A stretch of DNA of 64,000 bases from Huiozyma naganishii CBS 8797 (Eukaryota > Ascomycota > Saccharomycetes > Saccharomycetales > Saccharomycetaceae): assembly GCF_000348985.1 (NCBI RefSeq), contig NC_035923.1, positions 1,302,001 through 1,366,000 on the forward strand, read 5' to 3'. A program made the translations under genes and the position numbers. The notes under the pieces are model-generated. The model searched no databases. It was not told where the DNA came from and saw only the letters and a list, made by a program, of their open reading frames with translations. Positions 1 to 64,000 of the stretch are shown one piece after another (the stretch's first letter is position 1; each line of letters starts with the position of its first letter).

Positions 1-620
1 ACTGGGAAAAGTTCGCTGTTCAATGCCGCTTCGTCCAAGGTAACCCAGTTATCGATGATCAAACGGAGCATTGCCCGCCGTTCCAATTGAGAAAACTCAC
101 TAATCCTCATCTTTTCACCAGTCCTCTTGTTCCAATGTGTTAGCGGTTTCACGAGACAATTGATCCATCTCTGCAGGTTTTCGTCACCTTGTTGGGTCTC
201 CCATAATTTCGAATATCGGTTCGCATCGCTCGGATCAAAGTTGTTGCACAGGATGACTCTTTTCTGCAACCAGTTCAACTGACCCTCGGGCAATTTCCCA
301 TCGACATATTGCTTCAACGCACTATACCTCTCAGTGAGCGCATTTTCGTCGCCGGCCCCCAATATACAGATGAGTCTCTGGTCGTTTGCCATGTGCTCAA
401 CAAACACGTTCTCATTGATCTCCAGCTTTTCCACCGTTTTATACGCACACAGGAACGACAAAGCCAGAGGATCGTCCAGTTCCGGCCACAGAACAACCAC
501 TGCATCTGTCAACTGCTCATTGAAGTAAGGAAGCAGCTTCGTCAGACCTTCCGAGTCCCGCGCACTCGCGTGTAAACAGCACAAAATGTACAACTTCTCC
601 TGTAACAGCATGGACATCAT
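1..620 (-). CDS. SEC39: Sec39 (Dsl1 tethering complex subunit), N-terminal part, cut by the window edge
   Basis: The minus strand from ATG 618-620 is open to the window edge, giving about 206 residues of the N-terminus. In yeast Sec39 is a peripheral ER protein of the Dsl1 complex, which tethers Golgi-derived COPI vesicles to the ER with Dsl1 and Tip20. The start reads MMSMLLQEKLYILCC and is followed by LWPELDDP, which fits the beginning of Sec39 as I remember it. It lies next to RPS1, as in S. cerevisiae YLR440C-YLR441C. A second ATG follows at once and a third two codons later, so the exact start is open. The C-terminal two thirds are outside the window. Identity rests on short matches plus gene order. 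Confidence 0.82.
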   Translation of the reverse strand, partial: MMSMLLQEKLYILCCLHASARDSEGLTKLLPYFNEQLTDAVVVLWPELDDPLALSFLCAYKTVEKLEINENVFVEHMANDQRLICILGAGDENALTERYSALKQYVDGKLPEGQLNWLQKRVILCNNFDPSDANRYSKLWETQQGDENLQRWINCLVKPLTHWNKRTGEKMRISEFSQLERRAMLRLIIDNWVTLDEAALNSELFP

Positions 621-890
621 TCCCCCAACTCAGCAGGCTTCCCCCCAACAGAGCGTCAGTACTTTTGTATAGGCTTGCAAGTTTGCAAGTTCTTTAATTT
701 TATAATGCAATTATTATTATTGATATTTTATATATATAAGTTGAGAAGTTGTATAATTGACGGATCGATTTAAGTGGCGTCTCCTCCGGAGCATTTATAT
801 GTAGTGTTTCATTGATGGCTGTTGTGCTGTGCTTTTGGTTGGTTGTTGTTGCTGTAGTGATTGTATTCTTTGGTCGTTCTATTTTCTTGC

Positions 891-1658
891 TTACACAGCT
901 TCTAGAACTTCATCGTTGAAACCGGCAACTTTCTTACCCTTTTCCTCTGCGGAACCTTCACCGTGGAGAGCCATCAAGGCACCAACGTCGAACTTTGGCT
1001 GTTTCAGAAGCTTGACCTTTCTGATGTGCACGTTCTGTAGAGGGAAGATGTCCTTCGTGGCGTTTTCGATCTCCTTGTTGATGACTTCTGGGATCAACTT
1101 GGAGGTCAATTGGGCCAAAGTGGAGTTCTGCACCTCTCTGGTCAATATCTCGGAAATGACCTTTCTGATGGCTCTGATGTGGGAAGATTGAGCGTACGAG
1201 TGTCTCTTGACTTGGTTAGCCTGTTTTCTCGTGAACGCAATGGCGAAGATTCTGATGACGTACTCGTCGGAGGTCTTAACGGTGACGTTAGCCTCGATCA
1301 GAGTTTGCCACTTTCTAACCATGGATCTCAACTTGTCAGTGGTGAAGTCAATACCGTGGAAGTTAGTCAGCAAGTTCTTACCTTGGACTTCGTCGACTCT
1401 CAATTTAACCTTTCTGAAAGAGTGGTCCTCGGACCCTTGCAAGTCGGCCAAACAGACCTCAACAACTCTTCCCTTCAAGGCATCCGCGGCGTTCTTCAAA
1501 CCAGTGGACTTGTTGACCAGCGTCTTACCGACGTTCCTGTTCTCGAACGTAGATGGAGCCTTGATGTCAAACCATTCCTTTCTCGTGAATGGGTCGACAA
1601 CCTTCTTCTTAAGTCCCTTCTTACCCTTCGAAAGTCTCTTATTCTTACCAACAGCCAT
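891..1658 (-). CDS. RPS1: 40S ribosomal protein S1 (eS1)
   Basis: 255 residues, the same length as S. cerevisiae Rps1A/B. It starts [19 protein letters not shown], the typical lysine-rich eS1 N-terminus, and ends with the acidic tail DEVLEAV. eS1 is a structural protein of the small subunit near the mRNA exit site. Codon choice is strongly biased (AAG, GGT, TTG, AGA), as expected for a highly expressed gene. There is no intron. By position between SEC39 and SIR3 it is the counterpart of YLR441C (RPS1A). A 35-bp tandem duplication sits directly upstream of the ATG and a Rap1-like site about 250 bp upstream. Confidence 0.97.
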
Positions 1659-1660
1659 TA

Positions 1661-1736
1661 TTGTATACTGGGTTGTGTGTTTTTCTACTGCTGTATTGTA
1701 TACTGGGTTGTGTGTTTTTCTACTGCTGTATTGTAT
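1661..1736. repeat. 35-bp perfect tandem duplication in the RPS1 leader
   Basis: Positions 1661-1695 are repeated exactly at 1696-1730, and the first six bases start a third time at 1731-1736. The block begins two bases upstream of the RPS1 ATG, so it most likely lies in the 5' untranslated leader and doubles its length. It looks like a recent slippage or short tandem duplication. Confidence 0.9.
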
Positions 1737-1906
1737 CGTACCACTACCTACTCAGCAACGAGTTCCACTCATGTACACATACACACACCAGCAATACCAG
1801 AGACCTTTTGGCTGCTGTTGATGGCGTCTCGCAGCTATTTTTTTTTTCACTTTCCCTCCGTTGCGTCATTACCGGATTGGGAAATTGTGCTAAAACCAGT
1901 TTTGAG

Positions 1907-1917
1907 TGTCTGGGTGT
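1907..1917 (-). promoter_or_regulatory. Rap1-like site in the RPS1 promoter
   Basis: Read towards RPS1 the site is ACACCCAGACA, one mismatch from the Rap1 core ACACCCRYACA that drives most yeast ribosomal protein genes. It lies about 250 bp upstream of the RPS1 ATG, a typical distance. The rest of 1659-2117 holds T-rich and pyrimidine-rich tracts, also typical of ribosomal protein promoters, and no gene I can support. Confidence 0.5.
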
Positions 1918-2117
1918 ACAAAAGCAGTCACAAAAACACACCGCTCGCTGACAGCTGCCGTTTTCTGTACTGTTTTACGGCCTCGCTTACAGCTTCCATT
2001 TAAGAGAAAAAACAATTACACGGCTGATACCGTTCTTTTCCTGTCATATAATTATACACACTGTCTAAAAGAGGGAATTGCAGATAACGCGGGAGAGTAG
2101 TTCTTCATGGCCATCTG

Positions 2118-5100
2118 CTACACTTTCAACCCGCTCGCAAGGGTCCGTTCAAGCCAATCGAGGGAGACACAGACCTCCAGGTTCTTGTCCCCCGTGGTCT
2201 CAGGGTGGCTGCCCTGTCTCAGGGCCTCCTCCGTGAGTAACTGCAGGGACACGAGTCGCGCGAGTACACGTTCCCAGTTGATGAACTCACGCAATGCCCG
2301 GAGGTCTGTCTTGTTGCTGCCCGTAGAGTTGACCACCACTTGCAGTACCTGTTGTATATGTGGGTCGTCCCCGTTCGACTTGGCGAGTCTTTCGATCTCT
2401 TCCACCACGTTCGAGTGGTACAAAGAGGATGGTGGGTTGCGTAGCAGTAATGACAGCGACGCAGTCAGGTAAAGTCTCATTATTGCGGGCAGCCCGCGGA
2501 CTTTCTCCGCCATACTCAACAAGTCGTCTCGCGACGTCAATTGCTGCAATGTTTCCATGGACATGACCATCGTGTCCGGTGGTGAGGGGGCGGCCCCCAC
2601 GGTGTTGCATTTCGTCTCCAAGTAATTCGACTGGCAGTACTTGACCGCGTCACGCAACAAACGCAGGATCCCAACAATATCGAGCCGCAGCTGGCAGAAG
2701 TGCTCGCTGGCCTCTTGTATGAAGGACTCGCTCATCTCTAAGCGTACTGTCCTGACGACTTGGAATTCCGCGGGGATTGAGTCCGCGGGGGCAAACTGCC
2801 ATTGGCTGCCATCGGTGGATTTCACCAGCGTGAACTCGCTCGTCAGCAGACTCCTCATTCTGAAAACGGAGAAGTTGTACAGTTGCTCGTACGAGTAGTC
2901 GTCGAAGGGGATGTCCAGGTACGTCAGTGAATCCAAGTAGTGGCTGTTCAAGTTGTCCCTCAGCAGGTTTGGGTTCGTAGAGATGACAACAAAGATCAGC
3001 TTGGAAATCTCACAGGAACTCCATTCGAACAGGTCGTTGAGCAAGTTCGTCCATTTATTGGCCAATAAATCAGCATCATCAACAACGATCACCGTCTGTC
3101 TCTTCGTATTCTCCCCCAACTTTGTAAAATACCGCTTCATCGCCATCTGCGCAACGTGCCCTGTCAGTTTCTCACCGGTCATTTGCTTCCATATGCTAGA
3201 GTACACGTCCTGTTTACCGGAATCAAGGAGCGACCTGTTCACGTTAACCAAGTCAAATATGCGCAACTCCTTGCACCTGCTCGACTTGGCGAGCTCCTCC
3301 ACAACACGCTGGATAATGGTGCTCTTCCCCGTGTTCGTCTTCCCACTGATGAACGCCGCCTTCGGCTCCTTTTTACGAAGCGAGTCGAACAGTTCCAGGT
3401 ACAGCCTCGCAAACTCCTTCGACCTCGCGGGCAACGAAACGTAGCTCTCTATCGTCTCTACGATGGACAAATCGTCGTTCAAGTTCCCGTTACCCTTCAA
3501 CCTGGAGAAGATCGTAGTTCCCTTTTCCCCAAGATCTGCAGGTCTCAGTTTACTCTCGAGCCCGGCGACATCGATCGAACTGTTCTCACTGGACATTACC
3601 CCATCGGATCCGCTTCTTGAGCCCTCGTCATCTTCCGACGCAGACGAGCTGCCCTTTACATCGTAGTCCTTCTTCAGTTTCTTGTACTTTTGCGTCAACC
3701 TCAGCCTGATCTCCCTCGCCTTTAACTCATCAAGTTTCCTTACAATCAAGGAATCATCCGTTGTCACACTGGGTGATTCAGGTTTACTCTCTTGAGCAGT
3801 TTCCTGCGTGGGCTCCTTCGGAGCTCCCTCGTAATCTGAGATTTCACTCAGTTCCGAGTCAGAACCGGCCATCACCGTCTTTCGTGCCTGCCTCGACTTC
3901 TTCCTCCTGAGGGCCTCTCTCCTGTGTGCAGCCTTCCGCTTCGCCCGCGAACTGTAAACTTGTTCGTCCACTTCCTGCTCCTCATCCTGATCAGCATTGT
4001 CTGGGGAGGACTCCTCGTGTGACACGGAGTGGTCATTGGGGACAACGAACCCGTGGTCTATGTCGCTCCCGCTTGAGCTCTGGATCTCATCCTCCGTGGG
4101 ACGGTCGTTTGCACTGGCAAACTCCTCTGGATCGCTTACATCGGAGGAGCTCTTGTTGTTATTGTTCAGGTCCTCTGATGTATCTGGTTCGCTGATGAAC
4201 AACGATTTACTGCTCTTGGGAGGTGTAGAGTCGGGGGCCGGGATCGCGGCCGAGCCCGAGGCTGAGACCGAGGTCGGGGCAGAACCGGTTTCAGCAGCAG
4301 ATGAAGATGCAGGTGCAGTGGCAGGTGGAGGTGAAGGTGCAGCGGCAATGTTATCGACTTGCTCTTCCTCCTGCTCCTGCTCTTTCTCCTGCTCTTGCTC
4401 TTTCTCCTGCTTCTGTTCCTGCTCCCGCTCCTGCTCTTTCCTCTGTTCCTGTTCCTGTTCCCGCTTCTGTTTCTCGTCGCCCTCGTTGGCACCCTTTATC
4501 CCAGTTGCCATAGGCACCGATGTCTTCTTCTTATCTCTTGGTTGCAAGATGGGTAGCTTCATTGGTGTCTGCACCGTCTGCACCGTCTGCACCGTCTGCT
4601 CCATGGTGTCTGACCCCTCGCGTTTGGCGAAGGGTTCACTATTACCGACCTCAATGGCCTTCTCGCGAATCCTGGGTCTGTGCGGGACACTTCCAGACTT
4701 CCCACTGGGCTTCGCTGGTGGGACGCTGAGTTTCTTGAGATGCTCATCAGACCGCTTCGGATCCATCATCTGTATCTTCTTGACCTCCTTGTAGATGTCG
4801 ATCCTGACGAAGTTCTCCGCTGTGGGTTCACAGATGTACCGAACAAAGAAGTCGTGATCTGGGCGGATAGCATCCCCCCGAGCGTCCCAGTCCGCCTTGG
4901 ACAGGATATTCGCGATGCCGATGAAGTCCCTCAGCCAAATCTCGGACAACTCCGCAGTCAAGTACAGCTCGCTCGCGTTAACCTCCGCGAAAAGCCGTTC
5001 GTGGAGGGACTCCATGGAGGGCCGTGTCTCCAGCAGCTCTGGAGCAAACTGCCTGTAGTATTTGACCGGTTTCAACTCAAAGGACCGCAGGTACGAGAAA

Positions 5101-5360
5101 GCCCATATTTCGGCGACGTTGTTCAGCGTGTTGAGCCGGATCTCGTGCACCAAGTACACGGAGTACGTCCCCGTCAACGCGTCGTGCGCGACCACACTGT
5201 CCCCACGGCCGAAACTCAACCCATCGGAGATCCGTTGCAAGTACACGTTCTCGACGGATCCGCCCTTCCTCGAGCGCCGCCGTGACCCGGTGATCACGTT
5301 CCCCTTCTCGTCCGTCACCAGCACCTGCCACCCGCGCAGAGCCTCGTTCGTCGTAGCCAT
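2118..5360 (-). CDS. SIR3: Sir3-type silencing protein (BAH + AAA-like, Orc1 paralogue)
   Basis: 1080 residues (S. cerevisiae Sir3 is 978). The N-terminus has the Sir3/Orc1 BAH domain, with GWQVLVTDEKGNVI, ISDGLSFGRGDSVV and IRLNTLNNVAEIW over residues 1-190; this domain binds nucleosomes. A long acidic and glutamine/glutamate-rich linker (about 230-600) includes a VQT triplet repeat and an EQ-rich run. An AAA-like module follows, with GKTNTGKS at 673-680 (a complete Walker A pattern) and VIVVDDAD around 761-764 (Walker B-like). A winged-helix-like C-terminus ends the protein. Order SEC39-RPS1-this gene-ECM7 matches YLR440C-YLR443W and marks it as SIR3 rather than ORC1. In yeast Sir3 spreads silent chromatin at telomeres and mating loci. 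Retention of a Walker A motif is notable, because S. cerevisiae Sir3 is thought not to bind nucleotide. Confidence 0.92.
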   Translation of the reverse strand: MATTNEALRGWQVLVTDEKGNVITGSRRRSRKGGSVENVYLQRISDGLSFGRGDSVVAHDALTGTYSVYLVHEIRLNTLNNVAEIWAFSYLRSFELKPVKYYRQFAPELLETRPSMESLHERLFAEVNASELYLTAELSEIWLRDFIGIANILSKADWDARGDAIRPDHDFFVRYICEPTAENFVRIDIYKEVKKIQMMDPKRSDEHLKKLSVPPAKPSGKSGSVPHRPRIREKAIEVGNSEPFAKREGSDTMEQTVQTVQTVQTPMKLPILQPRDKKKTSVPMATGIKGANEGDEKQKREQEQEQRKEQEREQEQKQEKEQEQEKEQEQEEEQVDNIAAAPSPPPATAPASSSAAETGSAPTSVSASGSAAIPAPDSTPPKSSKSLFISEPDTSEDLNNNNKSSSDVSDPEEFASANDRPTEDEIQSSSGSDIDHGFVVPNDHSVSHEESSPDNADQDEEQEVDEQVYSSRAKRKAAHRREALRRKKSRQARKTVMAGSDSELSEISDYEGAPKEPTQETAQESKPESPSVTTDDSLIVRKLDELKAREIRLRLTQKYKKLKKDYDVKGSSSASEDDEGSRSGSDGVMSSENSSIDVAGLESKLRPADLGEKGTTIFSRLKGNGNLNDDLSIVETIESYVSLPARSKEFARLYLELFDSLRKKEPKAAFISGKTNTGKSTIIQRVVEELAKSSRCKELRIFDLVNVNRSLLDSGKQDVYSSIWKQMTGEKLTGHVAQMAMKRYFTKLGENTKRQTVIVVDDADLLANKWTNLLNDLFEWSSCEISKLIFVVISTNPNLLRDNLNSHYLDSLTYLDIPFDDYSYEQLYNFSVFRMRSLLTSEFTLVKSTDGSQWQFAPADSIPAEFQVVRTVRLEMSESFIQEASEHFCQLRLDIVGILRLLRDAVKYCQSNYLETKCNTVGAAPSPPDTMVMSMETLQQLTSRDDLLSMAEKVRGLPAIMRLYLTASLSLLLRNPPSSLYHSNVVEEIERLAKSNGDDPHIQQVLQVVVNSTGSNKTDLRALREFINWERVLARLVSLQLLTEEALRQGSHPETTGDKNLEVCVSLDWLERTLASGLKV

Positions 5361-5554
5361 TGAGTGTGCACAGCTACCGTAGAGTGTATCGCACTTGCCC
5401 TCTCCTCTGGTCCCGTCCTCAAAGACTGCTGTTACTGCTATTGTTTACTTCGTGTTTTAAGATTTTCAAATTTTTACTCGAAGACGAAGAGGGCGCTGAT
5501 GGTGAAGACAGTGGTTGATATAGGGCCCTGTGCTTGCTGCTTGCGTCCAGGGTG

Positions 5555-6931
5555 ATGGGTGAGCGTGCAGAGCAACGGAGGTTTTGGGTACGGCAGGCCG
5601 TGCGGCGGCCGTTTGAGAATTTGACCGCGCTGGAGCGGTTGGTGCAGGTGGTGCGGCTGGTTTCGACCGCAGTCGTGATTGCTCTAGTGACCGTGCTGTG
5701 TTCCGGGCCCGCGGTGTTCCCACAGAGGTTCTACATGTCGCGGCTGGACACTTTCTCGAGTGATATCGCTTCGGGTATCTTTTCAGCGCTGAGGGGCAAC
5801 ATTGAGACGGGCAGCAGCGGTGGATCGACGGAGATTAACAACGGTGTTGGGTTGACGACGTCCGAGTTGCTGATCCTTACGTCGTACACGATTAGCCAGG
5901 TGCGCAACGTGCCGCAGTTCATCACAGTGTCGCTGTACGGGACGTGCGACGCGTGGTTCGCGAGCAGTACGGAGTCCATGCCGACTTTCGACACGGACGG
6001 CGGGTTCGCTAAAGTCACGGGCTCAGTGGTCACGTACGACTGCCAGTACCACGGACCGGATTACTTGTTCGACTACAGGGAGGTTCTCTCGAACGTTGGG
6101 CTTGATATTGTCCTCGACTACGCTTACAACAAGGACCAGACCACCACGGGGACCACAATGGGGACGGGCATGAGCACAGACGGATCCAAACAGTACACGT
6201 CGTACATCCGAAGGATACGGTTGCTCAAGGAACGCACGATCCGGCTGCTGTACGCGGTTGACGGCGCCGAGTGCGCGATACTCGTCCTCACCGTTTGGTA
6301 CTACTACATCAGGGGCAGACACATCAGTCCAGTCAAGGAGAAAGTGCTCCTCCACGGCACCTCGTTGCTCTCGCTCATGGTGCTCGTGTGCGGGCTCACG
6401 GCGGTCATCTGCCTCGCGTGGATCAACTACTCCGTCCAGGACAAGATCAAGGTGGAACTCGAGGCGTTCGGGTTCTCGTACCACTTGGGCGGCGCCTGGT
6501 TCACCTGTCTGTGGGTTCTTGCGTTCTTCTTCGGCGTCTCGGCGCTCATGTGGTCGGGACTCGAGTGGTGCATCGCGGACTCGACTACGGACGCGGCAGA
6601 CTGCGACGGAACAGCAAACGACGCTATGATCCTTGGCCTAAACCCGAGCTACGATGACCTCGACGCAACCTCGACCCTGGGAGCCACGGCAGAACTCGAG
6701 AACCCGTTTGCAGATCCTGTGCCCGCGGCGGCCAGAAGCCTCGCTTGCAACAACAAGAGGATCGCCTCTAACAACCGGAATTCAGAAGATAACGACGATG
6801 GCGACGACTACGACGACTCAGAGGCGTACGAACTTCATAGCATCTTGCTCCAGTCCTCAGACGGCGAGCAGCCGGACGATCAGTACAGCGTGCAGCACAT
6901 CGTGATACCGTCCTCGACCATGCATTTCTGA
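5555..6931 (+). CDS. ECM7: Ecm7-like membrane protein (calcium influx)
   Basis: 458 residues from ATG 5555; the frame is open upstream only from a TTG codon. The chain has a first hydrophobic segment near residues 30-53 (VSTAVVIALVTVLCSG), a large extracellular loop and three further hydrophobic segments in the middle, then a long acidic, Asp/Asn-rich cytosolic tail. This is the four-span claudin/PMP22-like layout of Ecm7, which in S. cerevisiae acts with the Mid1-Cch1 high-affinity calcium system. Length (448 in S. cerevisiae) and its place next to SIR3 (YLR442C-YLR443W) support the call. The 194-bp gap to SIR3 is a shared divergent promoter. Codons are GC-rich. Confidence 0.85.
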   Translation: MGERAEQRRFWVRQAVRRPFENLTALERLVQVVRLVSTAVVIALVTVLCSGPAVFPQRFYMSRLDTFSSDIASGIFSALRGNIETGSSGGSTEINNGVGLTTSELLILTSYTISQVRNVPQFITVSLYGTCDAWFASSTESMPTFDTDGGFAKVTGSVVTYDCQYHGPDYLFDYREVLSNVGLDIVLDYAYNKDQTTTGTTMGTGMSTDGSKQYTSYIRRIRLLKERTIRLLYAVDGAECAILVLTVWYYYIRGRHISPVKEKVLLHGTSLLSLMVLVCGLTAVICLAWINYSVQDKIKVELEAFGFSYHLGGAWFTCLWVLAFFFGVSALMWSGLEWCIADSTTDAADCDGTANDAMILGLNPSYDDLDATSTLGATAELENPFADPVPAAARSLACNNKRIASNNRNSEDNDDGDDYDDSEAYELHSILLQSSDGEQPDDQYSVQHIVIPSSTMHF

Positions 6932-7042
6932 GGCCACTTGGGACAGTGGCACACTCACATACACACACACATTATACATTCCCTTAGGTAACCTACGTAT
7001 ACGATACAAGCATCGGTCGTCAGCAGGTCTGGGACCTTCGCA

Positions 7043-7102
7043 ATGGCGCCGTCTGGGCTTCGGCCCGTCTTCGCGGCTAAGAAGATGAAGTTAATCACTT
7101 GA
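7043..7102 (+). other. 19-codon upstream ORF overlapping the GMC2 start
   Basis: ATG 7043 opens a frame of 19 codons ending in TGA at 7100-7102, whose last base is the first base of the GMC2 ATG (TGATG). A second in-frame ATG lies at 7085. The overlap has the form of a stop-start reinitiation junction. It could also be the true N-terminus separated from the body by a single-base sequence error. I see no convincing splice signals. Confidence 0.45.
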
Positions 7103-7659
7103 TGAAGGGAATACCACTACAGAAAGGGGAGAAGGCGCAGAGATCACACGTTGGAGAGTGTACGAGATTGATGACGGGGACACCAGAGGTGCAGGACGAT
7201 GTGAGGGCCCCCTTGGGGGAGTTTGCCCGTTTGAATTGGTTGGACGGCGGGTACGTTGCCACCGTGCAGGAGGGGCTCAGGGGACACGAGCAGTTGAACA
7301 AGATCCAAGAGATGACACGGTTGCTGAAGGGGCTCAGTGAGGAAGGTGAGCAGCTCGGGGGGTCCCCCGAGTCCGAGAACTTCGACTGGACCGCGGTGTA
7401 CGAGGTCGCGTCCCAGGTGATCGACGAGTACACGGAGAGGGCGGACAAGATATGGGGGCAACTGGACAACCTTAACAGGAGGGTCTGTCTGTGGCAGGAC
7501 TCCGCGTTCCAGATGGACACGCACCGCGGGTTTCTGGACGTCAACAGGGCGGAGAAGTGGATGGACCTCAAAGAACGGTACCTCGGGCAAAAGAGGAGAT
7601 TGCTGACACAGTCCGTCGACGAGATAAAATCGACAGTCGCTAAGCTACCGACGACGTGA
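7102..7659 (+). CDS. GMC2: Gmc2-like synaptonemal complex protein (by position)
   Basis: 185 residues from ATG 7102. No catalytic motif is visible. The sequence is acidic and helix-prone with probable coiled-coil stretches (about 50-90 and 100-170), consistent with Gmc2. In S. cerevisiae Gmc2 (188 residues) works with Ecm11 to assemble the central element of the synaptonemal complex in meiosis. The assignment rests mainly on length and on its place between ECM7 and the YLR446W counterpart. A sequence near 7070-7080, read on the minus strand, resembles the Ume6/URS1 meiotic repression site but is not a perfect match. The S. cerevisiae gene is recorded as having an intron; none is evident here. 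Confidence 0.65.
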   Translation: MKGIPLQKGEKAQRSHVGECTRLMTGTPEVQDDVRAPLGEFARLNWLDGGYVATVQEGLRGHEQLNKIQEMTRLLKGLSEEGEQLGGSPESENFDWTAVYEVASQVIDEYTERADKIWGQLDNLNRRVCLWQDSAFQMDTHRGFLDVNRAEKWMDLKERYLGQKRRLLTQSVDEIKSTVAKLPTT

Positions 7660-8036
7660 GGGGAAACGGCGAGGTACAGACTCCCCCGCGCGCGCGCGGA
7701 GAACACGTCTATTTCATCCACAGAGCTAACCACAGGAGATATTGCTACACTTTTAGAGCTATCCAAGCAACACCGCACGCACTGCCTATCACGGACGTAT
7801 CCCTTATCGGGAACGAGTGCCAGCACTGGCAGGGCCGATCATGGTACCCCCATGTCGTGTCACCTCGATTCGATACCATCGCGAATTTATTGCCTCTTTG
7901 GGGGAGGGAAGGGCGTTTGCAACGCAGCGCTGCGCAACGCGAAATTTGCTATAAAGAGGAGTGAAGGGCGTACCAGCATCCCCAGGTTCAGTCAACAGGG
8001 CATAGTGTTCAGTGAAACTTGTGACAGTGTAACAGA
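7660..8036. other. Intergenic region with GC-rich palindromes
   Basis: This spacer between GMC2 and the hexokinase-like gene contains an alternating CG tract at about 7686-7699 and a perfect 12-bp palindrome CGCAGCGCTGCG at 7923-7934. Neither matches a yeast factor site that I recognise. I see no gene in it. Confidence 0.6.
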
Positions 8037-9332
8037 ATGGACATGCAGAAGTCGGAAATATTGGCAGAACTGGAGAAGGAGTTTATCCCTAGCGAGTCCC
8101 TGGAGACGATCGCTGATAAACTAAAGGAGGAGTTGCAGGAGAGGCTGCAATGCAGTGCAAACTCGATGATCCCGTCGCACCTGCGGAGCGAACCGACCAG
8201 CGGCGCGGGCGGCGCGGGCGGCGACCTGCTGCTGGCCATTGATTTTGGGGGCAGCAACTTGAAGTTCGTGCTGTTCCAGCAACTGCTCAACGGGACGTAC
8301 TCTACCAAATACATGAAATCGTTTGCAGTCGAGAACAAGTACGTGGATTTGAAGTTCTTTGACAGGATTGTGGAACAGATATTGGGGGACGTGGAGGATT
8401 ACCTGCACGAGTACCAGACTTGTCGCTCCAACGAGAACCACCGTGTTCTTACCGTCCCCGTTTCTGTGACATTCTCGTTCCCCCTGGATACGCACAACTG
8501 CGTCTCAGTAATGGGCAAAAACTTCCATTTGACGCCGCTCGTCAAGTGCACTCCGTTGGATAAGATACTACAAGGTGCGTTCAACACGAGCTGTATTAAA
8601 TTAAAGCTCGACAAGTCGTTCAAGTTCAAGATCAGCAAGAATATAATAAATGACTCCATCGCCGTTCATCTGACCAACAAGTTTACGCCGAGCGTGGAGC
8701 ACGATCAAGAGAGGAATATATCGCTGATCTTGGGTACGGGACTAAACTCGTGCTTCGAGGTTCCCCACTGTACGCTGCCGAAATTCAAGAGAAACCCGAA
8801 ATACGGAGACGAGGACGGCACACAAAACGTGATTGTCAACTCTGAGCTTGGGTTTCTTGGCGCTGATGTGATTAGGGCGACTCAGTTCGACGTTTTCCCG
8901 ACGGCCACGCTACCGATGCCCCTCGAAAGCATTACCGCGGGGAACGCCTTGCCCTTTGTCCTTAAGAACATACTGGAATTCTACAAAATATACCCTGAAC
9001 TGACGATCAAATTCAACGGCCAAGTGTTCATCGATATACTGGAGTGCAGGGACCCCAAGCTCGTGTTCAACGGCGTCGATGTCGATTTCTTGCGGAATAT
9101 AATCAAGATCATCGTACGGAGAGGGTCAATATATCTGACTGCCGCTTTGAAAGCAGTCGACTCGATGATCGGTGGCTGCGAGGGCCCGATCACCGTCGGG
9201 TACACTGGCTCGTTTTTGGCTTACTCCAAGTTTTACCAAGATCAAATCAATCACTACTCGCGTGGCACGATCAGTCTCGAGTACATGGAGAACAGTAGTC
9301 TGATCGGCGCAGCCATTGCATCGAAAATATGA
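8037..9332 (+). CDS. NGK1: Hexokinase-family kinase, counterpart of YLR446W (N-acetylglucosamine kinase Ngk1)
   Basis: 431 residues (433 in S. cerevisiae YLR446W). Hexokinase signatures are present: the phosphate-1 loop DFGGSNLKFVLF at 69-80, the sugar-binding stretch VTFSFPLDTHNC, the catalytic Asp motif INDSIAVHL, the phosphate-2 loop ILGTGLNSCFE and a C-terminal adenosine segment GYTGSFL. YLR446W diverges from Hxk1/Hxk2/Glk1 and has been reported to phosphorylate N-acetylglucosamine; that function is from family knowledge, not visible here. It sits upstream of VMA6, as in S. cerevisiae. The start has no competing upstream ATG in frame. Confidence 0.88.
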   Translation: MDMQKSEILAELEKEFIPSESLETIADKLKEELQERLQCSANSMIPSHLRSEPTSGAGGAGGDLLLAIDFGGSNLKFVLFQQLLNGTYSTKYMKSFAVENKYVDLKFFDRIVEQILGDVEDYLHEYQTCRSNENHRVLTVPVSVTFSFPLDTHNCVSVMGKNFHLTPLVKCTPLDKILQGAFNTSCIKLKLDKSFKFKISKNIINDSIAVHLTNKFTPSVEHDQERNISLILGTGLNSCFEVPHCTLPKFKRNPKYGDEDGTQNVIVNSELGFLGADVIRATQFDVFPTATLPMPLESITAGNALPFVLKNILEFYKIYPELTIKFNGQVFIDILECRDPKLVFNGVDVDFLRNIIKIIVRRGSIYLTAALKAVDSMIGGCEGPITVGYTGSFLAYSKFYQDQINHYSRGTISLEYMENSSLIGAAIASKI

Positions 9333-9440
9333 CAGCGGGGGGGTTGGAAAGCCTTGCTTCAATAATATTATACTTTCTACATATTCTTCCTACGTAATAA
9401 TCGGATCCATGAGGTAACCTAGCGGGGCCGGGAAAAATGA

Positions 9441-10481
9441 TCAGTACACTGAGATGTAGTTTGTGATTCTTTCCCTTTGATTCTGAGCAATACACTCTGC
9501 AATCCAGGTGATGTTCCTGACTTCTTGCTCCTTCGACTTCATCCATGCCCAGACGGTGCTGATTGCGAACTGCTGCGTAAATGCGTCTCTGCACAGTTCC
9601 ATCTCCAAGCGGTAGAAATGGTCCTCCAAGTTGCTATCGTCCTCGAGCAGCGAGCGGTACTCGTAAACGTTATTCAGTGCGGCTCTCACGTTCTCGAAAT
9701 CCTTGGAGTTCGCGAGCATGTGGCTGACCAGAGGGTAGCACTTGCCCAAACAGGGCAGCAACTGTTGCTTCAACTCCGAGTCTACGTCCTCGCTCTGCAG
9801 TGAGTTCAGCGAGATGTTGATCGCTCTCCTATCGGCCTCGAATCCTAGCAACTCGAGCATGATCTCCCTTGCCGGTTGCTCGATTTCATTCTGTACGAAT
9901 TTCGCAAAGTCTTCCAAGTACGCCTTGTACAGTTTGTTTCTAATGATTTCAATGTTCATATCGTCCAGTTCGTTTGCGTTGTCGAAGCAGTCTGCGAAAT
10001 AGGGTGCCAGCGGGGTGTCGACGAGAACAGTATCGTACAGCGATTCCAGATCGGTAGCTACTGAAAGTGTAGGCAGTGTGTCGAACCAACCCAAGGGATG
10101 ACACCTACTGAGAATCTCGGACTTGTCGCGCTCGTGCACTGTGCCCGTGATCATCAGCGCGACGTTGTCGATCATGTAGCTGAAAGTGATGTAGTCCATG
10201 AACTTCTTCGACCGCCCGCTCAACTGGTTCCGGATATAATTGAATTCCTGGTACATCTTCTCCGCGGCAGCCTCCTGGACCATCGACGTGGTGAGGGATT
10301 CCTGAGGGACGTCCGACAAAAAATTCCCGTAATCCGTCGACGACAGCTGCAACCTCAGATCCTCCAGCGTCTCGCACTGCGTCAGATTCATGTACTGGTT
10401 CGAAGTCAGCAGCCCATTCCGGTACCCACGGACCACACCCTCTATAAACCCGTTATCAATATTGAAGTAGACACCTTCCAT
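9441..10481 (-). CDS. VMA6: V-type ATPase subunit d
   Basis: 346 residues from ATG 10479-10481 (345 in S. cerevisiae). It begins MEGVYFNIDNGFIEGVVRGY, the near-invariant start of V-ATPase subunit d. The frame continues upstream but only from non-ATG codons, so the family start was used. The subunit sits on the cytosolic face of the Vo ring and couples the central stalk to proton pumping at the vacuole membrane. Converges with the NGK1 counterpart, with a gap of about 110 bp. Confidence 0.97.
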   Translation of the reverse strand: MEGVYFNIDNGFIEGVVRGYRNGLLTSNQYMNLTQCETLEDLRLQLSSTDYGNFLSDVPQESLTTSMVQEAAAEKMYQEFNYIRNQLSGRSKKFMDYITFSYMIDNVALMITGTVHERDKSEILSRCHPLGWFDTLPTLSVATDLESLYDTVLVDTPLAPYFADCFDNANELDDMNIEIIRNKLYKAYLEDFAKFVQNEIEQPAREIMLELLGFEADRRAINISLNSLQSEDVDSELKQQLLPCLGKCYPLVSHMLANSKDFENVRAALNNVYEYRSLLEDDSNLEDHFYRLEMELCRDAFTQQFAISTVWAWMKSKEQEVRNITWIAECIAQNQRERITNYISVY

Positions 10482-11130
10482 ACTGTGTGAAGGGAAACTG
10501 CAGTGAAAAATGGATAATACAACCCAGCCAACAGATACACCCAAGAGAGTAGATTACAATCTGCAATTACCAATACCTGTCCGTACCTTACCAGCTCGCA
10601 AGAGACAACGGCATCGCAGGACAACAAGTAGCCTCTTCCGCTCCCTCTTCTCTGATGCTGTTTCATTGTAAGTGTTGTTTTCTTCATTTCGTGAAAGGTG
10701 ATGATAAATTTGTATTTTGTGACTGTTTTTGGCCTTTTCTGAAATCCGGACATTTTTCTTAATTTTTTTATTTGTTTTTATATTTTTTATATTTTTTGAA
10801 TTTTTCAATATTTAAATTTCCGTATTGGGTAATTGCTTGGTCCGCGGGCACCTCCTGCTGGTTTCTCCCTCTGGAGGCAAAGCGGGTTAGGCCCGGGAGT
10901 AGCTGGGCCTCTACCCAAGTGTCTGCCTACCGTTTTGTCTGTCTGTTTGTCTGCCTGGCCCTGGGCTGTCCACCACGCCTTCCCCCCCGCCAGAATAACA
11001 ACGGAACTGAACAGTTTTGCTAACTGACCACTTTTTGAACAGTGCAATGGAAGGTCATCTCCCCTACAGCAGCACTCCCAATTTGGATTAAACAGTGGAT
11101 ACACACAAGTAAGCACACACATATAACACA
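10482..11130. other. Divergent VMA6-RPL6 promoter region
   Basis: 649 bp between the two divergent starts. The VMA6-proximal half contains a long T-rich tract (about 10750-10815). The RPL6-proximal half is GC-rich with pyrimidine runs; CTACCCAAGTG near 10911 is a weak Rap1-like candidate. Simple CA repeats precede the RPL6 ATG. I see no gene here. Confidence 0.55.
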
Positions 11131-11664
11131 ATGACTGCCCAAGAAGCCCCCAAATGGTACCCATCCGAGGATGTCAGAGCTGCCAAGCAGACCAGAAAGG
11201 CCATCAGACCGCAGAAGTTGCGTGCGTCGTTGGTCCCAGGTACCGTTTTGATCCTGTTGGCCGGCCGTTTCAGAGGTAAGAGAGTCGTCTACTTGAAGCA
11301 CTTGGAGGACAACACCCTCCTGGTCTCCGGTCCATTCAAGGTCAACGGTGTCCCTCTAAGAAGAGTCAACGCCCGTTACGTCATCGCCACGTCTACCAAA
11401 GTCCCAGTGGCCTCCGTCAACGTCGAGAAATTCAACGTCGAGTACTTCGCCAGAGACGCCAAGCTGTCCAAGAAGGAGAAGAAGGAGGCTAACTTGTTTC
11501 CAGAACAGCAGAAGAAGGAAATCAGCGCCGCTAGAGTCGAGGACCAAAAAACCGTCGACAAAGCTTTGTTGGCTGAGATCAAGAAGACCCCACTGTTGAA
11601 ACAGTACTTGGCTTCGTCTTTCTCCTTGAAGAGCGGTGACAAGCCTCACTTGTTAAAATTTTAA
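11131..11664 (+). CDS. RPL6: 60S ribosomal protein L6 (eL6)
   Basis: 177 residues (176 in S. cerevisiae). It starts [19 protein letters not shown] and continues [21 protein letters not shown], nearly identical to yeast Rpl6. It is a structural protein of the large subunit. Codon use is strongly biased. Order VMA6-RPL6-(AGO1)-FPR4 matches YLR447C-YLR449W, so it corresponds to RPL6B. The reading frame is continuous from the ATG, whereas the S. cerevisiae RPL6 genes are interrupted by an intron a few codons after the start. Confidence 0.97.
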
Positions 11665-12288
11665 ATGCAGCAAGAGCAAGCACAGCAAGAAAACAGGTTC
11701 TTGTACTAGATAAAAAAGATGCAATAATAACATCATCATCATCATCATCGCCATCATGCATCGCCACTCACCCATCACCGCCCGCGTTACGTATATCAAT
11801 CTCTTTAGAAACCCACTAATCAATCAAATATAGCACTATAACATTATCAGTTCAGCAATAGAGAGCAAACACACTGTAGTAGAGGTTTATTACTGTAAAA
11901 ACTGCGCGGCGCTACCACAACACGGATCTTTCCCTTTTGGGAAGGAATATTAGAATTTGAATCGCATTGCTTTTTTTGTGTAAAAGTTGAAGATCGCTAT
12001 CAACAGAGAAGTCATTCGAAGAGACACTACAGTTGCGAGACTTAAGGGCACGGATGACGCACCTTCACGTAGAGCTACGAGGAGGTAGCTGGTCTGGATA
12101 CCGAGTTCGAGACTCTCTGTTTGTGTGTGTGCTTTTTTTTTTTTTTGTAGACGAACAGCGATAGGTATCTTTCCTCTGCTTCTGCTCAGACACAGGCTAC
12201 GTTGGATCCAGCTTTGTTCAGATAAGAAAAGCTTGTGAGACGCTCAAGAGACGCTCAAGAAGCACAGTTACTCTGGGTCAATTGAGAT
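11665..12288. other. RPL6 3' region and AGO1 promoter
   Basis: The RPL6 3' region has a short CAT run near 11730-11750. The AGO1-proximal part has a T tract of about 14 near 12135 and short direct repeats (GACGCTCAAGA) at about 12239-12260. No gene or strong regulatory motif is recognised. Confidence 0.5.
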
Positions 12289-15200
12289 ATGTCTGCTCCA
12301 GTTGGGTTTTCTGGCAGCGTGCCACCACCGCCTCCTGCCGTGGTTACTGACTCTGTGGCGAAGGGTGAGAAGAAGAAGAAGTCCAAGAAGCCAAAGGAGG
12401 ACGGTGCAGAGGGGGCGGAGAAGAAGAAGTCTAAGAAACCAAAGGATGATTCCCCTGGTTCTGCCGAAAAGAAGAAGAAATCTAAGAAACCAAAGGACGA
12501 TTCTCCAGGTAGCGCCGAGAAGAAAAAGAAGTCTAAGAAGGAGGATGGTGCAGAGGGGACTGAAAAGAAGAAGAAATCCAAAAAGGACGACTCTTTTAGT
12601 TCAACTGAGAAGAAGTCTAAGAAGGACGATTCTCCTAGTTCTACTGAGAAGAAGAAGAAGTCTAAGAAGGACGATTCTCCTAGTTCTACTGAGAAGAAGA
12701 AGAAGTCTAAGAAGGACGATTCTCCTAGTTCTACTGAGAAGAAGAAGAAGTCTAAGTCCAAGAGTAAGGGCGATGCTGTTGCCGGTGTCGCCGCTTCTCT
12801 TTCAGAGATGAGTATTGGGGACTCAGAAGCGGACAAATCAGTCGCTATTGAAACTGCACATGGAGCAGTGGAAGTGGACGGTATTGCCATGTCCGCTAAG
12901 GCTTTCGATATGACCGAAGTTAAGAGCGCCGAGGAGACTCCCAAATATGGCGCCAACGAGTACAAAGTCTGCGGTAGACTAGACTACGGTACTAAGGGTA
13001 CAAAGGTAGATGTGCTAACAAATCACCTCGTTCTCTCCTTGGGGGACGACGTCACAGGTGTGAAAAACAGCGAATTGGACCCATGGTGGAAATCAGCGTT
13101 CATTTTCACCTACCATATTGGTTTCAAGACTCCAGCTGCCCCACCTGCTAGAAATGGGCGCAGTATGCCACCTCCACCACCACTATCTAAGCCAAAGAAG
13201 TACGAATTGATCGAGGCTCTCTTCGCAGAGGACGAAACTCTGTACAAGTACAAGGACAGAATCGCCTTCAACGGTGAGGAGACTTTGTACTCACACGTTC
13301 CTCTAGAAGAATTCACTCTATTCGATGGATGTTGGGATATAAGTAACAAGCAGAAGAACAAGATCTCTGTCGTTGGTTTGAACTCGGGTAAAAAGACCCA
13401 GATCAATGAATTGGCTTCTCAAGTTGTTCTGAAATTCGTTTCAAAAGTAGGGCTGGCCGACATCTACAGAGGTACTTTGGGTAAAGTCCCAGAGGATCAA
13501 GAAGACAAAATGTCTGCTCCAGAAAAAGCCATTTTCTTATCCTTGCTTGGTGTCAAATTGATGCAAACTAATGACCCCATCTTCCAAGTCCATGGGAACA
13601 AATTCTTCGTTTTCAACAAATACTCGAGGACTACTCCGTTCCAAATGGGTGCGTACTTGATGCACGGGTTCACCGTTTCTCTGAGATACGCCTACGGGTC
13701 CGTTCTTTTGAACACCGTTAACGTTGCTATGCCATTCTACAAGCATACCAAATACCTACCAGGTGATCCTAAATTTAAGGAAGATGAGAAGACTCAGTTC
13801 TCATTGTTGGATTGGATCTTCGAGTGCTACCAAACTGCGGCCCTCGACAGAAACAGTAGAGGAGTCGATACTAAGGGCACCCCATCGGCGAACAGCATCA
13901 ACTTCTTCGTCGACAAGAACAACGATGTTAAAGATCTGTTGAAGGGACTGAAAGTGTACAGACCGTACATCAACTACAGTGTCAACCCAGATGGTACTTC
14001 TAAGCCACCAAAGAAACAAAAATCCAAGGGTATCGTCGGTTTCGCAAGAGAGACCGCAGACTCGCTAAAGTTCAACGTGACGCCAAGCGATGTTGCCAAC
14101 AAACTGGCCGTCGCAAACGAAAAGCCATTCAAGATGTCCATCACAGAATACTTCGCCAAGAAGTACAACATCAAATTGAAATATCCAGGTGTTAAGCTGG
14201 TCAGTCTAGGTGGCTCGAACGTCGTTCCACCAGAATGTTTGACTATTGTCCCAGGGCAGAAGCTAAAGGGTCAAATAAAGGACGAGAAAGCTGTGATCGA
14301 CTTCACGGCATTGAGACCCGGCGAGAAATTCAAGGCCATCAACAAATTGGCCTTGCCATTGATCAAGAAGGCGTTGACCCCAGACGAGGAAAAAGTTCAG
14401 GCGCCACACAATTCCGATTACACTTTCTTGAAAGTGCCATCTCGTGTTATCGACGCTCCAGTGGTTCAGTTCTCTAAGTCCACCGTTGAATACGTCGACA
14501 AACCCTTTGGAACAAAGGTTGCTGGCTCGAAAGTTCAACACCAGGAGACCAAGGGTAACTGGAACTTGGTTGGTCACGAATTCATCGAAACACCTAAGAA
14601 CAAGTTGACAATCAGACCAGTGTGTATTGGGGACTCCGACAGAGCGCCACCAGGCGACGTCTTGAACCAGATCAGAGAGAGTGTCCTAAAGTTTGCTTCC
14701 GATGTCGCCAAAGTTGGTGTCGATTTTGACGTTGCTGACAAGCCCGTCCTGATCAACAACTTCGACTCTCCAAGACGTAAAGTCTCAGGTTGTGGTGGTC
14801 GTGGCGGTCGCGGTGGCCGTGGTGGTCGTGGTGGCCGTGGTGGTTTCGGTGGACGTCCACAGGTGTCCTTTGAGATCACCCCAGGTGAGGAGGATCTATG
14901 CAACCTTCTGCAGAATGTCCCAGCTAACAGCTACGTTCTGTTCATCTTGCCAAAGGCTAACCAAGATACCGTTTATAACAGGTTGAAGTACCTGGCCGAC
15001 TTGAAGTACGGTGTTATCAACTCTTGTGTTCTATGGAACAACTTGAGGAAAAACTCTGCGCAGTACAACGTCAACGTTGTCATGAAGATGAACTTGAAAT
15101 TGCAAGGTGTGAACCATTCGCTAGCGAATGACGATTTGAAGTTGTTGATGGATGAGGCTACAGGGTTGCCATTCATGATTCTGGGTGCCGATGTGACACA

Positions 15201-16023
15201 TTACCCAGAGGAGGATCAAAACTCGATCTCTGCACTGGTCGGTTCCATTGACGGCAAATTCGCCCAGTTTCCAGGTTCCTACATGCTACAGGACGGTCCC
15301 GGTGAGGAGTCCATTGCTGGTATTGGCAACATGGTGTACGACCGGTTGAGAATCTATTCTGAACATAACATGGGCCAATTACCTCCAAAGATTCTGTTCT
15401 ACAGAGATGGTACCTCCGAATCCCAATTCTCAGAGATTGTAAAGGTCGAAGTGAAGGGTCTCAAGGAGGCTTTGAGGAAGTTCGGTTCGAAGTTGTTGGG
15501 TGGTAAGAAATACGATCCACCTGTGACTACTATCTCTGTCGTGAAGAGGAACCAAGTAAGATTCATGCCACTTCACGAGAACGCAGAAAATGGGAACTCG
15601 GAAAGTGTCGCTGTCCAATCCATGGGCAACGTCATGCCCGGTACCGTGGTCGACAGGGGGATCACCTCCTCTGCCCATTTCGATTTCTTCCTGCAATCGC
15701 AACAGGCTTTGAAGGGTACCGGTGTCCCCTGTCACTACTGGTGTATCTACGACGAGAACGAGTTCACCTCGGATTACTTGCAACAGGTCACACACAGTCT
15801 GTGCTACGTTTTCGGCAGGTCCAGCACGAGTATCAAAGTGGCGTCGCCCGTGTACTACGCGGACTTGCTCTGCGAGCGTGGTGCCCAGTACTTCAAGGCG
15901 AACTTCAACGCCGCGAAACAAGAGTTTGTCAAGACGAACAAGCAGAAGGACGCCGTGCTACCCGCCGGTTTGCTTCTACCCGCTGTCAACAAGAAAGTCC
16001 AGGACATCATGTATTACATCTGA
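12289..16023 (+). CDS. AGO1: Argonaute, budding-yeast type (catalytic)
   Basis: 1244 residues, close to the 1251-residue Argonaute of Vanderwaltozyma (Kluyveromyces) polyspora. Layout: a proline stretch near the start; a lysine-rich repetitive tail (about 25-160) including three identical 15-residue units; N, L1 and PAZ regions (about 215-650); L2/MID with an RGG-rich insertion (about 834-853); and a C-terminal PIWI domain. PIWI residues in place are D968 (GADVTHYP), E1007 (GEES), D1040 (YRDGTSES) and D1192 (PVYYADLL), a full DEDD slicer tetrad of the fungal type. MID shows the phosphate-pocket pattern Y-x-x-L-K followed by a conserved lysine (MKMNLKLQG). In RNAi-positive yeasts Ago1 uses Dcr1-made siRNAs against transposons; DCR1 is not in this window. 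It lies between RPL6 and FPR4, a slot that is empty in S. cerevisiae. Codons are biased like those of a well expressed gene. Confidence 0.96.
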   Translation: MSAPVGFSGSVPPPPPAVVTDSVAKGEKKKKSKKPKEDGAEGAEKKKSKKPKDDSPGSAEKKKKSKKPKDDSPGSAEKKKKSKKEDGAEGTEKKKKSKKDDSFSSTEKKSKKDDSPSSTEKKKKSKKDDSPSSTEKKKKSKKDDSPSSTEKKKKSKSKSKGDAVAGVAASLSEMSIGDSEADKSVAIETAHGAVEVDGIAMSAKAFDMTEVKSAEETPKYGANEYKVCGRLDYGTKGTKVDVLTNHLVLSLGDDVTGVKNSELDPWWKSAFIFTYHIGFKTPAAPPARNGRSMPPPPPLSKPKKYELIEALFAEDETLYKYKDRIAFNGEETLYSHVPLEEFTLFDGCWDISNKQKNKISVVGLNSGKKTQINELASQVVLKFVSKVGLADIYRGTLGKVPEDQEDKMSAPEKAIFLSLLGVKLMQTNDPIFQVHGNKFFVFNKYSRTTPFQMGAYLMHGFTVSLRYAYGSVLLNTVNVAMPFYKHTKYLPGDPKFKEDEKTQFSLLDWIFECYQTAALDRNSRGVDTKGTPSANSINFFVDKNNDVKDLLKGLKVYRPYINYSVNPDGTSKPPKKQKSKGIVGFARETADSLKFNVTPSDVANKLAVANEKPFKMSITEYFAKKYNIKLKYPGVKLVSLGGSNVVPPECLTIVPGQKLKGQIKDEKAVIDFTALRPGEKFKAINKLALPLIKKALTPDEEKVQAPHNSDYTFLKVPSRVIDAPVVQFSKSTVEYVDKPFGTKVAGSKVQHQETKGNWNLVGHEFIETPKNKLTIRPVCIGDSDRAPPGDVLNQIRESVLKFASDVAKVGVDFDVADKPVLINNFDSPRRKVSGCGGRGGRGGRGGRGGRGGFGGRPQVSFEITPGEEDLCNLLQNVPANSYVLFILPKANQDTVYNRLKYLADLKYGVINSCVLWNNLRKNSAQYNVNVVMKMNLKLQGVNHSLANDDLKLLMDEATGLPFMILGADVTHYPEEDQNSISALVGSIDGKFAQFPGSYMLQDGPGEESIAGIGNMVYDRLRIYSEHNMGQLPPKILFYRDGTSESQFSEIVKVEVKGLKEALRKFGSKLLGGKKYDPPVTTISVVKRNQVRFMPLHENAENGNSESVAVQSMGNVMPGTVVDRGITSSAHFDFFLQSQQALKGTGVPCHYWCIYDENEFTSDYLQQVTHSLCYVFGRSSTSIKVASPVYYADLLCERGAQYFKANFNAAKQEFVKTNKQKDAVLPAGLLLPAVNKKVQDIMYYI
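12616..12750 (+). repeat. Three perfect 45-bp tandem repeats in AGO1
   Basis: Units 12616-12660, 12661-12705 and 12706-12750 are identical at the DNA level and encode residues 110-154 of AGO1 (SKKDDSPSSTEKKKK per unit). Degenerate copies lie upstream from about 12430. Perfect DNA identity points to recent expansion or concerted homogenisation. Confidence 0.93.
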
Positions 16024-16241
16024 TTGTCGAGACACAGTCGCACATGTTCTTTTTCTCCCTGTGCTGTCACTGTTTGCTTTTTTTGTTACTTTCTCTAGTT
16101 TTCTTCTATATATACTCCCTATCTACGCTGTGTTGTAGCCTTTATACACCGTATTACAGCTTACCTTTTACTCCAGCACACTCTGCACCGCCATCCCATC
16201 GCCGTCATCGCAGGAATTCGTTACTTTTCCTCTTTCGGAAC

Positions 16242-16278
16242 GCGATGAGCTCTGAAAAATTTTCAGACGAAAAATTTT
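16242..16278 (+). promoter_or_regulatory. PAC plus two RRPE elements upstream of FPR4
   Basis: A perfect PAC core GCGATGAG (16242-16249) is followed by a perfect RRPE TGAAAAATTTT (16253-16263) and a second AAAAATTTT (16270-16278). This pair is the hallmark of the yeast ribosome-biogenesis regulon (Dot6/Tod6 and Stb3 sites). It lies about 150-185 bp upstream of the FPR4 ATG and predicts co-regulation with rRNA processing genes. The rest of 16024-16426 shows no gene. Confidence 0.85.
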
Positions 16279-16426
16279 CCAGTTTTTAATATAAAACAGA
16301 TTTGGGACCCCACGGTGCCATTGACAAGTCGGTTTAGTTGACTGTTGTTGTTGGTGCTGGGGCGAGATAGGGCTACGATATCAAAGCATCCGTACACTCA
16401 GAAACTACCACAAGAAGGAAAGAAAA

Positions 16427-17701
16427 ATGGCCGACATGTTACCGCTTGCTACCTACACTTTGAATGTAGAACCATACGAGCCCACTCCAGCTGTCAGCTT
16501 TGACAAGCCTGTCACTATCAGGATCACCATGGCTGCGATCGACCCAGAGGCCTTCGATGACGAGAAGAAGCCATCGACGCTGAGGATGATTAAGAGAAAC
16601 CCGGATTTCGAAGAGGATGACGATGACGAGCAGGCAGACAGTGAAGAGGAGGAGGAAGAAGAAGAGGAGGAGGAGGAGGAGAAAGACCAGAGCAAGAGTG
16701 CTGGGAAGAAGGGTAAGAAGCAGTCGAGTCAGAAGAAACAGGAAGAGGAAGAAGAAGAGCAAGAGGAGGACGAAGAGGACAGCGACGATGAATTGTTGGA
16801 GGACAACGAGTTCGAAGAGTGTGTTCTCTTGACTTTGTCTCCAGAGACCTCGTTCCAGCAGGCTATCGACATCACAATTGCCCCAGAGGAGGATATCCAG
16901 TTTGTTGTCACCGGTTCTTACACCGTTTCGCTGACCGGGAACTACGTCAAGCACCCATTCGACACTATAATGGACTCTGAGGACGACGAGTGTGATGACG
17001 AAGACTATGACAGTGAGGAGTACGACGACCAACTGATCCAGGACGAGTACCAAGACGACGACGACGAAGAAGAAGAAGAACTGAGCGACGAATTGGACGA
17101 CTTGGAGGACGCCAGCGACGTCGAGGGCCGCATTGAGGAGCTGGTCGCGAAGGACGAGCACAAGAGCAACAAGAGGAAGCAACAAGACGAGGAGGAGGTC
17201 CCAGCTAAGAAGTCCAAGAAGGAGGCCAAAGAGGAAAAGAAGGTCAAAGAGGAAAAGAAGGCCAAAGAGGAAAAGAAGGCCAAAGAGGAAAAGAAGGCCA
17301 AGAAGGTCGAGTTCAAGAAAAACCTAGAGGAGGGCCCAACGAAGAAGAAGGAGGAGGCGAAGCCAAAGGCCAAAGTTCTACAGGGCGGCATCGTCATCGA
17401 AGACCGCGTCACCGGTAAGGGCAGCCAGGCAAAGAAGGGAACTAGAGTCGGTATGAGATACATCGGGAAATTGAAGAACGGTAAAGTCTTCGACAAGAAC
17501 ACCAACGGGAAGCCATTCGTCTTCAAATTGGGCCACGGTGAAGTCATCAAGGGATGGGATATCGGTGTTGCCGGTATGGCCGTCGGCGGCGAGCGCAGAA
17601 TCATCATTCCATCTGCCTACGCTTACGGGAAGTCCGCTCTGCCAGGGATCCCAGCCAACTCCGAATTGACATTCGACGTCAAACTGGTCTCCATGAAATA
17701 A
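16427..17701 (+). CDS. FPR4: Nucleolar FKBP-type prolyl isomerase Fpr3/Fpr4
   Basis: 424 residues (392 for Fpr4, 411 for Fpr3). An N-terminal nucleoplasmin-like domain ([21 protein letters not shown] onward) is interrupted by long Glu/Asp runs, followed by a lysine-rich KEEKKA repeat tract (about 265-290) and a C-terminal FKBP domain (about 320-424) with [25 protein letters not shown] and [12 protein letters not shown]. Fpr4 is a histone chaperone and proline isomerase acting on histone H3 tails in the nucleolus. Position between RPL6/AGO1 and HMG2 matches YLR449W (FPR4). Confidence 0.93.
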
Positions 17702-18004
17702 GATACTTAAGTATTAGTATATATCCATTTCATAGAAACATGTTTCAAAACACACCCGGGATTAACAGAGCACGTATGAGGTGCTGAGAATCCCGTGACA
17801 TGACGTTTCTATCGTCAGTTTAGTCAATATTACAGTACGTACGTGTGTATCTTTCTTTTTTGTGACAGATTTTTTATATGATATTTCAGATCGCCTTTTA
17901 TAACAAGACGCGAGGGGGACCCACCATCTATTCAGACGCTGGAGGTTGCTGTTGGATAACTCTCTTCTGACAAGAGGGCGGCAGAGTGCTGGAACGGGTT
18001 TGAG

Positions 18005-21000
18005 ATGGTCAGTAGTTTTGGCAGTCCCTGCTTTGCGACCGTGCTGCGGCCGTTTGCCTGCTTAGCGCGGCAGTCGGCTAAATACCCGATTCACGTTATA
18101 GTTGCTACGCTGCTGCTCTCATCTGTGGCGTACCTCTCCTCTGTGCAGTCATATTTGAAGGATTGGAAGACGCATTTGGAGACAGATTCAGTGCCCTTCA
18201 AATGGGGGGACGAGAACCTTTTCAACGAATGTACACACTACTACAAAAGTTCGAACGAGGACGACTGGCACCTCGTCGCCTCATCAGATACTCAGTTTCT
18301 GTTCCCTTATCACGAATACTTCCTTTATCCACTTAACTTCCAGAATTACGGGCTGGACGCGGCACTACCTGAACTCCCCAATGAAGTGTACAGGTCCGGT
18401 AATATTGCATATAGCTTGTTAGAAAGCTTTGAACTGCCTGGTATTCTGACCTCAGACGACGGCACCCAATGGAAGTCGCTAGCAAGTAAAGACACACTGT
18501 TGAAGTTCGAACACCAGTTCCTGAAAACTGTCGAAGACATCATGGAGACAAACCATCTCGAATTCACAGACCTTTTGATTGTGTCCACAACGCTGATAAC
18601 GCTACTTTACACACTTTTCAACCTTTTCAAACAGATGCAGAAGATTGGTTCAAAATTATGGCTAGGGCTTTCAACCCTCATCAATTCGCTGTGTGCCTTT
18701 TTCTTGGCACTGTATACCGTTCAATGTGTCATCCAGACCCAGGTACCAGTAGTCACTCTCATCCAAGGTATTCCCTTTTTGATTATTATAATAGGGTTCA
18801 AAAATAAGATTAACATGGCATCTTACACAATGAAAAGATTCGGGATCATCAATATATCCACAAAGATTACATCAGACAAAATCATATCCGACGCTGTTGC
18901 CAACGAATGTATACCACTTGTAAGAGAGTATGCGATTGCCATCGTCACTTTTCTGGGTTGCATTCTGTGCTTGAATTCCATGAACAGATTAGTGGACTTT
19001 TGTTTTCTTGCAATCTTCGTGCTCCTCTACGATTTTTTATTGACAGTTACTTTCTACGCAGCCATACTGTCTTTGAAGATGGAAATAAATACCGTCCATA
19101 GATCCGCGATTATCAAGCAAACATTGGAAGAAGATAGCACACCTCTAGCAGCATCGGTCACTTTAGTTGAACCAAAAAAAAGAAATAAGACCTCAATATT
19201 GACATCAAACAGTACCATTATCTTTGCCAAGTCTTTGATCATATTTTTTTTGCTCTTCATCAACCTTTACAATGTTAATATGCGGTGGGTTCTCAGTACA
19301 GCGCGTGCTGTCTATTCCAGTTTCACGATGGAGGAACTTCCCTCCTTTATTTCAGTGAAGAATAATCCCATGTTCGCCCACAGCGTTTTGATCTCAATTG
19401 CACCTACACAATACTACGAGCCGACTCAAGGGCATAACATGTCCGAAAACATCACATGGCTACTACTAAAAAAACTTGCATCCGCCATTGCCGACAGATT
19501 TATCAGCAAAGTCCTATTTGTTATCCTAATATTAAGTCTTTCAACGAACGTCTACCTACTTAACGCTGCTAAGGTCCATACAGAATACACAGTGAACGCC
19601 TTTCACAAAAGTCTTCTATCTGAGGAAATTTCCAAGCAAACACCAAAGGCTGTATCGCGTGAATCTGCTCTATCTACAGTGAAAAGAGTGCTTTCTCCAC
19701 GCCCGGTCACAGTAACTCCACCGTCTTTCTCCCTTGTGATGAGTGATGAAGAGGATTCCAGTGAGAATAGTGATTCAAGCAGTACATTATCCGACACGTC
19801 TCTGACAAGTGTCGAGGCAGTCATGAAAGCGGGTAAGCTCTCGCTGCTGAGAAATAATGATATTACGGGACTTGTAATGGCTAATAAGCTGCCCTTATAC
19901 GCCCTCGAAAAGGAGTTAGGTAACAAATTAAGGGCTGTCGAGATTCGGAGGAAGGCTATTTCGATCTTAGCGAGGTCGCCTGTTTTGAATTCGAACCGTG
20001 TACCTTTCAAAAACTACGATTATGATCGTGTCTTTGGTAGGTGTTGTGAAAACGTTATTGGTTACATTCCCATACCTCTTGGCATAATTGGACCGCTCGT
20101 AATTGATGGTACACCTTTTCACATCCCGATGGCAACTACCGAGGGATGTTTGGTCGCATCTGCAATGCGCGGATGTAAAGCCATCAACGCAGGTGGCGGG
20201 GCTGTTACAGTTTTGACCAGAGACGGCATGACAAGAGGGCCCTGTGTCAGGTTTCCATCGTTGAAGAGATCTGGTGCTTGCAAGCTGTGGCTAGATACGA
20301 CAGAGGGTCAGGACTGTATCAAAAATGCATTCAACTCAACTTCAAGATTTGCAAGATTACGGCATATTAAAACAGCACTAGCCGGCGATCTATTATTTAT
20401 CAGATTTAGCACTACGACAGGGGATGCGATGGGTATGAATATGATCTCCAAAGGTGTCGAACATTGTTTAAACCAAATGATTGAAAATTTTGGATGGGAA
20501 GACATGGAAATAGTTTCCGTTTCTGGTAACTATTGTACTGACAAGAAGGCCGCTGCCATCAATTGGATTGAGGGGCGTGGTAAGAGTGTCGTTGCGGAAG
20601 CAGTCATCCCTGGTGAAGTTGTCAAGAGTCTTTTGAAGAGTGATGTTGAGGCCCTGGTGGACTTAAATATCACAAAAAACCTTGTTGGGTCCGCCATGGC
20701 TGGGTCAGTGGGCGGCTTCAACGCCCATGCAGCTAACATTGTGACTGCGCTATTTATTGCTTCAGGGCAAGACCCTGCCCAGAATGTCGAAAGTTCAAAT
20801 TGTATCACTTTGATGAGCGAGGAGAATGGGAATCTGAAAATCTCGGTTACAATGCCCTCAATTGAGGTGGGGACTATTGGAGGCGGTACTGTCTTAGAAC
20901 CCCAAGCTGCTATGCTTGATCTTTTAGGGGTTCGCGGTCCACATCCGACTCATCCTGGGGAAAATTCACAACAACTAGCCAAAATTGTTGCATGTGCGGT

Positions 21001-21121
21001 CATGGCAGGTGAACTGTCTCTTTGCGCTGCATTAGCAGCTGGTCAGTTAGTGCAGAGCCATATGACTCATAATCGGGCAACGTCCGTCAAACCACCAGAA
21101 AATGGCAAAAAATCGTCTTGA
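18005..21121 (+). CDS. HMG2: HMG-CoA reductase
   Basis: 1038 residues (1045 for S. cerevisiae Hmg2). The N-terminal half has multiple membrane segments with a sterol-sensing-like region; a Ser-rich linker near 570-610 leads to the catalytic domain. Catalytic residues are in place: E713 (TTEGCL), K847 ([11 protein letters not shown]), D923 (GQDPAQN) and H1022 (SHMTHNR). NADPH-site motifs GDAMGMNM and GTIGGGT are present. The ER-membrane enzyme makes mevalonate, the committed step of sterol synthesis. Position after FPR4 matches YLR450W, so it is called HMG2; whether the genome holds a second gene cannot be seen here. Confidence 0.95.
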
Positions 21122-21252
21122 AAGGAAACCTGCTGGAAATGAACCTTAGTTAGGGCTTGCTTGGTCGCGACGAACATGCCCAAAAGATACAAAGAAGCAT
21201 AATTGATACCACTATTTACTAATTGCATAAAATATTTATTAAATAAAGAAAA

Positions 21253-21608
21253 TGTTGAATAGGGTCTTGTTCGCCGTGGCTATTCATTGTAGTAGAGTAA
21301 AGAGATGTTTTAGTTCAGGTATGACTTCTGGTATATACTTAATATATAAGTATATGGTTCGATGATCTCTTCTATATTGTCACAGATAGAAGGATCAATT
21401 CATTCGATGTAGTTAGGCTTTATATACGTGAGAATTTGCTCAGAGTCAATGGTGTGACTTTTCACTTTCTCACTGTGGTGAATACTTCCACACTTGTGGC
21501 ATCGTTATTTGTCTCGTTAACATTTGTGTCTTTTATCAAGTGTGTGTCCTGTTTATGCCTATGATGATATCTTATCACCCTTATCATATTCATTTTCTAT
21601 ATCCAGCA
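21253..21608. mobile_element. Solo LTR 1 with target-site duplication GAAAA
   Basis: The element starts TGTTGAATAGGGTC and ends TATATCCAGCA, and is flanked by the 5-bp direct repeat GAAAA at 21248-21252 and 21609-21613. It aligns over most of its length with the LTR at 22379-22703; shared blocks include GTTCGATG-TCTCTTCT, TTTATATA-GTGAGAATTT and a block of about 45 bp before the 3' end (TTTATGCCTATGATGATATC). TG...CA ends, length (356 bp) and duplication are those of a Ty1/copia-type LTR. There is no internal region, so the element was lost by LTR-LTR recombination. Confidence 0.88.
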
Positions 21609-22009
21609 GAAAATGTGCGTGACGAAAATGTAAGAGAAAGACTGACTTCTAGGGAACTATGCATACCAAGTCATCAAGTCTCCTGCTTGCTACAAGATAC
21701 ATTTGCATCTACTTCACATTGCTTTCAGATGCATCCTTACATAACTGTATTATATAAAAGCCCAGAGAAAATCATCTTAATGCAATCTCTTTGACAACAA
21801 TTCAGAAAATTTCGATAATGCGCTACTTACCGTTATTCATTCTAGCAGAGCAATCTATACTGCTGTCTCTCTTGGCGCTCCAAAGAACGCCAGCACTTTT
21901 CGGAAACAATTCCATTATTTCGAGTATTGCATTTAAAATAAGCTCAGTAATCTAGCCAGCGAAAAAGTTTCCCGTGTTGAACACAACAGGGTATGAAAAA
22001 TGCTGTATA

Positions 22010-22081
22010 TGTTGGATATCGTCTTTCTCGCCATGACTTTCCATTTTAAGTAGAGATTGAGAAATGACTTAGGTTCGACTA
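22010..22081. mobile_element. LTR fragment (5' end only)
   Basis: TGTTGGATATCGTC at 22010 and the following 65 bp match the first 65 bp of the LTR at 22379 with few differences. The match then jumps from CTTAGG to GTTCGA, consistent with a deletion between short AGG repeats, and is lost afterwards. No target-site duplication can be assigned. Confidence 0.75.
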
Positions 22082-22378
22082 GTTTATGTAACTCTCCTAT
22101 ATAATGCGTATACGGGGGAGGAGCTTCCGGTGCTCGGCAGTGGCCGTCTGCTGGAAGTCCCTGCCACACCTCAAACATGCATAGTGCAGCATCATTCTTA
22201 GCTTCCAGCACTATATTCCAGGATAAACCATTTTGCATTCACCAAGAAGATATTGTTTATTATTATTCTGTACTTTATTTGTTTGGTAAAGTATGAATTA
22301 TCAATGAAATAATTCTACATAAAACTATAAATAGCAAATCAACTATTAAATGCTTATGTGGACAACTATTCTTTTAAA

Positions 22379-22703
22379 TGTTGGATATCGTCTTTTTCGC
22401 CCTGACTATCCATTTTGAGTAGAGCTTAAGAAATGACTTAGGTAAAGTTGATTTCTTAGTTATACTATTTAAGTATAAGGTTCGATGGTCTCTTCTGTAT
22501 GTTCAGAAAGTTAGAGACCAATACTATGGATATAACTAGTCTTTATATATGTGAGAATTTCCCAGATATTTTCAGAGAAGGATTATGTTTCATAGTGCGA
22601 CATATTAACTTCTTCATGGCATTAGTGTTTTACGTTTCATATTCTGTTTATGCCTATGATGATATCTTATCACCCCTATAATAGTCATTTTCTATATTCA
22701 GCA
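22379..22703. mobile_element. Solo LTR 2 with target-site duplication TTAAA
   Basis: A 325-bp element from TGTTGGATATCG to TATATTCAGCA is flanked by the perfect direct repeat TTAAA at 22374-22378 and 22704-22708. The ends are TG...CA, and it belongs to the same family as the LTR at 21253 and the fragment at 22010. Solo state implies past recombination between the two LTRs of a full element. Confidence 0.92.
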
Positions 22704-23083
22704 TTAAACAACTCTACTTAATTGAGCTCCCCATGCAATAGTTATATCCGGACACAGCTTCCCATGCTATACCTCCAACTGTATGGTTTTTTGCAGCGCA
22801 GATCATTGAAATATAAAACTCGAACTGTAAAATTTTGTAAGATTCCAATAATGTTTAATAATCCCTATATGTTGACTGACTAACTCCTCTTCCAATAAAA
22901 ACTCATATTGCCCTAGGTGCCATCTAACTTGGGAACAACTTCTTTTCTTATCTTATGTCTTTATACAGAGTATATAGAAAAAGACCGACCTCCAGAAGTC
23001 CAGAATCTTACGCAGATTCAACTAAAAATACAACTGATTTGTTACGAATTATGCAGATTATTTGTTTTAATCTAATTTAAAGC

Positions 23084-26000
23084 TTATACGTTGTGACCCT
23101 CACTAACATTAAACACCGCTCTGCTTTGAAGTGCATGTGCAAAAACCATAGCAATTGGCCATACAGGTGTATCTCCTAGAATGCGCACCCCTAGATACAG
23201 CGTTCTGGAAGATAGCTTCAGCTTTCTGATAGCCGCTGCGGTTTGCTCGATCGTGGCTGCAGGAGACATGGCATACAGTAATTCAGGTTCGTTATCAACG
23301 TCATCCAAAGCCGTTATATGTTGCGATGTTTGCAACTGAAGAAATTCCAAATAAGACTTCATCGAGTCATGTTGCGGTAGCAGCACCTTCTGGATTTGTC
23401 TCAATGTTTTTGCCGCCATGGAATATAGCTCTTTATCCCGGGAGTTGATTACAATCCCCTGTTGCATATCTCTCCCCATTGCCCAATCCTCCAATTTCTT
23501 TAAATATTCCGCTAAAACAGAAATCGATGCAAACATACAGGTTATTGTCGTAATCGGAGTCCAGTATCCTCCTATTTGCGAATTGCCGTCCTCCCCATTC
23601 AAAGGTTGCACCATGTTAACAATGGATATCCACGAGTTAACGATATGGATAGATGATGATGTGGCATCTTGAAGAGCGGCCCAATTGTAACTGACCTCAT
23701 CCAATGTTTTATTCATCATTGCCCAATCTTTCATCCATATCCTATTCATCACGTAGGTTAAGTCTACGGACATCTTGATCTTGGTGAAAAGATATAACGG
23801 TAGAATCAACCTGATGGCTGGTGTTGCATCAATTATCGGAATGGTTTGCTCGTTGATTTCGACGAACCCACCATTCCGGAAATGCAGTATTTCCCAATTT
23901 TTGATCATAGTGTTGATGATTGGTCTGCTATTTGTAAACCAATCACGTTCCAGTTGTTCCCTCGTTATAGGGAGCATTGGAGTCTGCACAGAAATCTTGG
24001 CTATGATGTTGTTCCTCTCCATGTAGATCTTTTCGTGAATTGATGTAATCAGCGAGAGTAAAGTGAACTTGGAGAGTTTCACCTGTGGTAGCCTCGTCTC
24101 TGTAAGGAAATTGCCGTTTTGTTTAACGGAATTTTCTGTACCTGTCAAGAACACGAGACAGGACTCATAAGTTATATCACCGTTGGACAACTGAATCAAA
24201 GAGAATTTGGAATCCAGCACAATCCGTTTCTCTCTCAACAGGTCAGACCAAGACTCCCATGAGCTACATTGAAATAGATCCTCGTGCACTGTTGGAACAC
24301 CGCATTTCAAATCTATCGAATGGAAAAACAATTGGAAGCCAACCAAAGAGGCGAACATATTTGATATCAGCAGCAGAGAATGGCACAATCTGATCCGTTC
24401 CTGTGCCAATGTAAAATATTCAAACTGTTCTGCCGGAGGGGAGCTTGGCGAGGGCGGCTGCACCGAGAACTCAAGGGGTAAATTGATTTTGTTCACAGAG
24501 ATCAGCTGGATTAGGGTCATTAGGTGGGTATTCATGTTTTTCATGATCTTCAAATCGTTGTTGAAGACTCCAATAAAAGTCATCAGCAACATCGTTTGGA
24601 TAACCCATAGTGGTGCATTCAATGTGGGTGCAATCCTTTCCAGATTCATCTTGACCTGATTATTGGTCACCGTCAGTAATATTTTCGTGTGAGAGGAATG
24701 GTAACCGTACAATGCCCCAATCATTGCAAACGAGAGCAGTAGCGGATAATTCTCGTTATTTATTCGAATCGAGGGGAAATGTATGAAGGGTAAGAACCGG
24801 TGGAAGTACATTTTGTATAGGTGAACGTACTCGTTTAACTGATCTACTGTTGGGAAAGCGTTGCTACTCAACCTGTTTTCTTCAATGATGTAGGATCTTA
24901 ACTCTTGTGTGAAGTAGCTGCAGGGTAGGGACAAAGGCACTTTGATCTTTGCGTCTGTCTTATAGCTTGCACCCTCCGTTTCATCGATCGCTGGTAGATC
25001 TCCGTCTTGGCCCTTGGAGGAATGTTTGTGTAGATGCATTTGTCTTTGCGTAAAATAGTCTGAGATCCCGTGGGATAGCTTGTACCGTAACCTTGGATTT
25101 GGTTTTATTTCGAGCTGCTCACCGTTGGGTGACGATGCACTCGAGGAGTGATTCGATCCCTGTGCAGACGACACGGACGATGAAGATGACGAGGAGATGT
25201 AGAATCCGATCTCGTTGAAGTTCTCGTTCAGTTTTTTGTTTGCTAAATCCACCGAGTTTTCGTCTAGAAACTTGTTTAGCCACTTGTCGTCGAGTGGGTC
25301 CTCGTCCCTCAGGTCTCTCACGTTTGTGAACATCGAAAGAGGAGTTTTCCTTGTAGTCAAGACGTCTGGTGGTGGGAACGCTGGCGGTGGTGGCAAGTTG
25401 TTCACTTTGTACTCAAATGGTGAGAGGTTTGCACGCCCGAGCGCTCCCTTCTTTATAAAGAGGCTTTCCCCGCTGTTATTGGTTGCGTTGTGTGCTGCAG
25501 AGCTGTTATCTAGGGAGAGCAGGTCAGTCAGGGAGGGCAAGTTCGATAGGAACAGGTAGCTCTGCGTGAGTCCGTTATTTTTGGACGGTAGCACTGCGTC
25601 GTCCATTGGTTGCGACATGGACCGCACCGTGTGCGACGACGTTGGCACGAGTGTTGGCCCCCCCAGAAAGGCAGGTTGGCTCTCCACTGGGTCGGCTGAA
25701 TCTAGGACGTTCAACTGGCCGACATTTTCCGGAGTCGGTCTGAGTGACTCGCGCTGAGACACTGGAGCGAACGATGTGGTCTGAGAGGTGTCACCCACGC
25801 TCACGGATTTTGTGTACGAGGACTCGTTCGCTGCGGAAAAGGACGACCGGCGCTGTCTTTGCAACAGTTGCAGTGGCTGCGTGAGTGCCGGAATCTCCAA
25901 CAAGGTCTCTTTGTTCCCGCTGATTCTGACCACGTTACTCTCCGCGACAAACCCAGGAGCGTACAACTCCTCCAGCGAGACCGGTTTGATGTCTGCTGTG

Positions 26001-26245
26001 GGACCGAGTGCGGATAGGACCTCTGGATGCAGTTTCCCCTGGTGCCGCAGCACGAGGTCCTTCCTGGCGAAGCATCTCCCGCAGAAGACACACAGGTACG
26101 GTTTCTCCCTCGTGTGCGACCGTTGGTGCCGCTTCAGATGCTCCAGCCTGACAAACCCTCTGCTGCAAACGGGACATATATTGGGGCGCGGTTTATCCGT
26201 CTTGATAACCAGCGACTTTTTCGGGATGGGTTCCCTCATGGTCAT
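23084..26245 (-). CDS. RSF2: C2H2 zinc-finger transcription factor Rsf2 (Tda9 family)
   Basis: 1053 residues, shorter than S. cerevisiae Rsf2 (about 1380). Two C2H2 fingers lie at the N-terminus: C24/C27/H40/H44 and C52/C55/H68/H73, in the frame KTDKPRPNICPVCSRGFVR and SHTREKPYLCVFCGRCFAR shared by Rsf2 and Tda9. A Ser-rich linker follows, then a fungal transcription-factor middle-homology region (about 460-900). The neighbour EFM3 (YJR129C) favours RSF2 (YJR127C) over its WGD sister TDA9 (YML081W). Rsf2 regulates glycerol and respiratory growth genes. ATG 26245 has another ATG two codons later. The 1.18-kb upstream region is unusually structured. Confidence 0.88.
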   Translation of the reverse strand: MTMREPIPKKSLVIKTDKPRPNICPVCSRGFVRLEHLKRHQRSHTREKPYLCVFCGRCFARKDLVLRHQGKLHPEVLSALGPTADIKPVSLEELYAPGFVAESNVVRISGNKETLLEIPALTQPLQLLQRQRRSSFSAANESSYTKSVSVGDTSQTTSFAPVSQRESLRPTPENVGQLNVLDSADPVESQPAFLGGPTLVPTSSHTVRSMSQPMDDAVLPSKNNGLTQSYLFLSNLPSLTDLLSLDNSSAAHNATNNSGESLFIKKGALGRANLSPFEYKVNNLPPPPAFPPPDVLTTRKTPLSMFTNVRDLRDEDPLDDKWLNKFLDENSVDLANKKLNENFNEIGFYISSSSSSSVSSAQGSNHSSSASSPNGEQLEIKPNPRLRYKLSHGISDYFTQRQMHLHKHSSKGQDGDLPAIDETEGASYKTDAKIKVPLSLPCSYFTQELRSYIIEENRLSSNAFPTVDQLNEYVHLYKMYFHRFLPFIHFPSIRINNENYPLLLSFAMIGALYGYHSSHTKILLTVTNNQVKMNLERIAPTLNAPLWVIQTMLLMTFIGVFNNDLKIMKNMNTHLMTLIQLISVNKINLPLEFSVQPPSPSSPPAEQFEYFTLAQERIRLCHSLLLISNMFASLVGFQLFFHSIDLKCGVPTVHEDLFQCSSWESWSDLLREKRIVLDSKFSLIQLSNGDITYESCLVFLTGTENSVKQNGNFLTETRLPQVKLSKFTLLSLITSIHEKIYMERNNIIAKISVQTPMLPITREQLERDWFTNSRPIINTMIKNWEILHFRNGGFVEINEQTIPIIDATPAIRLILPLYLFTKIKMSVDLTYVMNRIWMKDWAMMNKTLDEVSYNWAALQDATSSSIHIVNSWISIVNMVQPLNGEDGNSQIGGYWTPITTITCMFASISVLAEYLKKLEDWAMGRDMQQGIVINSRDKELYSMAAKTLRQIQKVLLPQHDSMKSYLEFLQLQTSQHITALDDVDNEPELLYAMSPAATIEQTAAAIRKLKLSSRTLYLGVRILGDTPVWPIAMVFAHALQSRAVFNVSEGHNV

Positions 26246-26279
26246 TCCTCTCGCTTACCTTTTGACTAAGGCAGTATAG

Positions 26280-26365
26280 AGGTGATCCGAGGACGAAGTG
26301 TAGGAACAGAAGAAGGGAAAAGAGGTGATCCGAGGACGAAGTGTAGGAACAGAAGAAGGGAAAAG
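26280..26365. repeat. 43-bp perfect tandem duplication
   Basis: Positions 26280-26322 are repeated exactly at 26323-26365, with a partial third start (AGGTGA) at 26366-26371. It lies 35 bp upstream of the RSF2 ATG and therefore probably within its leader or core promoter, like the duplication in front of RPS1. Confidence 0.93.
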
Positions 26366-26429
26366 AGGTGAAGGCAAACTTTAACAGCAGTTATAAGACT
26401 TCCCCTATTGAGTTCTCTCTCTCTCTTTT

Positions 26430-26437
26430 TCACGTGA
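26430..26437. promoter_or_regulatory. Palindromic E-box TCACGTGA
   Basis: A perfect 8-bp palindrome about 185 bp upstream of the RSF2 ATG. TCACGTGA is the high-affinity site of Cbf1 and also suits Tye7 or Pho4 type bHLH factors. No AT-rich CDEII or CDEIII follows, so it is not a centromere element. Confidence 0.6.
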
Positions 26438-26856
26438 GTTCGCGATACCGAAGACCAACTATCTACAGTTGTACAGTAACCACTTCAAACGCAAACTGTT
26501 GCAGACCGTGGGAGGGTTAAAATGACTTCAAGATCCTGACGTTAAGCCGGTCTTCTTCTTCTGTTTTTTTACGTTATCGTTCGATTTTTTCGCTTCTTGC
26601 TGTTTCTCTCCTGCAGTTGCCTCTGCGCGACGGAGAAACAGAGACAGAGACAGCGGGAGGGTCTGCTGCGGCGGACTCTTACAGATCTAGGACATTCGCA
26701 GGCGTGTTCCCCTGCGGTGAGCAGCCGTCCGCAACAAAGCAGCCGCGAGGGCAGCACGGTGCGAAACCGTAACAACATTAGACACCCGGCTCTCCGCTGT
26801 CTTCTCCGCTTCCGTCTCCGTCGCGTGCCTTCCGCAAAATTCTCGAGAAAAAATTA

Positions 26857-27002
26857 CTCAAAACGGCGGAAAAAAACCAAAAAGGGAAGATACTGCCAAA
26901 AACGGTAATGAAATACCCAAAAGGGCAATGCAGACCCAAACCGGAAAGACTACCCAAAACAGAAAGCGCCCACCCAAAAGAGCGAGACATGACTCAAAAC
27001 GG
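26857..27002. repeat. Array of eight A-tract decamers with about 20-bp period
   Basis: Decamers of the form CYCAAAANGG or CCAAAAANGG start at 26857, 26877, 26896, 26916, 26935, 26953, 26973 and 26993, so the steps are 20, 19, 20, 19, 18, 20 and 20 bp. The roughly 9-bp spacers are not conserved. Two helical turns per step place all A-tracts on one face, which predicts bent DNA. The CCN6GG shape also resembles a MADS-box (Mcm1-like) half-site frame, but the centres are A-rich rather than A/T-symmetric. Confidence 0.75.
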
Positions 27003-27058
27003 CAAAAAACCGGAAAAACTTCTGAAAAAGGAAATTTCTGAGAAAAGTTTTCAGGTTT

Positions 27059-27094
27059 GTTTTTCCGGAAAAACAGAGGAAAAAAGTATAAAAG
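27059..27094 (+). promoter_or_regulatory. 16-bp palindrome followed by a TATA box on the plus strand
   Basis: A perfect palindrome GTTTTTCCGGAAAAAC (27059-27074) is followed by the strong TATA sequence GTATAAAAGG at about 27086-27095. No plus-strand gene starts nearby; the next one, MNS1, begins 1.4 kb downstream beyond the antisense EFM3 gene. It may drive a non-coding transcript. Confidence 0.5.
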
Positions 27095-27124
27095 GCGGCA
27101 GTTTTCTCTGTTTCCAGTGATCTC

Positions 27125-27260
27125 TGGTCTCTTCCTCTGTGTTACCTTCTGCTGCACGTTTAGAAGAGACCAACTTTGTCCAAAAGTATTTCCCCCTCAT
27201 AATAGACAGTACGTGCAGCGAGTTGGTGCTCCGCCCCAATTTATTGGGGTGCTTGGCATC
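27125..27260 (+). ncRNA. Candidate structured RNA with pseudoknot potential
   Basis: Stem 1 pairs 27125-27134 (TGGTCTCTTC) with 27163-27172 (GAAGAGACCA), 10 perfect base pairs. Its loop contains GCTGCACGT (27151-27159), which is perfectly complementary to 27211-27219 (ACGTGCAGC), making an H-type pseudoknot. A third hairpin pairs 27232-27240 with 27243-27251 around AATTTATTGG, an Sm-site-like stretch, and is flanked by GGTGC/GCATC (27225-27229 with 27256-27260). A TATA box lies about 38 bp upstream and a T-rich tract (27278-27286) downstream. I could not match it to U1, U2, U4, U5, U6, U3 or SCR1. It is a prediction only. Confidence 0.3.
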
Positions 27261-27423
27261 TTATTATTCTCTGTAATTATTTTTTTCGTGATTCATTGAG
27301 GGGTAGATCAATCTGAAGTTTATTCTTTGGAGGTCCTCTTATAAGAACTCTTGTGGATTGTACTCAGTCTTTGAGTACGCATATGAATCAAGAGTGTCAG
27401 AAGACGACTATATACTATGTATT

Positions 27424-28275
27424 TTATGCAGATGGTGCGGCGGGCCGCCTTGTGATCTTGTATATCTTGACGGCGTCCTCCGCTTGGAGACACTCCATGG
27501 AGAGACTGTGCTGGGCACACTGGGAATGCAGTTCGTGCACGGTCTCGCGGTTACGCTCTGTACACGCCAGTATGGCGCACTGGCACTTTGGTTGCTGCAG
27601 ACACTCGTCGAGACAGGTGCACAGCTCGGGGAACACGGTCGGGTCGTACGTTATGTCCGCTCCCACAACGACGTCGATGTCCCCCGGGACACGGTCCTCG
27701 GAGGCCCACACGAGCCGCTGGCATTGAACGTCCCGCTCGACCTTGTTCAGGGACAGATTTGGGGTCGTCACCTCGGAGAGGATCCCCGTGTCACCATCAG
27801 TGACGTACAATTTCTTGTACTCGTCGAGTACGCCAACGGTAATGCTGCTGAGACCCGTACCGCAACCAAGCTCCAGCACGGTCTTCCCGCGCGTGAGCTC
27901 CCGGTGCTCCACCAGCAGTTTCGACAGCGATGTCGCAGCACGCCATGTGCGGAACCCGGTGGTGTTCACAGCGCTGATCAGTCGCGGCATCTCACGGATA
28001 GAGACCCGTACAGTGTCGCCCAGACGGTACACTAGCACATTGGGCTCATCGGGCCGCAACGGCCTGCTAGAGAGCAGATCTACGTACATCTCGTACACCC
28101 AGTCCTCGTCACACTGATCAACGAGTCTCGCGGACAAGAATTGCCGCACGTAGTACGCATTTACTTCGCTGACCTCTTGCAAAACGGCTCGTAGCTCCTC
28201 CAGATCACCCAGCGGATCCTCCAGAAGGTCTTTCACGTTCAGTTGCTGGTACAGCTTGTCACACAGAGATAGCAT
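27424..28275 (-). CDS. EFM3: Protein-lysine methyltransferase Efm3 (eEF2 methylation)
   Basis: 283 residues from ATG 28275; the longer frame upstream starts only at a non-ATG codon. A seven-beta-strand SAM-dependent methyltransferase fold is shown by LELGCGTGLSS (motif I), YVTDGDTGIL (post I) and VVGADITYDPTVFPEL (motif II/substrate side), the latter very close to yeast Efm3. In S. cerevisiae (YJR129C, 339 residues) the enzyme trimethylates a lysine of elongation factor 2. It is shorter at the N-terminus than its counterpart. Order RSF2-EFM3-MNS1 matches YJR127C-YJR131W, except that STR2 (YJR130C) is absent. Codons are GC-rich. Confidence 0.88.
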   Translation of the reverse strand: MLSLCDKLYQQLNVKDLLEDPLGDLEELRAVLQEVSEVNAYYVRQFLSARLVDQCDEDWVYEMYVDLLSSRPLRPDEPNVLVYRLGDTVRVSIREMPRLISAVNTTGFRTWRAATSLSKLLVEHRELTRGKTVLELGCGTGLSSITVGVLDEYKKLYVTDGDTGILSEVTTPNLSLNKVERDVQCQRLVWASEDRVPGDIDVVVGADITYDPTVFPELCTCLDECLQQPKCQCAILACTERNRETVHELHSQCAQHSLSMECLQAEDAVKIYKITRRPAAPSA

Positions 28276-28510
28276 GACGGTCTTTCCCTCTCTCGTGAAA
28301 ACTACTGGAGGGAGGGACAGATCGAGGCACGAACCGTACCCACAGGTAAAACAAGAAGTGTGAAGCAACACTTGTCAACTGATGAAATTCGAACTTCTAC
28401 TTTATATATTTTCATATTTCTCTCTCTCTCTCTTAATTCAAGGTTACCAAGACCTTTGGAGAGTCAAGAGACTAAAGAACACCGTATACCACCCCCCTCT
28501 GCTTCTAGCC

Positions 28511-30172
28511 ATGACACGGCACTGGCTATCTTTGTTTATTGGTGTTGTTGCATTCTCGTCCTTTTATTATGTTAAGCATCTTACAGGGAAGGAGGTCTCA
28601 ATTGACCCGCTAGAAAGGTCATCCCAGATCGAAACCATGGTATTGCAGTCGTGGTCCGACTACGTGAGAAACGGGTGGGGGAAGGATATATACCACCCAA
28701 TTTCTCACCAAGGTAATGACAATATGGCAGCGTCGAAAGAACCGCTAGGCTGGATTATTGTTGACACAATCGATACTTTGCTGCTGCTTCTGAACAACAC
28801 GCAGTCGGAACACAGAAGAGATCAATTGATCCAGAACGTCCAATTGTGCACGGAATGGTGCCAAAAGGTGCTCTCCTATGATATCGACTCCCCAGTTAAC
28901 ATATTCGAAACTACAATTCGTATGCTTGGAGGGTTGCTATCAGCGTACCACCTGACGCAAACAACGGCAAACAGCACCATCGATGGACAAGTGTTTTTGA
29001 CCCAGGCAGTTGATTTGGCCGAGAGGATCAAACCGGCTTTTTACGAATCACCAAGCGGCATCCCATATTCAAGTATTAACCTGCACTCGGGCGAAGCGAT
29101 CAGGAACCACGTCGATAACGGCGCATCCTCCACCGCGGAATTTACAACTTTGCAACTAGAGTTCAAATACCTAGCGTACATCACTGGTGTAACCGAGTAC
29201 TGGTCACTAGCAGAACAAGTATACAAACCGTTGTACGCGGAGAATGATCTACTGAACCGCTACGACGGACTGTGCCCAATCTATACCATCCCAGATACAG
29301 CGAAATTCCACGGCAACAATATCAGATTTGGTTCCCGTGGCGATTCATTTTACGAATACCTGCTGAAACAGTACTTGCAAAGCGGCGAGCCGATATATTA
29401 CGAACTGTACAGAGAGTCTATTGAAGGTATGAAAAGACACTTAGTCCGTCACTCTTCACCTAGCGGGTTCCTGTACATTGCGGAAAAACCATGGGGGTTA
29501 CATAATCCAGCGTCTGCTAAAATGGATCATTTGGTATGTTTCATGGGTGGCCTTCTTGCCATGGGTGCAACCGAGGGTTACAAAATCGAAGAAGCCAGAC
29601 GTCAACCGTGGTGGGATTCAATTAGAGAGGAAGATTGGCACTTGGCTACAGACTTAACTCACACTTGTTACCAAATGTATCACCAAACACCATCAGGCCT
29701 GGCGCCTGAAATCGTCGTTTTCAACGATAAAGGTGCCAGGGAGGTCAAGGAGAATGGATGGTGGAAATCCCCAACTGGTGATTTCTACATCAAACCATTG
29801 GACGCGCATAATCTACAGAGACCTGAGACCGTCGAGTCGATTATGTTTTTGTACCATTTAACAGGTGACAAGAAGTACAGGGAATGGGGGGCCGAAATAT
29901 TGGAAAGTTTTGAAAAGAATACATGCATACATTGCGACGACGCAAGTAAAAAGGCGTATAGCTCTTTGGACAATGTTATTAATGAGCCCTTTAAACGCAA
30001 GGACAATGTGGAAAGTTTCTGGTTGGCCGAAACATTAAAGTACTTGTACTTGCTATTTCAAGAAGACGTGGACCTGAAGTCAACTATTTTTAACACAGAG
30101 GCTCACCCGTTCCCCAAGATGGATAGGGAAAGACTATTGGATTTAAATTTGAGCACCGGTTGGTCAATTTAA
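28511..30172 (+). CDS. MNS1: ER alpha-1,2-mannosidase I
   Basis: 553 residues from ATG 28511 (549 in S. cerevisiae). The frame is open to an earlier ATG at 28382, but the family start is a short cytosolic stub and one membrane anchor (WLSLFIGVVAFSSFYYV), which the later ATG gives. Glycosyl hydrolase 47 motifs: LGWIIVDTIDTLLLL, NVFETTIRMLGGLLSAYHL, FGSRGDSFYEYLLKQYL, MDHLVCFMGGLLA, LAPEIVVFND, LQRPETVESIMFLYHLTGDKKYREWG, FWLAETLKYLYLLF and NTEAHPFP. The enzyme trims one mannose from Man9 N-glycans and times glycoprotein quality control. The stop is only 44 bp from the convergent EGD2-like gene. Confidence 0.96.
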   Translation: MTRHWLSLFIGVVAFSSFYYVKHLTGKEVSIDPLERSSQIETMVLQSWSDYVRNGWGKDIYHPISHQGNDNMAASKEPLGWIIVDTIDTLLLLLNNTQSEHRRDQLIQNVQLCTEWCQKVLSYDIDSPVNIFETTIRMLGGLLSAYHLTQTTANSTIDGQVFLTQAVDLAERIKPAFYESPSGIPYSSINLHSGEAIRNHVDNGASSTAEFTTLQLEFKYLAYITGVTEYWSLAEQVYKPLYAENDLLNRYDGLCPIYTIPDTAKFHGNNIRFGSRGDSFYEYLLKQYLQSGEPIYYELYRESIEGMKRHLVRHSSPSGFLYIAEKPWGLHNPASAKMDHLVCFMGGLLAMGATEGYKIEEARRQPWWDSIREEDWHLATDLTHTCYQMYHQTPSGLAPEIVVFNDKGAREVKENGWWKSPTGDFYIKPLDAHNLQRPETVESIMFLYHLTGDKKYREWGAEILESFEKNTCIHCDDASKKAYSSLDNVINEPFKRKDNVESFWLAETLKYLYLLFQEDVDLKSTIFNTEAHPFPKMDRERLLDLNLSTGWSI

Positions 30173-30215
30173 TTTCTTACATATAAAAGAAGTATCCTTA
30201 TTTACAAAACTTCGA

Positions 30216-30632
30216 TTAGCGATTCCTGGAATGCAACGCAAATATTGTCATAACTACATCGCCACCGTGTTCATCTAAGGCTTTGATAACTTCGTCTTCT
30301 GGAAAACCTGTCTCCTCTACTATCATTTCAATGTCTTCTTCTGAGTTTTCTAAGTAGGTGTCGGTAGACGTCTGACGTGCTTGTTCTTGGGCAAGAGCTA
30401 GTTTTTGGCTGAAGTTGTCGACAACCACCTCACCAAAAACCACATAGGAAGTTCGGTTTTTACAGTAGACTTCAGGGTTCTCGATTATCAAAACTTTGTT
30501 GTCTGCTCTTTTCATCGTCACTCTGGTTATCCCACTCACCGCCTTATAATTACCTGACTTCAAGATAATATCTTTTGCCAAATTCTCATTCTCCTGCACA
30601 AAGTGCACCTCATCAATCGTCTCGTCGCCCAT
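30216..30632 (-). CDS. Divergent alpha-NAC (Egd2-like) protein
   Basis: 138 residues versus 174 for S. cerevisiae Egd2. A NAC domain is recognisable (about 20-82: SGITRVTMKRADNKVLIIENPEVY and YVVFGEVVVDNFSQKLALAQ) and a C-terminal UBA domain (about 98-136: IEMIVEETGFPEDEVIKALDEHGGDVVMTIFAL). The acidic linker of Egd2 is much shortened. Egd2 with Egd1 forms the nascent-polypeptide-associated complex at the ribosome exit. In S. cerevisiae EGD2 is at YHR193C; nothing lies between MNS1 and NMD5. This is either the relocated single EGD2 or a diverged duplicate; the low identity suggests the latter. Confidence 0.8.
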   Translation of the reverse strand: MGDETIDEVHFVQENENLAKDIILKSGNYKAVSGITRVTMKRADNKVLIIENPEVYCKNRTSYVVFGEVVVDNFSQKLALAQEQARQTSTDTYLENSEEDIEMIVEETGFPEDEVIKALDEHGGDVVMTIFALHSRNR

Positions 30633-30804
30633 TTAACTCATAGTAAAGCGAGAGTCACGGCCGCTTTGTTGCTGTAAGCGAGTCTCTACCTCATCTCAAT
30701 TTTGGGAAAATTTTTTTTCTACTTCAATGAAGCATCTTTATCGATGAAGGCTCACATCACCAGTCTAACCATCAAAGGAAGTGCAGGAGGGTAGCAAGGC
30801 AAAA

Positions 30805-33800
30805 ATGGATGTCTCTATGCTTTTGGAATGTTTTAGTGGGACATTGGAGTTTGACGCCAATGTCAGAAACGCCGCTGAGTCGCAGTTAAAACAGGCAAGT
30901 AAATCTCCAGGATTTCTTGGAGCCTGCTTAAGTATTATCTCATCGAACGAAGTTTCTGAGAATATAAAACTCGCAGCGTCTCTCTACTTTAAAAATGAGA
31001 TAAGGAACGGATGGACATCTCCAATTGCTGACTTGTCGTCAAGACAGTCAGAAAAAGCACATGAAATTGATATCGATGAGCGGCCCATTGTCAAGGACAT
31101 GCTTATAGAAACCATGGTCCATGTCTCAAAAAAGAGCCCACATTGTATCAAGGTGCTGAAATCTGCTCTTGAGACCATTATCAGCAGTGATTATAGTAAA
31201 GGCCTGTGGAACGAATTGCTGCCCAAATCTGTGCAATTGATCTCCACGGGAGATCTCGACGTCGCACATGTCGGGTTAATTTGTCTTTCTGAACTGTTTA
31301 GAACTTACAGGTGGAAGGAGAATGACGGAAGACAAGAGCTGGAAAAATTAATTATAGACTATTTTCCAAGTCTGCTAGTGTACGCCAATGATGTCCTTTG
31401 CAAGGATGGTGAAAATGTTAACGAACCAAAGGCTGGAGAGGCATTGAAACTAATTTTGAAAATTTACAAGTTTGTTACTTACAACGACTTGCCGTTTGTT
31501 TTGCAGAGGGATGAATACTTAATACCGTGGGCCAACTTGTTTGTAAAAATAATCCAATTGCCGTTGACGGAACAGATTTTGTCTAAAGATGTTGATGTGA
31601 GAAGAACATACTCCTGGGTTAAGTGCAAGAAATGGGCGTATGCCAATCTTTACAGACTTTTTCAAAGGTATGCTTCTACCTCTTTATCGAGAAAGTTTGA
31701 ATATGGCGGTTTCAAAAAAGTATATGTGGAACACTTTCTACCTAATTTCCTGCAATTGATATTCAATCAGATTGAGCAGTGGGGGGCAAGGTTGCTATGG
31801 TTAAGCGATGAATCCCTGTATTATATCCAAAGTTTTTTGGAACAATGTATATCGCAAAAACCAACTTGGCCGCTAGTGAAACCCCATTACGAAACTATTC
31901 TGGAACATGTCGTTTTTCCTCTTCTGCGCTTAAACGAGGATACATTGAATACGTTTGTTAACGATCCTCAGGAGTATATCCACAGGAATTTAGAGCTTTG
32001 GGACAACGATTACTCTCCAGACCTGGCAGCGGTTTCTTTATTAATCACTGCTGTAAACAAACGGGGTAAAACTACCTTAGCACCAACGTTGAAGCTTATT
32101 GTAGGGATATTGCAAAAAAACCAAAGTAACGATATTCAATTGAACAATGCTTGTAACATCGAATCTGCTTTGAAAATGCTATCTTGCATTATTGATAAAT
32201 TAACTGACAAGAACTCTCCATTTGCATCTGATTTAGAAGGTACATTGGTATCTTTTGTGCTACCCTTTTTTGACACACCATATGGGTTTTTGAAGTGCAG
32301 AATCTGTGATATTATTTCCAAGTTAGGCGATATCGACTTCAAATCTCCCACACTCCTTCCGCAGATTTACGAAGGAATTTTACAGTGCTTAAACGATTCG
32401 AGCGATACCTACCTGCCAATAAATTTATCTGCCGCGCTTGCATTGCAAACATTCATTCAGGACCCATCATTCAAAGAAGCCTTGAAGCCTTCAGTGGTTC
32501 CCATTATGCAGAAACTACTGAGTATGTCGAACGAATTCGAATCGGATTCGATATCAGGTGTTATGCAAGACTTTGTGGAGGAATTTTCCGAAGAACTACA
32601 ACCTTTTGGTACCGAGTTAGTGAATAGTCTGGTCCAACAGTTCATGAAGCTAGCAGTTGATCTAAACGAAGCTTCCAACTTCGATCCAAATACTCTTTCG
32701 AGCTCCGAAGCTGTCCCGGATGAAACAGAGAAACATATGGCAGCATTAGGAGTATTATCTACAATAATCTCAATCTTGTTGTCCTTTGAAAACTCCTTAG
32801 AGATTGTTAAGAACTTGGAACAGTCTTTTTATCCAGCCGCTGAGTTTATCTTAAAAACCGAAATGGAAGACTTCTATCGGGAATTGAGCGAGTTTTTCGA
32901 GAACTCGACATTCTTATTGAGATTCATATCCCCTATTACTTGGAAAATTTTGGAATTGGTTGGCGATTGTAATAAAAGGAGCGGTATGATCGGATTTTAC
33001 CTGGATGATTTTTTGCCAATGCTAAACAATATTCTAGTTTACGGTGCTGCAGAACTGAGACAAAGTGACCTTCATTCGCAAATCTTATTTGAAATTTACC
33101 AAGCTTCTGAAATCAATTCGGAGAGCAGTCTAGATGAGCTAAACACTAAGTTTGATTTGTCACAGAAAATGATGATTGCACTGGGTACGCCCCTTTCAGG
33201 CGAAGTCCAAACTCAATTTTTAACGGATTGCTTAGGGGTGATTGAAGCAGAAAGAGGAACATTAAAAAAGAGCATTGTCTTTGGTGTGACGTCCTTTAAT
33301 GTAGTTATTGCAGGTTTTATTATCAACCCAGCTCTAGCACTTGGTACATTGAACAAATTTATTTTACTCGAAATGTTTTTTGAAACATGGCTCACATCCT
33401 ACGCTCCAAACTACACAAGAACTTATGACATCAAACTTTCTATCATGGCCATTCTAAGTCTTTTCACCAACCTTCCTCTAGTTGCACTGAATAACGCAGG
33501 CCTCTCTGGCATCATTTCAAAGTTAGGTGATGGTTTGGCAAACCTACTAGTTAAGTTCCCAATGGCAGAGCGGGACTTGATGCTGAAACGTGTGCAATTT
33601 ACCCAGACGGAAGCTTACAATGAAACCACGATATGGGACGACGAGGATGGAGAGGACGAGGAAGCCGAAGGTGAGTTGGACTTCGAAGGTGATCAGGACG
33701 ATATTGCCAAATACCTAAGCTCGAACAACGACGGTGCTATCGAGTTTGTCAACAACTTTAGTTTCGAAGGCGGTGAATCTTTTGACGATTTGGAGGAAGA

Positions 33801-33963
33801 TCCGTTAACCAAATCTGTCATCGACGATGTTAACGTATATTCTGAAGTAAAAAACAGTATCCTGCAGCTACAGCAATCAGACGCGGAAAAATATCAGCTA
33901 GCATTTGGAGGCCTGAACAAAGACCAGCAGCAGTTGCTTCTGCAAACTGTCCAACGCCAGTAA
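30805..33963 (+). CDS. NMD5: Importin-beta family karyopherin Nmd5
   Basis: 1052 residues from ATG 30805 (1048 in S. cerevisiae). An importin-beta N-terminal domain comes first (AESQLKQASKSPGFLGACLSII, ASLYFKNEIRNGW), followed by HEAT repeats and an acidic patch near 950-985 (WDDEDGEDEEAEGELDFEGD), the Nmd5/Sxm1/importin-8 plan. Nmd5 imports TFIIS, Hog1 and Crz1 into the nucleus. ATG 30805 is the first in-frame ATG. Gene order MNS1-NMD5-XPT1 follows YJR131W-YJR133W, with extra genes interleaved. Confidence 0.94.
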   Translation: MDVSMLLECFSGTLEFDANVRNAAESQLKQASKSPGFLGACLSIISSNEVSENIKLAASLYFKNEIRNGWTSPIADLSSRQSEKAHEIDIDERPIVKDMLIETMVHVSKKSPHCIKVLKSALETIISSDYSKGLWNELLPKSVQLISTGDLDVAHVGLICLSELFRTYRWKENDGRQELEKLIIDYFPSLLVYANDVLCKDGENVNEPKAGEALKLILKIYKFVTYNDLPFVLQRDEYLIPWANLFVKIIQLPLTEQILSKDVDVRRTYSWVKCKKWAYANLYRLFQRYASTSLSRKFEYGGFKKVYVEHFLPNFLQLIFNQIEQWGARLLWLSDESLYYIQSFLEQCISQKPTWPLVKPHYETILEHVVFPLLRLNEDTLNTFVNDPQEYIHRNLELWDNDYSPDLAAVSLLITAVNKRGKTTLAPTLKLIVGILQKNQSNDIQLNNACNIESALKMLSCIIDKLTDKNSPFASDLEGTLVSFVLPFFDTPYGFLKCRICDIISKLGDIDFKSPTLLPQIYEGILQCLNDSSDTYLPINLSAALALQTFIQDPSFKEALKPSVVPIMQKLLSMSNEFESDSISGVMQDFVEEFSEELQPFGTELVNSLVQQFMKLAVDLNEASNFDPNTLSSSEAVPDETEKHMAALGVLSTIISILLSFENSLEIVKNLEQSFYPAAEFILKTEMEDFYRELSEFFENSTFLLRFISPITWKILELVGDCNKRSGMIGFYLDDFLPMLNNILVYGAAELRQSDLHSQILFEIYQASEINSESSLDELNTKFDLSQKMMIALGTPLSGEVQTQFLTDCLGVIEAERGTLKKSIVFGVTSFNVVIAGFIINPALALGTLNKFILLEMFFETWLTSYAPNYTRTYDIKLSIMAILSLFTNLPLVALNNAGLSGIISKLGDGLANLLVKFPMAERDLMLKRVQFTQTEAYNETTIWDDEDGEDEEAEGELDFEGDQDDIAKYLSSNNDGAIEFVNNFSFEGGESFDDLEEDPLTKSVIDDVNVYSEVKNSILQLQQSDAEKYQLAFGGLNKDQQQLLLQTVQRQ

Positions 33964-34191
33964 AATAGAATAAACTGTTTACGTATTTGCGATAATGTTT
34001 CTTAATTTCGAGCTATCAGTCATAGGATAATTGTATAGAGTATAGATAAAAAAGAATTCAAAGCAATATAATCCCTAATCTATGCCAGCTTACAACCCAA
34101 CCAGTGGGCTCGTCTTAACTGGGTTGATAGCTATTCGGAACACACTCTTTAACAGGTCTATAACACGTGAACCCAAAAGTTGTAACTTATT

Positions 34192-34226
34192 AAAAAAATT
34201 TTCCAGTGACAAAAAAAATCGATGAG
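34192..34226 (+). promoter_or_regulatory. RRPE-like and PAC-like motifs at the UTP9 start
   Basis: AAAAAAATTTTCC (34192-34204) resembles RRPE, and TCGATGAG (34219-34226) differs from the PAC core at its first base and overlaps the UTP9 ATG. The pairing fits a ribosome-biogenesis gene, but the PAC copy is imperfect and in an unusual position. Confidence 0.4.
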
Positions 34227-35961
34227 GTATAGAAACTTAATAGAGAACGGTAGGTTTGAGAAGTCATCTACAGTCTCTCAGTGCCAGTCGATCGTTCATA
34301 CAATGCTTGGTGACTCCGATGTTGTGGCCAATTTTGCGCCCGGTGGACACCAATTTGCTTTCCAAGCGAATTCAAACCTTTTGCAGCAGAAGAATACGAT
34401 TGACATATATCCGTTGGACTCTGCTAGTAACTATGAGGTGAACAGTGCACAAGTGAACCATTTGGACTATGAAAATAACGGGTTTAAAGCATCAGATATT
34501 CTATTCTTGGGGTGGTGTACTGAAAATAGTTCTGGTAAAATTAAGAGAAAGCTAGACGGTGATAACAATAGCTTACCTGGAAGTGAAAATTTCTTCATTA
34601 ATGCTTTTGGTAATAACCAAGTGGTGGTCTACTCTTCTAATGGTAAAGACATTATTAACATCATCAACAGCAAAAAGAAGCTACTAGGATTAGCAACTTT
34701 AGGTGTAAATATTTGGACTTTAGATGTTGATAAATGCGTCAAGAAATACCAGTATAATAAATCTAAGCCAGTCAAGACATTCACTTTGATAGATGGTAAA
34801 AATGAAGATATAACAAATTTCCAAGTCTTTGCCAGTCCAACTGATGCACTTGTACTGATTATTTGCGAAAACACAGTCTATGTTATCGATCAATCTGGTA
34901 GAAGACCAAAGACTTTGGCAAAGTTTGACATTTTTGGTGCGTTATCGTGCCAGATAAATACCAAAGGTACCCGCATTGCTATATCAGACATTGAGAAGGT
35001 TTCTTTATTTGATCTGAAGACAAAAGAGCTAATAAAGGAGTGGCCAGTTCAGACCACCTCTTTGAAGATGATTGGTAGCCACGTATACACGCTCAATGTC
35101 GATTCAACAATATCTGTGCTTGATTCAGATGCTGGAGACGAACCGGTCTGTACCATTAGAGCAGATGAATCAGTTATTTTAGAGTGCGTGCAGATCCACG
35201 AAACCGATCTTTTGGTCGCGTGGTTGAATGTCAATGAACCAAACTTCAAATTGCTGTCCTTAGAAACGATACTAAGCTGCAAGGAGATTGTTATCAATGA
35301 GGGGCAGACAGATGCGAATAATGAGAACAATGGCACTGTGACCCGAAATGTCGTTGACGAGGAGGATATTGCAGAATTGGAACCCTCCACGGAGAAAGTA
35401 ACTAAGAAAGAGCAAAATGAAGTAGCAGTAAAGTTGTTAGCCGCATTGAACTCACCAGAACCAATTGAGTCAGAAATTGCAACGTTAATCAAAAGTAATA
35501 ACTGGACAGAACCCAGGATCACCTTGTTTCTATCAAATAAAATCTCCAAGGATGCAACGCTTACGCTACTTATCAAAATAATTGTTGACGAGCTGCAAAA
35601 TGGTATTTGGACTGAAGCGAATCAAATTCTAAACGTGTGGCTCAAATGGATCTGCACTATCAAGAATATCCCAAGTAGCTACAGAAACGATAAACAAGAA
35701 AAGAAAGACTTAAGAAGACTGAAATCTTCATTAAAAACCGCGAACGACTCTTTACCGACTTTACTCGGTATACAGGGGAGACTTGAAATGCTGATAAGAC
35801 AAGCAAAATTGAGAGAAGAATTACAGAAAGTGTCATTGGAAGACGAGAAAACGGAGGACCTAGTTGCGGAAGACGTCATAGACGAGGGGGAGGAAGGCAT
35901 CTCTTACGTGAATGGTGAAAGTGACGTTTTTGTCGACGCATCTGAACAAATAACTTCATAG
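34222..35961 (+). CDS. UTP9: Utp9, small-subunit processome (t-UTP) protein
   Basis: 579 residues (575 in S. cerevisiae). The N-terminal two thirds fit a diverged WD40 propeller (repeats ending in IWTLDVDKCVK, VYVIDQSGR, VSLFDLKTKELIKEW); the C-terminal helical region has basic and acidic stretches and the pattern IRQAKLREELQK. Utp9 belongs to the t-UTP/UTP-A complex that starts pre-18S rRNA processing in the nucleolus. In S. cerevisiae it is YHR196W, on a different chromosome from NMD5 and XPT1, so its place here shows a different resolution of the duplicated region. Confidence 0.85.
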   Translation: MRYRNLIENGRFEKSSTVSQCQSIVHTMLGDSDVVANFAPGGHQFAFQANSNLLQQKNTIDIYPLDSASNYEVNSAQVNHLDYENNGFKASDILFLGWCTENSSGKIKRKLDGDNNSLPGSENFFINAFGNNQVVVYSSNGKDIINIINSKKKLLGLATLGVNIWTLDVDKCVKKYQYNKSKPVKTFTLIDGKNEDITNFQVFASPTDALVLIICENTVYVIDQSGRRPKTLAKFDIFGALSCQINTKGTRIAISDIEKVSLFDLKTKELIKEWPVQTTSLKMIGSHVYTLNVDSTISVLDSDAGDEPVCTIRADESVILECVQIHETDLLVAWLNVNEPNFKLLSLETILSCKEIVINEGQTDANNENNGTVTRNVVDEEDIAELEPSTEKVTKKEQNEVAVKLLAALNSPEPIESEIATLIKSNNWTEPRITLFLSNKISKDATLTLLIKIIVDELQNGIWTEANQILNVWLKWICTIKNIPSSYRNDKQEKKDLRRLKSSLKTANDSLPTLLGIQGRLEMLIRQAKLREELQKVSLEDEKTEDLVAEDVIDEGEEGISYVNGESDVFVDASEQITS

Positions 35962-36175
35962 TATCTTGCACAATTAATTCGTCATTTACTCCCATGTATT
36001 ATATACGGACAGATTCCATACACCTCGGGTCAGCAGCAACTGTATTACCTCACTATTCAATTAAGTATCATACATAAGTTCAGAAAATTTTTCACTTTTT
36101 TTTTGAGAAAGAATTGAGATGAGTTTGTATAGCTTGTAGCTTAAAGTCATCCCAGATTTGGGCTCCACACCCGCA

Positions 36176-36805
36176 ATGCCTGACGATAACAAATACTATA
36201 TTTCATACAACAACATTCACAAACTATGCCAAAAAACGGCTAAGGAGATAATGGCCAGGAACGAAAGACCTGACATTATAATCGGTATATCTGGAGGTGG
36301 ACTAATTCCTGCCAGGATTATTAGATCTTTCTTGAAGAAGAAAGGTGAGAAAAATATACCGATCCAAGCGATCGGTTTGTCCTTGTATGAAAACTTGGGA
36401 CTAGACTCCCAAGTGGACACCATTGGGAAATCGGTTGTCAGAACACAATGGCTGGATTTCGGTGCCCTAGAGGAACATTTCGATTCTTTGATTGGAAAGA
36501 GGATCTTGATCATCGATGAAGTCGATGACACGAGGACCACACTGCATTATGCGGTATCTGAATTACAAAAGGAGGTTGAAGATCAACAGAGAAAGTTGAA
36601 CAGATTGAATGAGATTACGAACCTTTCCGTGTTCGTTCTTCATAACAAAGATAAGCCAAAGAAGGCCAACTTACCTGAGGAAATGATGAACTCGCACCAT
36701 TATATCGCTGCGGAGACTGTTCCAGACAAATGGCTGATCTACCCCTGGGATGCAGAAGATATTGAAGAGCACACGCAAATGGCTATTCAACAGGGTCATA
36801 ACTGA
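36176..36805 (+). CDS. XPT1: Xanthine phosphoribosyltransferase
   Basis: 209 residues from ATG 36176, the same length as S. cerevisiae Xpt1. The PRPP-binding motif LIIDEVDDTRTTL lies at about 111-123, and the substrate loop ISGGGLIPARIIRSFLKK at 38-55. The enzyme salvages xanthine to XMP. A perfect RRPE-type motif (TGAAAAATTTT on the minus strand, about 36084-36094) lies upstream. The next gene, SGM1, is convergent at about 106 bp, as in YJR133W-YJR134C. Confidence 0.95.
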   Translation: MPDDNKYYISYNNIHKLCQKTAKEIMARNERPDIIIGISGGGLIPARIIRSFLKKKGEKNIPIQAIGLSLYENLGLDSQVDTIGKSVVRTQWLDFGALEEHFDSLIGKRILIIDEVDDTRTTLHYAVSELQKEVEDQQRKLNRLNEITNLSVFVLHNKDKPKKANLPEEMMNSHHYIAAETVPDKWLIYPWDAEDIEEHTQMAIQQGHN

Positions 36806-36911
36806 ACAGGCATGATCTTTTTGTGGCAGACCAGTCTGTACTTTTTATACAATAGTTCTTATTATATGTGACAAAGCGAGATAAAATCACGAATGTGCCA
36901 TGCTAGAGAAA

Positions 36912-38945
36912 TCATCTTAACTTCTCTTGTAATTCTATCATTTGTTGCACCTGTTGTTGCATCATTTCCTTCAAATCCTCTACGTCATTTTCGAGCTCCT
37001 CCACACGCTCCGTCTTTTCACCAAGAAGTTGTAGCGCAGTCTCTAATTGAGCTTGTAAAGTAGTTACTTGCCGCTGGAGGTCTTCGTTTTTCAATTTGAT
37101 CTTTTTAGTCTCGTCGTTCTCCTCCATCAACTTCAATATCTCACTGTTGCTGGCGTCCTTCTCCTCTTGCAGTGTCTCGTACGCTTGCTGCAATGAGGAG
37201 AGTTCGCTTTCTAGACGCCTCACCTCTGACCCCAACCTGCTTACCAGTTGGGTGTTTATCTGTTGTGCAGAGGCAGCGTTACTGACCGCATTCGTTTCAT
37301 TTATCACAGTGTTATTTTCTGAGGGTCCGTTATTCACCATTTGAGTTAGACTTGATTTACGGCGAGAAGCCGCCAAGTTGAGCAATGATGCGGAGCTTTT
37401 CTTATTGTTCAATGACTTGAGGGCGGATGCCTCCTCCGGGATATCCCCCAGACCATTGAAAAAACTGTTATTCCTTGAGTCCGTTAGAACAGGGGTGGTG
37501 GGCATGGAACTGCTGCCGTTATTCATGAACAGTTCTTGGGTCTCTACACGCGAAAGGTCTGGTGTACCAGTTGACATCAAGAGCTCCTCGTTTATCGGCG
37601 ACTCATGTACATCCTGCGACACTGAAGATGCCCATTCATTCTCCAACTTCTTCAACAAATCTTGATCCTCCTCGAAGGGCGGCATGCTATGGGTAGTCGT
37701 TTTCGCGGCCGGTTGTAAGATAGTACCCTCCAATTGGCTTCTTTGGAGAGCGTATTTTTTTTGGAGAAGAGCGTAATCGTCCCTTAGATCATCACAATTT
37801 TTGTTCAAAGCGTTGACATTCTCCCTCAATTTTGTGATTGTGGATTGCGCTACTACACGTTCCGACTCCGTGTCCCCTAACTTTACTTGTACATCTCTTA
37901 GCGACTCCTTTGTCTGTTTCAACTGGGTAGACAGTTTTGAATTTTCCTCTTGCAGGGACTCCATTTCTGATTTTAGTTTCGCTAGCTTGGAGTTCAACGA
38001 GAATTCTATACTGTTCCAGTTACTCTTGGAGGAGTTGAACTGTTCTTGCAACATCGCATACTGTGTGCTCCAGTCCTCATTCGATTTGGAGTCCGTCTCC
38101 GCGGAGCCCTGCAAAGTGACATTTTCGAGCTGGATCCGTAACTGTTCGAGCTTCGTCTCCAAGGAATTGATTTGTTCACAAGATGATTCTTTGAGCAGAT
38201 TGAGTTCGTGGGTGGATTTTACTTTCTCTGTTTCGAGCGTCTCTTGCAATTTGCTCAGCTCGTTTTGCAAACGGGAGCTCTCATTTCGCACGGAGTCCGC
38301 TTCATCTGTCTTCTCACTCAATGCTAACTGTAATCGCTGCACGAGCTCGGTTTGTCCGGAGTACTGCTTGATTTCGTCAAGGGAGTCATCCAATTTCCTC
38401 TGCAGCTGAGAGTTCTGTTGCGACAGGGCGTCTGTGCCGCGCCGCGTCTCGGAGAGTTCCCCTCTGCACCGCTTCAGCATACTCCCAAGCGAGTCTATCG
38501 TCTTCGAACTGTCCCTCAATTTCTGAAGCGATTGTTCATTATCAGCCCTCAATTTCTCAACGGTTGCGTCCTTCTCCTTCACCAACCGCATGAGACTGGA
38601 GTCGTCCTTCGCACTCAATTTGTCCTGCAAATACCTAATATGCGGGGCCAACAGCGCCAAAAGTGCCACGGCGTCCATCTCCGTCACCGTTTCGGGCACC
38701 CATTTACTGTAGAGGTCAGTATCGTACGCTGCCGTACCAGCGGCGCCGAAACCACCTTCAATCCCAGCAGCAGCAGCATCATCATTGACCTCGAGGGGAT
38801 CTTGAACAACCCCATCCTTCGAAACCACTGCCGGTTCAGGTGTAACAGCACTGCCTCCAGGTCTTCCGACCCTGGACTTTTTCTTCCCCTTCCGCGCAGC
38901 GAGCGACAGCCGTTGCTCCAGCGAAAGCTTCTTCTCCACAGACAT
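36912..38945 (-). CDS. SGM1: Sgm1, Golgi-associated coiled-coil protein
   Basis: 677 residues from ATG 38945 (707 in S. cerevisiae). The upstream extension to 39053 is open, but Sgm1 starts with a KKLSLEERLSLA-type motif that matches MSVEKKLSLEQRLSLAARKG here. Almost the whole chain is heptad-rich coiled coil, with a Ser/Asn-rich break near 420-520 and a final conserved coiled coil (about 560-677) of the TMF type, which binds Rab6/Ypt6-family GTPases. Expected at the Golgi. Convergent with XPT1. Confidence 0.87.
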   Translation of the reverse strand: MSVEKKLSLEQRLSLAARKGKKKSRVGRPGGSAVTPEPAVVSKDGVVQDPLEVNDDAAAAGIEGGFGAAGTAAYDTDLYSKWVPETVTEMDAVALLALLAPHIRYLQDKLSAKDDSSLMRLVKEKDATVEKLRADNEQSLQKLRDSSKTIDSLGSMLKRCRGELSETRRGTDALSQQNSQLQRKLDDSLDEIKQYSGQTELVQRLQLALSEKTDEADSVRNESSRLQNELSKLQETLETEKVKSTHELNLLKESSCEQINSLETKLEQLRIQLENVTLQGSAETDSKSNEDWSTQYAMLQEQFNSSKSNWNSIEFSLNSKLAKLKSEMESLQEENSKLSTQLKQTKESLRDVQVKLGDTESERVVAQSTITKLRENVNALNKNCDDLRDDYALLQKKYALQRSQLEGTILQPAAKTTTHSMPPFEEDQDLLKKLENEWASSVSQDVHESPINEELLMSTGTPDLSRVETQELFMNNGSSSMPTTPVLTDSRNNSFFNGLGDIPEEASALKSLNNKKSSASLLNLAASRRKSSLTQMVNNGPSENNTVINETNAVSNAASAQQINTQLVSRLGSEVRRLESELSSLQQAYETLQEEKDASNSEILKLMEENDETKKIKLKNEDLQRQVTTLQAQLETALQLLGEKTERVEELENDVEDLKEMMQQQVQQMIELQEKLR

Positions 38946-39180
38946 TCCCCTTCCAATTGCTTGCCCAGCAACAGTACCAGCACCAATGCCAAGAACAATA
39001 CGGCCAGCTCGCGCCCTCAACGTCAGTCCGGTTCGTCCATCAATTTGTGTCATCGTCTCGAAAAGTTTTCTCGAATTCGCGCTGCTGTCGCAGTTTCAGC
39101 AGCCAGAAAGTAGCGATTTCGTGACCAACCCCCCTTGGGACCGGTACTAATGGGGCAGCCAGAAGAGCAGCAGGGAATCG

Positions 39181-39870
39181 TCAGCGCCCGGTACAGAACA
39201 CGAGCCGGACGTGGTCATGGTCCTTATGGATAAGACCGTGCCTCAGCAGCAACCAATACATCTCTGCGCAGTGGTCGTCGATTTCGAATGCGGTCTGCTC
39301 GATGGAACCGTCCCCTGCCACGAGCCGGCGCAGCAATGCAACCGCACGATGGACACTCGTCTGTGGGATCCGTCGTTGCAGCAATCGTGACTCAACCAGC
39401 TCTTCCAGGGCGGCCCACTGGCTGGCGTTCTCCCCATCTTGCTCTTGTTCTTGCTCCACGGGACGTGAAGACGGAGGTGAGGGCATGGACTGATCCTCAA
39501 GGTCAATTGATCCCTCGAGTGCCAGCAGAAGAGACTTCAATTGCTCATTTGTGGCAGTCTGAGCCGCCAGCGTCCGCTCCAGTCGCGAGTTGTGCTCACG
39601 CATCGACCGCAACCATTCCAAAGAAGTAGTTCGCCGTGTGGTCTGCGACACGGCAAGCAGGGACACGCCGATCGGGTCCGACCGCTCAGGGTACATCATT
39701 GGCCGTTTCAACAGGCTCTCGACGCCAGTCTTGCCCTCGGCGGGCCCCGCATCGCGCCTGTCCTGCCCGCGCAACACATCACGCGCCTGGGTCACAAAGT
39801 GGCGCTTGTTCTGCACCTGCGTCTGCAGCGTGCTCTCGTAAGAGCTCAGCATCTCAGCATCCATAGTCAT
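39181..39870 (-). CDS. MCM22: Mcm22, outer kinetochore CCAN subunit (CENP-K)
   Basis: 229 residues (239 in S. cerevisiae). The chain has an N-terminal coiled coil (ESTLQTQVQNKRHFVTQARDVL), the conserved stretch LLKRPMMYPERSDPIGVSL and a C-terminal helical part. Mcm22 forms the Ctf3-Mcm16-Mcm22 module of the inner kinetochore and helps chromosome and minichromosome segregation. Codons are very GC-rich compared with NMD5 or UTP9. A second ATG lies two codons after the first. Order SGM1-MCM22-TIM8 matches YJR134C-YJR135W-A. Confidence 0.87.
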   Translation of the reverse strand: MTMDAEMLSSYESTLQTQVQNKRHFVTQARDVLRGQDRRDAGPAEGKTGVESLLKRPMMYPERSDPIGVSLLAVSQTTRRTTSLEWLRSMREHNSRLERTLAAQTATNEQLKSLLLALEGSIDLEDQSMPSPPSSRPVEQEQEQDGENASQWAALEELVESRLLQRRIPQTSVHRAVALLRRLVAGDGSIEQTAFEIDDHCAEMYWLLLRHGLIHKDHDHVRLVFCTGR

Positions 39871-40031
39871 GGCTCACTGGGACTCCACAATAGTGCTCTA
39901 TCCGTCCCTCCAACCATCTGTGATTCGTCTGTCCCAATTATATCTTTTACTTTAGAATCAGTCCATTAAGGACTGAACCATGAGAAGCAGGCTTCTCGTT
40001 ACAACTACACACTCACACTTCCCCACGATTC

Positions 40032-40292
40032 ATGTCAGCGGCAAACGGTATGGCGAGTGCGCTCGATGACGGGCAGAAGAAAGAGATGGCGACGTTCTTG
40101 GACGGCGAGAATGCCAAGCAGAAGATCCAGTCCGCGGTGCACCGTTTCAACGAGAGCTGCTTCCAGAAGTGCGTGGCCTCTGTCCAGAGCCCTACACTCT
40201 CCGCAGAGGAGGAGAACTGTTTGTCCGGCTGCGTGAACAGGTTCCTCGACGTTAGTATAAGGGTTGCGAACGGGATCCAGGGATCCAGGTGA
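40032..40292 (+). CDS. TIM8: Mitochondrial small Tim chaperone Tim8
   Basis: 86 residues (87 in S. cerevisiae). The twin CX3C motif is complete: C43/C47 and C63/C67, separated by 15 residues, typical of Tim8. With Tim13 it escorts hydrophobic proteins such as Tim23 across the intermembrane space. Only 92 bp separate its stop from that of convergent TTI2. Confidence 0.95.
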   Translation: MSAANGMASALDDGQKKEMATFLDGENAKQKIQSAVHRFNESCFQKCVASVQSPTLSAEEENCLSGCVNRFLDVSIRVANGIQGSR

Positions 40293-40384
40293 ATTCCATT
40301 TTCGATGCAGATGCCGTCTGACCTATACCTATATCTATCTATACACACATTTATATATGCACAATGCTGGTGTAACGAGTCTCG

Positions 40385-41566
40385 TCAAGTGTCCAGTGGG
40401 ATCCGGGCTTCCAGCCCGAGAACTATCTTACCGATAGCCTCCGTTGTCGCTCCCTCCGATTCGCACTTGTGCCGGATGATACGGAACAGTGCGTTCAAAT
40501 CGTACCTGTGCGCAGCAACTCTCTCGCTGGGACACACGTCGACAAGTGTCTCCACACAACCTAACAGTGCCGTGACAATATCATCAGCTACCGTGAAGAA
40601 CGGATCGCTCACAATACACTCCCCCAAAGTGTACACTGTGCGCTGCAACAGCACCACGGACAGTGGACCCATCTTGCTCAGTAACTCGCTCAATGTGGTC
40701 AGTAACTGGACCGTCAGCGTAGGATACTTGACCCCGAGACGCGGTATCAGCCCTCGCAGCACGATCTCACTGCACATACTCTGCAAATGCCTGAAGTACT
40801 CGAGAGTGTCGCTGAATTCTACACGGTACAGCGCGATCAACGCGGGGAATACACTCCTCCACACACGTGTGGTATCCATCGTACTGTACAGTGTGGGGAC
40901 CAAGTAGCACATGTTCTTAAGAACGGGTTCGAACAGCAAGAACAGTCCAGTGCTGCTAAAGGGCACCCAGTGCTCAGGGTCTCGGAAGACCTCGACAAAT
41001 GCATGCACCAATTGAACACCTTGCACTCTCAAGGGTATATCATGAGGGTCATCCAACAGATTGAGGATCCCAGGCGTGATCCATCGCAACTCTACTGAAA
41101 CATCACGATGCTGTAAATGCAATAGAACAATGTAGAACAGCCCAACGTGCTTCCAGCCACCTTGAGATTTCCAACGGGACCGTATCTCGTCCTCTTGTGA
41201 GGAGACACCTAACACTGGGTTTAACCCGGGAGCTACGCGGTTTCGTCTCTTCGCACTACTGCCATCGCCCAAGTTCAACAGTAGATGCGGCTTCAAAAGC
41301 GGGATCAAATCCACGTATAAAGGGTCCCCATCTGTAGCATCCCACAGGGTGTTAACAAACTTTATTACACATTGCGCCTTCTTAGCATCCTGGTCCAAAG
41401 CGAAACACGACAGTTGTTGGATCAGATGTATAGTAGTCCCCCGGGATATTTCGTCGCCCTGACGTTTTACTTCGTTCACAGCTGTCTCAATTTCACACAA
41501 AGAAACATCTTCAGACCTCTCTGAAGTAGCGACCTTTTCTATAAACTGTGATATGGCACTACTCAT
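40385..41566 (-). CDS. TTI2: Tti2, TTT complex subunit
   Basis: 393 residues from ATG 41566 (421 in S. cerevisiae); upstream codons in frame are not ATG. The chain is helical and HEAT-like without catalytic motifs. The conserved stretches WITPGILNLLDDPHDIPLRVQG and LKNMCYLVPTLY fit Tti2, which acts with Tel2 and Tti1 to fold and stabilise PIKK kinases (Tor, Mec1, Tel1). Identity rests on gene order TIM8-TTI2-MET5 (YJR135W-A to YJR137C) plus these patterns. Confidence 0.85.
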   Translation of the reverse strand: MSSAISQFIEKVATSERSEDVSLCEIETAVNEVKRQGDEISRGTTIHLIQQLSCFALDQDAKKAQCVIKFVNTLWDATDGDPLYVDLIPLLKPHLLLNLGDGSSAKRRNRVAPGLNPVLGVSSQEDEIRSRWKSQGGWKHVGLFYIVLLHLQHRDVSVELRWITPGILNLLDDPHDIPLRVQGVQLVHAFVEVFRDPEHWVPFSSTGLFLLFEPVLKNMCYLVPTLYSTMDTTRVWRSVFPALIALYRVEFSDTLEYFRHLQSMCSEIVLRGLIPRLGVKYPTLTVQLLTTLSELLSKMGPLSVVLLQRTVYTLGECIVSDPFFTVADDIVTALLGCVETLVDVCPSERVAAHRYDLNALFRIIRHKCESEGATTEAIGKIVLGLEARIPLDT

Positions 41567-41790
41567 CGCCGTCTTCACGTCCCATTAAAACAGTGCTTAC
41601 CATACTCATCATATTACACTACAAACAAAATCGACCAAAAAAAAGTGGAAGATTATAAGCTGTGAAGGTCACCCAAACAGATTGTAACAGTAACAGAATA
41701 CCTCGATTGGAGAATATACAGAAATAAATACAGGTATTTGCTTGGTAATAAATAAGTAAACCATTATGTGGTGGAATCCCAGAGGCCATT

Positions 41791-44700
41791 TCAGAATGCG
41801 TCCTCAGCGACGTCGTCGTGGAAGTACTTCCCCTCCAAAGTGGGCTTAATAATCCCAACTCTGACGACGAAATCACCGAAGTGTTCACCTTCCTCTCTTT
41901 CGAAAACCCACCTCTTGAACATCGGCTTCAAGATGTCCAGGATATCGTCATCCTTGATCGAAGCTTTATACAATTTGTTCAGTCTCTCACCGTAGTAACC
42001 ACCACCAAGCATCAAGTTGTACGTGTGTGGGGCCTTCCCAATCAACGCTATTTCCGCTAACCATGGACGAGAACAACCGTTGGGGCACCCTGTCATTCTC
42101 AAAACAATAGAGTCATGACGTAGACCGTACTCTTCCAGAACATCCTCAATTTGAGTGATTAGAACGGGTAGGTAACGTTCGGATTCGGCCATAGCCAAAC
42201 CACACGTTGGCAACCCAACACACGAGGAGGAGGATTGTCTTAGCCCGCTCAGTTCCGTGTTATCCAGGGAGTACTTCTTCATCAACGCCTTGACCGCATC
42301 CAAGTGCTCGTCCTTGATACTGGAGATTACAACGTGCTGGTTACCAGTAAGCCTGAAATTACCGGAGCCCTGCTTCTGCATCAACTCGGCAATCTTGCGT
42401 AGACCCGTCTTCTGTGCCCGGTCCGGTGTGTCCTCCACCCTACCGTTCTCGATGAACGCGGTGAAGTGGTTCAATCCCGTCTCGTCCTTGACCCAGCCGA
42501 AGTAGTCGATGTTTGACTTGATCTCGAATGGCTGCTCTGGGTCGAACTTGTGGCCCCAAAGCTCCTCAACCTTCTCCTTGAAAACCTCCTTCGTCATGTC
42601 GTCAATGGTGTACTTTAACCGCGCGTGCTTACGGTCCGTTCTGGACCCGTTGTCCCTCTGGATTATCATGACAGCCTCGATGGCAGCCACGACCTCCTCT
42701 GGCGCGACAAACCCAAGCAGCGAACCTGTTCTGGGGTACGTCTTCTTGTTGTTGTGTGTGGTACCCATACCACCACCTGTGTACATGTTGTAGCCCTTGA
42801 CGATGTCCGTCGCAGGGTCCACAATGGCAATCAAACCGACATCGCTCGACCAAACATCGACGTCGTTGTAGGGAGGGACCGTAATGTTGACCTTGAACTT
42901 CCTTGGTAGGTACACGGGGCTGTAAAGCGGCTCGATGTCGACCAGGGAGTTGCCGGCCACCAGAGCCTTCTTCGTTGGTTGGGCCGCCTTCTCTGTTGCC
43001 GAAATCTCTTCCCAGTTGGAGTCGTAGTCTCTCTCATCAGGACCCTGCAGCCAGATTTCATAGTAAGCAGTCGTCTTTGGTAGAAAGTGTTCCGAGATCT
43101 TAGCACCCATTTCAGAAACTTGTTCGTGAACCTTAGCATTGGCTGGCAACGCTGAACACATAACATTTCTGTTAACGTCACCACAAGCGGCCAAAGTGTC
43201 CATCAAAGTAGAGTTCATTGCCCTGATGCTATGTTTCAAGTTTTTCTTCAATATACCGTGAAGTTGGAATGTAGCTCTCGTGGTTATCTTTAAAGTACCG
43301 TTACCGTCTTCATCAGATAGTCTGTTGACAGCCAACCACTGTTCTGGGGTAGCAACCCCGCCTGGTAACCTGACTCTCGACATGAAACTGTACAGCGGCT
43401 CCATACCTTGAGCTTTACGAATATCTCTGATATCACGGTCATCTTGCATGTAACAACCATGGAACTTCGTCAATTGCTGATCATGTGCATGGATTGCCAA
43501 AGTAGATTGATCGTTCAAACCTTCCACAATTGTACCTCTTAAGAAATCTGAGTTGATTTTCATATCTTCGTTGGTGTAAGGTTTGTCTTCAGGAACATCA
43601 GCGCCAGAAACACCGAGAACTTCCCACAACTGCTTCTCCCACTCAGCGTATCCAGTTTGATACCCATCAGCGTCTTGGTCATCACCGAGCCCTAGGGGGA
43701 CGATTGGATTGGCAGTCAACAATTCTAACCGGGCAAACAGGTCCTTCGCAGGTTTGTTGTAATAACGAGCATCCTCCTTCCGTGGCCAGTATTGGGAGTC
43801 ACCAAGACCAAAAACAGAGAAGTTCAGCGAGGCTAGGTCCACGTCTAAGGAGCCTTTCAACTCCTCCCAGAAGGTCTTCCCGTCCTGTGGGAATTCACCT
43901 TGCCCCGCGGTAGACGTGACAAGATCACGTTTTCTTCGCCTGCTAGATCCTCCAGAATGATATCGTCCATGGAGAGAACCGTGGACTTCAGACCTCTTGC
44001 AGAGGCACGATTGCCCAGTCTCTTGGCCAAGGCAGTGGCGCTGCCACCGTCCGACGCGTAGTAGATGTGCAGCGGCGGACCGGACACGCCCTTCCAGCAG
44101 CTGGTCGTACGCGGCTTTGGCGCGGTTCTCAACCTTTCTCGAGATGACATCGCTGGCCGACGCCTCAATGTCTCTGGCCAGTTCGGGGGTCCTCTTGGTC
44201 AACAGCGACAGCTTGTTCTCGCGGTCCAGGAAAGACTGCAATTCCTTTCTGATGACGGCGGAGTCCAGCGTGAACGCGGCGTCGTCCGCGTCCTTGGCAG
44301 GGTTGTACCGGTAAAGCGGCCAGTACCCGCACTCAACAGCGTTCTTCGTCTCCCGCAGCACCTCCAGCGGCGTGTCCTTCTCAGACGAGTAAGGCAGGTA
44401 GGCTAGCACCACGGAGGGTCCGTTGAACGCAGAGGCCTCTAGAAACGCGGCAAGCAGCTGTGTGTACGAGGAGTACACCGCGACGGACGCGACGTACACG
44501 TCGTGGAAGTTCATGGCGTAGAGCCCCACGTTCTTCTTGTGGCGCGGGTTGGCCCTGCTCTTCTCGTACGGTTCTGAGTCGATGATCAGCAAGTTGATGT
44601 TCTTCTTGGACGCCAGGACCTGGTGGACCCCGGAGTGGCCCAGGTCGTAGGACCAGGCGTCGGAGCCGACGAGCCAGTGCGACTTGAACTGGAAGCACTC

Positions 44701-46065
44701 CTCGCGCGGCGCCACCTTCAGCAGGTCCAGCGCAACGGCGGAGTCCTGGTTCGACTGCAAAATGTTGAAGATCTTGGCGGCGACCTCGTTGGCTGCGCCG
44801 AGCTCCGCATCGCCCAGGTTCGCGTCGTGAAGCGCCACCCACTGGGACAGGAGTTGCACGAGCTCCCCAGCGTCCTCGGTGTGGTACAGTGAGGGGTCGA
44901 GCGACTTCTTGACAAGGGCGACCAGCTCGCCTCTCGCTTCGTCTTGTCTCAAGAAAGAGCCAAACCCGTACTCTGGTGCGGCCACGTTGGCCGTGTCGCT
45001 GCCGTACTCGTTGATGATGTCCAGGTTCGTGGAGAACAACTCATGCAGCACCTTCAAGTATGCGGTTTCCAGTTTCACGACGTTGGCCACGGACTCGGCG
45101 AATTGAGTCGCCGCTGGAGAAGTGGTTGGCTTTCCTAGGTACAGGTGTTGATCTGGGTTATCACTCCTGACGTTGTCCACGATCTTTTGTAAAACAGTCT
45201 TGTCATTTTGCTCCAATACACCAAGGTTAGTCAAGACGACCTGGTCTATATTCTTTTGGGCCAAAATACCGAAATCTTGAAAGATGTCTAGGAGCAATGG
45301 GGAAAACCCCGTTTGTGTTTCATTGGACCGTTGTAGGACCACGATCTTAGTGATTGTGGATGGGAGTGTGGAAACGAATGCCTCGAATTTCCATGGACGA
45401 TACGTCTTTATATTCAATAGCAGAACTTTTAAACCGGGTGCAAACTCGGCCAATTGTGAACCGTATGGAGAGAGATTAATAACCAAGACGGTAGGTTCTG
45501 CAGGGGATGCTAAGACATCAAATGGAGCGACTGCAGTTTCAACGGTCTCTTTGTCCAAGTCTGGTAATTTCAATTCATCTTGTAAAGTTTGTTCGGAGGC
45601 CCTTACGAAATCGATAAAATGGAACACGGGGGTTGCAGTCTTTAAAGCAATCTCATATGCAGAGGCACCGTTTTCTGCCACGTCATCCAAGCTATAAGAG
45701 ACGAATGTCGGGAAATCCAAATCTTTTAATGCTGGGATCACGGAGTAGTCCTGTAAATCCAAGTCAACATTGATCACGACAGGGTACCCTCTCAGAGTGT
45801 ACAAGTGTGGAAGACCCTTCAATACAGAAGTCTCATCGGCAAACACACTGGTCAGAGTATGCTTATCGGCGTTAGCGGCGATTGTACCAAATGGATCCTG
45901 CGTTTGCAACAATCTCGTGCAATTGGGCCCAATCTCATACTGCGTCGCTACTGAGCTCTTAGTGGGCGCCACGTAATAACTCGCTGAACCGGTCACCAGG
46001 CTCGAGCGCAAGTCTACCAACTCCTCGAGGACCTGTTTCAAGGTCAATGCGGTAGTCAGTGTCAT
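41791..46065 (-). CDS. MET5: Sulfite reductase beta subunit, copy 1 (with compensated frameshifts)
   Basis: 1424 residues from ATG 46063-46065 (1442 in S. cerevisiae). The order is an N-terminal pyruvate:ferredoxin-oxidoreductase-like region, a flavodoxin-like domain, and a C-terminal sulfite reductase hemoprotein domain with the Fe4S4-siroheme cysteines (SSSSCVGLPTCGLA and MTGCPNGCSRP). With Met10 it reduces sulfite to sulfide in methionine synthesis. Two places are out of frame relative to copy 2 and yeast Met5: an extra base near 44086 with a missing base near 43921 scrambles about 55 residues of the flavodoxin-like domain, and an extra base near 42974 with a missing base near 43004 scrambles about 10. 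Both pairs restore the frame. They look like consensus errors; otherwise this copy is damaged. Confidence 0.93.
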   Translation of the reverse strand: MTLTTALTLKQVLEELVDLRSSLVTGSASYYVAPTKSSVATQYEIGPNCTRLLQTQDPFGTIAANADKHTLTSVFADETSVLKGLPHLYTLRGYPVVINVDLDLQDYSVIPALKDLDFPTFVSYSLDDVAENGASAYEIALKTATPVFHFIDFVRASEQTLQDELKLPDLDKETVETAVAPFDVLASPAEPTVLVINLSPYGSQLAEFAPGLKVLLLNIKTYRPWKFEAFVSTLPSTITKIVVLQRSNETQTGFSPLLLDIFQDFGILAQKNIDQVVLTNLGVLEQNDKTVLQKIVDNVRSDNPDQHLYLGKPTTSPAATQFAESVANVVKLETAYLKVLHELFSTNLDIINEYGSDTANVAAPEYGFGSFLRQDEARGELVALVKKSLDPSLYHTEDAGELVQLLSQWVALHDANLGDAELGAANEVAAKIFNILQSNQDSAVALDLLKVAPREECFQFKSHWLVGSDAWSYDLGHSGVHQVLASKKNINLLIIDSEPYEKSRANPRHKKNVGLYAMNFHDVYVASVAVYSSYTQLLAAFLEASAFNGPSVVLAYLPYSSEKDTPLEVLRETKNAVECGYWPLYRYNPAKDADDAAFTLDSAVIRKELQSFLDRENKLSLLTKRTPELARDIEASASDVISRKVENRAKAAYDQLLEGRVRSAAAHLLRVGRWQRHCLGQETGQSCLCKRSEVHGSLHGRYHSGGSSRRRKRDLVTSTAGQGEFPQDGKTFWEELKGSLDVDLASLNFSVFGLGDSQYWPRKEDARYYNKPAKDLFARLELLTANPIVPLGLGDDQDADGYQTGYAEWEKQLWEVLGVSGADVPEDKPYTNEDMKINSDFLRGTIVEGLNDQSTLAIHAHDQQLTKFHGCYMQDDRDIRDIRKAQGMEPLYSFMSRVRLPGGVATPEQWLAVNRLSDEDGNGTLKITTRATFQLHGILKKNLKHSIRAMNSTLMDTLAACGDVNRNVMCSALPANAKVHEQVSEMGAKISEHFLPKTTAYYEIWLQGPDERDYDSNWEEISATEKAAQPTKKALVAGNSLVDIEPLYSPVYLPRKFKVNITVPPYNDVDVWSSDVGLIAIVDPATDIVKGYNMYTGGGMGTTHNNKKTYPRTGSLLGFVAPEEVVAAIEAVMIIQRDNGSRTDRKHARLKYTIDDMTKEVFKEKVEELWGHKFDPEQPFEIKSNIDYFGWVKDETGLNHFTAFIENGRVEDTPDRAQKTGLRKIAELMQKQGSGNFRLTGNQHVVISSIKDEHLDAVKALMKKYSLDNTELSGLRQSSSSCVGLPTCGLAMAESERYLPVLITQIEDVLEEYGLRHDSIVLRMTGCPNGCSRPWLAEIALIGKAPHTYNLMLGGGYYGERLNKLYKASIKDDDILDILKPMFKRWVFEREEGEHFGDFVVRVGIIKPTLEGKYFHDDVAEDAF
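42193..43161. repeat. MET5 near-identity island A, copy 1
   Basis: 969 bp nearly identical to 51861-52829 at a constant offset of 9668. Sequence on both sides is clearly diverged between the two genes, so the edges are sharp. Apart from one or two substitutions, the differences I see are single-base indels. Confidence 0.92.
43595..45184. repeat. MET5 near-identity island B, copy 1
   Basis: 1590 bp nearly identical to 53263-54852, again at offset 9668. I see only a handful of substitutions plus the two single-base indels noted for copy 1. The segment 43162-43594 between islands A and B is diverged from its partner but has no net length change. Confidence 0.92.
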
Positions 46066-46960
46066 TCGCGTGTTAGTGTTTCTTTCCAAAGCGAGAGCGA
46101 ACAACGAACCACTGCAATCAATTGTCAATTGAGCGAACCGAAAGGGAATATACGAAGAGATAGCAACTGTCGAAAAAGGTGCTTTTCTTGGTCCTCAATT
46201 GGCCTGTTTCTTATAAAGCAATCAGCCTCGCAAGCAGTTGTAGATTACTAATTCAGCGTGCTTCCTGGATCTCATCCTCACAGTTGTTGAGAGACAGCTC
46301 GAGATGTCCCCGCTTCTGCTCGCCCGATGGAAGCCACAGTTTCTCCGAAAAGTGTGTTGAAACTGAAAAGTTTTCTCTTTTCGCAGTGAAGATGCACAGC
46401 CGTGCGGTGCAACACCGAGTCGCTCGGGTAGTCATACACACCAGTTACTGACGGAGCGGTTACAGGCGGTGGACGGCTAGTCAGTTGGCTGATGATGCTG
46501 TTTGTTGCTTGGGGGAGGGGAGTGGGACGTGCAATGTCTGTCCCAGAAAAACAGGCCCACTTGGTACAATTGTGACAGTCTCAGTCCTAGGGGGCATGGT
46601 CCTCGCAAGTCAATGGTGTTACTCTTTGACAAAGGGGATAAGTGCGGGGAAGTGTTTTCATACCGTTATTTGTATAGCACACTTGATTATTTACCAAAAC
46701 AATGCTCTTAGCGGCCTCTTTGGGGAAGTATGGCTCGTTTTAGATGAAAAATGCTCCCCTTAACACTAGAAAAAATGCGTGCTTTACTTACTTAACGCTA
46801 CAATATAAACTATATTTCTGGTCCATGGTGTTTTTGAGGTTGTTATTTACTTCTGGGTGCTGTAAAACGTTTCTGAAATGACGTTCTGCACCAGTTAAAC
46901 AAATTAAAATAATTTAGATTTCCACTATATAAAGACCAGGAGTTTCCAAAACTTTTAAAT
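46066..46960. other. MET5 copy 1 upstream region
   Basis: 895 bp between MET5 copy 1 and the tRNA gene. The only site that I can support is the Met31/32 motif. The right part is AT-rich with TATA-like sequence just before the tRNA. No LTR or gene is recognised, although tRNA 5' flanks often carry them. Confidence 0.6.
46333..46342 (-). promoter_or_regulatory. Met31/Met32 site upstream of MET5 copy 1
   Basis: GCCACAGTTT on the plus strand is AAACTGTGGC read towards MET5, a perfect Met31/Met32 core. It is about 270 bp upstream of the ATG, the usual range. It predicts induction with the sulfur-assimilation regulon under methionine limitation. Confidence 0.72.
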
Positions 46961-47064
46961 GAAGCGGTGGCTCAATGGTAGAGCTTTCGACTCCAGTTAA
47001 ATCCTGGGTATTCCGGAAAACGATTGCAATCGAAGGGTTGCAGGTTCAATTCCTGTCCGTTTCA
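46961..47064 (+). tRNA. tRNA-Trp (CCA) with a 32-nt intron
   Basis: The 5' acceptor GAAGCGG pairs with CCGTTTC, with discriminator A at 47064. D-arm (A box GTGGCTCAATGGTAGAG) and T-arm (B box GGTTCAATTCC) are complete. The anticodon loop reads CT-CCA-G followed by the intron at 46997-47028, then A and TCGAA closing the anticodon stem. The mature tRNA is 72 nt, as in S. cerevisiae, whose tRNA-Trp carries a 34-nt intron at the same place. Position 37 here is G where S. cerevisiae has A. Confidence 0.96.
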
Positions 47065-47071
47065 TTTTTTT
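47065..47071 (+). terminator. RNA polymerase III terminator of tRNA-Trp
   Basis: A run of seven T begins directly after the discriminator base, and a second T run follows at 47074-47080. Both are sufficient for Pol III termination. Confidence 0.85.
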
Positions 47072-47314
47072 GATTTTTTTGTCCACCCGACGCTGAAGAC
47101 CCAGCTGTGTTGTATACCCAACCGCAGCCAAACACAACACTCCCCCCCAGCTACAATCCAGCAGCTTGAAGTAAGCTTTTTGCCCTCTTTCAATAGAATA
47201 TCTCTCGGTTTAGCTCTGATTCAAATTTCAGATTCAGAAAAGGGACTAACACTTTTGCATGCCTTAGTATTACGACAGTTGAGCAAGTTCAAGTCCATTG
47301 AGTGTCCCAATTCT

Positions 47315-49675
47315 ATGTCAGATTACTCCGACCGTGCCGCTACGGAGAGGGAACCGCTGGTAGGGGACCGCTCACATTCGCCGACGCAGTACGTCCCCGG
47401 CGACGATTCCATTGAAAATGGGTATCCGATGCCGAGATTAAGAAGACGTGGGAGTACCATTTCTTCAATCGCGAGTGGATACAATGCTATCAGAGAACAT
47501 ATGGACAAGAGGAAGTTTGTATCCTTGGTCATCACCAGCATTGTGATTTATTTAGGATTTGTGGCCCTGTTCGCACCAAGAACGTCACTCTCACGGGATT
47601 TCAGAAGATGGCATTCCTCTAAGTTGACCACGGCCGAGGTGTTTAGAATCTATTTGAACGCCTTGCAGGACGAAAATAGGATCAAAAAACATGTTCATTC
47701 ACTTACTGAAGGCAATACAAACAGTTTGGACTATATGCTCCAGCAGTTCCATGAGTTAGGGTATAGACCAAAGTTGGAAAACATTTACCCCTGGATAACT
47801 CAACATGTGGATACTCAACTGAAACTCATCTCCGGGGGGGAAACCATCTGGGATGCACCGTTGATAGAGGATTGCAACGAAAGCTCTGCTTGTATCGCTC
47901 ATAACAACCATACAGCAACGACAAAGGGATTCCACTACTACGCCCCTAACGGGAACGTAACTGCACAATATGTGTATTGCAATTATGGGACATTGGAAGA
48001 TTACGAAACGTTGCTGCAAAACGGTATCGACATCGACGGGAAAATTCATATAGTACGGTATGGAGATATCAACAGGGGACTCAAAGTGAAAAATGCTCAG
48101 TTATACGGTGCTTCTGCCGTCATAATGTACACAGACCCTTACGATGATGGACTAATAACAGAATCAAATGGATATACACCGTTCCCCAAAGGGCCAGCAA
48201 GAAACCCTACTGCGATTGAACGAGGAACCGTAGAGTTTTTCACTGAGTCTCCAGGTGACCCAACGACTCCAGGTTACTCTTCAAAGTTCCCAGATACAGA
48301 ACGTCATTCTCCAGCAGGAAAATTCTCGATGATACCTTCCATACCGGTCAGTGCAAGAGATATTCAACCCATCTTAGAAAAGTTGAACGGATGTGGCAAG
48401 CAGTTGGGATCCAGGGGAAATATCTATGGATTCCGTTATTTTAGCGGTCCATCTCCGGAAGATATTCAAGTCCAACTCTACAACGAACAGAACACTTCTA
48501 TTGTGAAAATGACCAATTTGGTAGTGGATATCCCAGGGATATTTGCTGATGGGGAAACAATTATCGGCTGTCATAGGGACACATGGTCTCTATCAAATAC
48601 GGGGGAGTCAGCTAGCGGCTGTGCTATTCTCTTGGAAATAGCTAGCGGGATGAAAACGTTATTGCATAAAGGGTGGAAACCGTTAAGACCAATAAGGTTT
48701 GTTAGTTGGGATGGTGAGGAAAACGGAATGCTAGGATCCACCGAGTACATAGACGAGCACTCGGATGTTTTACAGAGAAGTGCATTGGCTTATCTCAATC
48801 TAGACAAGGCGGTTACCGGGTCACAATTTACCGTAGCGGCGCATCCCTTGTTAGAAAATGTCATTAAAACGGCAGCAAGGTACACAAATTTTAAAGGGCA
48901 GGACGATGTCACATTGCATGATGAATGGACTAGAACATCCAACGCAACTGTTGACCACTTAAATGGAGACTCAGACTATCTCGGCTTTCAATACCATTTG
49001 GGTATTCCTTCCGCGTCATTCAATTTTGCACAAAATAATTCTGGAGATGCCATTTACCATTGGCATTCGCTTTTCGATTCAGTACAATTTGTAGAAGACT
49101 TTATTGACGGTGACTACAAATTGCATAATACTCTGGCTACATTTACTGGGATAGTAGCATTGATGATGAGTGAAAACGAACTGAACAACTTTAAAACACA
49201 TTCCCTTTTCGAGATACTATATGAAAAATATAGTTACCTATACGAAGGGATTTTGAACGCTTTCCCACATGACAACGAGTTACAGAAATTGGCGGATTCT
49301 TTGTCTACCACTGTTGAAATATTGGCTAAAATGGATAGTGTAAGGTTTGACTCGAAAAATAAGAAACTAGCTAGAGACTGTGTCCAAGATTATCCTGTTT
49401 GGGCCTTACTAACTAAACTCAAGCTATATCTGAACCTTTTGAGATCGAATAATAAACTGAAGCAAATAGATAGATTATTTGTCACTAAGATTGGGTTAAA
49501 CGACAGAGAATGGCTAAAGCATAGCGTATTTTCCCCTAATAAATACACTGGAATTCAAGGTTGTACCATTCCTGGTATTTATGAGGCCTTGATTGAGACA
49601 GACAGGGATCAAGTACACCAATGGCTTATTTTGTTGTCCACGCAGTTAAATAACATGCGCTATTTATTATTATAA
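47315..49675 (+). CDS. Transferrin-receptor-like M28 family membrane protein (Tre1/Tre2/Vps70 type)
   Basis: 786 residues from ATG 47315; the frame upstream runs back into the tRNA and has no ATG. A cytosolic N-terminus is followed by one membrane segment (about 68-87), a PA-type domain and an M28 peptidase-like domain. Zinc-ligand equivalents H420, E468/E469, D497 and H584 are present, but the bridging Asp expected about 10 residues after H420 is missing (WSLSNTGESASG). That fits the inactive transferrin receptor and yeast Tre1/Tre2, which act with Bsd2 in vacuolar sorting of the metal transporter Smf1. Vps70 (YJR126C) is an alternative because its S. cerevisiae neighbour RSF2 is in this window. 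Confidence 0.78.
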   Translation: MSDYSDRAATEREPLVGDRSHSPTQYVPGDDSIENGYPMPRLRRRGSTISSIASGYNAIREHMDKRKFVSLVITSIVIYLGFVALFAPRTSLSRDFRRWHSSKLTTAEVFRIYLNALQDENRIKKHVHSLTEGNTNSLDYMLQQFHELGYRPKLENIYPWITQHVDTQLKLISGGETIWDAPLIEDCNESSACIAHNNHTATTKGFHYYAPNGNVTAQYVYCNYGTLEDYETLLQNGIDIDGKIHIVRYGDINRGLKVKNAQLYGASAVIMYTDPYDDGLITESNGYTPFPKGPARNPTAIERGTVEFFTESPGDPTTPGYSSKFPDTERHSPAGKFSMIPSIPVSARDIQPILEKLNGCGKQLGSRGNIYGFRYFSGPSPEDIQVQLYNEQNTSIVKMTNLVVDIPGIFADGETIIGCHRDTWSLSNTGESASGCAILLEIASGMKTLLHKGWKPLRPIRFVSWDGEENGMLGSTEYIDEHSDVLQRSALAYLNLDKAVTGSQFTVAAHPLLENVIKTAARYTNFKGQDDVTLHDEWTRTSNATVDHLNGDSDYLGFQYHLGIPSASFNFAQNNSGDAIYHWHSLFDSVQFVEDFIDGDYKLHNTLATFTGIVALMMSENELNNFKTHSLFEILYEKYSYLYEGILNAFPHDNELQKLADSLSTTVEILAKMDSVRFDSKNKKLARDCVQDYPVWALLTKLKLYLNLLRSNNKLKQIDRLFVTKIGLNDREWLKHSVFSPNKYTGIQGCTIPGIYEALIETDRDQVHQWLILLSTQLNNMRYLLL

Positions 49676-50412
49676 AAAATCAATTTGTTAAACGATAGTA
49701 TGGATGAAATATCATCTTAAGGAAGAATTGATCTGAGAAGATTGTATTATAAAAGAAAGAAAAGATTACCATAAACCGATAACTGCAAGCCCGGTTCTAT
49801 GAAAAGGTACATGAGGCGTCCTGTGAAACTACAAGAGGATTATTTCGACCACAATTTTTTGTATTGAAACTTTTCTCATAGAACGGTTTGTATGAGATCA
49901 TCATGTTCTGATTCCCCATCTGAACAGTTACTATCACTGCTTCCTAAGTCAACTCTTGGCAATAGGCAAAATATAAACAATACTGGAGGCTGTTCTGTAT
50001 TCCAAAAATGCCATTATTGGCAAGAAGTTATCGGTTGTGTAGCGTTCAGTTTTTTAATCTTTTTGGTATCCTACGTAAAGGTTTCTTTCTTGTAGGAGCC
50101 AGATCTGTTTTAGTTTTCACTTTGTGGTTGAATAACAGCATTCTATTTTGTTCAATAAACATAGTTCTTGTACAAATATTGTCCGTTCCACTGCTCGCAG
50201 CAGCAAAGAAAATTCAAAAATATGCAGAGAGCCAGATTTCTCCCTTTTGATGTTAGATTGCTAAGGGAGTGTTATGCGTATAGTCTTGCTTCCGCGAGAT
50301 TCAGGACTAGAAGACCAAACAATAACAAGAATTTCCAAGTCTCTCCAGCCAACACCTAAAAACAATTTAGGTTCAATCTGTATCATAAATCACCAAAATC
50401 ACAAACCATGTC
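49676..50412. other. Convergent intergenic region with an imperfect inverted repeat
   Basis: 737 bp between two convergent stops. 49791-49806 (CCGGTTCTATGAAAAG) and 49870-49885 (CTTTTCTCATAGAACGG region) form an imperfect stem of about 16 pairs with a loop of about 63 nt. The remainder is AT-rich and shows no gene that I can support. Confidence 0.6.
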
Positions 50413-51264
50413 TTACTTGCTTTTACTCCCTGGAGAAATAGAGCCCATTCGAGCCATAGTAAAGAAAAGCCAAGAGAGTAGTTTGATAGGTAGGATCGAA
50501 ACTAAGATACGTGCGACAGTAACGAAACGACCTCTGTAGATGTCTGGCGCGCTTGTTAAATGGTCTAAGATATCATGGACTACCTGCTTGGCATAAACGG
50601 AGGGGGCTGTCCCATTCTTAACGGCATTATCACGTGAATGGAATGACCGCAGCCCCTCTGGTGTATTGTAAAGAGAATCTTCTAAAACAGGGCGAGGATC
50701 TCCGATATCAGTAGCAACGGCCCCCGTGACGAAATTGATAACGCGAACCCCTAGCGGTTTCATTTCCAGATGTAGTGTTCTCGCATATTGGTGAATAGCT
50801 GCCTTTGAAGCGGAATATACAGTGATGAATGGAACGGGTAGTATGGCAGCAATAGAACCCGTAAAGGCAATAGTGCCTTTACACTGGATGACAAGCGGTG
50901 ACAATTCTCTTGTCATGTTAACGTGACCAAAAACGTTAACCTGGAAGCAATCCGTAACAATGTCATTGGTAACATCGAGGGCTGGCACACTACAAGCTAC
51001 ACCTGCATTATTGTATAGAATATCGATACCGCCTACATGGTGTTGAGCCATTAGATAGTCCCTGAAGGACACAATTTCTGCAGGTTTGCTTATATCGAGC
51101 TCGTATGGAATCACCACACGCGGAGAGTAGAGCGAGGACAGCTCGAGGATAGGTTTGGTCCTTCTTGCACACGCATATATCTGGAAATCGCCGTGATCTG
51201 CGAGTTCTTTGACAATAGCATAACCAATACCAGATGACGCACCGGTAACTACTGCAACTCGCAT
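50413..51264 (-). CDS. AYR1: Short-chain dehydrogenase, Ayr1-like (1-acyl-DHAP reductase)
   Basis: 283 residues (297 in S. cerevisiae Ayr1). Cofactor loop TGASSGIG at 7-14, NNAG at 85-88 and catalytic S137, Y150, K154 (YSASK) are present. Ayr1-specific stretches include YACARRTKPI, LDISKPAEIVSF, CFQVNVFGHVNM and IHQYARTLHLEMKP. A hydrophobic C-terminal segment (about 252-272) suggests membrane or lipid-droplet attachment. In yeast Ayr1 reduces 1-acyl-DHAP in phosphatidic acid synthesis. The S. cerevisiae gene (YIL124W) is not near MET5, so its place between the two MET5 copies is a rearrangement; it may be an extra family member. Confidence 0.85.
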   Translation of the reverse strand: MRVAVVTGASSGIGYAIVKELADHGDFQIYACARRTKPILELSSLYSPRVVIPYELDISKPAEIVSFRDYLMAQHHVGGIDILYNNAGVACSVPALDVTNDIVTDCFQVNVFGHVNMTRELSPLVIQCKGTIAFTGSIAAILPVPFITVYSASKAAIHQYARTLHLEMKPLGVRVINFVTGAVATDIGDPRPVLEDSLYNTPEGLRSFHSRDNAVKNGTAPSVYAKQVVHDILDHLTSAPDIYRGRFVTVARILVSILPIKLLSWLFFTMARMGSISPGSKSK

Positions 51265-51458
51265 GCCTGGGGAGTTCTGTTGACACGTTTACCTGTAACT
51301 GTCTAAAAACATGTGGCATCATCTAGATATGATGAATCGATCCTTTATTCAATACAAAATGATTAATGGAAATAAATAAATAAATATAGGTGATAAGTAG
51401 TACTTTATCAATACAGCTTGTCTGGGGACGAGAGTATAATACAACATAACTCCTACCG

Positions 51459-54400
51459 TTAGTACACATCTTCTGAAACATCTTCATGGATCAGTCTACC
51501 TTCTAGTGTAGGCTTGACGATGCCTGCTCTCACAACAAAATCACCAAAATGTTCCCCATCTTCTCTTTCAAGCATCCATCTTTTGAAAAGTGGTTTCAAT
51601 AAGCCAGGGATATCATCGTCCTTAACAGATGACTTGTAGAGTTTATTCAATCTTTGGCCGTAATAGCCACCACCAAGCATTATATTGTAGATGTGTGGGG
51701 ATTTCCCAATTATAGCAACTTCAGCGAGGTAAGGCCGCGAGCAACCGTTTGGACAACCTGTCATCCTCATAACAATCGAATCGTGACGCAGACCACATTC
51801 TTCAAGATATTCCTCTAATTCAGTTATCAAAACTGGTAAGTATCTCTCTGATTCAGAGAAAGCCAAACCACACGTTGGCAACCCAACACACGAGGAGGAG
51901 GATTGTCTTAGCCCGCTCAGTTCCGTGTTATCCAGGGAGTACTTCTTCATCAACGCCTTGACCGCATCCAAGTGCTCGTCCTTGATACTGGAGATTACAA
52001 CGTGCTGGTTACCAGTAAGCCTGAAATTACCGGAGCCCTGCTTCTGCATCAACTCGGCAATCTTGCGTAGACCCGTCTTCTGTGCCCGGTCCGGTGTGTC
52101 CTCCACCCTACCGTTCTCGATGAACGCGGTGAAGTGGTTCAATCCCGTCTCGTCCTTGACCCAGCCGAAGTGTCGATGTTTGACTTGATCTCGAATGGCT
52201 GCTCGTGGGTCGAACTTGTCGGCCCCAAAGCTCCTCAACCTTCTCCTTGAAACCTCCTTCGTCATGTCGTCAATGGTGTACTTTAACCGCGCGTGCTTAC
52301 GGTCCGTTCTGGACCCGTTGTCCCTCTGGATTATCATGACAGCCTCGATGGCAGCCACGACCTCCTCTGGCGCGACAAACCCAAGCAGCGAACCTGTTCT
52401 GGGGTACGTCTTCTTGTTGTTGTGTGTGGTACCCATACCACCACCTGTGTACATGTTGTAGCCCTTGACGATGTCCGTCGCAGGGTCCACAATGGCAATC
52501 AAACCGACATCGCTCGACCAAACATCGACGTCGTTGTAGGGAGGGACCGTAATGTTGACCTTGAACTTCCTTGGTAGGTACACGGGGCTGTAAAGCGGCT
52601 CGATGTCGACCAGGGAGTTGCCGGCCACCAGAGCCTTCTTCTTGGTTGGGCCGCCTTCTCTGTTGCCGAAAATCTCTTCCCAGTTGGAGTCGTAGTCTCT
52701 CTCATCAGGACCCTGCAGCCAGATTTCATAGTAAGCAGTCGTCTTTGGTAGAAAGTGTTCCGAGATCTTAGCACCCATTTCAGAAACTTGTTTGTGAACC
52801 TTAGCATTGGCTGGCAACGCTGAACACATTGTATTTCTGTTGACATCACCGGCAGCAGCCAAAGTATCCATCAAAGTAGAGTTCATTGCCCTGATGGTAT
52901 GCTTTAGGTTATTTTTCAAAACGCAATGTAACTGAAAGGTAGCTCTAGTCGTGATTTTCATTGTGCCATTACCATCCTCATCTGAAAGACGGTTAAGAAC
53001 TAACCACTGTTCTGGAGTCGCAACCCCACCTGGTAATCTAATCCTAGCCATTACACTGTACAGCGGTTCCAAACCTTGTGCCTTCCGTGCTTCAAGGACG
53101 TCCCTATCATTTTGAGAGTAGCAGCCATGAAATTTCAAGAGTTGTTGGTCATCAGCAGCTAGTTGCATGGCAGATTTGTCATTTAACCCATCCACAATTG
53201 TACCTCTCAAAAAGTTCGATTGAGATTTTATATCCTCATTGGTAATTTCTTTCTCTTCGGGGACATCAGCGCCAGAAACACCGAGAACTTCCCACAACTG
53301 CTTCTCCCACTCAGCGTATCCAGTTTGATACCCATCAGCGTCTTGGTCATCACCGAGCCCTAGGGGGACGATTGGATTGGCAGTCAACAATTCTAACCGG
53401 GCAAACAGGTCCTTTGCAGGTTTGTTGTAATAACGAGCATCCTCCTTCCGTGGCCAGTATTGGGAGTCACCAAGACCAAAAACAGAGAAGTTCAGCGAGG
53501 CTAGGTCCACGTCTAAGGAGCCTTTCAACTCCTCCCAGAAGGTCTTCCCGTCCTGTGGGAATTCACCTTGCCCCGCGGTAGACGTGACAAAGATCACGTT
53601 TTCCTCGCCTGCTAGATCCTCCAGAATGATATCGTCCATGGAGAGAACCGTGGACTTCAGACCTCTTGCAGAGGCACGATTGCCCAGTCTCTTGGCCAAG
53701 GCAGTGGCGTTGCCACCGTCCGACGCGTAGTAGATGTGCAGCGGCGGACCGGACAGCCCTTCCAGCAGCTGGTCGTACGCGGCTTTGGCGCGGTTCTCAA
53801 CCTTTCTCGAGATGACATCGCTGGCCGACGCCTCAATGTCTCTGGCCAGTTCGGGGGTCCTCTTGGTCAACAGCGACAGCTTGTTCTCGCGGTCCAGGAA
53901 AGACTGCAATTCCTTTCTGATGACGGCGGAGTCCAGCGTGAACGCGGCGTCGTCCGCGTCCTTGGCAGGGTTGTACCGGTAAAGCGGCCAGTACCCGCAC
54001 TCAACAGCGTTCTTCGTCTCCCGCAGCACCTCCAGCGGCGTGTCCTTCTCAGACGAGTAAGGCAGGTAGGCTAGCACCACGGAGGGTCCGTTGAACGCAG
54101 AGGCCTCTAGAAACGCGGCAAGCAGCTGTGTGTACGAGGAGTACACCGCGACGGACGCGACGTACACGTCGTGGAAGTTCATGGCGTAGAGCCCCACGTT
54201 CTTCTTGTGGCGCGGGTTGGCCCTGCTCTTCTCGTACGGTTCTGAGTCGATGATCAGCAAGTTGATGTTCTTCTTGGACGCCAGGACCTGGTGGACCCCG
54301 GAGTGGCCCAGGTCGTAGGACCAGGCGTCGGAGCCGACGAGCCAGTGCGACTTGAACTGGAAGCACTCCTCGCGCGGCGCCACCTTCAGCAGGTCCAGCG

Positions 54401-55688
54401 CAACGGCGGAGTCCTGGTTCGACTGCAAAATGTTGAAGATCTTGGCGGCGACCTCGTTGGCTGCGCCGAGCTCCGCATCGCCCAGGTTCGCGTCGTGAAG
54501 CGCCACCCACTGGGACAGGAGTTGCACGAGCTCCCCAGCGTCCTCGGTGTGGTACAGTGAGGGGTCGAGCGACTTCTTGACAAGGGCGACCAGCTCGCCT
54601 CTCGCTTCGTCTTGTCTCAAGAAAGAGCCAAACCCGTACTCTGGTGCGGCCACGTTGGCCGTGTCGCTGCCGTACTCGTTGATGATGTCCAGGTTCGTGG
54701 AGAACAACTCATGCAGCACCTTCAAGTATGCGGTTTCCAGTTTCACGACGTTGGCCACGGACTCGGCAAATTGAGTCGCCGCTGGAGAAGTGGTTGGCTT
54801 TCCTAGGTACAGGTGTTGATCTGGGTTATCACTCCTGACGTTGTCCACGATCGTTTGCAAAGTGGTTTTCGCGTCCGTAATCTTGCCAACATTTGTGAGA
54901 ACTACCTGTTTGACGCCCCTCTGAACGAGAACAGCAAAGTCTTGGAAGAAATCTAAAAGTAGAGGGTCGAATGCTTTGGATTGACCCCCGCGGGAGTAAC
55001 CTTGCACGATGACGATCCTCTTGATGGTGTTTGGTACCGTTTGTAAAAATTCAGTCAACTTCCAAGGTCTGTATTGATTTATGTTTGTTAATTGAATATT
55101 TAGGTTAGCTGCGTGCTGGGCGAACTGCTCACCGTAGGAGGATAGGTTGAACAGTAGAGTGTCTGGGGCCTGCGAGGTAGCCAATATGGGGAACGCATCT
55201 ATTTCCGATGTTACCTCTGCGACATAGCTGGTTTTGGTCAGTGCAGCAAAATCGATGAAATGCAGCACTGGTTGTAGCGTTTCAAGAGCCACTTGGAAGG
55301 ATTGTTTGCCATTTGCAATCAACGTTTCGTAGTTGGCAGACACATAAGAGGCAAACCCGAGATCTTTCAAAGCTGGCACGACGGAGTAATCTTGTAAGTC
55401 CATGTCGACGTTAATAACGAGTGGGACATCTTTCAAAATGTACAGATGAGGCAAACCGTTCATGATGGACAGCGCGTCTGTCGTCACGACACTCACACCA
55501 TCTTTGCCCACTAGCTGTGCAATGACACCAAACGGATCCTCATTCTTGAGCAGCCTTGTGGAGGCATCCGTTATCTCGTAAGGGCATTTACCAGATTTTT
55601 CTTGAGCAACGTAGAAGATATTGTCCACCGATGATGGGAACAACCCTGCCAATACGTGCTGTATTGTAACTGGGCCCTCGATGGTCAT
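51459..55688 (-). CDS. MET5: Sulfite reductase beta subunit, copy 2 (with compensated frameshifts)
   Basis: 1409 residues from ATG 55686-55688, which aligns with the start of copy 1; in-frame upstream ATG 55838 would add 50 residues that look like leader sequence. The domain plan matches copy 1 and all siroheme/Fe4S4 cysteines are kept (SSSSCVGLPTCGLA, MTGCPNGCSRP). Relative to copy 1 and yeast Met5, four single-base indels lie at about 52171 (-1), 52205 (+1), 52220 (+1) and 52250 (-1). They scramble two short segments of about 10 residues each, then restore the frame. In the two places where copy 1 is scrambled, copy 2 reads correctly. It is next to IML1, as YJR137C is in S. cerevisiae. Confidence 0.93.
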   Translation of the reverse strand: MTIEGPVTIQHVLAGLFPSSVDNIFYVAQEKSGKCPYEITDASTRLLKNEDPFGVIAQLVGKDGVSVVTTDALSIMNGLPHLYILKDVPLVINVDMDLQDYSVVPALKDLGFASYVSANYETLIANGKQSFQVALETLQPVLHFIDFAALTKTSYVAEVTSEIDAFPILATSQAPDTLLFNLSSYGEQFAQHAANLNIQLTNINQYRPWKLTEFLQTVPNTIKRIVIVQGYSRGGQSKAFDPLLLDFFQDFAVLVQRGVKQVVLTNVGKITDAKTTLQTIVDNVRSDNPDQHLYLGKPTTSPAATQFAESVANVVKLETAYLKVLHELFSTNLDIINEYGSDTANVAAPEYGFGSFLRQDEARGELVALVKKSLDPSLYHTEDAGELVQLLSQWVALHDANLGDAELGAANEVAAKIFNILQSNQDSAVALDLLKVAPREECFQFKSHWLVGSDAWSYDLGHSGVHQVLASKKNINLLIIDSEPYEKSRANPRHKKNVGLYAMNFHDVYVASVAVYSSYTQLLAAFLEASAFNGPSVVLAYLPYSSEKDTPLEVLRETKNAVECGYWPLYRYNPAKDADDAAFTLDSAVIRKELQSFLDRENKLSLLTKRTPELARDIEASASDVISRKVENRAKAAYDQLLEGLSGPPLHIYYASDGGNATALAKRLGNRASARGLKSTVLSMDDIILEDLAGEENVIFVTSTAGQGEFPQDGKTFWEELKGSLDVDLASLNFSVFGLGDSQYWPRKEDARYYNKPAKDLFARLELLTANPIVPLGLGDDQDADGYQTGYAEWEKQLWEVLGVSGADVPEEKEITNEDIKSQSNFLRGTIVDGLNDKSAMQLAADDQQLLKFHGCYSQNDRDVLEARKAQGLEPLYSVMARIRLPGGVATPEQWLVLNRLSDEDGNGTMKITTRATFQLHCVLKNNLKHTIRAMNSTLMDTLAAAGDVNRNTMCSALPANAKVHKQVSEMGAKISEHFLPKTTAYYEIWLQGPDERDYDSNWEEIFGNREGGPTKKKALVAGNSLVDIEPLYSPVYLPRKFKVNITVPPYNDVDVWSSDVGLIAIVDPATDIVKGYNMYTGGGMGTTHNNKKTYPRTGSLLGFVAPEEVVAAIEAVMIIQRDNGSRTDRKHARLKYTIDDMTKEVSRRRLRSFGADKFDPRAAIRDQVKHRHFGWVKDETGLNHFTAFIENGRVEDTPDRAQKTGLRKIAELMQKQGSGNFRLTGNQHVVISSIKDEHLDAVKALMKKYSLDNTELSGLRQSSSSCVGLPTCGLAFSESERYLPVLITELEEYLEECGLRHDSIVMRMTGCPNGCSRPYLAEVAIIGKSPHIYNIMLGGGYYGQRLNKLYKSSVKDDDIPGLLKPLFKRWMLEREDGEHFGDFVVRAGIVKPTLEGRLIHEDVSEDVY
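51861..52829. repeat. MET5 near-identity island A, copy 2
   Basis: Partner of 42193-43161 at offset 9668. It contains the four-indel cluster at about 52171-52250. Confidence 0.92.
53263..54852. repeat. MET5 near-identity island B, copy 2
   Basis: Partner of 43595-45184 at offset 9668. The reading frame is intact throughout this copy. Confidence 0.92.
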
Positions 55689-56501
55689 TGCAGTGTCTGT
55701 GCGGTACCTGAGTCTGGTGTTGTTGCAGGCAAGTAAAGGGTCAGCATCAAACGATCCGTCCTCACCTTGTGCCTGTATATATATGTATGCGTCTAGGAAG
55801 ATGCAACACAACAACAACTGTGTGTGTGGTAATGCCATCAACACCTTCTTGAAGGCGATGAGAGAGATACTCGACAACTGCCGCCTCTACGTCCAAACTG
55901 TGTCTACCATGTGGCATTGGTACAACTTGGTGCAAACTGTGGAACGCGCAGCCACAATGGCCGTGCAAAACAATAGACAACGAAGGCAGCACCGTTCAAC
56001 AGCCTCAACGTTCAATTGAGGTGCGAGATCGTTGAAAACCGGCTGCGGGAACCGCTGCCCTGAAGAAGGACCGCGCGTTGTAGTCACAGCCCCGTACGAC
56101 TAGTCATACCGGCGTGCGCTTGGGAAGAGACATACTAGGTGCAAATTTCACAGATAATCCACAGAGAGAAACTGGGAGAGCAGCAGACAGGCAGCCATCC
56201 GTGTGTTACTGGTGCTAAACCGTGGCAAGAGAATCAACGTGATGGGAACGCTGCCACATCTTGAACACCGTCTTGCTGATTAGCTCACATTCTTCTGCTG
56301 GATCTCGATGACTGCAAAAGAGGAAAATAAAAAAGTGAAATAATAATGAGAGATATTAGCATTATGTAAGAGATCGTTGCATTGAATGTGGCACAAAGTG
56401 TCGAATTTGCTCTCTGGTGTGCAGTCAACAGTTGAATTTTTACCGAGGAAGGGGCGCAATTTGTTGGTTTACTTCAATTGTACAGTGTACCAGTGCTCGA
56501 T
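55689..56501. other. Divergent MET5 copy 2 / IML1 promoter region
   Basis: 813 bp between divergent starts. The MET5 side has Met31/32 motifs (separate entry); the IML1 side is AT-rich. Short frames crossing it look like chance. No RNA gene is recognised. Confidence 0.6.
55934..55942 (+). promoter_or_regulatory. Met31/Met32 site upstream of MET5 copy 2
   Basis: AAACTGTGG on the plus strand, about 250 bp upstream of the copy 2 ATG and in the opposite orientation to the copy 1 site. A near match, AAACTGTGT, lies about 40 bp closer to the gene near 55894. The surrounding promoter sequences of the two copies are otherwise unalike. Confidence 0.7.
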
Positions 56502-59500
56502 ATGCCCGCTTCGATGTTCGATAGGGCCCGCGAGAGACGAAAGGTGAAGAAGGCGAAAAATAGGGAAACAGTCGAAACATCTGGTCCACAACCGGGCATT
56601 GCGCGGAGTAGCACACCGAGAACACCAAATACTACGAATGCTAACACTTTGACGCTCAGTTCGGGGAATCTGCTCGTGGATAGTTCTGGAGGCACTCTCA
56701 ATATACACAACAACACACTCAAAGTTGGTGCTGGTGCTGGTGCTGGTGTTTCTACTGGTGCTGGAGTGCAAGAAACGACTTCTCACCCTACCGCATTGCC
56801 TCTCAATGGTGACCGGAAACTGGAGACAAGGCAATTGTCCCTCTCGAGGAGACTGAAGATCACAAGCACTAGTAAGAGAAATGTGGATCAGGACACACAG
56901 TACTCATTAACCACCTCCGGGAGACGCAAAGCGCTCGCATTGGAGTTGGGGTACCACGAATCAAGAGTCTCGCACCACCTTGTTCTTCTCCATCTCGACG
57001 AACTGCCAATGGTCCAACAGGGTGACTTGTGCGAATTGAAGACATATACGGGGAAGGAACCCTCCGCAAAAAATACGGGCAAGAAGATCTTCTTCATTGC
57101 ACACGACTTCCCAGAAGATTTGAAAAGAAGGTGCCAGAAGAACTCAACACAAAGAATATCCATCATGCTAGGACAACTGCAAAACTTAATAGACCTACCA
57201 GCACGGTCAAAAGTCTGGATCAAAGTCAAGGAGAAAGAAACCTACGCTGCCGATGTAATAGAAATCCACATTAAAGATTGTGCACTTAACAGAGGTGACA
57301 TGTGGGTATTCTCTGGGAAGCTGCTCGATACGTGTGTCTTTGCTGGACAAAAAGTACAGTTCATGGATTCCACTAGAGGAACAGTCAAGGGCGTCTTTAG
57401 AGATGGGAAGAAAATCTTGTCCAGTTACGTTGGGGAAAAAACAAGAGTAGTCTTCAGATCAGAGTCAGCAAGATTAATGTTCCTAATACAAATTACGGAA
57501 GAGATGTGGCATTTTGACGAATCGGGCGAGCAACTATTCCAGAAAATGATCAACTCTTTCTTCCCCAAGATTTTTAAAAGATGGAAAAATATAGACACCC
57601 ATCATTCAATCACAATAGCATTTGCCGTATCAATGGACCTTTCAGATTCCTCTTCGTACATGAATTTGAAGCCCGGCGAGAAGTTGAAAAATCCTTCAGA
57701 TATTTACCGTATTGTAGTGGATCAAGTGAACATTATCCATTGGGTTGAAATCTTGGAAACGTTGGGGAGAGAGTTCGTCAATTTGCGTCAGGATTTGCTC
57801 AACGTGAAAAGCGAAAAGGGCTACACAATAGTGGAAAGAAGATTTGCCCCAATTATCAAATCAAACTTTTTAGAAATGATTAACTTTGCATCCACCATAC
57901 TTGCCGATCCATTTAAACAAGTGGATTTGAGACATACAACCACCCACGTCATGATCATATCCCCTGGTAGAGGACTTTACGACGTCGATTTTGACCTGCT
58001 GAATCTTACGGGGAAAAAATTGCTATCATTAGAAATGACAATGGATCTTATTTGTCTCTCTAGAGCACCACTTCATATTATACCTTTATTCAGATACTTG
58101 GATTACGAAAAAAAACTACATTACTGCATACCGAAGTGGCTGAGTATCTTTTTTTGGAATGATTCAACCAAGGATACGGACCAATGGCATCCCAGGTCTC
58201 AAATCTACGACCTACAAATGATGGGTTTAACTGATAATGAAATAGTAAAACAAGCAGAGATAGGATATTTAACTCCCACTAAAAACATCGAATCAGTCTC
58301 GCAAATGATACGTAACTTTGAAAGTACCGTCTTCAAACATCCCGAATTAAAGGAAAGTAAAAGAACGGATGTCCTTAAAGTCGAACAATCGTTGGGGCCA
58401 GAAACCAATGGTGAGCCCACTGGAGTATCCAAGAACTTGCTTTGGAATAATTTGACTTTCTCTCAGCCAGCTATAAATGGAATTCAGAAACCGGAAGTAA
58501 CCGCTGATATATATACCGCTGACTCACCTACAGAGAATGAAACTCCAAATAAAAGCCCAACAGAATCACGTTCTAGCAGAAATGTTTCACGGAAAAACTC
58601 TTTGGCCGTAAATACTTTAAGAGGGCTAACCCAGAAAAGTTCGGTAAAAGACTTCACCAGAAGAATAATCAATAAGTTCACCCAAAGCTCAGAACAAAAA
58701 TCACCGGTCGAAGAAACTGCCCCAATAAGTTCAGCAGGTTCTGTGCCGAAAGACTTGTCCAATTTCAAGAAAAACCCCTCCGAGCAAAATCTAACTATAA
58801 TGAAAAACCTGTCCATTTTCGAACCCCGAATTAAAGAAACTTCATCGGAAAATCAGACAGAAACCGTTTCTCATCCAAATTCTCTTGTGACAGAAAACTC
58901 TTCGAGATTCTCAAACGCGCTTAATAGGTACCCATTTGCAAACGAGGAAATTAAACTGGAAGTAGACGACCATATCTACATATTCAACGAGACCTGGGTT
59001 GAAATAACGAATCCATCGGTTCCGGTAAGTGGCCAGTTGGCAGATAAACTGATACCAGTCCGGTGGAAGGATGTCTGGCCCAAGTACGTTGCAAAAAAAT
59101 ACAGCAAATGGCGCTCTTTTTCAACACCTGCTGAATTGCCTGTAACCGTATCGAATTTCCCATCTGTCAAAGACTTTGAAGAAAATTTTATTTTCAGAAA
59201 CCATTCCGTTACCTTAAACATTGATCAGGAAGCTTACAATCAAACCTATATTGATTTACTAAGAAATATGATATATTCTCGATTAATTTGCGGATTTCAG
59301 TTATGTGTTGGCGAGCAGGTTGAGTTGATTGAAAAGCAAATCGACAAAGACGCCCCATTAGTGGCAAAGTACATTGATAATAGAAATTGGAATATGCTAA
59401 AAGTGTACACAATGATTGATTCAGAAATCCACAGAATAACATGCGGTAATAATGGCGTTATAGATGTTCAACGTTATTTGAGGAAGAACGAGACAAGTCC

Positions 59501-61235
59501 TTTTGATCAAGTGCCAAGCCATATACCACTTGTAAAAACCAGGTACGAAAATGAGTATCACGCTGCCAAGATTGATCCCATACATACATTTCGTGAGTCA
59601 TTGAACTGGAACCAAATAGATCAGGCGCTGGCTGGATATGGTGATTTTATTGTAGACAAGAAGTGGAATGGATTCCGGGCTAAATTTGTACTTCTACCTG
59701 CAACTTCCAGACCTAGTACATTTTCAATAGTCATTAACGGCAAAAACGAAACCTTATCCCCCGAGGAATTGAGATTGGAGGGACTCAGAAGGGTTATTGC
59801 ATCCATAACAAAGTCAAGGTTGAAAACGGAACAAGAGAAAAAAATGAAGAAATCGAAAATCGAAGAAATTCAGCCCGAAGTTACGTTTTACACTGGATCT
59901 TTGTTCAATTTCATAAGTGAACAGCGGGATTCTTTGGAGAAATCAGATCTCAACTACAGTGACACACTGTTTGTGAAAGATACTAACCTTTTATCCAAAG
60001 ATATGGAACTTTACAAACTAGCCCACGAAATGCAACATGGTATTTCTAAGCTCAGACTGGTAAACAGAACCTGGCATTGGAAGAGACATAAAAATTGTTT
60101 TGTAGGATCTGAAATGGTCAACTGGTTGATACGGAACTTTTCAGATATTCATACAAGAGACGAAGCCACAGAGTACGGCCAGGAAATTATGAGCAAGGGT
60201 TTATTTGTCCATGTGCTGAATAAGCATAGTTTCCTTGACGGTCATTATTTTTATCAGTTTTCTCCGGAGTACATCATTGATTCGAACCAGGTTAATAAAC
60301 TAAACAGAAATAATGGTTCACTAAACGAAACGAACCAACTCTTGAGAAAAACATCTTCTCAGAGTATTCCTGAAACTGCAGCTTCTGTTTCGCTTGTAAC
60401 AAGTCACGCTAATTCGTCGACTGGGCGAGATGATCAGACCGTACTGACTCGGTCGAATACTCTACCGGAAAGACCCATTGTAGTTCTAAGTAATTCGGTT
60501 CTGATAGATGTGGATCCTCTTAAAAAGTCATATCGACAGGAAACATGTACTGTTCATTACGACCGAGTACACAATCCTGATCATTGCTTCCACATAAGAT
60601 TGGAGTGGCTTGCAACAACACCGAAATTACTTGACGACCTAATTGCAAATTGGTCCAGAATTTGTGAACGTTATGGTTTGCGCTTGATCGAAATTCCTTG
60701 GGAGGAACTCTGCACGATACCAAGTATGAATCCGTTTCATTCGTTCGTTGAAATATCTCTGGCTATCAATCCATGGAAAGATCCAGAATTTTATGACCCT
60801 GAAATATTTTCCAAAAGCAAGTTTTATTATCATACGCATTTATTGAGACATAGCGGTTTTATGCTAGACAACAGAGCTTCTACATTTCTGCAAGAAGGGG
60901 ATGTTGAGTTTGAAATCAGATATTCTTGGGGTCGGCCACAGTTTAAGTACGCTCAGTTCATTCACAATACTGGCACTTACATTGCTGAGATCCGGGAGAA
61001 TGGTGATCTTTTTTTGGCACCAAATAATATACACATATCCAGGGTATCTCAAGGTAATATTCATGGGAAAATTCACACGCCTAAAAAAAATACTGTCAAC
61101 GCTCAGGCTATTATGGAAACGTTTCGCAAAACATGTACTAATTACGAAATGCTGCGTAATGAGTTTCTCGAAATTAAGGAAATATGGGACTCAGATCAAA
61201 GTACACGAGACGAGTCATTAATAATTCGAAATTGA
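56502..61235 (+). CDS. IML1: Iml1, SEACIT GAP subunit for Gtr1 (TORC1 inhibitor)
   Basis: 1577 residues from ATG 56502; a second ATG at 56514 gives MFDRARER and may be the family start. S. cerevisiae Iml1 is 1584. Clear matches include LELGYHESR, LNRGDMWVFSGKLLDTCVF, HHSITIAFAVSMDLSD, HTTTHVMIISPGRGLYDVD and WKDVWPKYVAKKYSKWRSF. A DEP domain follows (about 1168-1255: WHWKRHKNCFVGSEMVNWLIRNFSD), then a conserved C-terminal domain. With Npr2 and Npr3 at the vacuole it stimulates GTP hydrolysis by Gtr1 and shuts down TORC1 during amino-acid starvation. Next to MET5 copy 2, as YJR137C-YJR138W. Confidence 0.96.
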   Translation: MPASMFDRARERRKVKKAKNRETVETSGPQPGIARSSTPRTPNTTNANTLTLSSGNLLVDSSGGTLNIHNNTLKVGAGAGAGVSTGAGVQETTSHPTALPLNGDRKLETRQLSLSRRLKITSTSKRNVDQDTQYSLTTSGRRKALALELGYHESRVSHHLVLLHLDELPMVQQGDLCELKTYTGKEPSAKNTGKKIFFIAHDFPEDLKRRCQKNSTQRISIMLGQLQNLIDLPARSKVWIKVKEKETYAADVIEIHIKDCALNRGDMWVFSGKLLDTCVFAGQKVQFMDSTRGTVKGVFRDGKKILSSYVGEKTRVVFRSESARLMFLIQITEEMWHFDESGEQLFQKMINSFFPKIFKRWKNIDTHHSITIAFAVSMDLSDSSSYMNLKPGEKLKNPSDIYRIVVDQVNIIHWVEILETLGREFVNLRQDLLNVKSEKGYTIVERRFAPIIKSNFLEMINFASTILADPFKQVDLRHTTTHVMIISPGRGLYDVDFDLLNLTGKKLLSLEMTMDLICLSRAPLHIIPLFRYLDYEKKLHYCIPKWLSIFFWNDSTKDTDQWHPRSQIYDLQMMGLTDNEIVKQAEIGYLTPTKNIESVSQMIRNFESTVFKHPELKESKRTDVLKVEQSLGPETNGEPTGVSKNLLWNNLTFSQPAINGIQKPEVTADIYTADSPTENETPNKSPTESRSSRNVSRKNSLAVNTLRGLTQKSSVKDFTRRIINKFTQSSEQKSPVEETAPISSAGSVPKDLSNFKKNPSEQNLTIMKNLSIFEPRIKETSSENQTETVSHPNSLVTENSSRFSNALNRYPFANEEIKLEVDDHIYIFNETWVEITNPSVPVSGQLADKLIPVRWKDVWPKYVAKKYSKWRSFSTPAELPVTVSNFPSVKDFEENFIFRNHSVTLNIDQEAYNQTYIDLLRNMIYSRLICGFQLCVGEQVELIEKQIDKDAPLVAKYIDNRNWNMLKVYTMIDSEIHRITCGNNGVIDVQRYLRKNETSPFDQVPSHIPLVKTRYENEYHAAKIDPIHTFRESLNWNQIDQALAGYGDFIVDKKWNGFRAKFVLLPATSRPSTFSIVINGKNETLSPEELRLEGLRRVIASITKSRLKTEQEKKMKKSKIEEIQPEVTFYTGSLFNFISEQRDSLEKSDLNYSDTLFVKDTNLLSKDMELYKLAHEMQHGISKLRLVNRTWHWKRHKNCFVGSEMVNWLIRNFSDIHTRDEATEYGQEIMSKGLFVHVLNKHSFLDGHYFYQFSPEYIIDSNQVNKLNRNNGSLNETNQLLRKTSSQSIPETAASVSLVTSHANSSTGRDDQTVLTRSNTLPERPIVVLSNSVLIDVDPLKKSYRQETCTVHYDRVHNPDHCFHIRLEWLATTPKLLDDLIANWSRICERYGLRLIEIPWEELCTIPSMNPFHSFVEISLAINPWKDPEFYDPEIFSKSKFYYHTHLLRHSGFMLDNRASTFLQEGDVEFEIRYSWGRPQFKYAQFIHNTGTYIAEIRENGDLFLAPNNIHISRVSQGNIHGKIHTPKKNTVNAQAIMETFRKTCTNYEMLRNEFLEIKEIWDSDQSTRDESLIIRN

Positions 61236-61306
61236 AAGTACGTAACAATATCTATAGAACAATGGATACCACATTCGGCTGGCTACCGACCAAAATAATT
61301 TAATAT

Positions 61307-64000
61307 TCACTTTTCATCTGGTATCTTTTCCACAAGTGATTTGATCCTGTCAAATGTTTCCTTTTTGCTCACACGCTTTCTCGTTGAGATGGCTTTGTTA
61401 TTTGTATTATTAATTGGCGTAGGCTTATCAGGGAAAGTTGGTAACGGCATCATTGGCGGAGTTGCCTCTTCGGCTATACTTCCACAAACGTTATCTGTCC
61501 CTTTCTTCTCGCCTAGAAAAGGAAGGTAGAAATACTTGAAGTATATTGAAAGGCATACCAAATCGAAGGCTATACCATTGTTTCCCTTTTTCAGCTGAAA
61601 TGATAGTTTCAGGCCCATAAGATGCTCGTCCGAGTATTTTGAGGTCACGAACTCCTTTTGAAGCTGTACGCTGTAATGCAAAAAGTCTTGATAACTTAGG
61701 ATAGGGAGTAAGTGTTCGATATACTTCTCGTCAATATCCAACTTCTTGACGGCAGCCTTGACGTAAGCTTTTATAGCAATATCTGTCGCTTCGGGCACGT
61801 AAAGCATTCCTGAACTAAACCTTCTAATTTTTTTCAAGAGTTGCGCTATAGAGTTATAATCGCTGCGTTCAAAGAGGAGTTTGATATAGAACACAACGTA
61901 CTCATAGGCGTAAACAAAATGCTTTCCCGGTCTTTCATATTCAGGTTTCCAAATTGAGACCAAGTTTTTACTGCTCTTTAGTGAAACAACTTTGTTCATC
62001 TCTTCTAAGGCTCCAGTCACATCGTCAAAATCTTCAAATAGTATCTTTGCGATACGATACTGCGGTCTGTGGTGCCACTTTCTTCTGTCCAGAGTAATTA
62101 AGTGTCTCAGCACGGCTATAACTTTATGGTAAAATTCCTTTTCTATTCTCTCATTCCCTGAAGTGTTCTCGTCAATAGTCCAGAATTCCGCGTTCTGGCC
62201 CAACACTTCTTTATCGAATTCCATTATATTTAAAGCCTTTTTCGGCCCCAAGACTAACCTTTTAACCAGCTTGTAACACGTTTTTATCAACATGTAATGA
62301 GGTTCAAGAATAAAATCCTTTCCCTCTGAATCCTTTATGGCACGCCGGCACGACTCCAAGATATTCTCAATAGTGGGTTCCTGAGATTCTTCTCTGTTCA
62401 GTTTAGATAATGTCTTAGATATTGCCAAGTAATTCGCCCAGTTACACGATTGTTGTTCCAGATTATTAGCTTGAGTCAAGCAGAGGAGGATTGCTTGCTC
62501 TATATTAAAGTCAGATATTGTTGATATATCTGCAGCATTCTCCTCAGAGACAAAAAAGTTTTCGTTCATTCTCAAAATAGAGTCAGATTGTCTCCAACAA
62601 AAGCATAGCTTATTCATAGGTTTATAATATCCATTGGTTAATTCGTTCCCAAGAGCTTCTAAAACCATTTGCAGAATTTTCTCATCCCCGTCCGACACCT
62701 CATTCCTGGAATGGTATATCGTCAACGACTTAATATAGCACAGTATTGACTTCCGTTGAGCAAGGGCTACCATTCGCTTCTTGTCAAGGATAGCAAGTTT
62801 GTCTGCCGTCCATATCAAATCATCCTCAACTATGTAGCTGAAACATTTCCCTAGAAGATACCAACTTTCAAAACGACTGGTGTTATATATGATATCACAT
62901 TTGAGCGTCTTGATGATGGCGTCTAATTCGGAAGGTCGCGCCTGCATAGACTTTTTGCGAATCATATATTGATTGAGCGAATGTACGCTAACCACATAAA
63001 AAAGTCCTGTGTCCATAGCTTGAGATAGTGGTATGTTCGGGGTTGTGAATTTGATGTTATTTGCTCCTTTCAGTGCATCTTGGAACAGAGTGGTAGTTAT
63101 AGGAGAATTCAAATAGTCTTTCAATGAATGTTTATTCTTGACGATACAATAGTCATTGACTTCTAAAGGATCTCCAATGGTTTCGATGATAGTATCAAGT
63201 ACTTGTTTCAATGATGTTTTATTAGTGGATAATAGCAACGGGTTTACAGTGCGATAATTCAGTTTTATTAAATACACCCCCACTGTTAATGCATTGGATT
63301 TTTCCATCTTGTTGGGATGGGTTGGGTGTTGCGAAACACTATGACCATCGCCAGATATCAGAAAGTGGTATCGGCACCACATAATCTGTTTCAGATGCAT
63401 GTATGACAGTTCATTGGTGAATTTGCATAATAATGTTTCTGCAATCAGCAAAAAGCTAGTGTGCGCTGCATCACAGCACAGAAAATGACCTAGAAACTCG
63501 TGGAAGCAGGATATCAGATTTATTGTATGCACACCATCAGTATCAGTGTTCAATTTTTTTGAAAGAGAATGGAAGTAAACGATAATCAAACTTATCAATG
63601 ACGTTGTTTGTTCTTTCATTCTTGCAGAGGATTTTGTAGCTCTTTCAAAGAAAGACTTGGTATTATTATCAGTAGAAGTGCCTCCGTAAAAAAAGAGCAG
63701 GTAAAACAGAAAAAAGGCTTGCAATAAAGTTCTCATTCTACTTTCATCAACAGCGCCATCACTCAATTCCCAGTGATTTGATTGAAGAAAGTTTACCACC
63801 CGACCTGTAAAACTTCCGATTGTTGAAAGAGCTGTTAAAAGATTGGAAATGCTTGAGTCCATTGACTTCTCCTCTCTGGTTTCAAATGAAAGAATTTCGT
63901 CTATTAACAGTTGTAGAATACCAAAATACGTCCTCAAAACTGCGAGCCTATCGTCCATTTTTAGGTAGTGGGAAAACAATATGTCCCATAACCTAATCTT
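61307..64000 (-). CDS. HIR3: Hir3, HIR nucleosome assembly complex, C-terminal part, cut by the window edge
   Basis: The minus-strand frame is open from the window edge to the stop at 61307, giving about 897 residues of the C-terminal part (full S. cerevisiae Hir3 is about 1650). The chain is helical with TPR/HEAT character, as in Hir3/CABIN1, and ends in a basic stretch RKRVSKKETFDRIKSLVEKIPDEK. Hir3 is a scaffold of the HIR H3-H4 chaperone, which represses histone genes outside S phase. The position after IML1 fits YJR140C, with HOM6 (YJR139C) missing between them. No catalytic motif is expected or seen. Confidence 0.8.
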   Translation of the reverse strand, partial: KIRLWDILFSHYLKMDDRLAVLRTYFGILQLLIDEILSFETREEKSMDSSISNLLTALSTIGSFTGRVVNFLQSNHWELSDGAVDESRMRTLLQAFFLFYLLFFYGGTSTDNNTKSFFERATKSSARMKEQTTSLISLIIVYFHSLSKKLNTDTDGVHTINLISCFHEFLGHFLCCDAAHTSFLLIAETLLCKFTNELSYMHLKQIMWCRYHFLISGDGHSVSQHPTHPNKMEKSNALTVGVYLIKLNYRTVNPLLLSTNKTSLKQVLDTIIETIGDPLEVNDYCIVKNKHSLKDYLNSPITTTLFQDALKGANNIKFTTPNIPLSQAMDTGLFYVVSVHSLNQYMIRKKSMQARPSELDAIIKTLKCDIIYNTSRFESWYLLGKCFSYIVEDDLIWTADKLAILDKKRMVALAQRKSILCYIKSLTIYHSRNEVSDGDEKILQMVLEALGNELTNGYYKPMNKLCFCWRQSDSILRMNENFFVSEENAADISTISDFNIEQAILLCLTQANNLEQQSCNWANYLAISKTLSKLNREESQEPTIENILESCRRAIKDSEGKDFILEPHYMLIKTCYKLVKRLVLGPKKALNIMEFDKEVLGQNAEFWTIDENTSGNERIEKEFYHKVIAVLRHLITLDRRKWHHRPQYRIAKILFEDFDDVTGALEEMNKVVSLKSSKNLVSIWKPEYERPGKHFVYAYEYVVFYIKLLFERSDYNSIAQLLKKIRRFSSGMLYVPEATDIAIKAYVKAAVKKLDIDEKYIEHLLPILSYQDFLHYSVQLQKEFVTSKYSDEHLMGLKLSFQLKKGNNGIAFDLVCLSIYFKYFYLPFLGEKKGTDNVCGSIAEEATPPMMPLPTFPDKPTPINNTNNKAISTRKRVSKKETFDRIKSLVEKIPDEK

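Follow-up and report, generated by a model that had tools for sequence, protein, structure and literature searches.

The AGO1 Locus

The window, by which we mean the whole 64,000-nucleotide stretch of Huiozyma naganishii CBS 8797 DNA that was analyzed, carries a gene for an Argonaute protein, AGO1, among the following genes and features:

2118..5360, minus strand: gene read as SIR3, with BAH and AAA domains (profile and solved-structure matches)
11131..11664, plus strand: RPL6, left neighbor of AGO1 (profile match; ohnologue on contig C5)
12289..16023, plus strand: AGO1, 1244 codons in a single open frame (domain profiles and match to a solved relative)
12419..12756, plus strand: tandem repeats with 45-bp and 51-bp units, encoding the lysine-rich N-tail (repeat analysis)
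13084..13455, plus strand: AGO_N, residues 266-389 (Pfam)
13744..14037, plus strand: fungal Ago_N_1, residues 486-583 (Pfam)
13927..14277, plus strand: PAZ match, residues 547-663 (Pfam)
14788..14856, plus strand: RGG-coding repeat with 9-bp/18-bp units (repeat analysis and alignment)
14935..15894, plus strand: Piwi, residues 883-1202 (Pfam)
15190..15192, plus strand: slicer residue D968 (read directly and aligned)
15307..15309, plus strand: slicer residue E1007 (read directly and aligned)
15406..15408, plus strand: slicer residue D1040 (read directly and aligned)
15862..15864, plus strand: slicer residue D1192 (read directly and aligned)
16427..17701, plus strand: FPR3/4-type gene, right neighbor of AGO1 (nucleoplasmin-like/FKBP)
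18005..21121, plus strand: HMG-CoA reductase (50% identical to its ohnologue on C5)

The initial annotation proposed a catalytic Argonaute at this position, and the intact reading frame, the domain matches and the similarity to a solved relative bear this out. N, PAZ and PIWI domains lie in one protein and all four Pfam matches exceed their cut-offs, with scores far above chance level (Piwi 229.2 bits, E 9.1e-68; AGO_N 188.9; Ago_N_1 154.6; PAZ 33.9 against a cut-off of 28.8). The top solved relative is KpAGO of Vanderwaltozyma (Kluyveromyces) polyspora (4f1n; 1391 bits over residues 218-1244, 58% identity), which shares all domains, the slicer set and the RGG insert, its tail not being comparable as the 4f1n construct lacks most of it. 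The four slicer residues D968/E1007/D1040/D1192 are present exactly as had been claimed. Of the 14 Argonautes aligned, 13 have the identical four; the remaining row (P0013) is truncated and stops upstream of them. Across the genome (10,845,821 bases on 13 contigs), the Piwi profile has a single match, and at E<=1 a search with AGO1 residues 221-1244 turned up no further Argonaute stretch.

The N-tail of AGO1 comprises 231 residues, 26% of them lysine. In nine of the 14 aligned rows the tail is 118-279 residues long and 14-26% of it is lysine; the other five have 19-23 residues, the longest of these (23 residues) belonging to a solved-structure construct and the remaining four having 19-20. Among the latter is the Argonaute of Torulaspora globosa, with a 19-residue tail that, unlike that of AGO1, lacks lysine repeats. 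A long lysine-rich tail, which had been put forward as a hallmark of budding-yeast Argonautes, is thus present here and appears from the alignment to be frequent among these proteins, but not general. The RG-rich insert upstream of the Piwi match holds at least two RG in 12 of the 14 rows, one in Tetrapisispora phaffii and none in the truncated P0013.

Gene Order Around AGO1

Domain profiles uphold the identification of the flanking genes as RPL6 and an FPR3/4-type gene, which we take to carry the S. cerevisiae names YLR448W and YLR449W. The intergenic gaps measure 624 bp between RPL6 and AGO1 and 403 bp between AGO1 and FPR, and the latter is the sole full-length FPR3/4 copy found in the genome, two further matches covering the FKBP part alone. 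The initial annotation, though it called the Argonaute inserted, a term that proves wrong, left open whether AGO1 occupies an ancestral locus or an insertion point between its neighbors, and suggested comparison with other genera. We compared the FPR side of the locus by locus-tag number, the FPR tags being taken from the best 120 of 1680 matches. In each of the three species where both genes were seen, one each from Torulaspora, Naumovozyma and Tetrapisispora, their tags are neighbors: T. globosa (HG536_0C06030 and HG536_0C06040; Argonaute 57% identical to AGO1), N. dairenensis (NDAI_0D03150 and NDAI_0D03160; 52%), which has a second FPR elsewhere (NDAI_0J02830), and T. phaffii (TPHA_0B01610 and TPHA_0B01600; 47%). 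Among those best 120 of 1680 FPR matches, no such pair was obtained for V. polyspora or N. castellii; the Argonaute search, which scored 7978 candidates, missed both N. castellii Ago1 and the query's own record, and a species' absence from it is thus no guide to gene content.

Within H. naganishii itself, the sister track left by the genome duplication, on C5, carries ORC1, an RPL6 ohnologue (91% identity) and the HMG-CoA reductase ohnologue, with no AGO or FPR match within the 10 kb examined. With RPL6, HMG-CoA reductase and ORC1 on the C5 track but neither AGO nor FPR, AGO1 very probably stands in its inherited place and was lost from the other track. The alternative, that transfer or transposition placed AGO1 between its two neighbors in the lineage of H. 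naganishii, could draw on S. cerevisiae, in which RPL6B and FPR4 presumably lie side by side without AGO1; however, loss of AGO1 in Saccharomyces accounts for the gap there, and the neighboring tags in three other genera, one of which (Torulaspora) we assume to have diverged before the whole-genome duplication, together with the C5 track, led us to reject insertion as very improbable. We therefore favor the ancestral reading: AGO1 has very probably been kept beside FPR3/4 at its pre-duplication place, with loss of the sister copy, and would act as the effector of a budding-yeast RNAi pathway. In both identity and location, this Argonaute is ordinary for an RNAi-positive budding yeast. More broadly, the shared adjacency of AGO and FPR is a pointer to where the loss of AGO1 should be sought in RNAi-negative relatives.

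SIR3 and AGO1

The gene at 2118-5360 is best read, on its domain scores, as SIR3, distinct from ORC1. Among single-domain entries, the BAH domain gives 269 bits with SIR3 and 218 with ORC1. Two observations speak against this reading: the strongest match overall is to a full-length ORC1 (334 bits), in a set of matches that includes no full-length SIR3 chain, and the protein still has a P-loop motif. ORC1 proper is a separate gene on C5, with 549 bits to ORC1 versus 135 to SIR3 over the first 589 of its 872 residues, and its presence there excludes the reading of the window gene as an undivided pre-duplication ORC1.

The proximity of SIR3 to AGO1, given previously as about 7 kb, is 6929 bp from ATG to ATG, with five genes between. 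It had been presented as the near-adjacency of two silencing systems that are seldom found together, a rarity which our results do not support, as SIR3 and a SIR4 homologue found in the genome coexist with AGO1 and DCR1. SIR3 presumably also occurs in other RNAi-positive post-duplication yeasts. That the two systems work jointly, or are jointly regulated, might be argued from the 6.9-kb distance and from the additional presence of SIR4, but is scarcely credible given the five intervening genes and given that old synteny suffices: because ORC1 and RPL6 hold matching places on C5, the closeness of SIR3 and AGO1 reflects old gene order rather than joint function.

DCR1 and a Probable RNAi Pathway

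The RNase III profile search of the genome gave four matches:

C4:979781: DCR1, 661 aa (Dicers_N, RNase III and two dsrm stretches)
C10:116276: RNT1, 549 aa (RNase III match)
C3:31978: KNAG_0C00210, a Dcr1 paralogue, 815 aa (RNase III match)
C10:528528: RNase-III-like protein, 238 aa (below the PF00636 cut-off, above that of PF14622)

The last of these is, we presume, a mitochondrial ribosomal protein. A budding-yeast DCR1, which the initial annotation had recommended seeking as the partner of AGO1, is accordingly found on C4, with one RNase III domain and dsRNA-binding domains (dsRBDs), and separate from RNT1. It scores 331 bits against K. polysporus Dcr1 (3rv0, of which the solved chain reaches only as far as the first dsRBD), resembles it in Dicers_N, single RNase III domain, dsRBD and active-site residues, and departs from it by ordinary sequence divergence. 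In the alignment DCR1 keeps the RNase III active-site residues, which we take to be E, D, D, and E.

Together with Ty-type reverse transcriptase sequences (seven genome matches, some of them partial), AGO1 and DCR1 make up the core components described for Naumovozyma castellii. A genome search for an RdRP gave no match, and detected none of 14 controls either. By analogy with studied relatives, the single-RNase-III Dcr1 would bind long dsRNA as adjacent dimers and cut it to siRNAs of ~23 nt, which Ago1 would load and use to slice matching RNAs by its D/E/D/D site. Its targets are likely to be transcripts of Ty elements and of subtelomeric regions; in N. castellii, siRNAs map mainly to transposons and Y' repeats (PMC7528652, PMC5499181). 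Two reviews describe how neighboring Dcr1 dimers determine where the cuts fall (PMC10328071, PMC8138440).

A Dicer Paralogue Without an Active Site

KNAG_0C00210, between VAC17 and MRC1, is less expected than AGO1 itself, and deserves a test. Dicers_N (105.8 bits), RNase III (36.4) and dsrm (41.5) all match above their Pfam cut-offs, Dicers_N more strongly than in DCR1 (106 versus 81 bits) and RNase III less so (36 versus 70). The protein scores 141.7 bits against KpDcr1, and shares 27% identity with DCR1 across 473 aligned columns. It can be aligned over its whole length with four database proteins of 853-901 aa, at 37-38% identity; they come from a search that scored 7995 candidates without returning the genome's own DCR1, so that their number is no measure of rarity. 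Both active-site glutamates are lost in all five rows, the first replaced by Q or K and the last by K, while the first aspartate is kept in one row of five and the second in three. Identity to the four relatives is highest in dsRBD2 (64-67%), followed by the N-domain (54-58%), dsRBD1 (51-54%), dsRBD3 (47%) and RNase III (39-42%), which is the lowest of the five folded domains, and falls to 21-26% in the linker. In the tree these five proteins group as a single clade (support 100/100), whose stem measures 1.1 changes per column; the tree gives this clade no position with respect to the pair of catalytic Dcr1 proteins included.

Pfam itself matches one of three dsRBD folds. A predicted structure of low confidence (mean pLDDT 43.1, pTM 0.24, five sequences), used for helix and strand order alone, suggests three alpha-beta-beta-beta-alpha units, at residues 254-314, 615-677, and 743-804. 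Together, the alignments and this model indicate that KNAG_0C00210 is a Dcr1-family member by descent, with an N-domain and three predicted dsRNA-binding folds, and that it has lost its RNase III active site, both glutamates expected of a catalytic Dicer having been replaced. Candida albicans Cdl1, described as inactive, offers a precedent, likened here by its description; the titles and abstract openings of the literature that we surveyed yielded no dead Dcr1 paralogue in Kazachstania.

Having kept the N-domain, and with apparently one dsRNA-binding fold more than Dcr1, KNAG_0C00210 would most likely join Dcr1 on dsRNA via the shared N-domain and tune dicing or loading. Mixed dimers of the two, or dead protein filling places in the array that cooperative binding forms on dsRNA, might set cutting frequency or siRNA length; alternatively, it may hand siRNAs to Ago1. 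We offer as a tentative proposal, and a rather doubtful one, that Dicer in the H. naganishii lineage is a two-part machine, in which catalytic Dcr1 is joined by a dead partner that tunes dicing or siRNA hand-over. If so, mixed dimers would nick one strand, and dead dimers within an array would lengthen products. KNAG_0C00210 would allow the action of a non-cutting Dicer to be tested directly, in a yeast that has one Argonaute and one active Dicer and in a pathway whose product length is believed to be set by neighboring Dicer dimers.

A different reading is that RNAi is decaying in this species, with AGO1 and DCR1 intact but little used, and with the dead and truncated Dicer paralogues marking steps toward loss. 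The Dcr1 paralogue without an active site and the truncated Dicers_N locus on C7, behind which lies a stop-containing dsRBD-like stretch, could both be so construed, as could the patchy distribution of RNAi genes across the yeast family described in PMC5499181. We nevertheless consider decay unlikely, as the catalytic residues examined are all kept in AGO1 and DCR1, and as decay does not predict a dead paralogue conserved in four other proteins, and most strongly in dsRBD2 and the N-domain. A functional AGO1-DCR1 pathway remains the reading that we prefer.

The C7 locus has the best of three Dicers_N matches in the genome (129 bits). No RNase III match was obtained in the surrounding 9 kb, and the N-domain lies in an ORF of 199 aa, the dsRBD-like stretch being in another frame; with its stops, these features exclude a whole Dicer there. 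Together, the dead and truncated loci indicate that parts of the Dicer family have decayed in H. naganishii. The distance to a contig end is 13-15 kb for the Dicer-family locus on C4, 30-33 kb for that on C3, and 9 kb for that on C7.

Dicer-family loci

In addition to the canonical Dicer gene DCR1 on contig C4, two loci of the Dicer family lie elsewhere in the H. naganishii genome (G000), on contigs C3 and C7:

L018:2184-4631 (G000:C3:30184-32631), minus strand: KNAG_0C00210, a Dcr1 paralogue
L028:3911-4510 (G000:C7:770911-771510), minus strand: 199-aa ORF with a Dicers_N match

KNAG_0C00210 encodes three dsRNA-binding folds, its RNase III active site is destroyed, and the two RNase III glutamates missing from it are also missing from its four relatives. 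The 199-aa ORF on C7 has the genome's top Dicers_N match, at 129 bits, and lacks an RNase III domain. It is followed in a different frame by a dsRBD-like stretch containing stops; the two together are a truncated or decaying Dicer-family gene. All three Dicer-family loci (C3, C4, and C7) lie no more than 33 kb from a contig end, and those on C3 and C4 alike have CHA1-like genes nearby, which may reflect subtelomeric duplication.

The AGO1 neighborhood

RPL6 is present both beside AGO1 and, as an ohnologue, on C5:

Window 11131-11664: RPL6 copy adjoining AGO1, without an intron
L032 (C5:807990-808511): RPL6 ohnologue

In the C5 ohnologue, GTATGT and TACTAAC lie 334 and 64 bases upstream of the match, respectively, and the second codon is a stop, a pattern that fits an intron after the first codons; the window copy has thus undergone precise loss of this predicted intron. 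Two further long ORFs cross the AGO1 tail:

Window 12255-12890, minus strand: ORF opposite AGO1
Window 12446-12811, plus strand: ORF in another frame

Both were rejected as genes, being by-products of the AGO1-tail repeats. Rightward of HMG-CoA reductase, the genes resemble, by eye, the S. cerevisiae block YJR127-YJR140, so a rearrangement junction probably lies at about 21122-23083.

Sulfite-reductase-like gene pair

The window also holds two sulfite-reductase-like genes of MET5 type:

Window 41791-46065, minus strand: gene 1
Window 51459-55838, minus strand: gene 2

Their DNA alternates between blocks of 98-100% identity and stretches of 70-77%, with diverged ends, a pattern resembling the outcome of gene conversion. 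Each gene also has a short stretch of protein unlike the other copy, as if produced by paired, offsetting frame changes.
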